Source: Narthecium ossifragum (lineage: Eukaryota; Streptophyta; Magnoliopsida; Dioscoreales; Nartheciaceae). From it: 64,000 nucleotides of DNA. The notes under the pieces are model-generated. The model saw only the letters and a program-made list of their open reading frames with translations. It ran no database searches and was not told where the DNA came from. Every line of letters begins with the position of its first letter. The first letter of the stretch is position 1. Below are positions 1 to 64,000 of the stretch, piece by piece. A program made the translations under genes and the position numbers. The stretch spans positions 15,328,290 through 15,392,289 of the forward strand of contig OY986965.1 of the NCBI GenBank assembly GCA_963920575.1. Reading direction: 5' to 3'.

Positions 1-1
1 C

Positions 2-3000
2 CCTAACCCTAATCCTAACCAGCCTCCTACCACAACTCCTAGTCCCCCTAGGACTCCTCATGAACCAGTCCACATCCAGGAAGGATTCGGCCCTAGTCCC
101 AACTACATCTTGGTTGGACCAGGTCCTACCCCTCCCACCCAACCGGCTCAACCAGCCCACACCACACCCCTGGCCGGCTCCACCACCTTACCACCACCAC
201 CTGGCTCCACTGTCCTTCCACCCCCACCATACCAGCCTCTATATCCAACCTATCACCTCCCTCCATACCAGCAGCCTGCGCCCCCTCCACATGTCCCCTA
301 CAACCCAGCTCCTGCACCACCCCATTACTACCCTCCTCACACCCCACCGCCCTATGAGCAGCCCCATGACCCAATCCGTGAGCAACCCCTTGCTGCCCGG
401 ATTCCCCGCATGGACTTCCCCCGCTATGAAGGAGCTGCAGATCCTACTCACTGGATCCTGAAGGCAGAGCAGTTCTTCTCTTATCATCCTATCCATGAGC
501 GAGAGAAGGTCCGCTATGCCGCCTATCATTTCGATGGAGATGCCCAGACATGGTACCAACTGTCGAAGGATACGGACGAGTGCGCAACATGGCATACCTT
601 CCAGCATGCCTTGCACTTGCGCTATGGACCGACGACCTACGAGGACCCCATCGGCGAACTCACTCGAATTCAGCAAGATGGTTCAGTCCGAGACTACCAG
701 ATCCGGTTTGATCGTGGTCTAGGTCGTGTTCCACACTTGGCTCGGGACGTGGTACTGAGTCTCTTCATCAGTGGACTGAAACCGGCCATCAGGTACGATG
801 TTCAGCTCGCTAGACCAGCCACCATAGCCGAGGCTATCAGCTATGCCAAGACTCATGAGGCGAAGCAGTACGCGATCCGGCATGCTACGGCAAGGACGAC
901 GCCTGCACCTACCCGTCCAGCCCCCGCTGCCCGTACCGCGCGCGCGAACTGGAGTTCGAGTGAGACTAGGACTCCTAGTCCTACTCCAACTAGGACTCCT
1001 AGTCAGACTCAAACTACAGTCCAACCCCAACGGAGACAGCTATCCCTAGCTGAACTGCAACAACGAAGATCACAAGGACTTTGCTTCCAATGTGACGAGC
1101 CCTTTACACCGGGGCACCGCTGTAAGCAGCTGTTGAGCATTGAGATCGTCAACGAGGAACCAACCGTGGAAGATCTGGGTGAAGCTGACTTGGAAGAGGA
1201 GACCCCGGTCCTAGATGAGCATGGAGAACCCTCACTTGGCATGATGATTGGCCAAGTGTTTGTGGATCTTCCAGCCACCAAGTCCCTGGTAGAGGATCCG
1301 CTACCGTCGCCAACTTCTGATCCTGTCCCTCCTAATCCAGACAACCTCTCCCACGGCCAACTTGAGTTCAGCCCCGCCGTCATGACAGCATCGCCACACT
1401 CGATAGCTGCCATCTCTAGTCCGGTTCCTCAGTGGCTAGAACCAATTCAAGAGGATGTCAAAACTAATGCGGAGATGCAAAAGCTCGCCAAGGACATCCA
1501 AGACGGAATCACCAAGGGCCCGTGGACAGTTCGCAATGTAGTCATCTTCCACAAGGACCGCATCTTCTTGAGGAAGAACGCCCCAGTCATTCCGGAGATC
1601 TTGGCGACCCTACATTCCAGCACACATGAGGGGTTCGTCAAGATGTGGCACCGGCTGCGAACCACCTTCTATTGGAAGGGAGCTCAGGCGCGGATCAAGG
1701 ACTTCATCCGCCAATGTGACACCTGCCAGCGACACAAGGTCGAGACTCTAAAGCCAGCCGGCCTACTTCAGCCCCTACCAATTCCCCAAGAGGTATGGAC
1801 TGATGTTTCTATGGACTTCATCGATGGCCTTCCTTCTTCTAGAGGATACACGGCAATTCTAGTAGTCGTCGACAGATTGTCCAAGTATGCACACTTTGCT
1901 CCCCTACGGCATCCCTACACGGCCTATTCTGTAGCACGAGTCTTCTTCGACACCGTGTTCAAGCACCATGGCATGCCAACCAGTATTGTTTGTGATCGAG
2001 ATCCCACCTTCACCAGCAACTTTTGGCAGGAGATCTTCAAACTCCAGGGAGTCAAGTTCAGATTTTCCTCAGCCTACCACCCACATACAGATGGCCAAAC
2101 GGAGGTAGTTAATCGGTCCCTTGAGATGTACTTACGCTGTTTTTCAGGTGATCGACCTTCACGGTGGACCCAATGGCTGACCTGGGCGGAATACACCTAT
2201 AACACCAGTTGGCACTCCAGCATCCAGCGGACGCCTTATGAGGTTGTGTATGGCCGACCCCCACCTACCCTCTTGTCCTATGTATCTGGAACGGCTAGAT
2301 CAGCAGCTGTAGATCACTTCTTAGTTGAAAGGGATCAAGTGATAGCAGATGTCAAGTCAAGGTTAGCAGCTGCCCAGAACAGGATGAAGCAGACCTATGA
2401 TCGTGGACATCGAGACGTCGAGTTTCAGATTGGTGAGATGGTCTACGTCAAGCTACAGTCCTATCGACATAAGTCCGTGGTCAAGCGCAAGTCACAGAAG
2501 CTCGCTGCGAAGTTCTATGGGCCATACGAGGTACTGGAGCGTATAGGAGCTGTCGCCTATCGCCTCCGACTCCCATCAGATCCCAAGGTGCACCCTGTTT
2601 TTCATGTATCACTTCTGAAAAAGCACATTGGAATTGAAGTACCCGTCATCACCGAGATTCCGGACCCCTCAGAAGAGCAGCCTAAGCTGTATCCCCAAGC
2701 TATCATCGACCATCGGCACTTTCCCCGGCAATCAGAAGAAGTTCTAGTGCATTGGAAGGGCCATAGTCCAGCTGAAGCCACATGGGAGGTATTCACTGAT
2801 TTCTTGGATCGTTATCCTGACTTCGGCCTTGAGGACAAGGCTCTTTTCGAAGGGGGAGGGGATGATACGGTTGGAAGTCCAGCTCCACCTGGGCTAGACC
2901 AACCCACGCCCAATTATGGGGCAGGGCCCACACATGGGCTAGATCCAGTTGGGACCCACGCAGGTCAGGCCCCACCCCTTGGTAGGACCCGACCTTGGAC

Positions 3001-3043
3001 CAGGTCTCAAGCCAAAGCCGGCCTTAGGGATCCTAATCCTTAG
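2..3043 (+). CDS. Chromovirus gag-integrase fusion ORF (family B); 5' end off window
   Basis: The frame is open from base 2; no start codon need lie inside the window. In order: a proline/tyrosine-rich N-terminus; a retrotransposon capsid domain (about bases 400-900, motif WYQLSKD...LRYGP); a degenerate zinc knuckle CFQCDEPFTPGHRC (1082-1123); an acidic stretch; then directly integrase. Integrase has the HHCC finger (CDTC near 1715) and catalytic D (1814), D (1994) and E (2102) with exact DX35E spacing. A C-terminal chromodomain (about 2690-2815, VLVHWKGHSPAEATWE) ends the protein. The frame runs through the polypurine tract into the LTR. Protease, reverse transcriptase and RNase H are absent, removed by an in-frame deletion near bases 1300-1420. 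Knuckle and chromodomain resemble the Reina-type chromovirus lineage. The protein would bind RNA and integrate DNA but could not reverse transcribe, so it would need enzymes from another element. Confidence 0.85.
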   Translation, partial: PNPNPNQPPTTTPSPPRTPHEPVHIQEGFGPSPNYILVGPGPTPPTQPAQPAHTTPLAGSTTLPPPPGSTVLPPPPYQPLYPTYHLPPYQQPAPPPHVPYNPAPAPPHYYPPHTPPPYEQPHDPIREQPLAARIPRMDFPRYEGAADPTHWILKAEQFFSYHPIHEREKVRYAAYHFDGDAQTWYQLSKDTDECATWHTFQHALHLRYGPTTYEDPIGELTRIQQDGSVRDYQIRFDRGLGRVPHLARDVVLSLFISGLKPAIRYDVQLARPATIAEAISYAKTHEAKQYAIRHATARTTPAPTRPAPAARTARANWSSSETRTPSPTPTRTPSQTQTTVQPQRRQLSLAELQQRRSQGLCFQCDEPFTPGHRCKQLLSIEIVNEEPTVEDLGEADLEEETPVLDEHGEPSLGMMIGQVFVDLPATKSLVEDPLPSPTSDPVPPNPDNLSHGQLEFSPAVMTASPHSIAAISSPVPQWLEPIQEDVKTNAEMQKLAKDIQDGITKGPWTVRNVVIFHKDRIFLRKNAPVIPEILATLHSSTHEGFVKMWHRLRTTFYWKGAQARIKDFIRQCDTCQRHKVETLKPAGLLQPLPIPQEVWTDVSMDFIDGLPSSRGYTAILVVVDRLSKYAHFAPLRHPYTAYSVARVFFDTVFKHHGMPTSIVCDRDPTFTSNFWQEIFKLQGVKFRFSSAYHPHTDGQTEVVNRSLEMYLRCFSGDRPSRWTQWLTWAEYTYNTSWHSSIQRTPYEVVYGRPPPTLLSYVSGTARSAAVDHFLVERDQVIADVKSRLAAAQNRMKQTYDRGHRDVEFQIGEMVYVKLQSYRHKSVVKRKSQKLAAKFYGPYEVLERIGAVAYRLRLPSDPKVHPVFHVSLLKKHIGIEVPVITEIPDPSEEQPKLYPQAIIDHRHFPRQSEEVLVHWKGHSPAEATWEVFTDFLDRYPDFGLEDKALFEGGGDDTVGSPAPPGLDQPTPNYGAGPTHGLDPVGTHAGQAPPLGRTRPWTRSQAKAGLRDPNP
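2849..2862 (+). other. Polypurine tract of the B element
   Basis: A 14-base purine run sits immediately before the LTR TG. It primes plus-strand DNA synthesis in LTR elements and here also encodes part of the pol C-terminus. Confidence 0.8.
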
Positions 3044-3727
3044 CTGGTTACTACCTTAGTTAGTTCTTAATTGCTTTCCTAGTTGATTTCCTAGTTTGAG
3101 TCCAGTTTATGCTTTGTTTTATTAGTTCCTATTTTGAGTCCAGTTTGTTAGGGAGTTTGAGTTATGATTGAGTCTTAGTAGGAAAGTATGGTTACTTGCT
3201 GATTAAAGCAAGGTAACTATCTCTAGTTGAAGTAGGACTCTCTTGAGGCCTCTATAAAAGGACCTCCATAGCTTGTATTAGGTTTTATGCATTGAAGAAT
3301 AAAGTTAGTAGTTAAAGTAGGATATCTTAGGAGTAGTTCTAATTTAATATTCCACCACCACCAGCCCCTCCCACGTTTCTCTCTCTTGCTGGCCTTCTCC
3401 ACCCGCCAGCTACCACCATCACCACCGCCGTCCACCGCTACCAGCCACCGCTCCAATCCCGGCATCCTCCTTGGCCGCCGCCCCTCTTCTTCCACCTCTC
3501 TTGGCGTGGATCTCCAAGAGTAACCAGCCAACCACAAGAGGATCTGCAAGGTAACCTCTTCTCTATCGTCTCCTACCTCCAGTCTTCATCTTCCTCGTCG
3601 AATACCTAGGGTCCTTCTCCTAAAACCCTAAAGGTATCTCTCGACCTAGCCATAGATTTGGCTAAGGAAGAACTGAGACCAGGGAAGAGACCAGGTACCC
3701 GTGCCTACGAGAAGGCACGGCGTAACA
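2863..3727 (+). repeat. 3' LTR of the B chromovirus
   Basis: It begins TGATACGG after the polypurine tract and ends CGGCGTAACA, an imperfect terminal inverted repeat. The length of 865 bp fits the other B LTRs (about 859 bp for the solo copy). A TATA box lies in the middle and a pyrimidine-rich leader follows. The last 180 bases of the pol ORF overlap the LTR start. The 5' LTR lies off the window, so age cannot be estimated. Confidence 0.85.
3253..3260 (+). promoter_or_regulatory. TATA box of B LTR
   Basis: TATAAAAG within a block (GAGGCCTCTATAAAAGGACC) that recurs with small changes in every A, B and C LTR in the window. It is the likely core promoter for the element transcript. Confidence 0.7.
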
Positions 3728-4401
3728 TGGTGCCAAGGAGAAGAGGATGAGGGACTTGGTTGGCAGCGGGGGTGGCCGGAGAGGAGAGAACGGCGATGGT
3801 CGGCGGTAGCTTAGGGTTTTGGGCACGGTAGATAGTAGAGGGAGGGAGACGATGATGACGTGGCACTGGAGTGCTGATGTGGCGATGACGTGGAGGAGAG
3901 AGAAAGTGGCGTGGAGAGAGAAACACTGGTGGAGGCGGTGCCGGCTGCGGAGAAGATGACCGACGGGGAAGAAGGTGGATCTATGGTAGATATCTGGTGG
4001 AAGCTATATTATCTCTACTCCTATGATATTCTACTCCTATGATAATCTATCAACTATTCTTAATCATTCATCTCATGCATTCATCATGCCTAATACAAAA
4101 CTACTAAGGTCCTTTTATAGAGACCTTGACAGAGTCTTAATCCAACTAAAAAACCCCCTTGCTTAATTAGCAAGTAATAAGGCTTTCAAACTCAACTCAA
4201 CTTCCTAACTCAAAGGGACTCTTAATTAATTCCTAACAATCAAATATCAACTAGGACTCAATAAAAGACTAATGATAAATACTAATTAAATACTCTAGTT
4301 TGAACCAGGGAAGTCCAAGTCAAACTAGGAAAGAGGTTGAACCTGCTTGGTTCCTCTTCTGGGTTCGGATCCAGTTGGTCGAGTCGGATCGACTCGTATC
4401 A
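3728..4401 (-). repeat. Partial family C LTR
   Basis: Matches the right half of the complete C LTR at 8401-9736 (compare about 9090-9736) and ends with the C terminus ...GGATCGACTCGTATCA. The other half is missing because the B element abuts it, which suggests B inserted into this LTR. The TSD cannot be tested because the other flank is off the window. Confidence 0.75.
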
Positions 4402-5067
4402 GAAGAGGGATACCTTGCAGCTCCTCTAGGGTTGGCTGGCTTCTCTTGGAGATCCAAGCCTTGGAGAACGTGGTGGAGGGAAGCACGGCAGCCAAGGGGA
4501 CGGCGGAGGTGGCTGGTAGCGGCGGTGATGATAGTGGCCGGCTGGTGGAGAAGAATCCGGCTGTAGAGAGAGAAGGGTGAAGGTGGCTGGTGGTTTGTGG
4601 AATTAGGGTTACAGGTACTCCTATATTTCTACTCCTAGGATTTATCTCTACTAAAAAATAACTCTCATAAATTCATCCATGCATAATACAAGCTATAGAG
4701 ATCCTTTTATAGAGGCCTTAAGAGAGTTCTACTCCAACCTGAATACTACCTTGCTTTAATCAGAAAGTAACCAGACTTTCCTAATAAGACTCAATCTTAT
4801 CTCAACTTCCTAATAACAAGGACTCATAATAAGAACTGATTTGAGCAAATCATAAACTGAACTCAATTTAGGAAACTGACTCAATCAAGATAACTACTAA
4901 CTAGGAAATCAACTAAGTAACCAAACCAGCTTGGGGATAGGAATCCTTTTCCCTGGTTGGGCTTAGGACGCCCAAAGGGACCTGGTTGCAGCCAGTTCCT
5001 TGGCGTGGGCCCACCCAAGCAAGGACGTGGGTCCCTTCTTGGATTGGCTCAGTTCGTCCTCATATCA
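4402..5067 (-). repeat. Partial family A LTR
   Basis: Homologous to the A LTR at 62131-62978, starting about 165 bp inside it and ending TCCTCATATCA, the reverse complement of an A LTR start. The inner part is displaced by the C LTR fragment, consistent with C having inserted into A. It contains the usual TATA block in reverse (CCTTTTATAGAGGCC near 4705). Confidence 0.75.
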
Positions 5068-6379
5068 CCGTTCTTCCAATTACTCAACAGAGGTTGTTGA
5101 GTCATCTCCCATCATTCCAGACATCATCAGGCGGTTCTTAGAGAGATTAGCACAGATCTGACAGAGACCCCTGACAGCGCAAAGCAGACGAGAGCTACGC
5201 AGAGGATTAGTCAGAGTTGGCAGAGAGCATAGACTGGACGAGGTGGAGACCGAGGCAGCTCTACCCCGATAGTTTGCACCAGAGTCATGACGACTTGGAG
5301 CGACGATGACACAGAGCCTATGGAGATACATCATGGACTTAGTCATCAGTTTAGTTGGCATCGGTCCAGAGGTCAAAGTTAGGGTTCTTTCCTTGTTACC
5401 TCACTAGTCAGGAGGCGGAGATGGAATACTGGCAGACAGCATGCTCATTGTGTTCTTCCAGTGTCAGGGTCGACATCGTGGTATGACAGCCTTCACCATC
5501 AGCATATAGGGGATGCCGGGAAGACTTCACATGATTTGGGTCATATTTGCCGGGTTGGCTAGATTAACACATATACTATCTCTGAGGGGTGCAGATGCCA
5601 CATAACATTCTACATGTCAAAGAGGACGATGCAGATCTTAGATGAAACGTGTATTGTTGATGCAGATATCAGCTGACAAGATCACATTCCATGGTGGAGT
5701 TCGCTTGCTACAACAGTTGACAGTTCAACAATGGCATCGCACCGTTGAGGCATATTATGGCATCCCATGTTGATTCCCAGCTTATTGGCCATGGCTTGCA
5801 GAGGCTTCATCCACCGACTCAGACAACATCACCTAATCTTCAGAAGACTGTCGTTTGACAGAAGAAGTGCATATGTAAGATGTGACTGTCGTTTGAGTTG
5901 CAATCGACTACAGAGTGCTCTTAAGGATGGTCCACGCAAAGATCCAGTCAGTTTGGGCGGCAGAGTTGCCAAGGAGATATCGTTCGGTTTCGTCGTACAC
6001 AGTCAGACTCGATGATGTGAGCATGGGCATGGTGTAAAGCACAGGAGAGCGTCCAGTTCAGATGCTTGGCAGGAGAGGCCAGTCTCGAGAGAGAAGACGG
6101 TTCCGTCAGCTTTAATCCTCTTGAGGTGCAGAGGTGTTGTGGGGGTGACAGGGGAGCGCTGGAGGCGCTGGTGCAGTGTCCCAAGTGGTTCTCACCCCAA
6201 GGTGTTTCTCTGTCTTGTGTGGGTGTTGCGGGTGTTGATGCCCGGTGTCTTGTGTGGTTGCTCGGGTTGCGACCTTGCTAACCTTTCTTGTCTTGTGCAG
6301 GTGTGCTTGTTTTTGCTTTATTGTTTCCGACCCTACTCTTATCGAATTTCGGGACGAAATTCCTTTAAGGGTGAAAGGT
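5068..6379 (+). pseudogene. Decayed 3' end of a Tekay-type pol gene and 3' untranslated region
   Basis: Bases about 5115-5235 align by eye with the integrase C-terminal linker of the intact D element (about 26775-26895), around the GACATCATCAGG and CAAAGCAGAC motifs. Many stops and indels break the frame. Bases about 6240-6379 match the D segment before its 3' LTR, including the GGGACGAAATTCCTTTAAGG block found before Tekay/Del LTRs. The stretch between (about 5400-6040) is not recognisable. No functional protein is expected. It is the internal tail belonging to the LTR that follows. Confidence 0.65.
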
Positions 6380-8400
6380 TGTGAGGACCCGTTCCTCCGA
6401 CCTGGTCTGACCGCGTTAAGTCGAGGGTCTGGCTTGGTTGGGTTGGATCGGTTAGCCTTTCCTTGCGATCGGTTGATCACATCGCTGTTTTTGGACACCA
6501 AGGGCGATTTGGTAAATTACCCGTGGCGGAGTTGCATTCACAAACGCGTAGCGCACACACGGCCTTGTAATGATGTATGTGCTTGACTAGACTATTAGGA
6601 GCACCATAGCTCGGAGAATTTGGGTTCGATCATAAGGATCGAGATCTGAGCGGTTGGGATCTGATCCGGTTGATCGGATGGCCCAGATCTAATCTTGAGC
6701 CGTTCAATAATAAGAAACCCTTTAGATGCCCTATTCTCGGGTGAGGGATTTTTCCACCAGATAGAGAGAGGAAATAAGGGGCGGCGGCTCAGCCGAGAGA
6801 GAAGAGAGAGGAAGGGGAAGAGAGGGGAGTACGGCGTCGGTGTTCAGCGGCCGGAGGAGGATCCCGTCTGGCGACGGCGACTGCAGCAAGGAGGACGACA
6901 TCAGGTGCTCGACGGGTGAGGAGTGGAACCAGCGGAGGTGCTCAACCACGACCGGAGGAGTCTGAGGCGTGCGCCGGCGGTGCTTGGGGCCGGAGAAGAA
7001 GAAGAAGAAGATGGAGAAGCGATCCAGAGCTACCTCTGTTGCACGTTAGGATCTTGGCTTCCTCTGTTGATTTCATGGTCTTCGATGTGTGCTTCTCCTC
7101 TCTTCTTGGATGTTCTTGCGTGGGCGTGATGGATTGTTTTTGGAGCTTTCGTTTTGTTTTCCCCTTTTCTTCTGTTTTTCCGGCGTCCCCTTTCTTCCTT
7201 GTTCCCGGCGAGACTGGCCCTAATAATTCCGGCCATGCCTTGTTTCTTCTCTCTCCGGTAGTGCTCTGTTCCACGTCTACTATTCCTCTTCTCCCTTGCC
7301 ACCAGTTTTCTCTTCCCCTTCTGGCTGCTTGTGGATTTCAAAGATTAGTTTGATTCCTAGAAATTGTGAGATCTTGTTTGGTTGATCTATTGCCATCGTC
7401 GGATTTTTGAAGTTGGATTTCTATTGGTTTAAATTTCTTTAGCTCCTACCTTGATTGGTTTGCCAAGAGGTGATGGATTTTTTAGTGGCCAAAACGGGGG
7501 CTGTTGTTAGCTAGTTCGGAAATCCTTCCTTGTTAGCTTGATCGATGAGTTCCTTGCTGCGATTCTTTGCTGTGCTCCGGTTGTCTTCTCTGGTTGGTTT
7601 TGATTCACAACAATGGAAATGAGCTCATACAAGGTGCCTGATGCTATGCATCGTGTGAATTCTAATGGGATTGATCTACTTTGCTCTGCTTGCATCTAGT
7701 CCTTGATTAATCCGTTGATTATTCTCTGTCGTTTATCTGGATCTTCTATTTTTAGACTCCTTCTCATGCGACTGACATGCTCTTACCATGATTCGTCTCT
7801 CTATTCATGCCATGCGTTGCTTCCGGTAGCGATGTTGTATTCATGTCTATGCCATACCTACGTTCTTTTCTGCCATGCTTGCCTGCTATAAGTGAGCTAA
7901 GACTGCTATGCTTCATCCTGTTTATGCCATAACGGGTGGATTAGCTTTGCATTTAAATTTGAAGTGAATGGTGTTTGAGGCTCATGAATAAATCCTTTAT
8001 AGTGCTCTATGTCTTTTCCCTCAATTAATTCCTATAATCTCATATCTATTATCTCTATTACACTTGCTTATATCATGTATAAGCCTAGGGTCGGCGGTGT
8101 GCCCGTTTATATTTCTTTTTGGGAATGTTTATTTTTTGCGGGCCAGTGGTGCCCTGTGAATTGGTTAGCTGGGGGTGTGCTCCATTGTACAATTTCGGAC
8201 TGACGGTGGTGCATGCCGTCGTAATGTCGAAATTTGGATTGAAACGTGATAATACTGAAATAGCTTAGCTCTCTTTTACGTCTTATATGCTAAATTGGAC
8301 ATGCTTGATGAGATGTCATGTAGAGACACCTAGGCCTAGTTGATTGTGTAGGCTCATGCATGTTGTAATGCATTAGAAGCATTAAGGTTATGTGGTAGGC

Positions 8401-9736
8401 TGTTACGAGCGGTCTACTCGTGATCCTCTCGTAATGGGTTTCTACTGCTCCAACCGATCAGAATCGGCCTGATCGGACTTGATTTGAATCCAATGGGCTG
8501 ATTTGGCTAGCTAGATCGGATCTGGCTTGAGCTGGATCGGATCTGGTTGAGCCTGATTGGATGGGACTTGACTGGGACAAGTCTGAAGTGATCTGGATCA
8601 AGCTGATCGGCTTAGATTGGGCTTGATCCGGATTAACTGGCTCGGCTGAATCAATTAGACTTGGCTGAGTCTGATTCAAGTTGGCTGGCTGAACCAGCCT
8701 GGATCCGAGGGCTGAGAAGTCGCCGGAGTGAATCGCCGGCGTAGGAGCGGCGGCGGCGGTCGGGATAGTGGCAGGGAAGGTCGTAGGACGGTGGGGAAGA
8801 GATCCACCGGCTCAGATCTGGGAGATGGCTGGCGGATCGGGCGGATCTGGGGAAGACGGCGGTGAAGGTTGGGTCGGCCGGCGTCGGGGACGACGAGGGA
8901 GGCTCCGGGACTGGCTTAGGAAGGTTGGGATAGGTTTAGGGAGGTCGCAGAAGGGATTTCGGAGGGTTTGGAGCTGAGGTTGGGGATGGATGTGGGTTGA
9001 CAGCGGAGGGGACGGAGGTAGGCTTGTCGGGGACGGCGCCGGAGGGGATGGAAGACGGCGGGAAAGGGTTAGTCGGAGTCGTGGGGCTTAGGGGAAGGCG
9101 TTAGTGGCCTTGGTTGGCGACGGGGGTGGCCGGAGATGGCTGGGGAAGGGATGCCGGCGGTAGCTTAGGGTTTGGAGAGGAAGAGAGGAGGAAGAAGGAG
9201 GTGACGTGGCAGGTGACTGGGCGTGGGAGCGACGTGGTGGAGAGAGAAAGTGACGGGGAAAGAGGAATTCCGGTGGAGGCGGTGCCGGCTGCGGAGAAGA
9301 TGACCGACGGGGAAGAAGGTGGATCTATGGTAGATATCGGGTGGAAGCTATATTATCTCTACTCCTATGATATTCTACTCCTATGATAATTTATTAACTA
9401 CTCTTAATCATTCATCTCATCATTCATCATAACCTAATACAAAACTACTAAGGTCCTTTTATAGAGACCTTGACAGAGTCCTAATCCACTAGAAAACCCC
9501 CTTGCTTAATTAGCAAGTAATAAGGTTTCTGACTCAACTCAACTTCCTAACTCAAAGGGACTCTTAATTAATTCCTAACAATCAACTAGGACTCAATAAA
9601 AGACTAATGATAAATACTAATTAAATACTCTAGTTTGAACTAGGGAAGTCCAAGTCAAACTAGGAAAGAGGTTGAACCAGCTTGGTTCCTCTTCTGGGTT
9701 TGGGTCCAGTTGGTCGAGTCGGATCGACTCGTATCA
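8401..9736 (-). repeat. Family C solo LTR (TSD TAGGC)
   Basis: On the plus strand it reads TGTTACGAG...GACTCGTATCA, length 1336 bp. It is flanked by TAGGC at 8396-8400 and 9737-9741. No internal region is present, so it is a solo LTR left by recombination between the two LTRs of one element. The side at 8440-8700 is a degenerate GATC- and TGGA-rich stretch. The other side has the shared TATA block. Confidence 0.9.
9456..9463 (-). promoter_or_regulatory. TATA box of C solo LTR
   Basis: Reverse complement of TATAAAAG in the conserved GGTCTCTATAAAAGGACC block. Confidence 0.6.
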
Positions 9737-9827
9737 TAGGCGATGGATTCGATCGCCGATCCGGGGTTCTCGGGTAGCCCGGATCTAGCCCTAGGACCAG
9801 GGTTTGGGTAGTCGAGTGATCGGAACT

Positions 9828-11372
9828 GAGTTTATGAATCCTCTCACTCGAATGGTCTGTGGGGTAGGGGTCCCGACCATAGCATGGAAGGTGATGTAGG
9901 GTTCGGGTTCAGCCGTGACATCATCTTCTCCTGACTCATCTTCAGGTGGGGCCGGATTCCCTGGTTCAGCTTCCATGGCTGGTTCCTCATTGACGATCTC
10001 AATGCTCAACAGCTGCTCACAGCGGTGCCCCGGTGTATAGGGCTCGTCACATTGGAAGCAAAGTCCTTGTGCTCTTCGTTGTTGCAGTTCAGCTAGAGAT
10101 AGCTATCTCCGTTGAGGTCGGACTATAGTTTGAGTATGACTAGGAGTCCTAGTTTGAGTAGGATTAGGAGTCCTAGTCTCACTCGAACACCAGTTTGTGA
10201 GCGCGGCACGGGCAGCGGGGGCTGGACGGGAAGGTGCAGGTGTCGTCCTTGCCGTAGCATGTCAGATCGCTTACTGCTTCGCCTCATGAGTCTTGGCGTA
10301 GCTGATGGCCTCGGCTAGGGTAGCTGGTCTAGCCAGCTGAACGTCGTACCTGATGGTCGGCTTCAATCCGCTGATGAAAAGACTCAGTACAACATCCCGA
10401 GCCAAGTGTGGAACACGACCTAGACCTCGGTCGAACCGGATCTGGTAGTCTCGGACTGAGCCATCTTGCTGAATCCGAGTGAGTTCGGCGATGGGGTCCT
10501 CGTAGGTCGTCGGTCCATAGCGCAAGTGCAAGGCATGCTGGAAGGTATGCCATGTCGCGCACTCATCCGTATCCTTCGACAGCTGGTACCATGTCTGGGC
10601 ATCTCCATCGAAGTGATAGGCGGCGTAACGGACCTTCTCTCGTTCCTGGATAGGGTGGTACGAGAAGAACTACTCCGCCTTGAGGATCCAGTGAGTAGGA
10701 TCTGTAACACCATCATAGCGGGGGAAGTCCATGCGGGGAATCCGGGCTGCAAAGGGTTGCTCACGGATTGGGTCATGGGGCTGCTCATATGCCGGTGGGT
10801 GTGAGGAGGGTAGTAATGGGGTGGTGGAGGAGCTGGGTTGTAGGGGGCATATGAAGGGGGCGTAGGCTGCTGGTATGGAGGGGGGTGATAGGCTCGATAT
10901 AGAGGCTGGTGTGGTGGGGGTGGAAGGATAGTGGAGCCAGGTGGTGGTGGACAGGTAGTGGTGGCAGCCAAGGGTGTGGTGTAGGCCGGTTGAGAAGGGG
11001 GTTGGGTAGGAGGGAGAGGACCTGTTCCAACCAAGACATAATGGGGATGCAGGCCAGGTACTCCTAGGTTTGGGACAGCTTCAGGTGGAGTACTAGGAGA
11101 AGTAGGGTTCATGTTAGGATGTAGATGAGGGTTAGGGTTAGGGTTACCTCCAGGTTCGCCCATGGCTCCCTGATTCCTTGCACCTGTAGTGCCATAAAGG
11201 CAATCCTCTCCGAGATCCCTTGGCTGATGATCTGCATCTCCCGCTGCCAATCCCGCATCTCCACTTGTGCAGTTTCCAACGTCCGCAGCGACCCATGGAT
11301 GCCCTCCATCTCTCCTCTGGTTACGGGGCTTTCCCGCTCCATGGAAGCATTGGTGGTGGTATCTCCCGCCAT
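9828..11372 (-). pseudogene. Broken gag of a family B chromovirus
   Basis: The start codon at 11372 gives MAGDTTTNASMERESPV and a helical N-terminal stretch (about 11110-11370). A frameshift near 11155 moves to the proline-rich region (NPNPNPHLHPNMNP, PPPPGSTILPPPP). The capsid domain follows at about 10270-10730, again in more than one frame, then the CX2C...GHRC knuckle near 10030-10060. The last recognisable part is the start of protease (GTPTPQTIRVRGFI near 9830), just before the catalytic aspartate would occur. Order and wording match the ORF at 2-3043, so this copy shows what that one lacked: a normal gag-to-protease junction. Everything downstream is deleted. The left junction lies in D-like LTR sequence. 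Confidence 0.75.
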
Positions 11373-11420
11373 CAGCGCAGCTTCTGGAAGGCTTTGGGCG
11401 GCACAACCAACGGAACAGTG

Positions 11421-11434
11421 CTCTGGTACCAAGT
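11421..11434 (-). other. Primer-binding site of B element
   Basis: On the minus strand ACTTGGTACCAGAG follows the LTR end directly. It resembles the initiator-methionine tRNA type PBS (TGGTATCAGAGC) with one change. Confidence 0.7.
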
Positions 11435-12189
11435 TGTTACGCCGAGCCTTCTCCTAGGCACGGGTACCTGGTCTCTTGCCCGGTCTCAGTTCCTCCTTAG
11501 CCAAATCTATGGCTAGGTCGAGAGATACCTTTAGGGTTTTAGGAGGAGGACCCTAGGTATTCGACGAGGAAGGTGAAGACTGGAGGTAGGAGACGGAAGA
11601 GAAGAGGATACCTTGCAGATCCTCTTGTGGTTGGCTGGTTACTCTTGGAAATCCACGCCAAGGGAGGTAGCGGAGGAGAGGGGGCAGCCAAGGATGGACG
11701 CCGGTGATGGGGACGTGCACTGTAGATGGCAGCGGTGGACGGCGATGGAGGCCCGGTTGGTGGAGAGAGAATCCGGTAGGGAAGAGGTGAAGGTGGCTGG
11801 TGGCGTGGGGTATTAGATTATAGCTACTTCTAGGGTTACAGCTACTCCTATAATATCTCTTAACTTTATTTTTCAATGCATAAAACCCTAATATTGCTAT
11901 GGAGGTCCTTTTATAGAGGCCTCAAAGAGTTCTACTCCAACCTAGATACCTACTTGCTAAAACAGCAAGTGATTTGACTCAACCCAACTAGGACTCATAA
12001 TCTGAACTAGCAAAGAACAAACTGGACTCAACCTAGGAAATCAACTAGGAAAGCAATTAAGACTAAACTAATGAAACAACCAGCTAGGACCTGCTTGGTT
12101 GAGCCACCCAAGGGTCATGGGTCCATCATGGATCCGACGATGATTGGCTTGGGTTTGGATCTGGTTCAGTTCCGAATTGGCTCGTAACA
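11435..12189 (-). repeat. 5' LTR of the B fragment
   Basis: Plus-strand ends are TGTTACGCC and GGCTCGTAACA. At 755 bp it is about 100 bp shorter than the other B LTRs, so it carries internal deletions. The usual reverse-oriented TATA block is present. Confidence 0.8.
11908..11915 (-). promoter_or_regulatory. TATA box of B 5' LTR
   Basis: Reverse complement of TATAAAAG inside the conserved block; it would drive the broken B gag at 9828-11372. Confidence 0.6.
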
Positions 12190-12669
12190 AGGTCGATGCA
12201 GTTCCTTCTTTCAGGTGGTCCTTTAGAAGATGGCGCGGTATTTCGAGGTGATCGAGGACTTGGAGCGTTGAGGAGTTCGTCAACAGATAATTTACAGTTT
12301 TAATTAATGATGTACAAATTGATGTATAAATCGAGGTATGACATGATGTATTCAAGAACAGAATTGTATGAGTATTAATTCGATTGTATTGGAAAAGTGT
12401 TGTCATATTATGGATGTGGACATTTGAGAAATGTAATAATTAGTTATTTACTATGTTATCATTATACAAGTTGAATTTGGAATGTTATGAAATGTACAGG
12501 TTTCTTGTGTTGTAATTATAAAGGGGATTTTGCCAAAAATTTTATGAACTTGAGGATTAAATTGTTTAAATTCATAGCAGTTATACACTTGTGCGCCCAT
12601 TGATGATGTAAACAGGTTTAGGTGGTTCCCGCCTCGATCTGGATGGGTTTTCTGGGTCGGGGCGTGACA

Positions 12670-13650
12670 GCCCATCCTTCAGTTCTTCAATCTCCCCATC
12701 CCCTTTCTCAAATATTCTGCTAACGGTAAAGGGGCCTGCCCCGCGTGATCACAACTTCCCAGGATATTGGTGTAGCCGCACTTCATACAGGTAGACTTGC
12801 TGCCCTTCTTGAAACATTTTCCTCATGATTCACTTGTCATGGTAGGCCTTTGTTTTTGCCTTGAATATCCGGGAACTCGCATAAGCATCATTCCGTAGTT
12901 CTTCTAGCTCAGACAGTTGGAGTTTTCGTTCCTGACCTGCATCATACAACATTAAATTCAGTGACTTAATAGTCCAATATGCCTTATGTTCTAATTCTAC
13001 TAGAAGAAGGCATGGTTTTCCATAAACTAGGTGAAACGGTAACATCTCCAGGATAGTCTTGTAACTAGTACGATAGGCCCACAACACATTTGATAGCCTC
13101 AAGGACCAGTCTTTTCGGTTAGGGCTAATTATCTTCTTCAAGATTTGCTTGATCTCCCTGTTTGTTAATTCAGCTTGGCCATTCGCCCGCGGATGATAAG
13201 CAGTGAAAACCTTTTGTGTGACTCCATACATGCGCATCAAAGCCTCAAAAGATCGGTTATAAAAATACGATCCTTGGTCACTAATAATAACCCTAGGAGT
13301 ACCAAATCTAGACAAAACATGCTCTTTAAGAAACTTGATGACAGTAAAACGATCATTATTTCTACATGCAATGGTCTCCACCCACTTTGACACGTATTCC
13401 ACAGCCATCAGTATATATAAATAGTCAAAAGAAGAAGGAAAGTGTCCCATAAAATCTATACCCCAGCAATCAAAAATCTCTACAGTTTGAATAGGGTTCA
13501 AAGGCATCATATGACGTCTAGATAGAGCTCGTAATTTCAACCATTGATCACATGATCTGCAGAAAATGTTAACATCGCGGAACATAGTAGGCCAGTATAA
13601 ACCATATTGAAGAATTTTAACATCAGTCTTTTTCATGAAAAAATGGCATC
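12670..13650 (-). pseudogene. H1 integrase (Athila type)
   Basis: A 268-residue open stretch (13636-12830) holds the zinc-finger C-X2-C equivalent (CRSCDQW), the core start WGIDFMGHFP, the second catalytic aspartate in IISDQGS and the glutamate in NGQAELTNREIK. All three catalytic acids are therefore visible. The C-terminal part (12829-12670) continues with frame breaks. No start codon is expected because integrase is released from a polyprotein. Divergence from the H2 copy (52994-55852) and the breaks around it mark it as an old copy. Confidence 0.8.
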
Positions 13651-13914
13651 CGCATGCATAAGATTGACATAACGTTATAATACTCTCAATTTCATGATCA
13701 ACAACTCATGATATGGTCAGGACAATACTTAAACAAATAGGGATCATCCCAATAAAAGTTCTTTACCTCAAATAAAAATCTACGCTTATCCTGCACACTC
13801 CAATAGGAAGGGATCTCACCTGTCACCAAATAATTGATAATATGCGCATACGAGGGCAGCCATGCAACTAAAAAGAGCTATTCGTCAGGGAAGTCATCCA
13901 TGATTGGTGCCTCA

Positions 13915-15200
13915 TCAATGGCTACCTCCACCATCAATCTTGATAGGTGCAACCATGTTCTCCACGCCCTTCTTGTCCTTGATGGAGATATCGAATTCCT
14001 GTAATATCAAGATACAACATATTAGGCGTGCTTTAGCATCCTTCTTGGTGAGAAGGTACTTAAGCGCACCATGATTAGTAAAAATAGTGATGGGAGAACC
14101 AATGAAATAAGCACAAAACTTGTCTAATGAAAAAACTATGGCTAATAGTTCTTTTTCAGTCGTAGAGTAGTTCACCTGTGCACTATTCAAGGTTCTGCTA
14201 GCATAATGAATCACTAGTATCACACATCAGTTCAAAAGAAAGGCTCCAATCAGGTAGTTGTACAATAGGTGCAAAAGTCAGTTCAACAATCAAAGCCTGA
14301 AAAGTCTTATGACAATCAATAGTCCACTCAAAACGGGTGTCCTTTATCAACAGATTACACAAGGGTCGAGAAATAGCAGAAAAATTCTGAATAAACCTCC
14401 TGTAAAACCCAGTATGCCCAAGAAAGTATCTAACATCTTTAACAGTCTTTAGCACATGAAGCTTTGAGATGAGATCGATTTTTTATCGATCTACCTCAAT
14501 GCCTCTGGAAGATACTATGTGGCCCAACACAATGCCCGAGGGCACGATGAAGTGGCACTTTTTCCAACTAAGCACAAGGTGCTTCTCTTCACACCTGACC
14601 AAGACTCGTTTTATGTTTTGCAAGCATGCATCAAAAGTATTACCAAACACAGTCAAATCATCCATATATACGTCCATGCATTCCTCTATCATATCAGAAA
14701 ACATACTCATCATACAACGCTGGAATGTAGCTGGGGCATTACACGGTCCAAATGGCATCATACGAAAAGCATAAATACCAAAAGGGCATGTAAAAGTCAT
14801 TTTTTTCTGATCTTCTAATGCAATCTCAATCTAATAATATCTAGAATAACCGTCAAGAAAGAAATAAAAAGGATGTCCACCTACTGTTTCTAAAATCTGG
14901 TCTAGAAAAGGTAATGGAATGTGATTCTTACGGGTGGCTGCATTTAGTTTCTTATAGTCTGTACACACGCGTCATCCTGTCACTAATTTAGTGGGGACAA
15001 AGTCCCACTTTCATTCTCAACAACGGTGACACCAAATTGTTTAGGTACAACATGAGTAGGTCTCACCCACTTGCTATTAGCAATGGGATAGATGATTCCT
15101 GCATCTAACAATTTCAGTACTTTAGTTTTTACTACCTCGTTCATTGCAGGGTTCAACCTACGCTGAGGATCCCTTACGAGGTATAGCCCCCTGTTCAAGA
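13915..15200 (-). pseudogene. H1 reverse transcriptase and RNase H (Athila type)
   Basis: Pieces in order on the minus strand: the N-terminal part QRRLNPAMNEVVKTKVLKLL (about 15165), palm residues MMPFGPCNAPATFQRCM and the catalytic YMDD (about 14640-14660), the connection FLGHTGFYRRFIQNF (about 14410), then RNase H (YASRTLNSAQVNYSTTEKEL, 14205-13915). Several stops and frame changes separate them, for example after VDR near 14483 and around 14820-14980. The catalytic YMDD is intact. The RNase H end normally reading VADHLSR is degraded to VAPI. Confidence 0.8.
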
Positions 15201-15253
15201 TTAATCTTATGAGAACAAATTAAAGGACAAATTCCTTTCAGGTCTGCTATACT

Positions 15254-16068
15254 CTAACGAATAGCTGATTTATGCTCATTCAAAACTCTAAGTAATTGCT
15301 CACTTTGCTCTGCAGTTAATGCTAAAGAAATAATAACCGGGTATGTATCACCTGGACCAAGGTAGGTGTGCTTTAAACCTTGAGCTAGAGGCTTTAGGTC
15401 CAACTTGGGCGGCACTACTGCTAATGGCGTTGATGGTTGTCCTCTTTCTGGCAGTTCTTCAAACCTTAGATGCCATGGAGCTGCAAAAGAACATTGTTCT
15501 AAATTAGTGCATATACCATCAACATCAGCAGTTTTATCTATATCAAACTCAAGAGATTTAATTTCAGCTGCAACAAACTCCTCTTCAGTGAGCGAGTCAA
15601 TCTGGTACGTTTGCTGGCTTTCATCATCCTCAGCAGGCTGCTTAGCAATATTAAAAACATTAATATCTAAAATCATATTTCCAAAAGTCAGTTTCATCAG
15701 ACCATTCATGCAATTAATTTTTGTGTTAGCAGTAGCAAGAAACGGTCTACCTAAAATAATTGCAATTCTAGAATCAGCAGTTACTACAGCCTGTGTATCC
15801 AAGACTAAGAAATCAGCAGGATAATAAAATTTATCTATTTGCACATGATCATCCTCGACTACTCCCCGTGCAGTTTTTGTAGATCTATTTGTCAGTTGCA
15901 AAACTACAGATGATGACTTAATCTGTCCTAAACCAATTTGCTAGTAAACAGAATATGGCATTAAATTGACACTTGCATCAAGGTCTAATAAAGCTTGTCC
16001 TACTTCATACTCTCCAATGAAACAAGACACAGTAGGACAACCAAGATCCTTATATTTCTTAGGAATCC
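15254..16068 (-). pseudogene. H1 protease and linker (Athila type)
   Basis: Starts with KYKDLGCPTVSCFIGE and the active-site region ALLDLDASVNLMPYSVY (about 15945-16010). Athila normally has DLGAS, so a Gly-to-Asp change sits next to the catalytic Asp. A stop follows (near 15941). The second part (15901-15254) has YYPADFLVLDTQAV and IILGRPFLATANTKIN, the C-terminal protease half, then an acidic linker toward reverse transcriptase. The upstream half of this gene lies beyond the insertion at 16069-33503, starting again at 33504. Confidence 0.8.
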
Positions 16069-16329
16069 TGTTACGCCGAGCCTTCTCGTAGGCACGAGTA
16101 CCTGGTCTTAGTTCCTCCTTAGCCAAATCTATGGCTAGGTCGAGAGATACCTTTACGATTTTACGAGAAGGACCCTAGGTATTCGACGAGGAAGGCGAAG
16201 ACTAAAGGAGGAGACGGATGAGAAGAGGGATACCTTGCAGCTCCTCTAGGGTTGTCTGGCTTCTCTTGGAGATCCAAGCCTTGGAGAACGTGGTGGAGGG
16301 AAGCACGGTAGCCAAGGATGGACGCCGGT

Positions 16330-18758
16330 TGTGAGGACCCGTCCCTCTACTCCTGGGTCGACTGGCTGGGTCAGGCCCGTGGCTCATTGGTTTGCTTTGC
16401 GTCGAGCGCGCGATCCGGTGGATCGCATTGTTTCTTGGACCGCAAGGGAAATTTGGTAAATTACGTCTTGTGGGTTTGTTTCACACCCGCGTGTGCACAC
16501 ACTGACCTTGTATGTGTTAGTGCTTGTTTAGAATGGCTAGGTGGACCCAAGATCGGAAGATCCCTGCTCGGGCGCGCGGAAGCTTGCCTTTGGGCAGCTG
16601 ACGACCCTCGAGCGATCGGTGGGACTCGTGAGCGAGTCGGTGGTGGGATCGAGCCAGGGCGCGAGCGATCGATCGCTCCTTGTAGCGACAGATCGGAATC
16701 GCGTCGGTGGCTCTTCTGCTTCGTGAGGACGGCCACCGCTGGCCGTCGCTCTCTCCTGTCAGAGGGGGGAGGACTTTCCCTCCCCTCCCTTCACCTTTCT
16801 CCCCTCTTTTCCGGCTTTCCCCTCCCCCTTTTTCCTTTCCTTTCTTCCTCCTCTTCTCTTCTTCTTCCTTCTTCTCTTCATTCCCACGGTGCTCTGTTTC
16901 TTCTCTTCTCCGCCGGCGAGCTTCATCTCCTCCGTTCTCCCTCCTCCGACCATCTTTTTCGGCATTCTAAGGCTCGTTGGATTCGTGACAACGAGAGGAA
17001 GATCCCTGAAGTGGTTTGGAGGCTTGTTGGTGATCAAATCGCGGGGAATCAGCCGAGGAAAGCGCAGCTAGGTAGGGTTATACCTACTGATGTTTATTTC
17101 GGGTTTTCTCTAGATCTAGCCGTTGGATCTTGTTGATCCTTGTTTTGTTGGATTCCTTATGCCTATTGATTTACTGATTTACGTTTCATGTTAATCAGGT
17201 GAGATTTGAGTAGGTTTTATGCATGATTAGTCTCGGATTTCGAGTTTTCTGCTGTTCTTGAAGAAAAGCCGGCTTGCGGCGAGTTTTCCGGCCGGCGTGT
17301 ACATGATCTTGGCTTTTGATAAACATAAGAGTTGTACATCTACTCGTTAGCTTTCCATTCCATCTTATTTCATATTTTTCTAATTTGTATACGATTTGTT
17401 ATGAATTTTTTGCTGAAGGGCAGCGTTGCAGCAATTAATGGGTAAGTTAGTTTGATTAACGATTTATGATTAGTGTTTTCCGTTAATCCAACTGTTGGAT
17501 GATTATGAATTTTGGATATGATGATCCTGGTATATACACCTACTGGTGGCTAAGTTGGATCTTGAATCCGACGTCGTTTGGACGTCGGATCGACGGGATC
17601 AATTTGCCCCTAAGTAGAGGTTTTTGGGTTTTGAATATAATATTATATTTCGGAATATAATATTATATTGTTTACTGTTCATCAGTGGCTTTCGGGGTTG
17701 CTTCCCATTGCAGGAGATCGCGGTCGACGATCGTGGTATCGTCGTAATGCCGGGACCCGCTGCGGATCGGCTGGCAGCGATTGGTAGTACCGCTGCAGCG
17801 ATCCAGTAGACTTATATGATGCTTGACATACTGTTGCATGCCTTGCTTCTTATCTGTGTATGTCATAGCATGCATTGTTGTTGTGTGCATTAGTTGCATT
17901 GGTTAGGGCGTGGGTGATCCTTGGGTTGCCGTCCCGAGGCTGGAAGCTCGGACTTAGCCCTAGGACCGAGGTTGGGCTGTTTGGACCCGGTTTGAATTGT
18001 GGTGTCCGGTCGATTCGATGATAGGCTTAGATGACTGGTACACTGGTTGCTTGATGATTGTAGAGGTCGTGTCGGTCTCGAGTCGGAGGCTGAGGTGTAG
18101 CCGATGTTCCGCTGTGTAGACTCTTGAGTGGTGGAAACGGCCCCCTCAGCGGTGCCATTTCCCGCCTGCAGTGCCAGGTTCCTGCATGTGAGTCAGCAGT
18201 GTTTGTTGAGCTTACTGTGTGCTGCTCCTGGGCACCAGGGACACGCGGTGGGGTTATGGGACCCCTGTATACACCCAGATCCTACTTGAGGGCGACACTG
18301 TTGCGTTTCCCTCTTCCTTCTTCTGTGTGTCGTAGTGTAGATCCCTACAGAGCTTAGTGCTCACTCCTACCCGGGCTGCGTTTTGCAGGTGCAGGCGTCA
18401 GTTCTTCCTCTCTAGCCCCTACCGGGCAGTTGGTTGCCGGTGCGGCGTCGCCTGGTGGCTTTTGAGAGGTGGTCATCGTTTATTGCTTTTACCTTATGTT
18501 AGTAGTCTCCTACGGAAGTGATGTTGTATTTTGAATCTTCCCCTCTCCGAGGATATGTATATTAAAAATCTTTTTGAGTTCTTAATCCGTGGTTCAAGGT
18601 GTTGTTATAATTATTGTCATTTAATTGAGGGTGCTTTGGTGAACAGTTAGGGAGACCAATAAGTTAGAGGGAACCCTCGCTAGCTTTTCTTCCGCGTTTG
18701 TTAGGTTACGGTTCGCGTCGCCCGTCCCGGTTGGGCTTTCGCGGGTCGGGGCACGACA
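16330..18758 (+). repeat. 5' LTR of element E
   Basis: TGTGAGGACC...GGGCACGACA, 2429 bp. Contains a 16-bp palindrome GAGCGATCGATCGCTC (16663-16678), a long polypyrimidine tract (about 16750-16900), an AT palindrome pair (17634-17669) and a conserved block TTTTGCAGGTGCAGGCG (18381-18397). Confidence 0.9.
17634..17669 (+). repeat. AT-rich inverted repeat with 4-base spacer
   Basis: The 16-bp perfect palindrome AATATAATATTATATT occurs twice, separated by TCGG. The two copies can pair as a 16-bp stem with a TCGG loop. The same structure is at 31778-31813 in the 3' LTR, and with one change at 57171-57206. Confidence 0.85.
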
Positions 18759-18761
18759 GCT

Positions 18762-18773
18762 TGGTATCAGAGC
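18762..18773 (+). other. Primer-binding site of element E
   Basis: TGGTATCAGAGC begins four bases after the LTR end. It is complementary to the 3' end of initiator-methionine tRNA, the usual primer in this clade. Confidence 0.85.
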
Positions 18774-18961
18774 ATAGGTTGTAGATCCCAGGGTTTAGGA
18801 TCATGATTCGGTTGAGATTGAGCGTGGAATGGGTTAGTTCTATGTCTAGAACATCCGTGCATGCTCTTTTGTGATGTGTTATGGTTTTCCGCTTTATGTT
18901 GTGCTGCTTTGTCTTGGGTTTCGAACAAGTGGATGCTTGTTGTTTCGGGTGGGGGGTGCAG

Positions 18962-19862
18962 ATGCCGAGGAGTCGGGTACGTCGTTCCATTGTGAGTCGT
19001 GGCCGGTCGCGTGTGCAGCGCACCGCCCGACAGGCTCCAGTAGCCGCGACAGCTTTGCTCCGAGACTCTGCACCAGCACCAGAGGCGAGTGTTGAGTTCG
19101 CGGTGGGGGAAAACGCCTCTCCTTTCGCCGAGAGGGTTCTTCCGCCACTTAGCGAACGCGCTGTGACGGCAGCGGTGATCACCTTCCAGGAGCTGAACCC
19201 GCCCAGGTTCAGTGGCGCTGAGGGTGATCCGGCAGTAGCGGACGACTGGCTGAGAGGAGTCAGTCGTGTCCTCGACGCTTTGTTCATCCAGGATGACCGG
19301 GTTCGGGTTAGACTGGCGGCGTTCCAGCTCGACAGGGACGCTTTGGACTGGTGGAGTACTGTCTTGGCCGTTAGGAGCGGGAGTGACCCCTCGTGGGACA
19401 TGTTCCATTCGTCTTTTCTCGACGCGTACTTCCCTCAGAGTGCGCATCACGCCTTGGTTCGGGAGTACCTCAGCATCTCCCAGGTTACGCAGTCAGTGGC
19501 ACAGTATGCAACTAGGTTCACCAGGCTCGTCAGTGGCAGGGCCTAGGGCAGTTCAGCCAGTGTTCCCCTCGAGGTTAGGGCGTGCCGGCCAGCCGCAGCA
19601 GGCTCAGGGTGGAGTTGGACCGTGGCGGGGGGAGGCCCGTTCACGACGCCATCAGCCCTATCAGCACCAGCCAGAGGACGTCGGTGGAGATAGTCCAGGG
19701 GCAGAGGAGGTGGCGAATGACGAGGATGATCCCGATCAGCAGTTCTCAGAGGATGAGCAGCCGGAGCAGTCAGTCGGTGAGTACGACGAGGACCAGCCCC
19801 TCTCGGAGGCAGAGGAGGAGTTCGCGAAGGATGATCCGGACGAGCGATTTCCAGAGGAGGAG
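18962..19862 (+). pseudogene. Element E gag, N-terminal part, frameshifted
   Basis: The ATG at 18962 starts MPRSRVRRSIVSRG, a basic N-terminus. The capsid domain follows (LNPPRFSGAEGD, DDWLRGVSRVLDALF, RVRLAAFQLDRDALDWW, LDAYFPQS), parallel to element D gag. The frame stops at 19546 after FTRLVSGRA, where element D has about 65 more capsid residues. A deletion and frame change bring in another frame, which is glutamine-rich and then strongly acidic (about 19690-19862, with DDPDQQFSEDE and DDPDERFPEEE as repeated units). That second frame continues in phase across the D insertion point to the zinc knuckles at 30078-30332, showing the gag was one gene before D arrived. Gag would package element RNA; this copy is broken. 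Confidence 0.8.
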
Positions 19863-22481
19863 TGTGAGGACCCGTTCCTCTAACCCGGCTCGACCGCGTC
19901 GGTCGAGGGCCGATCCCTTTCTTGGGTTGTTCTCGCGTCGAGTGCGATCGGCTGATCGCATGGCCTCTTTGCAACCCCAGGGGCAATTTGGTCAAATTGC
20001 GCCCTGTCGGGTGATTTCACACGCGTGTAACGTACACACGGCCTTATAATGATGTATGTGCTTGAGTAGACCCATAAGAGTGATCTAGATCTGAGGATCG
20101 GGGTTTGATCAAGTAGATCCAGATCTGAACGGCCGTGATCAATTTGATGATGATCAAACGGTTGTTGACTTAAACAACCTAATTAGTTAAACTTAACCCT
20201 ACTTTTCATTCACTCTCCCTCTCGCGAGACTTCTTCCTGGGTGACGGCGCGACGGCTGAGGAGAGGGAGAGACCGCGACTCGACTGGAAGGAGAAGAGGG
20301 CGGCGGCGGCCGGCCAAGGAGCTAGACGCGGCGTCCACGGCGACGACGGAGGGCTAGGCGAGCTCTGCGACCGCGACTGGAGGTGGCGGCGAGCTTGGGA
20401 ACGGCAACCGCGGCCGGAGAAGAAGGAGAGGGACGAGATCCCGACGCCTAGAGGTAGGGATTCCTACCCAAATCGTGGATTTGGCCTCTAGGGTATTGTT
20501 TGTTGCATGCTAGAATAGGATTGCAGTGTTCTGTTACTCCGTGATTTCTCTGTTGATGTTCTTCCCTTCTTAGAGCATGCCGTCGTATAGATCTAGTTGC
20601 TAGTAGTGATTTCTTTGACGAGGTTTGCTTCCCTTCTCGCTGGTGTGTTGTGGGTTGATGAGATTCTTCCTCTGATTTCTTTCCCCTGTTCTTGGCCGGC
20701 CGGAGACTTGAGTTGCCTGATTTCCCTTGAAGCTTCGGGTATTCGTTTCTGTTTCCTTACTCATCCCAGTTGCTGCAGTGTCATCTCTTTCCATGCTCGA
20801 TCCCTCTGTTTTCCTTCCGGCTGCCAGGGGTTGTTGAGGGGTGGCATTGTTCAGTCTGCTGCGAGGGTGTGAGTTCCATTCCCGTAAGCTCTGTCTTTGA
20901 GGATTGGTTTGGGTTTTGCTGGACTCCGTAAGGGAGTTGAGTTGGGGTTCTGATTGGCCTTGCTCTGGGTAGATGGCCCTCCTTCCCTCTGTTGTCCTCC
21001 CCAGGTTTCGCTACTGCCATGGTGAACCTATGAATTCGTCCCCTTTGCTGGTATGGATGGTCATTACCTGATTTGGAGTCAGTCCTTGGTTGGACTTCAC
21101 TATCAGCCCGAACTGAATATTACTACCACTCTTATGAACCATATGTTTATCTTTTTCTTCAACTCGTATAATTACTCGCCATACCATTGAATTATATATT
21201 GTTATAGCATGCTTCTGCCTAGGGCCGGCGGTGTGCCCGTTTCTATTTCTTTGTGGGTTAACCAAGGGAGTGACGCCCCTTGGGAATGTTTAGATTTAAT
21301 TGGGCCGAAGGTGTGCCCTATTGTATGTGTTGAATAAGATGATATATGATTGGGATATGTGAAAGTCTATGTTTGGCTTCTGTCTATTCTTAAATGCTAA
21401 ATCTATTTTATAGCTATGCTATAACTTGTGGACATGTGGTTGATGAATTGACATGTAGAGACACCTAGGCCTAGTTGTTTGAATAGGCTCATGCATGTTG
21501 TATGCATTAGAAGCATTAAGGCTAGGTGCGGGCGATGGGCTCGATCGCCGATCCGAGGGCTCGGGTAGCTCGGATCTAGCTTTAGGACCGAGGTATGGGT
21601 AGGAGGATTAGGGCGAGATTGTGTGGTTATGATCTTATGTTGATTGAGGTTACAACCTAGATATAATCATGTGAATTATGATGTTGAGGAATAGAGGTCG
21701 TGTTGTCTCTTTGTCCCAAGGGTCTAAGTGTGGATGTCGATGTCCATGACGTATGTCCCCGTACAAGGGGTGGTGTACGGCGAGAGCTCCGGCGGTGAGT
21801 GCAGCGGCGATGCACCGACCCTGGGTCCGGGCTCGTGTTGGCTGTCCTCCTTGTTTCGCCGCTTGGGTGAGGGTGACCCTATGTAGGGGCCCATTCTGGA
21901 TCGACGAGGTGTGAGGCCTCCAGTAGCACCTTAGCCTTGGGATGAAAGATAACACAATTGCAGTTTACCCTTTCCTTGAGAGTGCCGTAGAGTAGAACCC
22001 TACTGGGCTTTATGCTCACCCTACCCGGGCTGCGTTTTGCAGGTGCAGGCGCCGCTCCTTCCACTTCAGTAGCCACTGGCGGATCAGCTCTTGGAGGCGC
22101 ATCTACTTCGGGTGGACTTTGAGGTTGTTGACAGACTAGAGGATTTAAATTCAGCTTTATATTTATTTAATGTAGTCAAACATTTGGAGACTTATGCATC
22201 TTATTTGAGGACAAATTGTATAACCGTCAATTTTGATATTAATGACAAAGTCTTTTATTTGGATGTTTAATTGGATTGTAATCATGATATCAGTATGAGT
22301 CTGCAAATTATGCCCTTTGATTCTGTATTTGAATTTACTGTGAAATATGAGGAATTGTACAGGTCCTTGTGTAAGAATTATAGAGGAGATTCTGTCAAAA
22401 TTCTCCGCGCCATTGATGATGTAACAGGTTTAGATTGCTCACTCCCCGATCTGGATGGGTTTTCTGGGTCGGGGCGTGACA
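19863..22481 (+). repeat. 5' LTR of element D
   Basis: TGTGAGGACCCG...GGGGCGTGACA. Nearly identical to 27455-30072. The conserved TTTTGCAGGTGCAGGCG block is at 22035-22051. Short ORFs in it on either strand are repeated exactly in the 3' LTR and are not genes. Confidence 0.93.
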
Positions 22482-22484
22482 GTT

Positions 22485-22496
22485 TGGTATCAGAGC
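22485..22496 (+). other. Primer-binding site of element D
   Basis: TGGTATCAGAGC three bases after the LTR end, initiator-methionine tRNA type. Confidence 0.88.
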
Positions 22497-22683
22497 AGGC
22501 TGTAGGTCCTTCGGGATAGGATTAGGTCTGCGGTTGAGATTTGAGCGGGGTTGGGATAGTTCTAAGTCTAGAACATCCTTGCATGCTTGACTTTTTGCCG
22601 AGTGTGATGTGTTTATTTTATTGATGTGATGATCTATTTTGGTCTCTAACGGATGAACATCCGTGTCTCTGGTGTCTGTGCAG

Positions 22684-24291
22684 ATGGCGAGGAGACGGGG
22701 ACGCCCCGCAGTAGTACGCCGAGGTACGACGCGCGTTACGCGCGCTGCTGCCCGGCGGGCTGTGGAGGCCGAGGCACGCCAGATCCCTGCACCTGTACAG
22801 GCACCAGAGGCAGAGTTAGCCGAGCACAGCGGGATGGGGGAGGCTTCCTTTCACGCCCCGGAGGCTCCTTTGCCCGTTGTTGGGCGATCCTTAGCGGCTG
22901 AGGTAACCGACTTCCAGCGTCTGAACCCGCCGAGGTTCAGCGGTAGGAGTGGAGACGCGACGGAGGCAGACGAGTGGCTGGAGAGCGTCACTCAGATGCT
23001 AGACCTTCTCTTTGGCGAGGATGATCCACTCCGGGTCAGGCTCGCGGCGTTCCAGCTCGATGGGGACGCCAGAGACTGGTGGCGCACCGCCCAGGCCACC
23101 AGAGTAGGAGGAGGGTTGCCGTCGTGGCCGGAGTTTCGCGCTGCCTTTCTTGAGGTGTACTTTCCCCAGAGTACACGGGCAGCGATGACCGAGGAGTACC
23201 TGACCCTCACTCAGGGTACTCGCACAGTGCAGCAGTTTGCGACCCGCTTCACCCACCTGGCCAGGTTTGCTGGACCAGTGGCAGTTGACCCCACCGCCAG
23301 AGCCCAGCAGCTCGAGAGAGGGCTGAGACCAGAGATCAGGAGACTGATCGCCGCGCTGCAGCCGGCAACTTACCAGGCGGTGTTGGGTGCTGCACTGGCA
23401 GTAGAGGCCCGATGCCAGGAGAGGTCGAGGGCAGAGCAGCCAGTGGCAGGTGGAGGAGGCAGAGGTCAGTCTCAGAGAGTCCAGGGCAGAGGAGGCCCGT
23501 GTAGGAGACCGAGATTCCAGCAGCACCAGCGACCCTACCCCCAGCAGCAGTTTCAGCAGCGTCCACCCCAGCAGCAGCAGCCGCAGCAGCAGTCTGGGCA
23601 GTTCCTTTTGGGAGGACCCCAGGGGCAGGCTCCTCAGGGAGGTGGACCCGGTTTGTGTTACCAGTGCCATCAGCCAGGGCACCTTCGCAGGGACGGTCCT
23701 CTGCGAGTGGCGCAGGGAGGTCGAGGCGGAGGTTGGCAGAGAGGAGCAGTAGCAGGACGGGGCCGTGGCAGAGGCAGAGCAGGTTCCAGGGGTGGGGTGT
23801 ACGCGCTTCCTGACCGCCAGTACCCAGATGCAGTGCAGCCATCATACCAGTCCTATCAGTACCCACAGGCACCCCAGCAGCCACTAGCACTAGCACAGAC
23901 CCCAGCTGAGCCTTCAGTTCTTCGAGGTATCTTTCAGCTTTTTAGTTCCTTTGTGGATGTGCTGATAGATTCGGGAGCTTCCCATTCGTTCGTGGCTAGG
24001 GAGTGTGTGACATCATTAGGGCTGGAGACCGAACCACTCAGAGTTGCACTACACCTAGACACACCGGTCGGCGGAGGAGCTCAGGTTGAGCAAATTTGCC
24101 GAGCATGCGAGTTGGAGGTTGGGGGCCTCCGCATTCTTCTAGACCTTCGGGTGCTAGACATGGTCGGTTTCGACGTGATACTCGGTATGGATTGGCTGAC
24201 ATCGTACCGAGCCGTCATAGATTATGGCCGTCGTAGGGTGACTGCCTGGACACCGGACGGCGTTCGCTTTGTTTTGTTGGGGGACCGATAG
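22684..24291 (+). CDS. Element D gag and protease (first part of gag-pol)
   Basis: The ATG at 22684 follows the leader and gives MARRRGRPAVVRR, a basic start like that of element E. About 535 residues. Capsid domain roughly residues 70-260 (LNPPRFSGRSGDATEADEWL, RVRLAAFQLDGDARDWW, LEVYFPQS). Then a glycine/arginine- and glutamine-rich linker, and a single zinc knuckle at residues 325-338, CYQCHQPGHLRRDG. Its last metal-binding Cys is Gly (codon 23695-23697). Protease follows with active-site IDSGASHSF (catalytic Asp 429, bases 23968-23970) and the second signature ILGMDWL. The frame ends at TAG 24289-24291, after which the same frame continues open into reverse transcriptase. The stop therefore looks like a single nonsense change within gag-pol, though programmed readthrough cannot be excluded. 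Confidence 0.9.
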   Translation: MARRRGRPAVVRRGTTRVTRAAARRAVEAEARQIPAPVQAPEAELAEHSGMGEASFHAPEAPLPVVGRSLAAEVTDFQRLNPPRFSGRSGDATEADEWLESVTQMLDLLFGEDDPLRVRLAAFQLDGDARDWWRTAQATRVGGGLPSWPEFRAAFLEVYFPQSTRAAMTEEYLTLTQGTRTVQQFATRFTHLARFAGPVAVDPTARAQQLERGLRPEIRRLIAALQPATYQAVLGAALAVEARCQERSRAEQPVAGGGGRGQSQRVQGRGGPCRRPRFQQHQRPYPQQQFQQRPPQQQQPQQQSGQFLLGGPQGQAPQGGGPGLCYQCHQPGHLRRDGPLRVAQGGRGGGWQRGAVAGRGRGRGRAGSRGGVYALPDRQYPDAVQPSYQSYQYPQAPQQPLALAQTPAEPSVLRGIFQLFSSFVDVLIDSGASHSFVARECVTSLGLETEPLRVALHLDTPVGGGAQVEQICRACELEVGGLRILLDLRVLDMVGFDVILGMDWLTSYRAVIDYGRRRVTAWTPDGVRFVLLGDR

Positions 24292-26721
24292 TCTGTCGAT
24301 TCCCTTGCTTGTTGCTGTTTTCCTAAACGCGAGAGTCAGCTGTTAGCCTTGTTGGCGCGTCTTTCCTTGTTTGCTGCAGAGGGCAGCCGAGAGGTTAGCT
24401 TTCCCAGAGTGGTATGTGAATTTACCGATGTGTTTCCAGATGAGCTTCCAGGACTTCCTCCCTCTAGGGCTGTTGACTTTGAGATAGATCTGGTTCCGGG
24501 TACGGGACCGATTTCTTTACCTGCTTTCAGGATGGCACCAGCTGAGCATAAGGAGCTGAGGACACAGTTGGACGAATTGATTGATCGAGGTTTCATTCGC
24601 CCTAGTACTTCACCGTGGGGAGCGCCGGTACTGTTTGCAAAGAAGAAAGACGGTACTCTACGGCTTTGTGTAGATTATCGGAAGCTGAACAGGGTCACAG
24701 TAAAGAACAAGTACCCTATGCCCAGGATCGATGATTTGTTCGATCAGCTTCGAGGATCGTCGGTCTTTTCGAAAATCGACCTTCGCACTGGCTACCACCA
24801 GCTGAGGATCAGGGATTGTGATATTCCGAAGACGGCATTTCGCACGAGGTACAGGCTTTATGAGTTCGTGGTGATGCCTTTTGGACTGACGAACGCACCA
24901 GCAGCTTTCATGGACTTGATGCAGAGGATTTTCAGACCCTACTTGGACCAGTTTGTAGTGATATTCGTCGATGACATCTTGATCTACTCACGCACAGAGG
25001 AGGAGCATGAGGAGCATCTGAGGATAGTGCTACAGTTGCTGAGGGAGAACATGCTATATGCTAAGGCCTCCAAGTGCGAGTTCTGGCTCTCAGAAGTGAA
25101 GTTTTTGGGACATGTAGTGTCAGCGGCAGGGATTTCAGTTGATCCAGCGAAGGTAGAGGCAGTTGTGCAGTGGCAGAGACCGAAGACGGTGTTCGAGGTC
25201 CGCAGTTTTCTCGGCTTGGCAGGATACTACAGGAGGTTCGTAAGGAATTTCTCCAGGGTAGCAGCGCCACTGACCAGATTGACCCAGAAGGCGGTTCCTT
25301 TTGTTTGGGACGATACTTGCGAGCAGGCCTTCGTAGAGCTGAGGACTAGATTGACCAGTGCCCCTATCTTGATAGTCCCAGAACGCGGCGTTGACTATAG
25401 TGTGTACTGTGACGCCAGTGGAGAGGGTCTTGGGTGCGTACTGATGCAAGAGGGCCACGTTGTGGCTTATGGTTCTAGGCAATTGAAGAACCATGAGAAG
25501 AACTACCCCGTCCACGATCTGGAGTTAGCAGCAGTGGTTTTTGCATTGAAGACGTGGCGACACTATCTGTATGGCGAGCGGTTCCAGGTGTACTCAGATC
25601 ATAAGAGCTTGAAGCATGTGTTTACCCAGCGTGACCTCAATCTCAGACAGCGCCGGTGGATGGAGTTGCTGGAGGACTACGACTTTGAGTTGCATTACCA
25701 TCCTGGTAAGGCAAATGTCGTTGCAGATGCACTGAGCAGGCAAGCCAGGGAGCACAGGGCAGAGTTAGCAGCGGTGTCAGCCCGACAGTGGCAGATGATA
25801 GAAACTGTTAGCCAGTTCGGGTTAGAGTTTGATGATGGAGCATCAGGCGGCTTTCTTTATGCTGTACGCAGCATTCCAGCACTTCTAGCGAGGGTGATAG
25901 AGGCACAGGGTAGAGACCCGGAGCTCGTGGATATCTGTGCTGCAGTCGGGACTGAGCACACGATTGAGGGCTGGACAGTGACGCCAGATGGTGGTTTGTG
26001 CTTCAGAGGCGGCATTGCAGTTCCAGCTGACCCAGACTTGAGAGAGGACATCCTGCGGGAGTTTCACCATTCCAGCTTTGCAGTTCATCCCGGGAGCACC
26101 AAGATGTACCATGATCTTCGCCGACAGTTTTGGTGGTCCGGGATGAAGCGAGCGGTGGCAGAGTTCGTTTCCAGATGCCTCACCTGTCAGAAGGTGAAGG
26201 CGAAGCACAGACGGACCCCCGGATTGCTGCAGCCACTTCCGGTACCAGAATGGAAGTGGGAACATATAGCCATGGATTTTGTTACAGGGCTGCCGAGGAC
26301 ACCTAGAGGGTATGATGCCATTTGGGTCATTGTTGATCGGTTGACCAAATCGGCACACTTCCTACCCATGAGGACCACGGATCTTGTTTCCAAGCTGAGC
26401 CAGTTATACGTCGATGAGATTGTCAGATTGCACAGCATTCCAGTGTCCATAGTGTCAGACCGAGACCCTAGGTTCACTGGCAGATTTTGGGAAGGTTTCC
26501 AGCAGTCCATGGGTACCTTGTTGACTTTCAGCACGGCGTTCCACCCTCAGACGGACGGACAGTCAGAGAGGACGATTCAGATCCTGGAGGACATGCTCAG
26601 GGCTTGCGTGCTTGATGCTGGAAGTAGCTGGGAGCAACATGTGCGGTTGGTCGAGTTTGCCTACAACAACAGTTACCAGTCCAGTTTGGGCTTTGCACCG
26701 TTCGAGGCGTTATACGGTTGA
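24292..26721 (+). CDS. Element D reverse transcriptase, RNase H and integrase core
   Basis: Same reading frame as gag-protease, no further stop until TGA 26719-26721. Reverse transcriptase: [17 protein letters not shown] tether, [21 protein letters not shown] and catalytic FVDD (aspartates at 24970 and 24973). RNase [49 protein letters not shown]. Integrase: HHCC finger ending CLTCQKVK (about 26060-26190), then D (26275), D (26458) and E (26566) with DX35E spacing. All catalytic acids seen are intact. Normally all are released from one Gag-Pol polyprotein, so no separate start codon is expected. The frame stops at ...ALYG, just after the core. Confidence 0.93.
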
Positions 26722-27459
26722 CCTTGTCGCTCACCAATATGCTGGACAGAGGTCGGAGAGGCGTCACTCACCGGGCCGGACATCATCAGGCAATCTTCAG
26801 AGAGTTTGGCGCAGATCAGGCAGAGGCTCTTGACAGCTCAAAGCAGACAGAAAAGCTATGCAGATAGGAGGAGGCGACCGTTAGAGTTTGCAGTGGGGGA
26901 CAGAGTCTTCCTGAAGGTTTCTCCACGCAGAGGATCGATCAGATTTGGCAACAGAGGCAAGTTGACACCGAGGTTCACGGGTCCCTTCGAGATCGTGAGG
27001 CGTGTCGGAGAGGTCGCCTACCAGTTATCATTACCCCCACACCTGTCCGCTGTTCATCCTACCTTTCACGTGTCGATGTTGAGGAAGTATGTTTCAGACC
27101 CATCGCACGAGATCAGAGTCGACGACATTGATGTTGAGGAGGATGCCACATACATAGAGGAGCCGGTGCAGATCATGGACAGGCGGGACCAGGTACTCAG
27201 AGGCAGATCGATACCGTTAGTGATGGTCCGTTGGAGACATGGCAATACCGAAGAGTTGACTTGGGAGCGAGAGGATCGTATGCGCCGAGAGTTCCCAAGA
27301 TTGTTCCTTCCAGCAGGTAGACTTCTTTCGGGCGTTGGCGCCCCTAGCTGTAGCCTTGTCTTGTCTGTGCAGGTAGGCTTAGAGTGCTTGTTTCTTTTCT
27401 TCGGCCCTACCCTTAGCGAATTTCGCGGACGAAATTCCTTTAAGGGTGATAGGTTGTGA
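26722..27459 (+). CDS. Element D integrase C-terminus with chromodomain
   Basis: Continues in the same frame after TGA 26719-26721. It contains the SPICWTEVGE and SRQKSYADRRRR linker, the GPFEIVRRVGEVAYQLSLP and HPTFHVSMLRKYV module common to this clade, then a chromodomain-like segment (about 27140-27305, ending LTWEREDRMRREFPRLF). The family usually has arginine after ALYG, which suggests the TGA arose from CGA. A chromodomain directs integration to particular chromatin; this Tekay-type version lacks the canonical aromatic cage. The frame closes with a TGA overlapping the LTR start. Bases after about 27310 are the untranslated tail in element terms. Confidence 0.88.
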   Translation, partial: PCRSPICWTEVGEASLTGPDIIRQSSESLAQIRQRLLTAQSRQKSYADRRRRPLEFAVGDRVFLKVSPRRGSIRFGNRGKLTPRFTGPFEIVRRVGEVAYQLSLPPHLSAVHPTFHVSMLRKYVSDPSHEIRVDDIDVEEDATYIEEPVQIMDRRDQVLRGRSIPLVMVRWRHGNTEELTWEREDRMRREFPRLFLPAGRLLSGVGAPSCSLVLSVQVGLECLFLFFGPTLSEFRGRNSFKGDRL

Positions 27460-30072
27460 GGACACGTTCCTCTAATCCGGCTCGACCGCGTCGGTCGAGG
27501 GCCGATCCCTTTCTTGGATTGTTCTCGCGTCGAGTGCGATCGGCTGATCGCATGGCCTCTTTGCAACCCCAGGGGCAATTTGGTCAAATTGCGCCCTGTC
27601 GGGTGATTTCACACGCGTGTAACGCACACACGGCCTTATAATGATGTATGTGCTTGAGTAGACCCATAGGAGTGATCTAGATCTGAGGATCGGGGTTTGA
27701 TCAGGTAGATCCAGATCTGAACGGCCGTGATCAATTTGATGATGATCAAACGGTTGTGGACTTAAACAACCTAATTAGTTAAACTTAACCCTACTTTTCA
27801 TTCACTCTCCCTCTCGCGAGACTTCTTCCTGGGTGACGGCGCAACGGCTGAGGAGAGGGAGAGACCGCGACTCGACTGGAAGGAGAAGAGGGCGGCGGCG
27901 GCCGGCCAAGGAGCTAGAGGCGGCGTCCACGGCGACGACGGAGGGCTAGGCGAGCTCTGCGACCGCGACTGGAGGTGGTGGCGAGCTTGTGAACGGCAAC
28001 CGCGGCCGGAGAAGAAGGAGAGGGACGAGATCCCGACGCCTAGAGGTAGGGATTCCTACCCAAATCGTGGATTTGGCCTCTAGGGTATTGTTTGTTGCAT
28101 GCTAGAATAGGATTGCAGTGTTCTGTTACTCCGTGATTTCTCTGTTGATGTTCTTCCCTTCTTAGAGCATGCCGTCGTATAGATCTAGTTGCTAGTAGTG
28201 ATTTCTTTGACGAGGTTTGCTTCCCTTCTCGCTGGTGTGTTGTGGGTTGATGAGATTCTTCCTCTGATTTCTTTCCCCTGTTCTTGGCCGGCCGGAGACT
28301 TGAGTTGCCTGATTTCCCTTGAAGCTTCGGGTATTCGTTTCTGTTTCCTTCCTCATCCCAGTTGCTGCAGTGTCATCTCTTTTCCATGCTCGATCCCTCT
28401 ATTTTCCTTCCGGGTGCCAAGGGTTGTTGAGGGGTGGCATTGTTCAGTCTGCTGCGAGGGTGTGAGTTCCATTCCCGTAAGCTCTGTCTTTGAGGATTGG
28501 TTTGGGTTTTGCTGGACCCCGTAGGGGAGTTGAGTTGGGGTTCTGATTGGCCTTGCTGGGTAGATGGCCCTCCTTCCCTCTGTTGTCCTCCCCAGGTTTC
28601 GCTACTGCCATGGTGAACCTATGAATTCGTCCCCTTTGCTGGTATGGATGGTCATTACCAGATTTGGAGTCAGTCCTTGGTTGGATTTCACTATCAGCCC
28701 GAACTGAATATTACTACCACTCTTATGAACCATATGTTTATCTTTTTCTTCAACTCGTATAATTACTCGCCATACCATTGAATTATATATTGTTATAGCA
28801 TGCTTCTGCCTAGGGCCGGCGGTGTGCCCGTTTCTATTTCTTTGTGGGTTAACCAAGGGAGTGACGCCCCTTGGGAATGTTTAGATTTAATTGGGCCGAA
28901 GGTGTGCCCTATTGTATGTGTTGAATAAGATGATATATGATTGGGATATGTGAAAGTCTATGTTTGGCTTCTGTCTATTCTTAAATGCTAAATCTATTTT
29001 ATAGCTATGCTATAACTTGTGGACATGTGGTTGATGAATTGACATGTAGAGACACCTAGGCCTAGTTGTTTGAATAGGCTCATGCATGTTGTATGCATTA
29101 GAAGCATTAAGGCTAGGTGCGGGCGATGGGCTCGATCGCCGATCCGAGGGCTCGGGTAGCTCGGATCTAGCTTTAGGACCGAGGTATGGGTAGGAGGATT
29201 AGGGCGAGATTGTGTGGTTATGATCTTATGTTGATTGAGGTTACAACCTAGATATAATCATGTGAATTATGATGTTGAGGAATAGAGGTCGTGTTGTCTC
29301 TTTGTCCCAAGGGTCTAAGTGTGGATGTCGATGTCCATGACGTATGTCCCCGTACAAGGGGTGGTGTACGGCGAGAGCTCCGGCGGTGAGTGCAGCGGCG
29401 ATGCACCGACCCTGGGTCCGGGCTCGTGTTGGCTGTCCTCCTTGTTTCGCCGCTTGGGTGAGGGTGACCCTATGTAGGGGCCCATTCTGGATCGACGAGG
29501 TGTGAGGCCTCCAGTAGCACCTTAGCCTTGGGATGAAAGATAACACAATTGCAGTTTACCCTTTCCTTGAGAGTGCCGTAGAGTAGAACCCTACTGGGCT
29601 TTATGCTCACCCTACCCGGGCTGCGTTTTGCAGGTGCAGGCGCCGCTCCTTCCACTTCAGTAGCCACTGGCGGATCAGCTCTTGGAGGCGCATCTACTTC
29701 GGGTGGACTTTGAGGTTGTTGACAGACTAGAGGATTTAAATTCAGCTTTATATTTATTTAATGTAGTCAAACATTTGGAGACTTATGCATCTTATTTGAG
29801 GACAAATTGTATAACCGTCAATTTTGATATTAATGACAAAGTCTTTTATTTGGATGTTTAATTGGATTGTAATCATGATATCAGTATGAGTCTGCAAATT
29901 ATGCCCTTTGATTCTGTATTTGAATTTACTGTGAAATATGAGGAATTGTACAGGTCCTTGTGTAAGAATTGTAGAGGAGATTCTGTCAAAATTCTCCGCG
30001 CCATTGATGATGTAACAGGTTTAGGTTGCTCACTCCCCGATCTGGATGGGTTTTCTGGGTCGGGGCGTGACA
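27455..30072 (+). repeat. 3' LTR of element D
   Basis: Preceded by the conserved GGACGAAATTCCTTTAAGG block and purine-rich tract. Its end GGGGCGTGACA is followed by the AGGAG duplication. The TTTTGCAGGTGCAGGCG block is at 29626-29642. Confidence 0.93.
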
Positions 30073-30077
30073 AGGAG

Positions 30078-30332
30078 CCTCAACAAGAGGCTTTCGCAGG
30101 GTTTGGTCAGATCCAACAGGCAGAGCGGAGACCTTTGACGTGCTTTGAGTGCGGACAGCTGGGGCATTACCGGAGAGACTGCCTCTCACGGAGAGCGTTG
30201 GCCAGGCGGGACAGGATGCAGGCAGGCCCAGTGCGGGGTTCGTGCTATCAGTGTGGCCAGCCGGGTCACTTTCGCCGAGAGTGCGCGACACTGCGAGGCG
30301 GAGGCCGTGGCAGTGGCAGTGGAGGCCAGTAG
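30078..30332 (+). pseudogene. Element E gag, zinc-knuckle part
   Basis: Resumes in phase with the acidic frame left of the D insertion (PQQEAFAGFGQ). Two perfect CX2CX4HX4C knuckles follow: CFECGQLGHYRRDC (30141-30182) and CYQCGQPGHFRREC (30243-30284). A glycine-rich tail ends at TAG 30330-30332. Zinc knuckles bind the genomic RNA. Where an autonomous element would continue into protease, only about 145 bases remain before the 3' LTR. The knuckles are in better condition than the one in element D. Confidence 0.85.
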
Positions 30333-30475
30333 AGGCGGCTGGGTTGGTTTCAGCATCAGCGTCACATCAGCAAGTACCCTTTACCGCTTTGTAGTATCAT
30401 GATAGGCGTTGTTTTCTTTTCCGAGCCCTACCCTTATCGAGTCTAGGGACGAGATTTCCTTTAAGAGTTTTAGGA
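30333..30475 (+). other. Element E 3' untranslated tail and purine tract
   Basis: Ends with the GGGACGAGATTTCCTTTAAG block and a purine-rich tract before the LTR, equivalent to the segment before the D LTR. It shows that a deletion joined gag almost directly to the element's 3' end. Confidence 0.75.
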
Positions 30476-32900
30476 TGTGAGGACCCATCCCTCTACTCCT
30501 GGGTCGACCGGCTGGGTCAGGCCCGTGGCTCGTTGGTTTGCTTCGCGTCGAACGCGCGATCCGGTGGATCGCATTGTTTCTTGGACCGGAAGGGCAATTT
30601 GGTAAATTGCGTCTTGTGGGTTTGTTTCACACCCGCGTGTGCACACACTGACCTTGTATGTGTTAGTGCTTGTATAGAATGGCTATGTGGACCCGGGATC
30701 GGAAGATCCCAGCTCGGGCGCGCGGAAGCTTGCCTTTGGGCAGCTGACGACCCTCGAGCGATCGATCGCTCCTTGGAGCGATCGGTCGGACTCGTGAGCG
30801 AGTCGGTGGTGGGATCGAGCCAGGGCGCAAGATCGATCACTCCTTGTAGCGACCGATGGGAATCGCGTCGGTGGCTTTTCTGCTTCACGAGGACGGCCAC
30901 CGCTGGCCGTCACTCTCTCCTGTCAGAGGGGGGAGGACTTTCCCTCCCCTCGCTTCACCTTTCTCCCCTCTTTTCCGGCTTTCCCCTCCCCCTTTTTCCT
31001 TTCCTTTCTTCCTCCTTCTCTTCTCTTCTTCTTCCTTCTTCTCTTCATTCCCGCGGTGCTCTGTTTCTTCTCTTCTCCGCCGGCGAGCTTCATCTCCTCC
31101 GTTCTCCCTCCTCCGACCATCTTTTTCGGCGTTCTAAGGCTCGTTGGATTCGTGACAACGAGAGGAAGATCCCTGAAGTGGTTTGGAGGCTTGTTGGTGA
31201 TCAAATCGCGGGGAATCAGCCGAGGAAAGCGCAGCTAGGTAGGGTTATACCTACTGATGTTTATTTCGGGTTTTCTCTAGATCTAGCCGTTGGATCTTGT
31301 TGATCCTTGTTTTGTTGGATTCCTTATGCCTATTAGATTTACTGATTTAAGTTACATTTTAATCAGTTGAGATTTGAGTAGGTTTTATGCTTGATTAGTC
31401 TCAGATTTCCGGTTTTCTGCTGTTCTTGAAGAATAGCCAGCTTGCGGCGATTTTCCGGCCGGCGTGTACATGATCTTGGCTTTTGATAAAACATAAGAGT
31501 TGTACATATACTCGTTAGTTTTCCATTCCATCTTGGCTTTTGTTATGAATTGTTTGCTGAAGGGCTGCGTTGCAGCAATTAATGGGTAAGTTAGTTTGAT
31601 TAACGATTTTTGATTAGTGTTTTCCATTAATCCAACCGTTGGATGATTATGAATTTTGGATTTGATGATCCTGGTATATACACCTACTGGTGGCTAAGTT
31701 GGATCTTGAATCCGACTTCGTTTGGACATCGGATCGACGGGATCAATTTGCCCCTAAGTAGAGGTTTTTGGGTTTTGAATATAATATTATATTTCGGAAT
31801 ATAATATTATATTGTTTACTATTCATCAGCGGCTTTCGGGGTTGCTTCCCGTTGCAGGAGTTCGCGGTCGACGGTCGTGGTACCGTCGTAATGCCAGGAC
31901 CCGCTGCGGATCGGCTGGTAGCGGTTGGTAGTACCGCTGCAGCGATCCAGTAGACTTATATGATGCTTGACATACTGTTGCATGCCTTGCTTCTTATCTG
32001 TGTATGTCATAGCATGCATTGTTGTTGTGTGCATTAGTTGCATTGGTTAGGGCGTGAGTGATCCTTGGGTCGCCTTCCCGAGGCTGGAAGCTCGGACTTA
32101 GCCCTAGGACCGGGGTTGGGCTGTTTGGACCCGGTTTGAATTGTGGTGTCCAGTCGATTCGATGATAGGCTTAGATGACTGGTACACTGGTTGCTTGATG
32201 ATTGTAGAGGTCGTGTCGGTCTCAAGTCGGAGGCTGAGGTGTAGCCGGTGTTCCACTGTGTAGACTCTTGAGTGGTGGAAACGGCCCCCTCAGCGGTGCC
32301 ATTTCTCGCCTGCAGTGCCAGGTTCCTGCATGTGAGTCAGCAGTGTTTGTTGAGCTTACTGTGTGCTGCTCCTGGGCACCAGGGACACGCGGTGGGGTTA
32401 TGGGACTCCTGTATACACCCAGATCCAACTTGAGGGCGACACTGTTGCGTTTCCCTTTTCCTTCTGTGTGTCGTAGTGTAGATCCCTACTGAGCTTAGTG
32501 CTCACTCCTACCCGGGCTGCGTTTTGCTGGTGCAGGCGTCAGTTCTTCCTCTGTGGCCCCTACCGGGCAGTTGGTTGGTGGTGCGGCGGCGCCTGGTGGC
32601 TTTTGAGAGGTGGTGATCGTTTATTGCTTTTACCTTATGTTAGTTAGTCTCCTTCGGGAGTGATGTTATATTTTGAATCTTCCCCTCTCCGAGGATATGT
32701 ATATTAAAAATGTTTTTGAGTTCTTAATCCGTGGTTCGAGGTGTTGTTATAATTATTGTCTTTTAATTGAGGGTGCTTTGGTGAACAATTAGGGACACCA
32801 ATAGGTTAGAGGGAACCCTCGCCAGCTTTTCTTCCGCGTTTGTTAGGTTCCGGTTCGCGTCGCCCGGCCCGGTTGGGCTTTCGCGGTTCGGGGCGCGACA
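30476..32900 (+). repeat. 3' LTR of element E
   Basis: TGTGAGGACCCA...GGGGCGCGACA, 2425 bp, followed by CCGGT. It repeats the palindrome (30756-30771), AT hairpin (31778-31813) and polypyrimidine tract (about 30930-31060) of the 5' LTR. The conserved TTTTGC(A/T)GG block is at 32522-32538, with T in place of A. Confidence 0.9.
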
Positions 32901-33112
32901 CCGGTGATGGGGACGTGCACTGTAGATGGCAGCGGTGGACGGCAGTGGATGGTGGCCGGCTGGTGGAGAGAGAATCCGGGAGTAGAGAGATGAAGGTGGC
33001 TGGTGGCGTGGGTATTGAGTTTTATGGCTACTCCTAGGGTTACAGCTACTCCTATAATATCTCTTAATTTATTTCTTCAATGCATAAAACCCTAATACAA
33101 GCTATGGAGGTC

Positions 33113-33120
33113 CTTTTATA
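33113..33120 (-). promoter_or_regulatory. TATA box of B solo LTR
   Basis: Reverse complement of TATAAAAG in the conserved block. Confidence 0.6.
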
Positions 33121-33503
33121 GAGGCCTCAAAGAGTTCTATTCCAACCTGGATACCTACTTGCCAAAACAGCTAATGACTTGACTCAACCCAACTGGGACT
33201 CATAATATGAACTAGCAAAGCACAAACTAGGAAATCAACTAGGAAAGCAATTAAGACTCAACTAATGAAATAACCAGCTAGGAATAGGATTCCTTAAGGC
33301 TGGCTTTGGCTTGGGACCTGGTCCAAGGCCGAATCCTCCTAGGAGGTGGGCCCTGACCTATGTGGGTCCCTCCTGGGCCTATCCCACGTGTGGGCCCTGC
33401 CCCAGAATTGGGCGTGGGTTGGTCTAGTCCAGGTGGAGCTGGACTTGGTTCCACTTGGCCGGGCATGGGTCGGGCGTGGGTTGGGCTTGGGTCAACCATA
33501 TCA

Positions 33504-34374
33504 AATCCTATGCTGAAGCAGTGCACTAACTTGCTCTGTTAAGAATTTTGTTTTCTTGACATGATGATGTCTCTTCATAGTACATAAATTTTTAATCATT
33601 GTGGCATAGTTAGGCACTTGCTTAATAACATTCAGAAGAAGGAGGTTTACCTTAACTTGCCGAAGTTGTTCCAAGATCTCGTTGTTGGGCTCCATAGTAG
33701 ATTTTAATGCATGAGGGAAAGGGACACGTACCTTAAACTCGCCTGGCATGGGGCCGGCTGGATGATCGGCCTTTGCAGGGTTCTCCTAAATTCGGTCCTC
33801 TCCCTCCGCACAAGTCGGAAATTTGCTGGCTCCCTTGAAGGACTTATTGTTGTTTTTTCTACTTCTTGTAGTCACAGCGTTCATCTCCTTCATGTTGGTT
33901 TGCTCAGCACTGGATACCTGCGTCTGTTGGGGATGAGCTGGGAACTTCCATCGTTCGTGCACGCTCAATGAGTTGATCAGCTTCGTGATCTGGTTTTTAA
34001 TCTCTTGAATATCCTCCTTTCTTTCCATGGATTCATGCACAATCATAAATTTCAGTCCTGCAAACTGTTAGTAAATGTAGGTCTAGGAAAACCATATGCA
34101 AGGAGGGTTAGAAAAAGACTTATTGGGTGGTTGTTGATGATGCTCGTTGCTTTGTGGAGCGTTTGACTTCTAGCTGAAATTTGGATGTTCTCGCTACCCT
34201 GGATTATGTCTCTGAATAAGGAATGTACGGCCTCCTGAATGCGCCCATGGCGTTGCAATGTTAATCGTACATGCCTCTCATCTCAGCATAGGTGGGGCGA
34301 TCATCAATTTGGTGATCCACACCCAGACAGATCACACAAAGCCCAGTTGGCTTTCGAGGTTCGTTGTATGTAGA
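33504..34374 (-). pseudogene. H1 gag C-terminal region
   Basis: Minus-strand pieces in several frames: ITKLINSLSVHERWKFPAHP and VTTRSRKN (34046-33786), then VRVPFPHALK and VNLLLLNVIKQVPNYATMIK (33749-33504). The end FLTEQVSALLQ leads toward protease, which continues at 16068 beyond the insertion. These phrases are characteristic of the Athila gag-protease junction. The zinc-knuckle portion is not clearly seen, and stops separate the pieces. Confidence 0.7.
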
Positions 34375-36755
34375 TGTCGCACCCCGACCCGCGAAGGCCC
34401 AACCAGGCGAGCGACGCGAACCAAAACCTAACTAATTGCGGAAAATTTTGACGAGGGGTTCCCTCTAATCTACTGGTCTCCCTAAACAATTCATAAGCAC
34501 CCTTAATATAACAGTAATCAACAACCTCAAAAGATATAATATAATATTCAAATCTTCAATAGGGTTTACATTAATATACATCACACTCCCATAGGAGGCT
34601 ATCTAACAAGAAGGTAAATAGACGATCATCGCTCCTCAAGCACCGCCAGACGACGCCGCGTCACCAAACACCTGCCCAGTAGGGGCCACCGAAGAAGAGC
34701 TAACGCCTGCACCTACAAAACGCAGCCCGGGAAGGAGTGAGCACTAAACTCAGTAGGGTTCTACACTACGACCCACAGAAAGGAGGGAACACAACAGTGT
34801 CGCCCCCATGCAAGGTCTGGGTGTACACAGGGGTCGCATAACCTAGAAGAACTAGTCATATGATGGGTCACGCTCATGATCTTCCAGAAGAACGTCACAT
34901 GACGGGTCACGCTCATGATCTTCTAGAAGAACTGGTCACATGATGGGTCACGCTCAGTAAGCAGAAAAACAACACTGCTGACTGACAAGCAGGTAATAGG
35001 CACTGCTAGCAGGAAACGGCACCGCTGAGTAGGCACACCCTCTACTCAAGAGTCGTTATAACTGGTCAGCTACACCTCAGAACCGGCTCGAGGCCGACAC
35101 GACATCTAAATCATCGATCAATATGTATTCAAGTCATCTAAGCCTATCATCGATATCGACTGAATACTACAATCAAACTTGGACCTTGCATCCGCCACGG
35201 TCCTAGAGCTAAATCCAAGCTACCCGAAAGCCTCGGATCGGCGATCAACCCATGGCCCACATCCTATCCTAATGCATCTAATGCACAATAGAATGCATGC
35301 TATGATCATACGCAGGTAAGAGGTAAACATGCAACAGTATGATAAAGAAAACATACACATGTCCAACTGGATCGCTGCAGCGATGCTACCTACCGCTGCC
35401 AGCCAATCCGCCGCGGGTCCCGGCATTACGACGGTACCGTGACCGTCAACCGCTGACTCCTGCAACGGGATGCAACCCTGTAAACTAGTTTGAAAATATA
35501 ATATAATATTATATGTTCTGAACATATAATATTATTAAAAACACCAAGATCTTCTAATTAGGGGCTAAGTGATCTCATTGATCCAAAGTCCAAACGACGT
35601 TGGATTCGAGATCCAACCTAGACACCCGCAGATAAACATGTTGGAATCAACATATTCAAAACCGGGAAACATCCGACGGCTAGATTACCCAGAAAACACT
35701 AATCAAAATCACTAATCTCACTAATTACCTTTAATTGCTGCAACGCCGCCCATCCGTAGGAAAATCATAACACATCATTGAAAACTCGGTAAATTATCAA
35801 ACTGGTTGGGTCTGAGAGTAGACTCAAAGATCTACAACTCTCATGTTCATCACAAATCAAGATCATGCATGTACAGACCGAAAAATACATCGTAAACATG
35901 TTGTTCTTCAAGAACAGAGAAACTGAAAAAATATGAGTTTAAACATGCTAAAAACCTACTAAACTCTCAATCAAAACTTATGAAACTTACAACAAAAATT
36001 AATCCAAGCAACAGGAACACAACAACAGCAAGAACAGCTAGAGCTACCGGCTAGATTAAGAGAAAAACCCTAAACCAACTCAAGTAGGTAGAAACCTACC
36101 GGAAACATAAACTTTAGCTGATCCCCGCCGTCCGAGCACCAAACCAGCTTCCAACCAAGCCAAGGATCTTCCTCTCGCTGTCATGAATCCAACGAGCCTT
36201 CAAGCACTCCAAAAGATCGTTGGAGGAGGGAGAACAGAGGTGAAGAAGGAGAAGGGAAGCAAATCGGAAAATCAGGGGAAGTCTCGAGCTACTTATAGGC
36301 TCAAGTCCGATCGATCGGTCCAGGGACCGATCGGTCGGACTGGGCCGGGTTAAGTCGATTCGCGTCCTTATCCGGACACATCGGCCACACCGACCACCGA
36401 CACAAGTCCGATTGGGGAGCGATCGATCGCAAACTAGTCCGACCGGTCGCTCCCAGGAGCGACCAATCGCACACGGGCTGCCAGCTGCCCTAAACACAGG
36501 CTTCTGCGCGCCCGAGCTTGGATCTTTCGATCCCAAGCCCGCCTAGGGTTCTAGCAAACACATAAATCAAACATAGAGGTTTTGTGTGCACCATGCGGGT
36601 CTGAAACAAACCGACAATACGCAATTTACCAAATTGCCCTTGCGATCCAAGAAACAATACGATCCACTGGATCGCGCACTCGACGTAAAACAAGCTAACG
36701 AGCCACGGGCTCGACCCAGGCGGTCTACCCAAGATTAGAGGGACAGGTTCTCACA
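34375..36755 (-). repeat. Family E' solo LTR
   Basis: Plus-strand ends TGTCGCACCCCGACCC and GGACAGGTTCTCACA. The Athila H1 gag is recognisable on both sides. Flanking bases GTAGA (34370-34374) and GGAGA (36756-36760) differ at one position, acceptable for an old TSD. It carries the reverse of the TTTTGCAGGTGCAGGCG block (34704-34720, one change), an AT palindrome region (about 35495-35535) and GATCGATC-type palindromes (36300-36480). It is a subfamily of E, 2381 bp. Confidence 0.82.
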
Positions 36756-37048
36756 GGAGAGGTCCTGGCAGCCTTCATATCTTTGGTTTTTAGTAGCTCC
36801 AGCTCCCTTGTCAGGCTCTCCACTTTACCCTTGAGTGCATCTTGCTTGCGTAGCTGATATATTCCTCCACCCTGTTGCAGTGATAATGATCTGACTTTGC
36901 TGGTACTATATGTTGCTCTTGGCCCAGTCCATGTATGAGCTTTCTTTGCAAGCTCTGTCAAATACTCAATAGCTGCATCAGGATCTTTTTGCAAAAAAAT
37001 TCACCATTACACATCATTTCAACAAATTAGCGTTCTCTAACAGTTAAT
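36756..37048 (-). pseudogene. H1 gag middle fragment
   Basis: The minus strand encodes DPDAAIEYLTELAKKAHTW, then GGGIYQLRKQDALKGKVESL and a leucine/lysine-rich helical stretch (LTRELELLKTKDMK). This is the part of Athila gag after the capsid domain. It breaks at the E' LTR on one side and reads into noncoding sequence before the Athila solo LTR on the other. Confidence 0.7.
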
Positions 37049-38494
37049 TGATGAGTCGCTAAATATTCGTAATTAGACCCCTTAATTTACCTTTGTTAGG
37101 CCTAGAGTGTTTGTATTTGATAGTTTGTTAGTTGATTTCAGGTTTAATCATGCTTTGAGAAAAAATGCAAGAAATTCGGTTAATATGCTGAAATACACTG
37201 CTCTGTCGACTGTTAGCACAATATTCACCAGAAATTATCCTTATGTCGAAATATTCTGAAATTTGAATGAAATCTGGAGCACATCAAGACGTACAACTTT
37301 CATGTTGGACACTTTCAGAGATTCCTGATGGATTGATAGCAGTTTCGAAGAAGATGAAGATATTTAGCTACTGGAAGACTGGTCCGTCGACGCCCGGGAG
37401 AATATTCACCAAATATTCTAGATAAGTCCAAATATTGCAAACTCTTCGGAAGAGGACAGAGAACTTCCAGATCTATATCTTTTGTGTTGGACTCATTCTC
37501 AAATTTCGAACCGGTTGAGCCCGGTCATGACCAGAAGAGTCAGTCAGAATTAAACTAGGAATTCCGAGTTGCACTAGAGGTCCAACTCAACTTAGCCATA
37601 ACCCTAATTCCGGGATTAAGGGTTTTTATTATAAAAAGGGGTTATTCCAGCAAAACCTCTCATCTTTTTGACAATCTTTGGAGGAGGAAGAAGAAGACGG
37701 AGAGGATGTGGATGGTGACAGCTTCCTATTCCAACCCGATGGCTTTCATCCAAAAGATGAGTTGCTAATTCTTATACTTAGGATTATTCATGAAACCCTA
37801 ATGTAGTTTTCTATCTTCTTTGGTTTAAATGTTGTAATCTTCTCAAGACATGATCCTATGAATTTGCTTTTTATTGTTAATAGAGTTGAGGGAACAGAGT
37901 TCCTTGACGTATTTTCAGTCCTACATGATTTCTGTGATTGATTGTAGAGATTCATAGGATGGTTTTCATGTGGTTTTTGGTTTACCTTTGAGATAGTCTA
38001 TGCTATGTGAAGATAAGTCATGCTAAGGTCATTAGGAGTAGAATAATTTAATGTAATCGTAGGACCAAAGATGATTTATGCTAAACAAAGATAGATTATG
38101 CCGTTGGAAACATAAACCTTATTTTAGGGATTCATGTAAGCTTAAGAAGCTGTGGATTCATAATGTTTAGAGAAGGGAACAAGAGGGTAACTAGAGAAGA
38201 TTGAAGGTGAAACTAGGGCGGATTGAGTAATTCTTAAGTCACTTATCCATTAATTCAAATTGATCAACATTTTATTTCTTTTCTTTATTAGTTTAGATAA
38301 CTCTATCCTATCTTTGATCCTTTTGCTTAGTTTTAGGGTTTTGAGAATTGATTTCAGTTTCCAACGTTTTCCCTGTGGATCGACTCCCGACTTCACCGCT
38401 ATATCTACCTAGTAGTTTAGTGATTGATTAAGGATTATAAATTTATATTTGATTGAGTTTGCAACGTTTTAACGACAACGTTTGCGAGCGATCA
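37049..38494 (+). repeat. Athila-family solo LTR (TSD TTAAT)
   Basis: TGATGAGTCG...GCGAGCGATCA, 1446 bp, flanked by TTAAT at 37044-37048 and 38495-38499. Clearly homologous to the H2 5' LTR (38926-40255). H1 gag continues on both sides, so it inserted into H1. Confidence 0.88.
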
Positions 38495-38925
38495 TTAATC
38501 CATCGTAAAAATAACTAACAAGACGCGAACTCCCATATTCGTGGTGAGTACACAAGTTCAACATGTCTTTATACCGTTCCCACACCTGATACAGAGTCTC
38601 ACTATCCTTTTGTGCGGAGGTCGAGATCTGTCTCTTAAGTGCATTGGTCTTGTGCTGTGGAAAGTACTTGTTGAAAAACATCTGTGTCATTTCAGCCCAA
38701 AATCCTACCGATCGTGGTCTCAAAGAATATAACCAACTCTTCGCTCTATCTTTCAGTGAGAACGGGAAGAACTTAACTTGGATCATGTCTAGTGTGTCTG
38801 GTTGGCCATGAAAGGTCGCTACTACTTTTTCAAACTCCATAATATGCACATATGGATTTTCATTTTCCAACCCGTGAAATGTAGGAAGCAACTGAATCAT
38901 GCCAGGTTTAAAGTCTACATCTGCT
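38495..38925 (-). pseudogene. H1 gag capsid region
   Basis: Minus-strand frame 38925-38469: DVDFKPGMIQLLPTFHG, NPYVHIMEFEKVVATFHG, FFPFSLKDRAKSWLYSL, NKYFPQHKTNALKRQIS, ESETLYQVWERYKDML-like text and LVSYFYDGL. This is a well-preserved Athila/OTA-type capsid domain of about 140 residues. The codons beyond 38925 come from the H2 LTR and are not gag. H2 is inserted in its N-terminal part. Confidence 0.82.
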
Positions 38926-40255
38926 TGATGAGTCACTAAATATTCATACTTAAACCCCATAATTTACCTTTGTTAGCCCAAGAGTGTTTATATTTGATAG
39001 TTTGTTAGTTGATTTCAGGTTTAATGAAGATTCAAGTTAGAAATTACAGAAACACGTTAATATGCTGAAAATACACTGCTTCGTCGACTGTCATGATAAT
39101 ATTCGCCAGATATTATTCATAATTCAAAATATTCTGAAATTTGGAGGACATCTAGAGTACATCAATAAGTACAACTTTGATGTTGGACACTTTGCGATAT
39201 TCTTGACAGATTGATACCAGTTTGGATGACTATGAAGATAAACAGATGCTGGGAAACTGGTCCTTCGACGTTCAGGAGAATATTCTCCAAATATTCCAGA
39301 TAAGTCTGAATATTATCAACTCTTCGGAATTTACATCTTTCATGTTGGACTTGTTTTCCAATTCCGGTTTGATTGGACCCAATTGCGACAGGAATAGACT
39401 GCCAGGAATTAATCCAGGGAATCCGAGTTGTAGTAGGAGTCCAACTTAGCCATAAGCCTAATTCAAGGAGTACAACTATAAGAGGGTGTATGCTGGCCAA
39501 AAATTGGAGGTTCCCATAGAGACAAAATAGAATATTAGGGGACCTGAAGAAGATGGAGCTGCAGCGTGAATCCCAATCGTTCTTCATCGAATCTATGGCT
39601 TCTATCTCTAAGATGAATAGCTAAATTTTATACTAGGGTTCTCATGAAGCTTTAGTGTACCTTTTCTGTATTTTTCTAGTTTGATACTTGTATTTCTTTC
39701 TGGACGTAATCTTATAGATATGGATTTATTGCTAATAGAGTTGAGGGAACAGAGTTCCTTGACGTACTTTTAGTTCTACCTGATTTCGGTGATTGATGGT
39801 AGAGATCTATATGATAGTTTTCATGTGGTTTGTGAATAACCGATGAGATATTTTATGGTTAGTGACGATAGGTTGTGCTAAGGTTACCCTGAAGATAATC
39901 TATAATGTCTAGATAAGAAAACAAAAGGATAACTAGAGAGTACAGGAAATGAAACTAAAGTGGCTTGAGTAATCCCTAGGTTTTTTCTCATTAATATATT
40001 TCAATCTTTTTACATTGCTTTCTTAACTAGTTTTAATTAATCAGTTTTCAAAATCGAAATCAATCCTTTTCGCTTTAGGTTTAGAGTTCTGAGATTTAAT
40101 TCTGATTTCTCCGTCGTAATCAATGTTTTTCCTGTGGTTCGATCCCGTATTTCATCACTATTCTACCCCATAGTTTAGTATTTTGAATAAGGGTTTATAA
40201 ATTCTATTTTTGATTGAGTTTGCATATGATTTAATGACACGTTTGCAAGCGATCA
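38926..40255 (+). repeat. 5' LTR of Athila H2
   Basis: TGATGAGTCACT...TTGCAAGCGATCA, 1330 bp, followed at once by the PBS. The start lies within H1 gag. Shares the GAGGGAACAGAGTTCCTTGACG block with the solo LTR at 37049-38494. Confidence 0.88.
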
Positions 40256-40260
40256 ATTTT

Positions 40261-40278
40261 TGGCACCATTGCCGGGGA
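40261..40278 (+). other. Primer-binding site of Athila H2
   Basis: TGGCACCATTGCCGGGGA, five bases after the LTR end. It resembles the PBS reported for Athila-type elements (TGGCGCCGTTGCCGGGGA). Confidence 0.8.
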
Positions 40279-40280
40279 AC

Positions 40281-40739
40281 TATTCTGATTTTCAATGGAG
40301 TATCGATTTAACTTTCTCTTAACTCGTTTTTTGAGCATAGTTAGATTTTTATTTTATAATTACTTGGATTTTACATTTTTTAGGATTTTTCTGATAATTT
40401 TCTAGAATGCTTGCAGCATTGGAACGATTTTGCCTTGAAGCAGACGGACGATCGACCACCACTTCGATCGTTGGATCGACCGTCGTGCTCTACGATAGTC
40501 TCAGTCGACCGTGACATCGACCGCCAAATTGACCATGAGGCTCTGACATCGACTATCACTTCTTCAAGTAAGGTTGCACAGTCCCACGATCGACTATCAG
40601 ATCGACCGTGGGATCGACCGCGAGCGCAGTCAGGTTAGTTTTCTTGATTCAAAACTTTTTGTTTCAATCGTTGTTTTTCGGATTTTCTCCTCTCCTCTGA
40701 ATATTCTATTTTCTTTTTCTCTTTTTGGTGTGATCTTGC
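40281..40739 (+). other. H2 leader with repeated GATCGACC motifs
   Basis: Untranslated leader between PBS and gag ATG. Bases about 40445-40625 hold many copies of ATCGACC, TCGACCGT and related words in a palindrome-like arrangement. Related sequence recurs at 58440-58690 near the element's other end. Confidence 0.7.
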
Positions 40740-42562
40740 ATGCAAGGCAGACGATCCCTAAATAATCCGTTGGAACCTTTGGATTTAGAAATAAAGGCCA
40801 CACTTCGAGCAGCTAGAACCTTAGAACAGAAATCTTTAAGTATTTACCGGGAAGCCATAAGTAACTTGCAATCTTTAATAGCTGAAAATGAGGAACATAT
40901 CATTGACCCTAATGCTAATATGGGTGGGGGTGGAAATAATAACAATAATAGGGAAGTCCCAATTAGGAATCACTTCCTACCTAGACCTTATGCCTACGCT
41001 TCTTGTATCAACCCACCTATCATCAATGCTACAAATTATGAGATTAAGCCTAACTGGATTACAGCTTTACCTTCTTTCTATGGGCGTGAGAATGAGGATC
41101 CCTATGGACACATTGCTAGCTTCCTTGAAATCCTTTCCATATTCAATCTTCAACATTTTAATGATGATGCCTTTAGACTCAAGCTTTTCCCTTTTTCTTT
41201 GAAAGACAAGGCTAAACATTGACTTCAAACCTTAGCTCCAAATTCGATTTCAACATGGGATCAACTTCAGGATACCTTCCTTAAGAAATATTTGCCTATC
41301 ATTAAAATGCAAAACTATCGAACCATGATTATTTCTTTTAAGCAACATGAAGATGAGATGTTTCATGAAGCTTGGGAAAGATTTAAGGATCTTCTTAGAG
41401 AGTGTCCCCATCATGAGGTATCTAAGTGGCAGTTAGCCCATTCATTTTATAATGGTCTTAATGATCATTATAGGACAATGGTCGAAGCCAGCTACGGGGG
41501 TGTTGTTCTTAAGTAAGCCATGAACTGCTCTTTGGAAAATGTATGACAACCTTGCTGCAAATTCACAACACAATGCCTCAGTTTATAGGAGTCGGTCTAC
41601 CACTGTTTGTAATTCTCGGGGAATTCATATAATTTCTGAATTCCAAAGTCTCTCCGCACAAATAGCCCTCATAAGTAAAGATTTAAATCAGTTGAAAACA
41701 GGTCAAACTCTTACTCAACAATTGCCTCACACTTCTTCCGAAACCTGTGCCCTTTGTCTTAACTCTGATCATTATATCATTGATTGTCACTTGGCTCCCA
41801 ATTTCCCTGACTTTGTTCAGGAACAAGCTAATGTAACTTATGATTTTTCCAAACGTCAGAACAATCATTATTCTGATACCTACAATTCAGGTTGGAGGAA
41901 TCATCCTAATTTTAGTTGGAAGCCACAACAATCAAGTAACTTTCAAGGACAAAACAATACATCCAATACTTCTACTTTCAAGTACCCACCCAAACCATCT
42001 GGAAATCCAAATCCTGGGTACCCTCCACATAATCTGCAAAATACACCTAAGCTTTCTCCTGTTGAACCATCTAATGAACCCACTTTGACTTCTATCATGT
42101 GTACACTTTTGGAGATGAAGGGTGATATCAATAGGGACATGTCATCTATGAAGAATGGTGATCTTCAAAGGTGATGTCTCCTTGTTGAAAAACAACTTAT
42201 CTTCAACGATTCAATCCGTATCACAATTAGAGAAACAAGTTGGGCAATTATTTAATAACATGGCTAAAAGAGAGGATGGACATTTACCAAGTCAATCTGC
42301 CACAAACCCGAGAGGCCAACACTATGTAGAAAGCCAAAACTTCGAGAGTGCCAAAGCCGTTGTGACTCTTAGAAGTGGCAAAATAGTAGATAATCAAATA
42401 GGTGAACCAGTCAGTCTGGACGATCAAACACCCGATCCGACGATCAATCATCCATCCCAAGATGATTATGATTTTTCACATGATACTTCCCATCTGATTC
42501 TAGAGAGCCTGATCCAGCTGAATATATTCATAAAGTGCCTTTTCCTGCAGCCCTTAAGATAA
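40740..42562 (+). pseudogene. H2 gag (Athila type), broken
   Basis: The ATG at 40740 opens MQGRRSLNNPLEPLDLEIK. The capsid domain runs from about 41040 (KPNWITALPSFYGRENEDP, LKLFPFSLKDKAKH) with a TGA at 41220-41222 where tryptophan is usual, then continues in the same frame (LKKYLPIIKMQNY, WERFKDLLRECPHHE) to TAA 41514-41516. A frameshift follows. A CX2CX4HX4C knuckle CALCLNSDHYIIDC is at 41746-41787, then an asparagine/proline-rich tail. Another frameshift near 42165 leads to LEKQVGQLFNNMAKREDG and VTLRSGK. Order is that of a normal Athila gag. At least two stops and two frame changes make it non-functional as one protein. Confidence 0.82.
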
Positions 42563-43510
42563 ACGTACCTTTGCTTGATGCCATTAGACAGATTCCTTCT
42601 TATGCCAAGTTTCTTAAGGATCTACGTACCCATAAACGCCAGGCTAAATCCAAAGTGTCGAAAAAGATTTTTCTCACTGAGGAGGTTAGTTAAATTTTTA
42701 AACATGATATACCTCCCAAACTAAAAGATCATGGTACCTATTATCCTAAGGAGACGCCGGTAATTTTACAATTAGCGGACATATCTATTAAAACATCGAG
42801 AGGTATCTTAGAGGATGTTTTAGTTAAAGTGGATAATTTCTTCTTTCCCGTCGACTTTGTTGTCATGGATATGGAACCTGTTCTCCACTGTAAAAATACC
42901 GTACCTATTATCTTAGGATGTCCCTTTTTTGCTACAACAAATGCATGCATAAACTGTCAAATTGGTGTTATGGATGTTTCTTTTAGACATAAGGCATGTT
43001 AAATTGAATATTTTTAACACTGCATGTTTGCCTGAGTAGGAAGATGAATGTTATAATGTTTATATTTTGACTGAATGTATTGATGATAGATCGCATGCCA
43101 TGATTTCTGATGAATTCTCTGATTTTTTGCTCGATTATGACTCTGATAAGGATGATGATGTTAATTTAGAAATTACACAATCGAAATATAACATTGACAC
43201 ACAAATCAGATTTACCGGCCGATCAGTCAGAAGAACGATCAATCGGTCATGACACAGTGAAAATTGAAACTGTTTCTTGGATGGTTGAACCCCTTCGACC
43301 GCTCTCTTCTACTCCTGCACCTTCTTCACTGGAGCACCACCTGATTTAGAATTAAAACCACTGCCTAAAACTTTAAAATATGTTTTTCTAGGATCAGATT
43401 CCTCTCTTCCTGTTATCATCTCTTCTTCACTTTCAAACGATCAGGAGAGCCAACTTTATAAAGGTTCTGAAACAACATATAGGAAAGCCATAGGTTGGTC
43501 AGTCGCTGAT
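42563..43510 (+). pseudogene. H2 protease remnant and linker
   Basis: Recognisable text: LLDAIRQIPSYAKFLKDL (about 42575-42625), PPKLKDHGTYY, then ILQLADISIKTSRGILEDV and VPIILGCPFFATTNACIN (about 42760-42960). The segment carrying the catalytic DLGASVNLMP, present in H1, is missing between GTYY and ILQLAD. The protease therefore has its active site deleted. The linker 43010-43510 has scattered frames and one more GATCAGTC/GATCAATCGGTC cluster near 43210-43250. Confidence 0.72.
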
Positions 43511-45091
43511 TTGAAAGGTATTGACCTTTTGATTTGCATGCATAAGATTCATCTCGATGATGAATCTAAAACAGTTAGGGAAATGCAACGCCGCCTTAAT
43601 CCTAATATGAAAGAGGTGGTGAAGAAAGAGGTATTGAAACTTTTAGATGCTAGCATTATCTACCCAATTTTTGATAGCCAGTGGGTCAGCCATACACAAG
43701 TAGTTCCTAAGAAATCCAGCTTAACAGTGATAGAAAATGAGAACAATGATAAGATCCCAATTAGCCAGACCACGGGATGGCGTGTTTGCATTGATTATAG
43801 GAAACTAAATGCTTTGACTAGAAAAGATCACTTCCCTCTTCCTTTCATTGATCAAATCTTAGAAAGACTTTCCGGCCAAAGTTATTATTGTTTTCTAGAT
43901 CGATATTCAGGGTATAACCAAGTTGCAATCGATCCTCAAGATCAAGAGAAGACTACTTTTACTTGCCCCTTTGGTACTTTTGCTTACCATAGGATGCCTT
44001 TTGGTCTTTGTAATGCACCTGCGACTTTTCAAAGGTGTATGATGGCCATCTTCTCTGAAATGATTGATAAATTCTTAGAAGTCTTCATGGATGATTTTTC
44101 TGTGTTTGGATATTCTTTTGAATCATGTTTAAACAACCTGTCTAATGTTTTAGATTGTTGCATTGAAACAAATTTAGTTCTCAGTTGAGAAAAGAGTTAT
44201 TTTATAGTTTAAGAATGAATTGTTTTAGGTCACATTGTTTCAAAACCATACATAGAGGTTGATAGGACTAAAGTTAAATTAATTGCCAAATTACCTCCAC
44301 CTTCATATGTGCGCCATATTCGTTCTTTTCTAGGTCATGCTGGATTCTACCGTCGATTCATCAAAGATTATTTTCTAAAATTTCACGACCCTTGCCAAGG
44401 ATGTCTCTTTTGTCTTCAATGATACATGTTTGACTGCTTTTAAGACCATTTGTGCTTTATTGTCTACCGCACCAATAGGTCATGCACCTCATTATTCTCT
44501 ACCTTTTGAACTGATATGCGATGCTTCTGACTCTTCCATAGGAGCTATTTTAGGACAATGAGTAAACAAAATCCCACATGTGATTTATTATCCTACTACG
44601 AGCCTCTCTGAAGTCTCAATTGAAGTATACCACTACTGAGAAGGAATTATTAGCCGTAATATTTGCATTGGAAAAGTTTCGTGCTTACGTCCTAGGTTCC
44701 AAAATCCTTATCTACACTGATCATTCTGCCTTGCGATATCTTTTAGTTAAAAAGGATGCCAAACCTAGACTGATTCGATGGATCTTGCTTTTGCAAGAAT
44801 TTGATCTAGAAACTAGAGATAAGAAAGGCTCAGAAAATGTAGTTGCTGATTACTTGTCTCGGCTTCCTTTGGAACATATTCTTGATAACACTCATGTTAA
44901 TACTTTCTTTCCAGACGTACATCTCTTCCCGACTCATGGTCTAAAAATGCTAAAGATAGGTTCTTTTCTCAAATTGAATTTTATATATGGGAAGACCAAG
45001 AATTGTTTAAGCATTGCTCTGATCAAGTAATTAGACGATGTGTGTCTGAGTCAGAAGTTCATGACATTCTTACTTTCTGTCATACACATGC
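43511..45091 (+). pseudogene. H2 reverse transcriptase and RNase H, left copy
   Basis: The open stretch 43511-44188 has QRRLNPNMKEVVKKEVLKLL, WRVCIDYRKLNALTRKDHFP, MPFGLCNAPATFQRCM and the catalytic FMDD (about 44087-44098). TGA interrupts at 44186-44188, and more stops and indels occur to about 44620. RNase H text follows: [47 protein letters not shown] (44620-44870). Beyond 44930 about 64 bases present in the right copy are missing. It ends at the C solo LTR insertion. The catalytic aspartates are intact but the gene is not. Confidence 0.8.
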
Positions 45092-46422
45092 TGATACGAG
45101 TCGATCCGACTCGACCAACTGGACCCGAACCCAGAAGAGGAACCAAACTGGTTCAGCCTCTTTCCTAGTTTGACTTGGACTTCCCTAGTTCAAACTAGAG
45201 TATTTAATTAGTATTTATCATTAGTCTTTTATTGAGTCCTAGTTGATATTTGATTGTTAGGAATTAATTAAGAGTCCCTTTGAGTTAGGAAGTTGAGTTG
45301 AGTCAGAAACCTTATTACTTACTAATCAAGCAAAGGGGTTTTCTAGTGGATTAGGACTTTGTCGTCTCTATAAAAGGACCTCAGTAGTTTGTATTAGGTT
45401 ATGATGATCAATGACGAATGATGAATGAAGAGTTATGAATTATTAGGAGTAGTTGATATATTATCATAGGAGTAGAGATAATATAGCTTCCACCCGATAT
45501 CTACCATAGATCCATCTTCTTCCCTGTCGGTCATCTTCCCCGCAGCCGGCACCGCCTCCACCAGTGTTTCTCTTTCCCCCGTCACTTTCTCTCTCCGCCA
45601 CGTCAGCGACCCCACCGCCACGTCAGCGCCACGTCACCCGCACTATTCATCGTCTCCCTCCTCAAGTCGTACCCTCGCTCCCGGCGATCTCCTCTGTCAA
45701 GCCCTCTACGGCCGCCCCCGTCGCCAACCAAGGTCACCACCGACTTCGCCTATCTCCCACGACTCCGACCAACCCCTCCATCGCCCGCATCGTCTTCTCC
45801 GGCGGAATCCCCGTCATTCCCCACTTCACAGCCGCCGCCGTCTTCCACGACCCCGACCGCCATTAACCCCCCAGATCCCTCCCCAGTTCCCGGCCGACCT
45901 CCCTAAACCGATCCCAACCCTTCTAAGCCACGCCCGAGCCTCGCCTTCGTCCCCGACGTCGATCCCCTCTAAACCCACCGTTGGCCACCTCCAAGATCCC
46001 TTTGATCCAGCCATTCTCCGACCAATCCAACCCTTCGGATCTCATGCCCACCTCCAGGTGACCCTTCCTGGAAGTATCCCGACCGCCGCCGCCGCTCCTA
46101 CGCCAACGATCCACTCCGGCGATCCTCATCCGTTGGATCCAGGCTGGTTCAGCCCAATCTAATTAGGTTCAGCCACTTAACCCACTCCTAACCGTTTCAG
46201 CCAAGCCACTTAGCCCAATCCGAGCCAGATTCAATTCCAAGAGCCAATCAACCAATCCAGACTTGACCCAGTCGAGTCCTACCCCAATCTGAGCCAGATC
46301 TGAACCAGATTCGATCCAGCTTCAGCCCATTGGACTCAAATCAAGTCCGATCAGGCCGATTCTGATCGATTGGAGCAGTAGAGACCCATTACGAGAGGAT
46401 CACGAGTAGACCGCTCGTAACA
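45092..46422 (+). repeat. Family C solo LTR (TSD CATGC)
   Basis: TGATACGAGTC...CGCTCGTAACA, 1331 bp. CATGC is at 45087-45091 and 46423-46427. After the duplication the H2 sequence continues for only about five more bases (ATGTG) before unrelated sequence begins. No PBS follows this LTR, which argues against it being the 5' LTR of the C element to its right. Confidence 0.82.
45369..45376 (+). promoter_or_regulatory. TATA box of C solo LTR
   Basis: TATAAAAG followed by GACC, the shared A/B/C core. Confidence 0.6.
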
Positions 46423-46688
46423 CATGCATGTGTGTACGAGGCCCAATCCGACGATCAGATCGTACGGATGGAACCCCCACGTCCCTGCGAAGCTTCCTGT
46501 GCCGTTGCCACACTCCGGCAACCTGGTTTCGCCATTGATCCAGCTCCGACAGCTTCTCAACCGTCCGATCAAGACTGCAACTTGACCAGCCGTTTGATCA
46601 GCCTAATCTTCGATCCAGTGGTTCCGATCTTCGATCTGAATCTGATCCAAGAGTCCTCAGCAATCAGGACCAGCTAGATCAACTCCGG

Positions 46689-47312
46689 GTGATCAAGATG
46701 CATCCTCAGCCGTTGATCAAGCATTCAAAGGTTGATATAAGCCATGAAAGGAGCTACCCTCCTTATCCAAATGCCATATTCAATCTGATCATATCTGACC
46801 ATGATGGTAACACCGGTTTGGCTCAATTGACTCAAGTCCAGATTGACACCGGTAGAGCCAACCAAGTCAGACAGGTTTGGACCAGAGTACGACTCAGCAC
46901 AGCTGAAGATTCAACTTGGTTCAACCAACTTCTAGCCCAGACTAGTGCAGCAGAAGCATGGTCCAACCATCTTCACTTCAGATTGGATCAAAGCCAGCTT
47001 GCCCCAGATTCAAGCCAAGTCCCTGCACAGTTGATCAGACCATGGAAATCAGATCCCATCCGATGGTCATGGGCAACACTATTGATGGGACATGATGAGG
47101 ATGATCCAGGAGAGCCATTGAAGATCATATTCATGGAGCTACCTGAGCCGTCAGATCAACCCCCAGATGCTCTATCCTCATCACAATCCATCATATGCTT
47201 GGTACTGCTATCACTGGACCCATCATGGGATCGACCTGGTTTCACCCCACCGAGTCCAAAGCTACAGAAGCAAGTTGATTCGGTCCACATAGAGCCATCC
47301 TACCTGACTTGA
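46689..47312 (+). CDS. Unrecognised ORF of the C element
   Basis: 207-residue open frame, probably the tail of a longer one whose 5' part was lost. It has no gag or pol motif. Residues about 86-170 correspond to the middle of the family A ORF: SAAEAW, a leucine/glutamine segment, PIRWSWATLLMGHDEDDPGE and PEPSDQPPDA, then DPSWDRPGFTPPS near the end. In the 30 best-aligned codons (47037-47126 against 50974-51063) five codon differences are synonymous and three change the residue. It is hydrophilic and proline/serine-rich with no membrane segment. Function unknown. It may be a structural or accessory protein of this non-autonomous lineage, or a fragment captured from elsewhere. Confidence 0.5.
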   Translation: MIKMHPQPLIKHSKVDISHERSYPPYPNAIFNLIISDHDGNTGLAQLTQVQIDTGRANQVRQVWTRVRLSTAEDSTWFNQLLAQTSAAEAWSNHLHFRLDQSQLAPDSSQVPAQLIRPWKSDPIRWSWATLLMGHDEDDPGEPLKIIFMELPEPSDQPPDALSSSQSIICLVLLSLDPSWDRPGFTPPSPKLQKQVDSVHIEPSYLT

Positions 47313-47642
47313 CTCTGGCCTTGAGGGCAAGGCCAATTCTGAAGGAAGGGGGATGATACGAGTCGATCCGACTCGACCAACTGGACCCGAACAGAGAAGA
47401 GGATCCAAACTGGTTCAGCCTCTTTCCTAGTTTGACTTGGACTTCCCTAGTTCAAACTAGAGTATTTAATTAGGATTTATCATTAGTCTTTTATATTTAA
47501 TTGAGTCCTATTTGATATTTGATTGTTAGGAATTAATTAAGAGTCCATTTGAGTTAGGAAGTTGAGCTGAGTCTGATAGCCTTATTACTTGCTAATTGAG
47601 CAAGGGGGTTTCCTAGTTGGATTAGGACTCTGTCAAGGTCTC

Positions 47643-47650
47643 TATAAAAG
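47643..47650 (+). promoter_or_regulatory. TATA box of C 3' LTR
   Basis: TATAAAAG in the conserved block. Confidence 0.6.
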
Positions 47651-48127
47651 GACCTCATTAGTTTGTATTAGGATGATGAATGAAGAAAAGAATTATTAAG
47701 AATAGTTGATAGAATATCATAGGAGTAGAGGTAATGTAGATTCCCCCATATATCCACCATCGATCCACCATTGATCCACCTTCTTCCCCGTCGGTCATCT
47801 TCTCCGCAGCTGGCACCGCCTCCACCGGTATTTCTCCATACACGGCACTTTCTCTCTCCACCACGTCAGCACTCTCTCTCCCCGACACCTGCCACCTCAG
47901 CATCATCTTCTCCGCTTCTCTCCCGTGCCCAAACCCTAAGCTACCGCCGACCATGGTCGTTCTCTCCTCTTTGGCCGCCCCCGTCGCCATCCAATTGCGC
48001 CAACTCCTTCCCCTAAGCCCACGACTCCGGCCATCCCTTTCCCGCCGTCTTCCATCTCCTTCTGCGTCTTCCCCGGCAACCCAACCTGCCGACCTCCGCC
48101 AGCCCTTCCGCGTCCGTCCCCGATATC

Positions 48128-48979
48128 TGATACGAGGTCGAACCGAGCCATTCCAAGAAGGGTCCCACGTCCTTGCTTGGATGGGCCCACGCTAAGGAGT
48201 TGGCTGCACCCAAGTCCCTTTGGGCGTTCTAAGCTCAGCCGGCCAAAGGAATCCTATTCCTAGCTGGTTTGCTTACTTAGATGATTTCCTAGTTAGTAGT
48301 TATTTTGATTGAGTCAGTTTCCTAATTTGAGTTCAGTTTATGATTTGCTTTATTAGTTCCTATTAAGAGTCCTAGTAATCAGGAAGTTTGAGTTATGATT
48401 GAGTCTTAGTAGGAAAGTATGGTTACTTGCTGATTAAAGCAAGGTAGTTCTCTAGTTGGAGTAGAACTCTCTTGAGGCCTCTATAAAAGGACCTCTATAG
48501 CTTGTATTAGGTCATGGACGAATTTATGAGAGTTATTATTTAGTACAGATAAATCTTAGGAGTAGAAGTAATATAGGAGTAGCTGTAACCCTAGTTTCCA
48601 CAGAAATCCACCAGCCACCTTCATCTCTCTCCTGCCGGATTCTTTCTCCACTAGCCGGCCACCATCCATTGCCGTCCACCGCTGCCATCTACAGTGCACG
48701 TCCCCATCACCGGCGTCCCCTTGGCTGCCGTGCTTCCCTCCCCCACGTTCTCCAAGGCTTGGATCTCCAAGAGAAGCCAGCCAACCCTAGAGGAGCTGCA
48801 AGATATCCCTCTTCTCATCCGTCTCCTCCTCTAGTCTTCGCCTTCCTCGTCGAATACCTAGGGTCCTTCTCCTAAAACCCTAAAGGTATCTCTCGACCTA
48901 GCCATAGATTTGGCTAAAGAGGATCTGAGATAAGGCAAGAGACCCGGTACGAAAGCCCTTGAGAAGGTGCATCGTATCA
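48128..48979 (+). repeat. 5' LTR of element A
   Basis: 852 bp with an 8-bp terminal inverted repeat. A pyrimidine-rich leader with ACCCTAAAGGTATCTCTCGA near the end is shared with family B. Confidence 0.92.
48482..48489 (+). promoter_or_regulatory. TATA box of A 5' LTR
   Basis: TATAAAAG in GAGGCCTCTATAAAAGGACC; the probable start of the element A transcript lies shortly downstream. Confidence 0.7.
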
Positions 48980-48981
48980 AC

Positions 48982-48994
48982 TTGGCATCAGAGC
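48982..48994 (+). other. Primer-binding site of element A
   Basis: TTGGCATCAGAGC two bases after the LTR. One base differs from the initiator-methionine type (TTGGTATCAGAGC). Confidence 0.75.
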
Positions 48995-49041
48995 TCTTTC
49001 CTCTTACCTGTGCCCTCCCGAATCCTTCCGAAGGAGTCCAC

Positions 49042-51162
49042 ATGGCAGGAAGAGTACCTGGCCAAAACCCTAGTTATACCGTGAATTGCTCAAACCCTAC
49101 ACGGATCACTGTTCATCCGACCAGACCTACTCCTATACCTGGTCGAATCCCTCTTCCACATCATCATCCCTTACCCCCATCATCATCCCTACAGAACCCT
49201 AACCAACCTCCACCCTATGCAGCCTACAACCCAATGCTTCCACAACCCTATTATTGTTCACCTCACACCTTACCTGCCTATACACCGACCCATTATCCAA
49301 ACCGTGAGCCCCTATACCCGGCCCATGCCCAGCCTCCATACCAGCAGCCTATGCCACCTCCCTACACACCGTACAACCCTAGTCTTCCCTACAATCCATC
49401 ACCACCGTATCATCCATTACCTACTCCGTACAACCAACCCAAACCTACAAACACCAATGGCTACTTGAGTACAACTTGGACTCCAAATCCTACTGGAACT
49501 AGGATTACAAATCCTACTCCAACTAGGAATTCGAGTCAAACTCAGAGTACGACTTGGACTCAAGATCCTACTGGAACTAGGATTGCAAATCCTACTCCAA
49601 GTAGGAATCCTAGTCAAACTCGGAGTACGACTTACCCTACGGCTGAACAATGGAAGGAAGCTGTCCAGAGTTGCATCCCTTTGCCTTACCCTTCAGTAGA
49701 ACAATGGGAAGTAATGATCCAACGATATTCTCCTACAAATCAGTCAAGCCCTACCAGAGTTCAGATTTCCAAAGAAAATCCCATTCTAGCTGCAACTTGG
49801 ATTGCAAAACATAAACCCAGCTTTACCGGGATTAGGACTCCTCATACTCCACCTACCCATGAGCTGCCCCATGACCAAAACCATGAACAACACCCGCTGC
49901 CCCCTCACCCAACCACACCACATCCCACGACCAGCAACTCTCCCTACTCCTCCCCGGCAGCCCCCACCACAAATCAAGGCCACCCTCTTTCCCCCTACAA
50001 ACCCACGGCCCCCCGTTCTCCAGCCCTACAGCCGATTGTCATCTCCGGCAATCCACCTGAAGTCCACAAAACTGCAGCCACCGACCTTACCTCAGTTCAT
50101 GCCCTCCCCGTACCATGTAACCCCCACCAAGGCCCTCCTCATTCCTACCCCGTTCCATCCCGAAACCAGCCGGCCCCCAAATCCATCTCCTTCAACTCCG
50201 ACAGCAACCCCCAAGGTAATCGCTGCCTACCTGCCCCTGATCCTACCATAACCTCCTTCCATGGCCCACTGAAGGATCTCTCAAGCCAACAAAGGCCGTC
50301 CCCTAAACCTCCTGACCCTTCCCGTATCCTTACTGAGGCCGACTCCAAACCCCAACCAGCATATCACCGTCGGTTCCATCTCCTCACCCTTGACCAACGT
50401 GGACCCCCTCCAGATCCACCACCTGAACTGACCCCTGGCCAGATTCACTTCGTTGGATCGAACCCCCATCCTCTCACTACCTCTTCCCCATGGGATGTAA
50501 AATCCGACGAGCTTCCCTCACAAGCAATTGAGTTCTGGCCACCTCCAGCTGCCAGATCTCAATCCAATCCCAAGCTTCTTCAAGCACTGGACATATCTCA
50601 ACCATCAGATCAGATCAGATCAAATCACCACCGTTTGAACCTGATCGTCCGACTCCATCTTCCACACTCGATCGAGTCAGACTCCAGCTTACAATACTTG
50701 GACAGATTCAATCCAGGCACAACCAGGTTTGGTTACACCAACCAGATCCGACCAAGCTCAGATCAGACCAAGCTAAGTCAGACTCAATTGGATGCAGCCA
50801 GAATCAATCCGGCTAGATCTGATTGCACCCAGCCAAGCTCCATCAAGCTCAGTCAAACTGAACCTGATCAAGATCCAAATAGTGCAGCAGAAGCGTGGCC
50901 CAGCCGACTTCACTTCAGACTGGGCCAAAGCGAGCTTGACTCAGCATCAAGCCAAGACCCTGCACATCCGACCAGGCCATGGAGATCAGATCCCATCCTA
51001 TGGTCATGGGCGACACTACTCATGGGACGTGACGAGGATGATCCAGGAGAACCATTGAAGATCCCATGCTTGGGGCCAACTGAACCATCAGATCGTCCCC
51101 CGGATGCTCCGTCCTCGACACGACTGTATCCAGCCGCTGTCTTAGGTCTACTTCCATCTTGA
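49042..51162 (+). CDS. Element A long proline-rich ORF, main part
   Basis: The ATG at 49042 (MAGRVPGQNPSYTVN) follows the PBS; 706 residues to TGA 51160-51162. Residues about 25-140 are rich in Pro, Tyr and Asn and resemble the N-terminus of family B gag (PLYP....PPYQQP.PPP..PYNP in both). Residues about 150-205 repeat a threonine/asparagine/proline unit (TGTRITNPTPTRN, TGTRIANPTPSRN), also related to a short B gag segment. A long Pro/His/Ser-rich middle follows with no recognisable fold. From about residue 610 a compact segment shared with family C begins (SAAEAW, WSWATLLMGRDEDDPGE, PSDRPPDAPSS). No zinc knuckle, capsid core, protease or polymerase motif is present. The minus-strand copy has TGG where this frame has TGA, so the frame once ran on. 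Function unknown; possibly a gag-like or RNA-binding protein. Confidence 0.65.
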   Translation: MAGRVPGQNPSYTVNCSNPTRITVHPTRPTPIPGRIPLPHHHPLPPSSSLQNPNQPPPYAAYNPMLPQPYYCSPHTLPAYTPTHYPNREPLYPAHAQPPYQQPMPPPYTPYNPSLPYNPSPPYHPLPTPYNQPKPTNTNGYLSTTWTPNPTGTRITNPTPTRNSSQTQSTTWTQDPTGTRIANPTPSRNPSQTRSTTYPTAEQWKEAVQSCIPLPYPSVEQWEVMIQRYSPTNQSSPTRVQISKENPILAATWIAKHKPSFTGIRTPHTPPTHELPHDQNHEQHPLPPHPTTPHPTTSNSPYSSPAAPTTNQGHPLSPYKPTAPRSPALQPIVISGNPPEVHKTAATDLTSVHALPVPCNPHQGPPHSYPVPSRNQPAPKSISFNSDSNPQGNRCLPAPDPTITSFHGPLKDLSSQQRPSPKPPDPSRILTEADSKPQPAYHRRFHLLTLDQRGPPPDPPPELTPGQIHFVGSNPHPLTTSSPWDVKSDELPSQAIEFWPPPAARSQSNPKLLQALDISQPSDQIRSNHHRLNLIVRLHLPHSIESDSSLQYLDRFNPGTTRFGYTNQIRPSSDQTKLSQTQLDAARINPARSDCTQPSSIKLSQTEPDQDPNSAAEAWPSRLHFRLGQSELDSASSQDPAHPTRPWRSDPILWSWATLLMGRDEDDPGEPLKIPCLGPTEPSDRPPDAPSSTRLYPAAVLGLLPS

Positions 51163-51708
51163 AAGGATTTGATTCAGGTCGACCGAGTCTTTGACCTAGG
51201 ACACCAGCACTTGAGGTGGCCCCATCGTCAATCTACAGCCGCCCTCTACTTCTTGGAGTTCCAGAGGCCGCCAGATCCACCTAAGTTTCAGCCTCCTCCT
51301 TCTAGACCGGCAGCATGGCTCTTTGATTCACCAATCCGGTTACCACCTGATCCACCAGGGGTGCGACCAGGGTTCTCACCAGCTGCATGGCCCCCTGATT
51401 CAATGGCCCAGTTACCATTAGATCCACCATGGGCCAGACCGGGATTCTCACCGCCGAGTACAGAGCAATAGTTGCGGTCCAGCCACATCACTCCGGTTAG
51501 AGAAGAGAAGAGCCCTCTTTCCTCATCACATTCAGGCCTTGAGGACACGGCCAATTTCGAAGGGAGGAGGGATGATACGAGGTCGAACCGAGCCATTCCA
51601 AGAAGGGTCCCACGTCCTTGCTTGGATGGGCCCACGCCAAGGAGTTGGCTGCACCCAAGTCCCTTTGGGCGTTCTAAGCTCAGCCGACCAAAGGAATCCT
51701 ATTCCTAG
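51163..51708 (+). pseudogene. Element A ORF, continuation to polypurine tract and LTR
   Basis: Same frame as 49042-51162, interrupted only by TAG 51469-51471. Text: KDLIQVDRVFDLGHQHLRWP, RPAAWLFDSPIRLPPDPP and two near-repeats of PPDP..RPGFSP. After the TAG comes SGLEDTANFEGRRDDT, which parallels the C-terminal tail LEDKALFEGGGDDT of the B integrase protein. The minus-strand copy has CAG at the TAG position and keeps the frame through the polypurine tract. This indicates a single ancestral protein of close to 890 residues, ending inside the LTR as in family B. Confidence 0.6.
51559..51572 (+). other. Polypurine tract of element A
   Basis: GAAGGGAGGAGGGA directly before the LTR TG. Confidence 0.85.
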
Positions 51709-52424
51709 CTGGTTTGCTTACTTAGATGATTTCCTAGTTAGTAGTTATTTTGATTGAGTCAGTTTCCTAATTTGAGTTCAGTTTATGATTTGCTTTATTA
51801 GTTCCTATTAAGAGTCCAAGTAATCAGGAAGTTTAAGTTATGATTGAGTCTTAGTAGGAAAGTATGGTTACTTGCTGATTAAAGCAAGGTAGTTCTCTAG
51901 TTGGAGTAGAACTCTCTTGAGGCCTCTATAAAAGGACCTCTATAGCTTGTATTAGGTCATGGACGAAATTATGAGAGTTATTATTTAGTACAGATAAATC
52001 TTAGGAGTAGAAGTAATATAGGAGTAGCTGTAACCCTAGTTTCCACAGAAATCCACCAGCCACCTTCATCTCTCTCCTGCCGGATTCTTTCTCCACCAGC
52101 CGGCCACCATCCATTGCCGTCCACCGCTGCCATCTACAGTGCACGTCCCCATCACCGGCGTCCCCTTGGCTGCCGTGCTTCCCTCCCCCACGTTCTCCAA
52201 GGCTTGGATCTCCAAGAGAAGCCAGCCAACCCTAGAGGAGCTGCAAGGTATCCCTCTTCTCATCCGTCTCCTCCTCTAGTCTTCGCCTTCCTCGTCGGAT
52301 ACCTAGGGTCCTTCTCATAAAACCCTAAAGGTATCTCTCGACCTAGCCGTAGATTTGGCTAAAGAGGATCTGAGATAAGGCAAGAGACCCGGTACGAAAG
52401 CCCTTGAGAAGGTGCATCGTATCA
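51573..52424 (+). repeat. 3' LTR of element A
   Basis: 852 bp, the same length as the 5' LTR. Ends GTGCATCGTATCA, then the ATATC duplication. Confidence 0.92.
51927..51934 (+). promoter_or_regulatory. TATA box of A 3' LTR
   Basis: TATAAAAG in the conserved block; could direct transcription into the flanking C LTR. Confidence 0.6.
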
Positions 52425-52993
52425 ATATCGCCCCCAAAACCACCCTAAAACCCTCACCGACCTTCCTAGACCCGATCCCCACCGTCCCAAGCCCCGCCGA
52501 GCTCTCCGTCGTCGTCCCCGACGCCGGCCTCCTCTAAACCGCAATCCACCTCCCAGATCCGGCCGATCCGCCACCTACCTCCCAGATCCGAGCCGTTGGA
52601 TCGTTTCCCCACCATCCTACGACCCTCCCTGCCAAGATCCCGACCGCTGCCGCCACCCCTACGCCGGCGATCCACTCCGGCGACCTCTCAACCGTCGGAT
52701 CTTCCCAGCCAACTCTTGACCCACTCAGCCAGCCTTAACCAGTTCAGCCAAGCCACTTAAGCCGGATCCAGCCCAATTCAACCCGGTCAGCCTGATCCAG
52801 ATCAACTCAAACTTGACCCAATCAAGTCCTATCCTATCAGGCTCAGCCAGATCTGGACCAGATCGAGCCAGATCCAATCCAGCTAACCAGATTAAGCCAA
52901 TTGGACTCAAACCAAGTCCGATCTGGCCAATTCTGATCAATTGGAGCAGTAGAGACCCGATACAAGAGGATTACGAGTAGACCGCTCGTATCA

Positions 52994-53340
52994 TAATATT
53001 TGCATTGGAAAAGTTTCGTGTTTACGTCCTAGGTTCCAAAATCCTTATATACACTGATCATTATGCCTTGCGATATCTTTTAGTTAAAAAGGATGCCAAA
53101 CCCAGACTGATTCGATGGATCTTGCTTTTGCAAGAATTTGATCTAGAGACTAGAGATAAGAAAGGCTCAGAAAATGTAGTTGCTGATCACTTGTCTCAGC
53201 TTCCTTTGGAATATATTTCTGATAACACTCATGTAAATACTTTCTTTCCAGACGAGCATCTCTTTCAGGTGACTTGTCTTTCACAACCTTGGCACATATA
53301 GTCAATTATCTTTGTTTCAGCCAAGCTTCCCGACTCATTG
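52994..53340 (+). pseudogene. H2 RNase H, right copy
   Basis: Begins at the base equivalent to 44657 of the left copy and repeats [40 protein letters not shown] and VADHLSQL. It differs from the left copy at scattered bases and retains about 64 bases (about 53267-53330) missing there. TAG at 53299-53301 stops the frame. Repetition on both sides of the C/A block shows the two flanks are not one interrupted sequence. Confidence 0.8.
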
Positions 53341-54123
53341 TCTAAAAATGCTAATGATAGGTTCTTTTCTCAAATTAAATTTTATATATGGGAAGACCCT
53401 GAATTGTTTCAGCATTGCTCTGATCAAGTAATTAGACGATGTGTGTCTGAGTCAGAAGTTCATGACATTCTTACTTTCTATCATACACATGCATGTGGTG
53501 GTCATTTTTCAGGGAAGAAAACCGCTGCAAAAGTTCTGCAAAGTGGGTTTCATTGGCCTATGATTTTTAAGGATTCTCATAATTTTTGCCAATCTTGCCT
53601 TTGATGTCTGAAAACTAGAAATATCTCTCGTAGGAATGAGATGTCTCAAACTCCGATTTTAGTTGCCGATATTTTTGATATTTGGGGTATCGATTTTATA
53701 GGACCCTTTCCACCTTCCTTTGGTTTTCAGTATATCGTTGTAGCTGTTGACTGTGTTTCTAAATGGTTAGAAGCCATAGCAACCAAGTCAAATGATCATA
53801 AAGTCGTGGTTAAATTTCTTGAAAGTAATATCTTCTCTAGATTTGGTTCTTCTCGTTCGATTATTAGCTATGGTGGCTCTCGTTTTAATAATCAACATTT
53901 TGCTTCCCTCGTTAGAAAGTATTCTATCACACATAAAGTAGCCACTCCCTATCATCCTCAGACTAGTGGTCAATTAGAACTTTCTACAAGGGAAATAAAG
54001 CGCATATTAGAGAAAACTGTTCGCATTGACCGCATAGATTGGGCCACTAAGCTAGATGATGCACTGTGGGCTTATAGTACGGCTTATAAAACGCCTATTG
54101 GTATGTTCCCATATCGATTAGTG
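53341..54123 (+). pseudogene. H2 integrase, N-terminal and core part
   Basis: HHCC-type finger around HTHACGGHFSGKKTAAKVL and NFCQSCL (about 53485-53603), then a TGA (53602-53604). The core starts at [15 protein letters not shown]; first catalytic Asp at 53692, glutamate at 53977 ([12 protein letters not shown]). The position of the second Asp, 36 codons before the glutamate, encodes Tyr (53869-53871, IISYGGS). A one-base change there destroys the DDE triad. The frame ends at the C solo LTR (54124) and continues at 55386. Confidence 0.83.
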
Positions 54124-55385
54124 TGATACGAGTCGATCCGACTCGACCAACTGGACCCGAACCCAGAAGAGGAACCAAGCTGGTTCAACCTCTTTCCAAA
54201 TTTGACTTGGACTTCCCTAGTTCAAACTAGAGTATTTAATTAGTATTTATCATTAGTCTTTTATTGAGTCCTAGTTGATTGTTAGGAATTAATTAAGAGT
54301 CCCTTTGAGTTAGGAATTTGAGTTGAGTTTGAAACCTTATTACTTGCTAATTAAGCAATGGGTTATTTAGTTGGATTAGGACTCTGTCAAGGTCTCTATA
54401 AAAGGACCTTAGTAGTTTGTATTAAGTTATGATGAATGCATGAGATGAATGATTAAGCGTAGTTGATAAATTATCATAGGAGTAGAGATAATATAGCTTC
54501 CACCCGATATCTACCATAGATCCATCTTCTTCCCCGTCGGTCATCTTCTCCGCAGCCGGCATCGCCTCCACGGACTTTCTCTCTCCTCCACGTCATCGCC
54601 ACGTCACCCCTACTATTCATCTTCTTCCTCCTCTCTATCCCGAAACCCTAGCCAAGCTTCACCGCCGTTCCCTCTCCGGCCGTCCCCGCTGCCATCCAAG
54701 ACCGCCATCGTCTTCCCCTACCTCCCACGACTCCGTCCATCTATTCCCCGTCGCCCTTCACCATCTCCGGTGTCTTCCCCGGCCAACCCAAGTTCACAGC
54801 CCCGTCCGCCGTCCACGACACGACCCCGATCTCACCCGAAACCCTTCCTAAACCCTTCCCCGGCCTCCCTAGACCCGATTCCGACCTTTCCCAGGCCCCG
54901 CCGAGCTCCCCGTCGTCCCCGACGCCGGTGAATCCAAACCCCTACCGCCGTCTCCCCCAGATCCGGCCGATCCTCCATCCATCTCCCAGATCTGAGCCGG
55001 TGGATCTCCTCCCCACCGTCCTACGACCTTCCCTGCCACTATCCCGACTGCCGCCGCCGCCCCTACGCCGGCCATCCACTCCGGCGACTTCTCAGCCCTC
55101 GGATCCAGGCTGGTTCAGCCAGCCAACTTGAATCAGACTCAGCCAAGTCTAATTGATTCAGCCGAGCCAGTTAATCCGGATCAAGCCCAATCTAAGCCGA
55201 TCAGCTTGATCCAGATCACTTCAGACTTGACCCAGTCAAGTCCCATCCAATCAGGCTTAGCCAGATCCGATCCAGCTAGCCAAATCAGCCAATTGGACTC
55301 AAATCAAGTCCGATAAGGCCGATTCAGATCGATTGGAGCAGTAGAGACCCATTACGAGAGGATCACGAGTAGACCGCTCGTAACA
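54124..55385 (+). repeat. Family C solo LTR (TSD TAGTG)
   Basis: TGATACGAGTC...CGCTCGTAACA, 1262 bp. TAGTG is at 54119-54123 and 55386-55390. Joining the flanks restores the integrase reading (PYRLVFGKPCHFPVELEH), confirming the boundaries. Confidence 0.92.
54397..54404 (+). promoter_or_regulatory. TATA box of C solo LTR
   Basis: TATAAAAG in the shared core block. Confidence 0.6.
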
Positions 55386-55852
55386 TAGTGTTTGGTAAAC
55401 CTTGTCATTTTCCCGTAGAATTAGAACATCGAGCTATGTGGGCCATTAAAAAGCTCAATACTGATACCAATGCCATCACAACACATAGGAAACTTAGTTT
55501 ATGTGAACTTGAAAAAATTCGCAATGAGGCATATTTGAATTCCAAAACTTATAAAGATAAAACAAAGGCCTTCCACGATAAACATATTTCAAGGACTTTT
55601 AATGTTTGGTAGAAAGTTTGACTTTTCAATGCAAAATTACGTCTATTCCCAGGTAAATTACGTTCTAGATGGTCATGCCCTTTTATTATAAATAGAGTAT
55701 TTCCACATGGCGCTATAGAAATTCAACATCCGCACACAAACGAAATATTTACTATTAATAGTCATAGATTAATATGTGGAGGACATTGCTCACGATGATG
55801 TTATTGAGTCCGTCGAACTGACGGACCCAAGCTATCTTTGACCTCCTACAGG
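55386..55852 (+). pseudogene. H2 integrase C-terminal part
   Basis: FGKPCHFPVELEHRAMWAIK, LCELEKIRNEAYLNSKTYKDK and FHDKHISRTFN, then TAG at about 55610-55612. The continuation LRLFPGKLRSRWSCPFII, VFPHGAIEIQHP is readable in the same region. This is the standard end of Athila integrase; no chromodomain is present, as expected for the lineage. It ends at the E solo LTR. Confidence 0.8.
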
Positions 55853-55857
55853 GGCGT

Positions 55858-58252
55858 TGTGAGGACCTGTCCCTCTACCCCTGTGGCTCGTTGTAGACCG
55901 CAAGGGCAGTTTGGTAAATTGCGCCTTGTTGGTTGGTTTCACACCCGCGTGTGCACACACTGGCCTTGTTTGTGTTAGTGTTTGTTAGAATGGCTAGGTG
56001 AACCCGGGATCGGAATATCTGAGCTTGGGCTTATGTTTTAGCCCAAGTTTGCCTTTCTGGACGAAGGAGATCGATCTGGATTGCTAATGAGATTGATCTG
56101 GCCTTGCTAGCCAGATCGATCTGACATGCTTTGGAGATCGATCGCCTACTGCAGAAGGTCTTTGGCTGTTTGCGGCCCGTGAGCGATCGATCGCTCGAAG
56201 GAGCGATCGATCGGACTCGTGAGCAATCAGTCGGTGGTTTTTTTTCTCTTTTGCGAGGACGGCAGCCGGCCGTCGCTCTCCCTTGTCAGAAGGGGAGGAC
56301 TTTCCCTCCACTCCTTCCCCTTTCCTCCGGCTTTCCCGGCTTTCCCCCGAGCTTTCCTTCCCCTTCTTCCCTTCTCTTCTCTTCTCTTCTTCTTCCTTCT
56401 TTCTCTTCTTTTCCCGCAGTGCTCTGTTTCTTCTCTTCTTCCGCCGGCGAGCTTCTTCTCTTCCGTTCTCCCTCCTACGGCCACCGTTTTTGGCGTTCCA
56501 AAGCTTGTTGGATTCGTGACGATGAGAGGAACATAGCTGAGGTGGTTTGCAGCCATGTTGGTGACTGGTTTGTGAGGGATCAACTGAGGAATGCGCTGTT
56601 GGGTAGGTTCTTCTACCTACATGTGTTCTTAAGTGGGTTTCTCGTGATCTAGCCATTGGATATTGTTGATCTTTGTCTTATTGGATTCCTTATATGCCTA
56701 CTAGAATTACTAATTTAAGTTTCATGATGTTTGGTTGAGATTTGAATAGGTTTCATGCAAGATTAAGCTCGGATTCTCTGTTTTCTGCTGTTCTTGAAGA
56801 ACAGCCGGCTTGCGGCGTGTGTTTCGGCCGGTACGTGTATGATCTTGGCTTTTGACAAACATAAGAGTTGTAGATCTCTTCGTTAGCTTTCCATTCCATC
56901 TTATTTCGTATTTTGGCGATTTTTGTACGATTTTTTATGAATTGTTTTCTGGAGGGCTGCGTTGCAGCAATTAATTAGAAAGTTAGTTTGATTAACGGTT
57001 TTGATTAGTGTTTTCCCGTTAATCCAACCGTTGGATGATTATGGATTTTGGATATGATGATCCTGGTATATACCTCTACTGGTGGCTAAGTTGGATCGAG
57101 AATCGGCCGTCGTTTGGATGTCGGATCGACTGGGTCAATAGCCCCTAATAGAGAACTTTTGGGTGTTTTGAATATAATATTATATTTCGGAATATATTAT
57201 TATATTGTTTACTGTTCATCAGCGGTTTTCGGGGTTGCTTCCCGTTGCAGGAGTCTGCGGTCGACCGTCGCGGTACCGTCGTAATGCCGGGACCCGCTGC
57301 GGATCGACTGGCAGAGCGGTCAGCAGTACCGCTGCAGCGATCCGGTTGACTTATATGATGTTTGTCATACTGTTGCATGCTTTCCTTCTTATCTGTGTAT
57401 GTTCATAGAATGCATTGTTGAATTGTGCATTAGTTGTATTGGTTAGGGCGTGGGTGATCTGTGGGTCGCCGTCCCGAGGCTGGAAGCTCGGACTTAGCCC
57501 TAGGACCGGGGTTGGGTAGTTTGAACCCGGTTCGAATTGTAATGTCTAGTCAAACTTGATGATAGGCCTAGATGACTGGTGCACTTATTGCTTGATGATT
57601 GTAGAGGTCGTGTCGGCCTTGAGTCGGATGCTGAGGTGTAGCCGGTGTCCCACTGTGCGGACCCGGGGAGTAGTGAAGTTGCCTACTCAGCTTGTGTGTC
57701 ACCAGTGTTGTTCCTGCTATTGAGTGCTGCTCCTGGGCCTCAGGGACACGCGGTGGGGTTATGGGATCCCTGTATACACCAGGTTCTACTTAAGGGCGAC
57801 ACTGTTGCGTTTCCCTCTTCCTTCTGTGTGTCGTAGTGTAGATCCCTACTGAGCTTAGTGCTCACACCTACCCGGACTGCGTTTTGCAGGTGCAGGCGTC
57901 AGTTCTTCCTCTGTGGCTCCTACCGGGCAGTTGGTCGGCGGTGCGGCGACGCCTGGTGGACTTTGAGAGGTGGCAATATTTACTGCTTTTACCTTTAGTT
58001 AGTTAGTCTCCTACGGGAGTAATGTTGTATTCGAATCTTCCCCTCTCCGAGGATATGTATATTAACACTTTGAGTTTTAAATCTGTGGTTCGAGGTTTTG
58101 CTAATTAATATCTTTTAATTGAGGGTGCTTTTGGTGAACTGTTAGGGAGACCAATAAGTTAGAGAGAACCCTCGCCGTTCTTTTTCCGGGTTTTGTAGGT
58201 TCCGGTTCGCGTCGCCCGGCCCGATTGGGCTTTCACGGGTCAGGGTGCGACA
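55858..58252 (+). repeat. Family E solo LTR (TSD GGCGT)
   Basis: TGTGAGGACCTG...GGGTGCGACA, 2395 bp, flanked by GGCGT at 55853-55857 and 58253-58257. Contains the GAGCGATCGATCGCTC palindrome (56181-56196), polypyrimidine tract (about 56280-56430), AT hairpin (57171-57206) and the TTTTGCAGGTGCAGGCG block (57882-57898). Confidence 0.92.
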
Positions 58253-59370
58253 GGCGTCGAGCAAAAGACGTAAAATTACGCCCTTCCTGGGAGGCAACCC
58301 AGTTTTCTGATTTTTCCTTAGCTTTTTAGAATTTTCTTTAATTTTTAGGATTTTTCTATGATTTTTTTTTTCTGATTTTCCTATATTTTCCCTTGCTTTT
58401 CCTAGAATATTAATCATTATAACGTGAAAAATCAAAATTCCTAGCGGACGGTCGACCGTCCTATCGACCGCCAGATCGTCCATGAGGCTCTGTCAAAACT
58501 AAAGCTTCTCAGGGTCGATGTGGCGATCGACCGTCAACTTCTCAAACATATCACGTGGTCCACGGTCGATCGGTCAATTGACCGTCAGTTTATTTTTCTA
58601 AAAAGCTTGGTTCGCGGTCGAGCGATCGATCAACCGTCTGCTTTTGTTCTCAAGTCAACCGCTCCCACGGTCAATCAGGTAATCATCGTCTTCCTCCATC
58701 GTGGCCGACCGCTGCCCGTCGCCACCTCTCCGACCGTCCCCGTTCCTCCAAACCATCGCGAAAACCTTCATCATCGAGTTCCCGTTCTACCTGAATCATC
58801 CATGCCCCCAAGCACCCTCTCTTCAGATGCCGGTGAGTCTCCCCTGTTTCCTCCACCTCCCACCTCCCCTAACCACCTCCAGACCACCACGAACCTTCCA
58901 CCACCATCAAAACTCAACCTTGTTGCCTGTTTTGCCGGATTCTAATTCCAATGATCCTTCACCGCGCCGACCATCTTCTATCCGCCTTCTAATTCTACAA
59001 TTAAATCTCATATGTGAGTTCCTTACGCCTCTGCGATGCTTCCTCCACCAATCCCTACCTCAATTCGAGCCCGAACCGCCGGATTCCAACTCCGATCATC
59101 TTCCTTCGAGCCGTCCACCGCCGTTTCACCGCCTGGAGACCACCATTCACAGATCAGACCATATAGATCAACTCCTTGACCTTCGATGAATTTTCTTGTA
59201 CCCTTCCCAACCTCCGACGACCAAATTTCACCGTTGATCACCGCCGGGTAAGTTCTCAACCGTCCGGTGGCTGATGGACGAGATCCATATGCTCTGAAGC
59301 CTAGTTTTCCGATCGGACGGTGTAGATCTTCAATCATGACAATATTACGGATGTTGATTATTTGGGTGTT
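58253..59370 (+). other. H2 3' noncoding region
   Basis: Opens with CGTCGAGCAAAAGACG and TGGGAGGCAACCCA, a motif usual just after Athila pol. A second GATCGACC cluster follows (about 58445-58690) and then a proline/serine-coding, C-rich stretch without a convincing gene. No env-like ORF with a signal peptide or membrane segment is seen. The right boundary is approximate. Confidence 0.6.
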
Positions 59371-60946
59371 GTGTATGGATGATTTAAGTGTTTACTAGAA
59401 CCTTAGGCGGGCTTGGGATCGAAAGATCCAAGCTCAGGCGCGCAGAAACTTGTTTTTAGGAAGCTGGCGGCCTGTGTGCGATCGATCGCTCCTAGGAGCG
59501 ACCGATCGGACTTGTGTCGGTGGTCGGCGCAGCCGATGTGTCCGTATAAGGACGCGAACCGACTTAGCCTTCCCCTGTTTTTCCGGTTTGCTTCTCGTCT
59601 CCTTCTTCCCCTCCGTTCTTCCTCCTCCGACCATCTTTTTCGGTGCTTGAAGGCTCGTTGGATTCGTGGCAGCGAGAGGAAGATTCCTGGCTTAGTTTGA
59701 ATCCAGTTTGGTGGTCGTACCGCGGGGAATCAGCCGAGGATTGCGTTTCCGGAAGGTTTCTCTTGTTCTAGACGGTAGATAGGTGTTCTTGGTGTTTTTG
59801 GATGCCTCTTGCTTAGCTTAGTTTCTTTTGTAAATTTCATAAGATTTGATTCAGTTTTTAGTAGGATTTTAACTTGTTTAAACTCGGATTTTCCGGTTTC
59901 TCTGTTCTTGAAGAACAACCGGTTTACGGTGTGTTTTCCGGTGTGCACGTACATTATTTGGACTTATGATGAACATGAGAGTTGTAGGTCTTTGAATCTA
60001 CTATCGGACCCAACTGATTTCATAATTTTATGATGTTCCTACGAATTGTTATGAATTCCTACTGATGGTCCAACGTCATTTGGACGCTAGATCGACGAGG
60101 TCACTTAGCCCCTAATTAGAGGATCTTGGTGTTTTGAATAATATTATATGTTTTGAACACATAATATTATATTATATGTTCATCTGAGTTTTCGGGGTTG
60201 CTTCCTGTTGCAAGAGTCCACGGTTGACGGTCACGGTACCATCATAATGCCGGGACCCACTGCGGATGAGTTCGTAGCGGTTGGTAGTACCGCCGCAGCG
60301 AGCCAGTTAGACTTGTGTAACTTTTATCGTACTGTTGCATGCTTACCTCTTACCTGTGTATGATCATAGCATACATTTTGTTGTGCATTAGATGCATAAG
60401 GATAGGGTGTGGGCAATGGGTCGATCGTCGATCCGAGGCTTTCAGGTAGCTCGAATTTAGCTCTAGGACCGTGGCGGGTAGCAAGGTCCAAGTTGGATTG
60501 TAGTATTCAGTCGATATCGATGATTGGCTTAGATGACTTGAATACATGTTGATCGATGATTTAGAGGTCGTGTCGGCCTCGAGTCGGGTTCTGAGGTGTA
60601 GCCGATGTCTAGTTATAACGACTCTTGAGTAGACGCGCCTACTCAGCGGTGCCTTTTCCCGCCAGCAGTGCCGGTTAACTGCTTGTGGGTCAACAGTGTT
60701 GTTTCCTGCTTACTGAGCGTTACCCATCATGTGGCCAGTTCTTCTGGAAGATCATGATCGTGGACCTCAGGGACACACGGTGGGGTTATGGGACCCATGT
60801 GTACACCCAGACCTTACTTGGGGGCGACACTGCCCTCGCTTTCTGTGTGTCGTAGTGTTGAACCCTACTGAGCTTAGTGCTCACTCCTACCCGGTTTGTG
60901 TTTTGCAGGTGCAGGCGTTAGCTCTTTTTCAGTGGCCCCTACCGGG
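59371..60946 (+). repeat. Family E' LTR fragment
   Basis: Matches the reverse complement of 34375-36755 from GGCGGGCTTGGGATCG onward, but lacks the first part of the LTR. Contains the palindrome pair GCGATCGATCGC and CGCTCCTAGGAGCG (59478-59500), an ATAATATTAT palindrome region (about 60140-60175) and the TTTTGCAGGTGCAGGCG block (60901-60917). Its right end is cut at ACCGGG by the next LTR. Confidence 0.78.
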
Positions 60947-62130
60947 TGATATTGCTTAAATGTGTCACAACACAGCGGTGCAGTGTAGCATAACATAAGA
61001 GAGGTTGAACCCACAGAGAGACAAGCAGAAAGATCCAAAACGCAAATAACAATGAATTGAAGACAAACGAGAACTTAAGAGTTAACTGAATTAGATCAAA
61101 GGATTTAATTATAATGTAAGATTAATTAAAGATATCAGTGTGTTAAGGTGGCTAGGCGTCAGGAATCCCTTCACTCGGACTTAGGTTCTTCTTCTAGCAA
61201 CGGTTCATTCAATACTCAGTTAAGGGATTCACATCCCAATCACCTTAACCGGAAGATATGAAATTATGAATCTAACAAAATATAAAAATGTCTCTTCCTA
61301 TGATTGATTCTTCTTTATTATAGTTCTAATTTCATCCAACCCAAACTTAAGAATATATGATACCGGCTGTCACTACATGCAACATATAGCAAAAGTTCAT
61401 CGGGACAAAGCCCCCTAACTCTATCTTACCAGATCTCTAAGAATATACAATACCAACTCTCACAATCGGCAATGTGTAGCAAAGATTTCATGAGATAAAG
61501 TAGGTAAACAATAGATATAATGCTTGAAGATTCAATACATAGAAAAGAGTTTAAAGATAAAGATTAAAACTATGAACCATGATGAAGAAGAAACCCTAAT
61601 CCTCGCTAGATCATCCATTCGCCATGCCCGCGGATTACTCGGCTATGGATGGAGATTTCTTCATCCTCTTCCTTGTCTTTCTCCCCTCCAAAGCTCTGTA
61701 AAAAAACCCCCTTGGAACCAGCCAAATTTTGGATTAAAATAACCATATATATAGGGGAACTCCCGAAATTAGGGTTTTAGTTGAGTTGGACTTTTGGTGC
61801 AACTCGGATTTCCTGAATTCATCCTAGCAGCCCTATTCTGGTCGCGACTGGATCCAATCCATCTGGCATTTGGAAACGTACTCAACAAGAAAGTTGTAGA
61901 TTAGGAAGTCTTCTACCAGATCCGGAAGATTTCGTAATAGTCTGAGTTATATAGAATATTTTAAGAATATTCTTCTCAGCTTCGACAGAACAGTTTTTCA
62001 GCTTGTCTAACTTCATCTATTCTTCCAATCTGCAATCACACCATCTAGAATATCACAAAATGTCCAACATAAAAGTTGTAGATCTTTCAAACTTATATCA
62101 CGTATTCAAATTTCAGAATATGTAGACTAC
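60947..62130 (-). repeat. Athila-like LTR, partial
   Basis: The plus-strand start TGATATTGCTTAAATGTGTCA mirrors the H2 LTR end. On the minus strand the text near 61750-61870 and 61900-62100 resembles 37200-37620 (GTCCAACTCAACT, ACAACTTT..GTTGGACA). The outer LTR end is not reached because the A LTR begins at 62131. It is probably inserted in the E' LTR and itself hit by the A element. No coding function. Confidence 0.65.
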
Positions 62131-62978
62131 TGATACGATGCACCTTCTCAAGGGCTTTCGTACCGGGTCTCTTGCCTTATCTCAGATCCTCTTTAGCCAA
62201 ATCTATGGCTAGGTCGAGAGATACCTTTAGGGTTTTAGGAGAAGGACCCTAGGTATTCGACGAGGAAGGCGAAGACTAGAGGAGGAGACGGATGAGAAGA
62301 GGGATACCTTGCAGCTCCTCTAGGGTTGGCTGGCTTCTCTTGGAGATCCAAGCCTTGGAGAACGTGGTGGAGGGAAGCACGGCAGCCAAGGGGACGCCGG
62401 TGATGGGGACGTGCACTGTAGATGGCAGCGGTGGACGGCAATGGATGGTGGCCGGCTGGTGGAGAAAGAATCCGGCAGGAGAGAGATGAAGGTGACTGGT
62501 GGCTTGTGGAATTAGGGTTACAGCTACTCCTATATTACTTCTACTCCTAAGATTTATCTCTACTAAATAATAACTCTCATAAATTCGTCCAAGACTTAAT
62601 ACAAGCTATAGAGGTCCTTTTATAGAGGCCTCAAGAGAGTTCTACTCCAACTAGAGAACTACCTTGCTTTAATCAGCAAGTAACCATATTTTCCTACTAA
62701 GACTCAATCATAACTCAAACTTCCTGATTACTAGGACTCTTAATAGGAACTAATAAAGCAAATCATAAACTGAACTCAAACTAGGAAACTGACTCAATCA
62801 AGATAACTACTAACTAGGAAATCATCTAAGTAAGCAAACCAGCTAGGAATAGGATTCCTTTGGCCGGCTGAGCTTAGAACGCCCAAAGGGACTTGGGTGC
62901 AGCCAACTCCTTGGCGTGGGCCCATCCAAGCAAGGACGTGGGTCCCTTCTTGGAATGGCTCGGTTCGACCTCGTATCA
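62131..62978 (-). repeat. 3' LTR of second element A
   Basis: Plus-strand TGATACGATGC...CCTCGTATCA, 848 bp, nearly identical to the LTRs at 48128 and 51573. It is followed by the reverse complement of the A polypurine tract (62979-62992), so the element runs leftward with its 5' part off the window. Confidence 0.9.
62617..62624 (-). promoter_or_regulatory. TATA box of second A LTR
   Basis: Reverse complement of TATAAAAG in the conserved block. Confidence 0.6.
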
Positions 62979-64000
62979 TCCCTCCTCCCTTCGAAATTGG
63001 CCTTGTCCTCAAGGCCTGAATGTGATGAGGAAAGAGGGCTCTTCTCTTCTCGAACCGGAGTGATGTGGCTGGACCGCAACTGTTGCTCTGTACTCGGCGG
63101 TGAGAATCCCGGTCTGGCCCATGGTGGATCTAATGGTAACTGGGCCATTGAATCAGGGGGCCATGCGGCTGGTGAGAACCCTGGTCGCACCCATGGTGGA
63201 TCAGGTGGTAACCGGATCGGTGAATCAAAGAGCCATGCTGCCGGTCTAGAAGGAGGAGGCTGAAACATAGGTGTGGATCTTGCGGCCTCTGGAACTCCAA
63301 GAAGTAGAGGGCGGCTGTAGATCGACGATGGGGCCACCTCAAGTGATGGTGTCCTAGGTCAAAGACTCGGTCGACCTGAATCAAATCCTTCCAAGATGGA
63401 AGTAGACCCAAGACAGCGGCTGGATACAGTCGTGCCGAGGACGGAGCATCCGGGGGACGATCTGATGGTTCAGGTGGCTCCAAGCATGGGATCTTCAATG
63501 GTTCTCCTGGATCATCCTCGTCACGTCCCATGAGTAGTGTCACCCATGACCATAGGATGGGATCTGATCTCCATGGCCTGGTCGGATGTGCAGGATCTTG
63601 GCTTGATGCTGAGTCAAGCTCGCTTTGGCCCAGTTTGAAGTGAAGTCGGCTGGGCCACGCTTCTGCTGCACTATTTGGATCTTGATCAGGTTCAGTTTGA
63701 CTGAGCTTGATGGAGCTTGGCTGGCTGCAATCAGATCTAGTCGGATTGATTCTGGCTGCATCCAATTGAGTCTGACTTAGCCTGGTCTGATCTGAGCTTG
63801 GTCGGATCTGGTTGGTGTAACCAAACCTGGTTGTGCTTGGATGGAATCTGACCAAGTCTTGTAAGCTGCAATCTGACTCGACCAATTGTAGGTGATGGAG
63901 TCGGAGTTTGATCAGGTTCAAACCGTAGTGATTTGATTTGATCTGATCAGATAGCTGAGTGGCTCTGGCAACTGAGAGGGAACTGAACTTGGTCGCCGGT
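62979..64000 (-). pseudogene. Second element A, 3' part of the long ORF
   Basis: The minus-strand frame 63921-63130 (263 residues, open upstream of the first ATG in related text) aligns with the end of the 49042-51708 frame: SAAEAW, WSWVTLLMGRDEDDPGEP, PEPSDRPPDAPSS, then LLPSWKDLIQVDRVFDL. TGG (63391-63393) replaces the TGA of the first copy. A two-base insertion near 63265 shifts the frame. The other frame continues FQPPPSRPAAWLFDSP, RPGFSPPSTEQQLRSS with CAG (63080-63082) instead of TAG, and LEDKANFEGRRDDT into the LTR. This copy therefore lacks both stops of the first but has its own indel. The region beyond about 63921 is GATC-rich. Confidence 0.7.

What the first reader, a model, noticed from the sequence alone, without database searches (positions are those of the whole stretch)
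49042..51708. Family A non-autonomous element carries one very long ORF of unknown function
Seen: a single frame from ATG 49042 to 51708 (about 889 codons, passing the polypurine tract into the 3' LTR) broken only by TGA 51160-51162 and TAG 51469-51471. The minus-strand copy has TGG and CAG at exactly these places (63391-63393, 63080-63082). Both differences are transitions. Inference: the ancestral A element encoded a protein of close to 890 residues without reverse transcriptase or integrase. That is unusual for a deletion derivative, which normally decays to noncoding.
Basis: partly seen in the sequence, partly recalled or inferred. Interest (0 to 1): 0.75.

Follow-up and report, generated by a model that had tools for sequence, protein, structure and literature searches.

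The report
Hollowed-out retrotransposon with open frame
A plant jumping element that has lost its own enzymes still carries one long readable frame, which its lineage keeps free of stop signals although the amino acids drift almost freely, suggesting that being translated matters more than the protein made.

Summary
In detail: one frame runs from ATG 49042 to a stop 44 codons inside the 3' LTR (51706), broken only by TGA 51160 and TAG 51469. The element is a young 4.3-kb non-autonomous LTR retrotransposon in a 379-Mb, plant-like genome. Of 96 scored loci, 75 lie in the densest 2 Mb of 13 large contigs. The ORF's origin is largely explained. Its leader, start codon, proline-rich stretch, linker repeats, polypurine tail and final LTR stop match the gag-pol frame of a chromodomain Ty3/gypsy partner in the same window; no capsid, protease, RT or integrase family is found in it. 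Sixteen of 47 complete copies are open throughout. In the true frame 20 stops are private and 1 shared; the control frames together have 36 private and 47 shared by 2-20 copies. Yet amino-acid change is near neutral (omega 0.91, 0.80-1.04); the partner's capsid scores 0.11 (one pair). Best reading: translation of the RNA is selected, probably to escape RNA quality control, and the product hardly at all. A disordered Gag-like protein is the main rival. Wheat and oat have related elements with unknown proteins.

The parts
48128..48980 (+). 5' LTR of element A (853 bp); TATA-like box at 48482
   Evidence: self-comparison, 98.8% to 3' LTR; TATA position
48981..49041 (+). primer-binding site and short leader, similar to the leader of a partner remnant (minus strand, about 11434-11364)
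   Evidence: compared by eye output; AUG-poor leader
49042..51159 (+). open part of the ORF, 706 codons, proline-rich N half, C half predicted disordered
   Evidence: no Pfam; C half pLDDT 40.9 with a shallow alignment
49186..49406 (+). block matching the proline-rich N-terminal region of partner Gag
   Evidence: blastn blocks, E 2e-16 to 7e-10
49452..49648 (+). tandem copies of the partner's linker between capsid and zinc knuckle, in phase with gag
   Evidence: blastn 68-85%, phase
49838..49902 (+). second gag block, matching the stretch just before the capsid, in phase
   Evidence: blastn 80% over 66 bp
50362..51159 (+). C half of the ORF: exchangeable modules, partly shared with a second non-autonomous element (B) in the window
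   Evidence: alignment of copies; tblastn to 46632-47207
51160..51162 (+). in-frame TGA, not shared in the strict reading
51469..51471 (+). in-frame TAG, not shared in the strict reading
51535..51571 (+). tail and polypurine tract matching the partner's pol end, in phase
   Evidence: blastn 86% over 37 bp, phase
51573..52425 (+). 3' LTR; the ORF's last 44 codons lie in it, ending at TAG 51706-51708
62128..63959 (-). second copy of A, cut by the window edge
   Evidence: 96.3% to 50597-52427
1..3727 (+). remnant of the chromodomain Ty3/gypsy partner (gag, integrase, chromodomain; no RT family found) with 3' LTR from 2863
   Evidence: Pfam; LTR about 77% to A over 683 bp; sequence

Best explanation
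Element A is a non-autonomous partner of a chromodomain Ty3/gypsy retrotransposon. Its long ORF is the partner's gag-pol reading frame with both ends kept and the folded core (capsid, protease, RT, integrase) lost; the middle is disordered gag sequence and exchangeable filler modules (shown by sequence, phase and Pfam; the source of the filler is not known). Copies that replicate keep the frame open from start codon to LTR (shown), while amino acids change at close to the neutral rate (shown, within error). Inferred: what is selected is that the full-length RNA is translated to near its 3' end. A stop in the middle would leave a long 3' untranslated stretch and expose the RNA to nonsense-mediated decay and siRNA production. 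An intact frame keeps it mRNA-like until the partner's Gag packages it and its RT and integrase copy and insert it.
For: In the true frame 20 stops are private and 1 shared; the control frames have 21 and 15 private, 22 and 25 shared by 2-20 copies, and 13 and 34 shared by more (Fisher P 1e-5; all 48 rows give 21 and 1, P 7e-6, and counting by codon as well as column P 1e-4 to 8e-5). Lasting frameshifts are almost all private. The ATG-to-LTR distance is in phase in 30 of 48 copies. Omega is 0.91, bootstrap 0.80-1.04, over 15 open copies; 0.90 for private and 0.98 for shared variants. The same method gives 0.11 for the partner's capsid but 1.11 for its proline-rich stretch and 1.14 for linker plus zinc knuckle (one pair). 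Twelve of 16 open copies stop 44 codons inside the 3' LTR; the window's TAG there matches the partner's in context. The window's leader of about 515 nt has one AUG, at its start, against 4-6 expected; over 49 leaders ATG totals 54 against 136-567 for the other five orders of the same bases. Modules are swapped in frame. In plants premature stops feed decay and siRNA pathways (PMC12259633, passages).
Against: No RNA, ribosome or NMD data. Uncorrected NG86 gives pN/pS 0.68, so some weak purifying selection may exist. Nine of 23 overlapping windows score 0.58-0.75, and Pro-changing shared variants are slightly depleted (0.85). A and B differ at omega 0.82 over 79 codons. A looser stop count over 48 rows finds 5 of 27 stop columns in two copies, two of them in mis-phased stretches and one with two different stop codons. 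An Arabidopsis element with no intact ORF did transpose in ddm1 (PMC8704663, passages). The capsid control is one pair. Copies were chosen by similarity to the window's ORF.
Confidence: 0.5

Rival explanations
1. The ORF makes a useful intrinsically disordered, Gag-derived protein (for example one that mixes with partner Gag assemblies), whose function depends on length and composition rather than sequence.
For: It keeps gag parts that also evolve near neutrality in the partner (one pair); C half predicted disordered (shallow alignment); slight depletion of Pro and charge changes among shared variants (0.85 and 0.88); 9 of 23 windows of omega 0.58-0.75. Wheat analogues are thought to supply proteins.
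Against: No capsid family found, no zinc knuckle by eye; overall omega 0.91-0.98; hydrophobicity-class changes are not depleted (1.08); a module is replaced in two of 13 aligned copies.
Confidence: 0.33
2. The frame is passively inherited and the family is simply too young to have broken it.
For: LTR pairs are mostly near 99% identical (31 of 43 at 98.7% or more); omega near 1.
Against: Subfamilies differ by about 20% in protein and 636 variants are shared, yet shared stops are nearly absent in the true frame and common in control frames.
Confidence: 0.07
3. A normally constrained protein under a mix of purifying and positive selection that averages to omega near 1.
For: Omega varies from 0.58 to 1.21 along the ORF; raw pN/pS 0.68.
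Against: Private (mostly post-insertion) and shared variants give about the same omega (0.90 and 0.98); no family or relative of the pieces searched and no confident fold of the C half.
Confidence: 0.1

Closest known systems
RLG_Beth, oat centromeres (PMC13270711, passages)
   Same: Non-autonomous, centromere-located, one large protein of unknown function, LTR, PBS and PPT conserved with an autonomous chromovirus (RLG_Ava).
   Different: Protein origin and selection not described in the passages read; its partner has a CR domain, here a Pfam Chromo hit (just above cut-off). Sequences not compared.
RLG_Quinta / RLG_Cereba, wheat (PMC11302176, passages)
   Same: Non-autonomous derivative of a chromovirus with an ORF holding an unknown domain; recombined lineages.
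   Different: Quinta keeps Gag; no capsid family was found in A.
RLG_Sabrina_NA variants, wheat (PMC9744471, passages)
   Same: gag-pro gene replaced by varied sequences that still encode proteins, four of them without known relatives.
   Different: Those proteins are described as short; here one frame spans the internal region into the LTR and its ends match gag-pol.
TR-GAG elements (PMC8704663, passages)
   Same: Non-autonomous with a single long ORF; one shown to transpose.
   Different: ORF is a Gag protein; A lacks a Gag capsid family hit.

Membership tests
Non-autonomous LTR retrotransposon | LTR pair, target duplication, PBS, PPT | tested here: met
   LTRs 98.8%; TSD ATATC, PBS and PPT read by eye
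Non-autonomous LTR retrotransposon | no RT or integrase | tested here: met
   no Pfam family at E 0.01 in either ORF piece
Partner of a chromodomain Ty3/gypsy element | shared LTR, PBS leader, PPT tail | tested here: met
   LTR about 77% over 683 bp; leader by eye and tail
Partner of a chromodomain Ty3/gypsy element | mobilised in trans by it | not testable with these tools
   needs experiment
TR-GAG | ORF with Gag capsid domain | tested here: not met
   no Retrotrans_gag or Ty3_capsid hit in A, both found in the partner
LARD | large internal region without coding frame (definition recalled) | tested here: not met
   frame kept open
RLG_Beth / RLG_Quinta type centromeric pair | centromere-specific insertion | tested here: inconclusive
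   75 of 96 loci in 13 densest 2-Mb windows, 7% of the length; weak on C8, C12 and C13; no CENH3 data
RLG_Beth | sequence homology | not tested
   sequence not held

The most novel reading that the evidence does not exclude
A parasitic RNA keeps an 850-codon frame open not for its protein but so that ribosomes traverse the RNA: the ORF is a shield against RNA quality control, built from the disordered scraps of a gag-pol frame, with selection against stops and frameshifts but nearly none on amino acids.
Probability: 0.4. Interest if true: 0.8.

Novelty: new variant of a known kind. Interest (0 to 1): 0.58.

Why it matters
It gives a testable answer to why several non-autonomous retrotransposons carry proteins of unknown function: in some, being translatable may be the trait under selection. 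It also warns that 'unknown protein' annotations in such elements may be remnants of gag-pol frames, and that uncorrected dN/dS can mislead.

Tried and rejected
Protein searches with two ORF pieces found nothing; no Pfam family in two pieces and no PDB match of the C-terminal piece. Structure prediction of the C half gave pLDDT 40.9, so no fold search was made. Raw NG86 was set aside for a spectrum-corrected measure because the control frames of the N and C halves together come to 1.06 and 1.01; the short LTR part is noisy (0.70-1.21). Indel lengths counted straight from the multiple alignment were unclear (shared by 4 or more copies: 16 multiples of three, 11 not; private 17 and 34), so phase at anchors was used. 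In one search the shared stop class is 14.2 against 27.7 expected and 7 columns are flagged as carried; one search lists each column and finds that in all but one only a single copy reads a stop. Six copies with disturbed phase were dropped before (42 rows kept of 48); one search gives the 48-row stop count. A genome-wide count of partner capsid copies failed because the server was busy.

Full report
WHAT IS THERE. The window lies at C3:15328290-15392289 of an unnamed 379-Mb genome (that it is a plant is inferred from the elements). Element A spans 48128-52425 with 853-bp LTRs 98.8% identical and the duplication ATATC on both sides (read). The frame from ATG 49042 has stops only at 51160, 51469 and 51706, far fewer than shuffles give. 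No Pfam family matches its two pieces at E 0.01, and the two pieces searched (49042-51159 and 50362-51159) have no relative in the protein collection.

WHERE IT COMES FROM. The same window holds a remnant of a chromodomain Ty3/gypsy element with gag, integrase and chromodomain, whose LTR is about 77% identical to A's over 683 bp. At DNA level A's internal region matches the partner's gag in its proline-rich N-terminal stretch (best E 2e-16), in the linker between capsid and zinc knuckle (several tandem copies, 68-85%) and in the stretch just before the capsid (80% over 66 bp). It matches the end of pol at the polypurine tract (86% over 37 bp). Seven of the eight blocks checked start in the same phase as gag-pol; four of them overlap in the linker, and the eighth is a gapped block. 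At protein level the first 260 residues score 65.9 bits against the partner, shuffles at most 57.8 and the reversed sequence 49.7; with composition correction only the tail remains significant (2e-5). So the DNA matches and phase carry the argument. The leader and the ATG are alike by eye, and the partner's frame also crosses the polypurine tract and ends in its 3' LTR at a TAG in the same context as A's. Capsid, protease, RT and integrase families are absent, and the zinc knuckle too, by eye.

COPIES. A DNA search gave 522 candidates of which 40 were scored; a protein search gave 3821 candidates of which 96 loci were scored. Of these 96, 75 lie in the densest 2-Mb window of each of 13 large contigs, 7% of their length (windows chosen after the fact; C8, C12 and C13 add only 2, 1 and 2). 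I fetched 59 copies: 39 of the 40 (the other is the window's) and 20 further loci. Of 48 with both ends, 17 are open from ATG to the 3' LTR; one of these ends in a nested LTR, leaving 16 of 47. Twelve of the 16 stop 44 codons inside the 3' LTR, as in the window; the rest at 34, 50, 61 and 61. LTR-pair identity is about 99% in both open (median 99.18, n 13) and broken copies (99.08, n 30).

FRAME IS SELECTED. The distance from ATG to the 3' LTR varies widely but is in phase in 30 of 48. At 42 anchor columns lasting phase changes are almost all private; a shift seen in nine copies at one place is reversed at the next anchor. In 42 rows, read from ATG to the first lasting frameshift, the true frame has 20 stops private to one copy and 1 in two copies. 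The control frames have 21 and 15 private, 22 and 25 in 2-20 copies, and 13 and 34 in more; Fisher P 1e-5 pooled. All 48 rows give 21 and 1, P 7e-6; counting by codon as well as column gives P 1e-4 and 8e-5. A looser count finds 27 stop columns, 5 in two copies: two in mis-phased stretches, one with two different stop codons, one involving a copy later dropped, one real. On the 5' half of 30 copies, shared variants held 0 stops against 5.9 expected, private ones 4 against 8.5. Stops thus arise mostly after insertion and do not get copied.

AMINO ACIDS ARE NOT, OR BARELY. Corrected for the observed mutation types, omega over 15 of the 16 open copies (one tandem near-duplicate left out) is 0.91 (0.80-1.04 by codon bootstrap), with control frames at 1.06 and 1.01. 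Private variants give 0.90 and shared ones 0.98, so replication does not visibly filter replacements. The uncorrected value is 0.68. The partner's capsid gives 0.11 by the same method, while its proline-rich part gives 1.11 and linker plus zinc knuckle 1.14 (one pair of copies). Smaller pairs: the two A copies of the window 1.34 (29 N, 9 S), A against B 0.82 (26 N, 16 S; its off-frames 1.44 and 0.88). Nine of 23 windows lie at 0.58-0.75 and 14 at 0.81-1.21, without a separate test. Within the C half, two of 13 aligned copies carry a different in-frame module that resembles part of another element, B (by eye).

TRANSLATION SIGNALS. Downstream of the window's TATA-like box only two AUGs lie before 49042, both next to the expected transcript start, heading uORFs of 9 and 5 codons. 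The leader of about 515 nt otherwise lacks AUG. Across the 49 of 59 copies whose leader could be cut out, AUG is the rarest of the six orderings of A, T and G (54 against 136-567); 41 have none or one. The partner's leader, joined from two remnants, has no AUG before the start codon in the same stretch.

MECHANISM. Selection on frame but not on residues fits a need for translation itself. In plants, transcripts with premature stops are degraded by NMD and can feed siRNA production (PMC12259633, passages). A non-autonomous RNA that lost its middle genes would escape this by keeping the original start and the original LTR stop with any open filler between. The rival, a sequence-tolerant disordered Gag-like protein, is not excluded. 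That a non-autonomous Arabidopsis element without an ORF transposed in ddm1 argues that openness is not always needed.

KNOWN RELATIVES. RLG_Beth, RLG_Quinta and RLG_Sabrina_NA are non-autonomous grass elements with unknown proteins or domains, so the kind is known. I saw no report of a frame kept open with near-neutral residues in the listings; of PMC11302176, PMC13270711, PMC9744471, PMC8704663, PMC12259633 and PMC11963269 passages only were seen.

LIMITS. Copies were chosen by similarity to the window's ORF, to its first 359 bases, which inflates conservation of the 5' half against LTRs. The genome-wide partner control could not be run. No expression data were available.

Noticed in passing
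45092-53002: Element B: LTRs of about 1.33 kb around an internal region of only 931 bp; A is inserted in its 3' LTR. B's internal region has a frame open for 257 codons between stops, related to A's C half (41% protein identity over 206 aligned residues).
   Followed up: partly
19863-30072: A Ty3/gypsy element with 2.6-kb LTRs (99.1% identical), gag-protease and RT-RNaseH-integrase frames.
   Followed up: no
L043/L044 and L036/L041: Neighbouring copies 3363 and 3216 bp apart that appear to share LTRs: tandem LTR-internal-LTR-internal-LTR arrays.
   Followed up: no
genome matches starting near query residue 34: A set of copies aligns only from about residue 34, as if it had a different N-terminus.
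   Followed up: no
48981-50361 in L009-L047: 5' internal region often more alike (96-98%) than the LTRs (87-98%) of the same copies, with a common change-over near 50360: chimerism by template switching, or bias from how copies were picked.
   Followed up: partly
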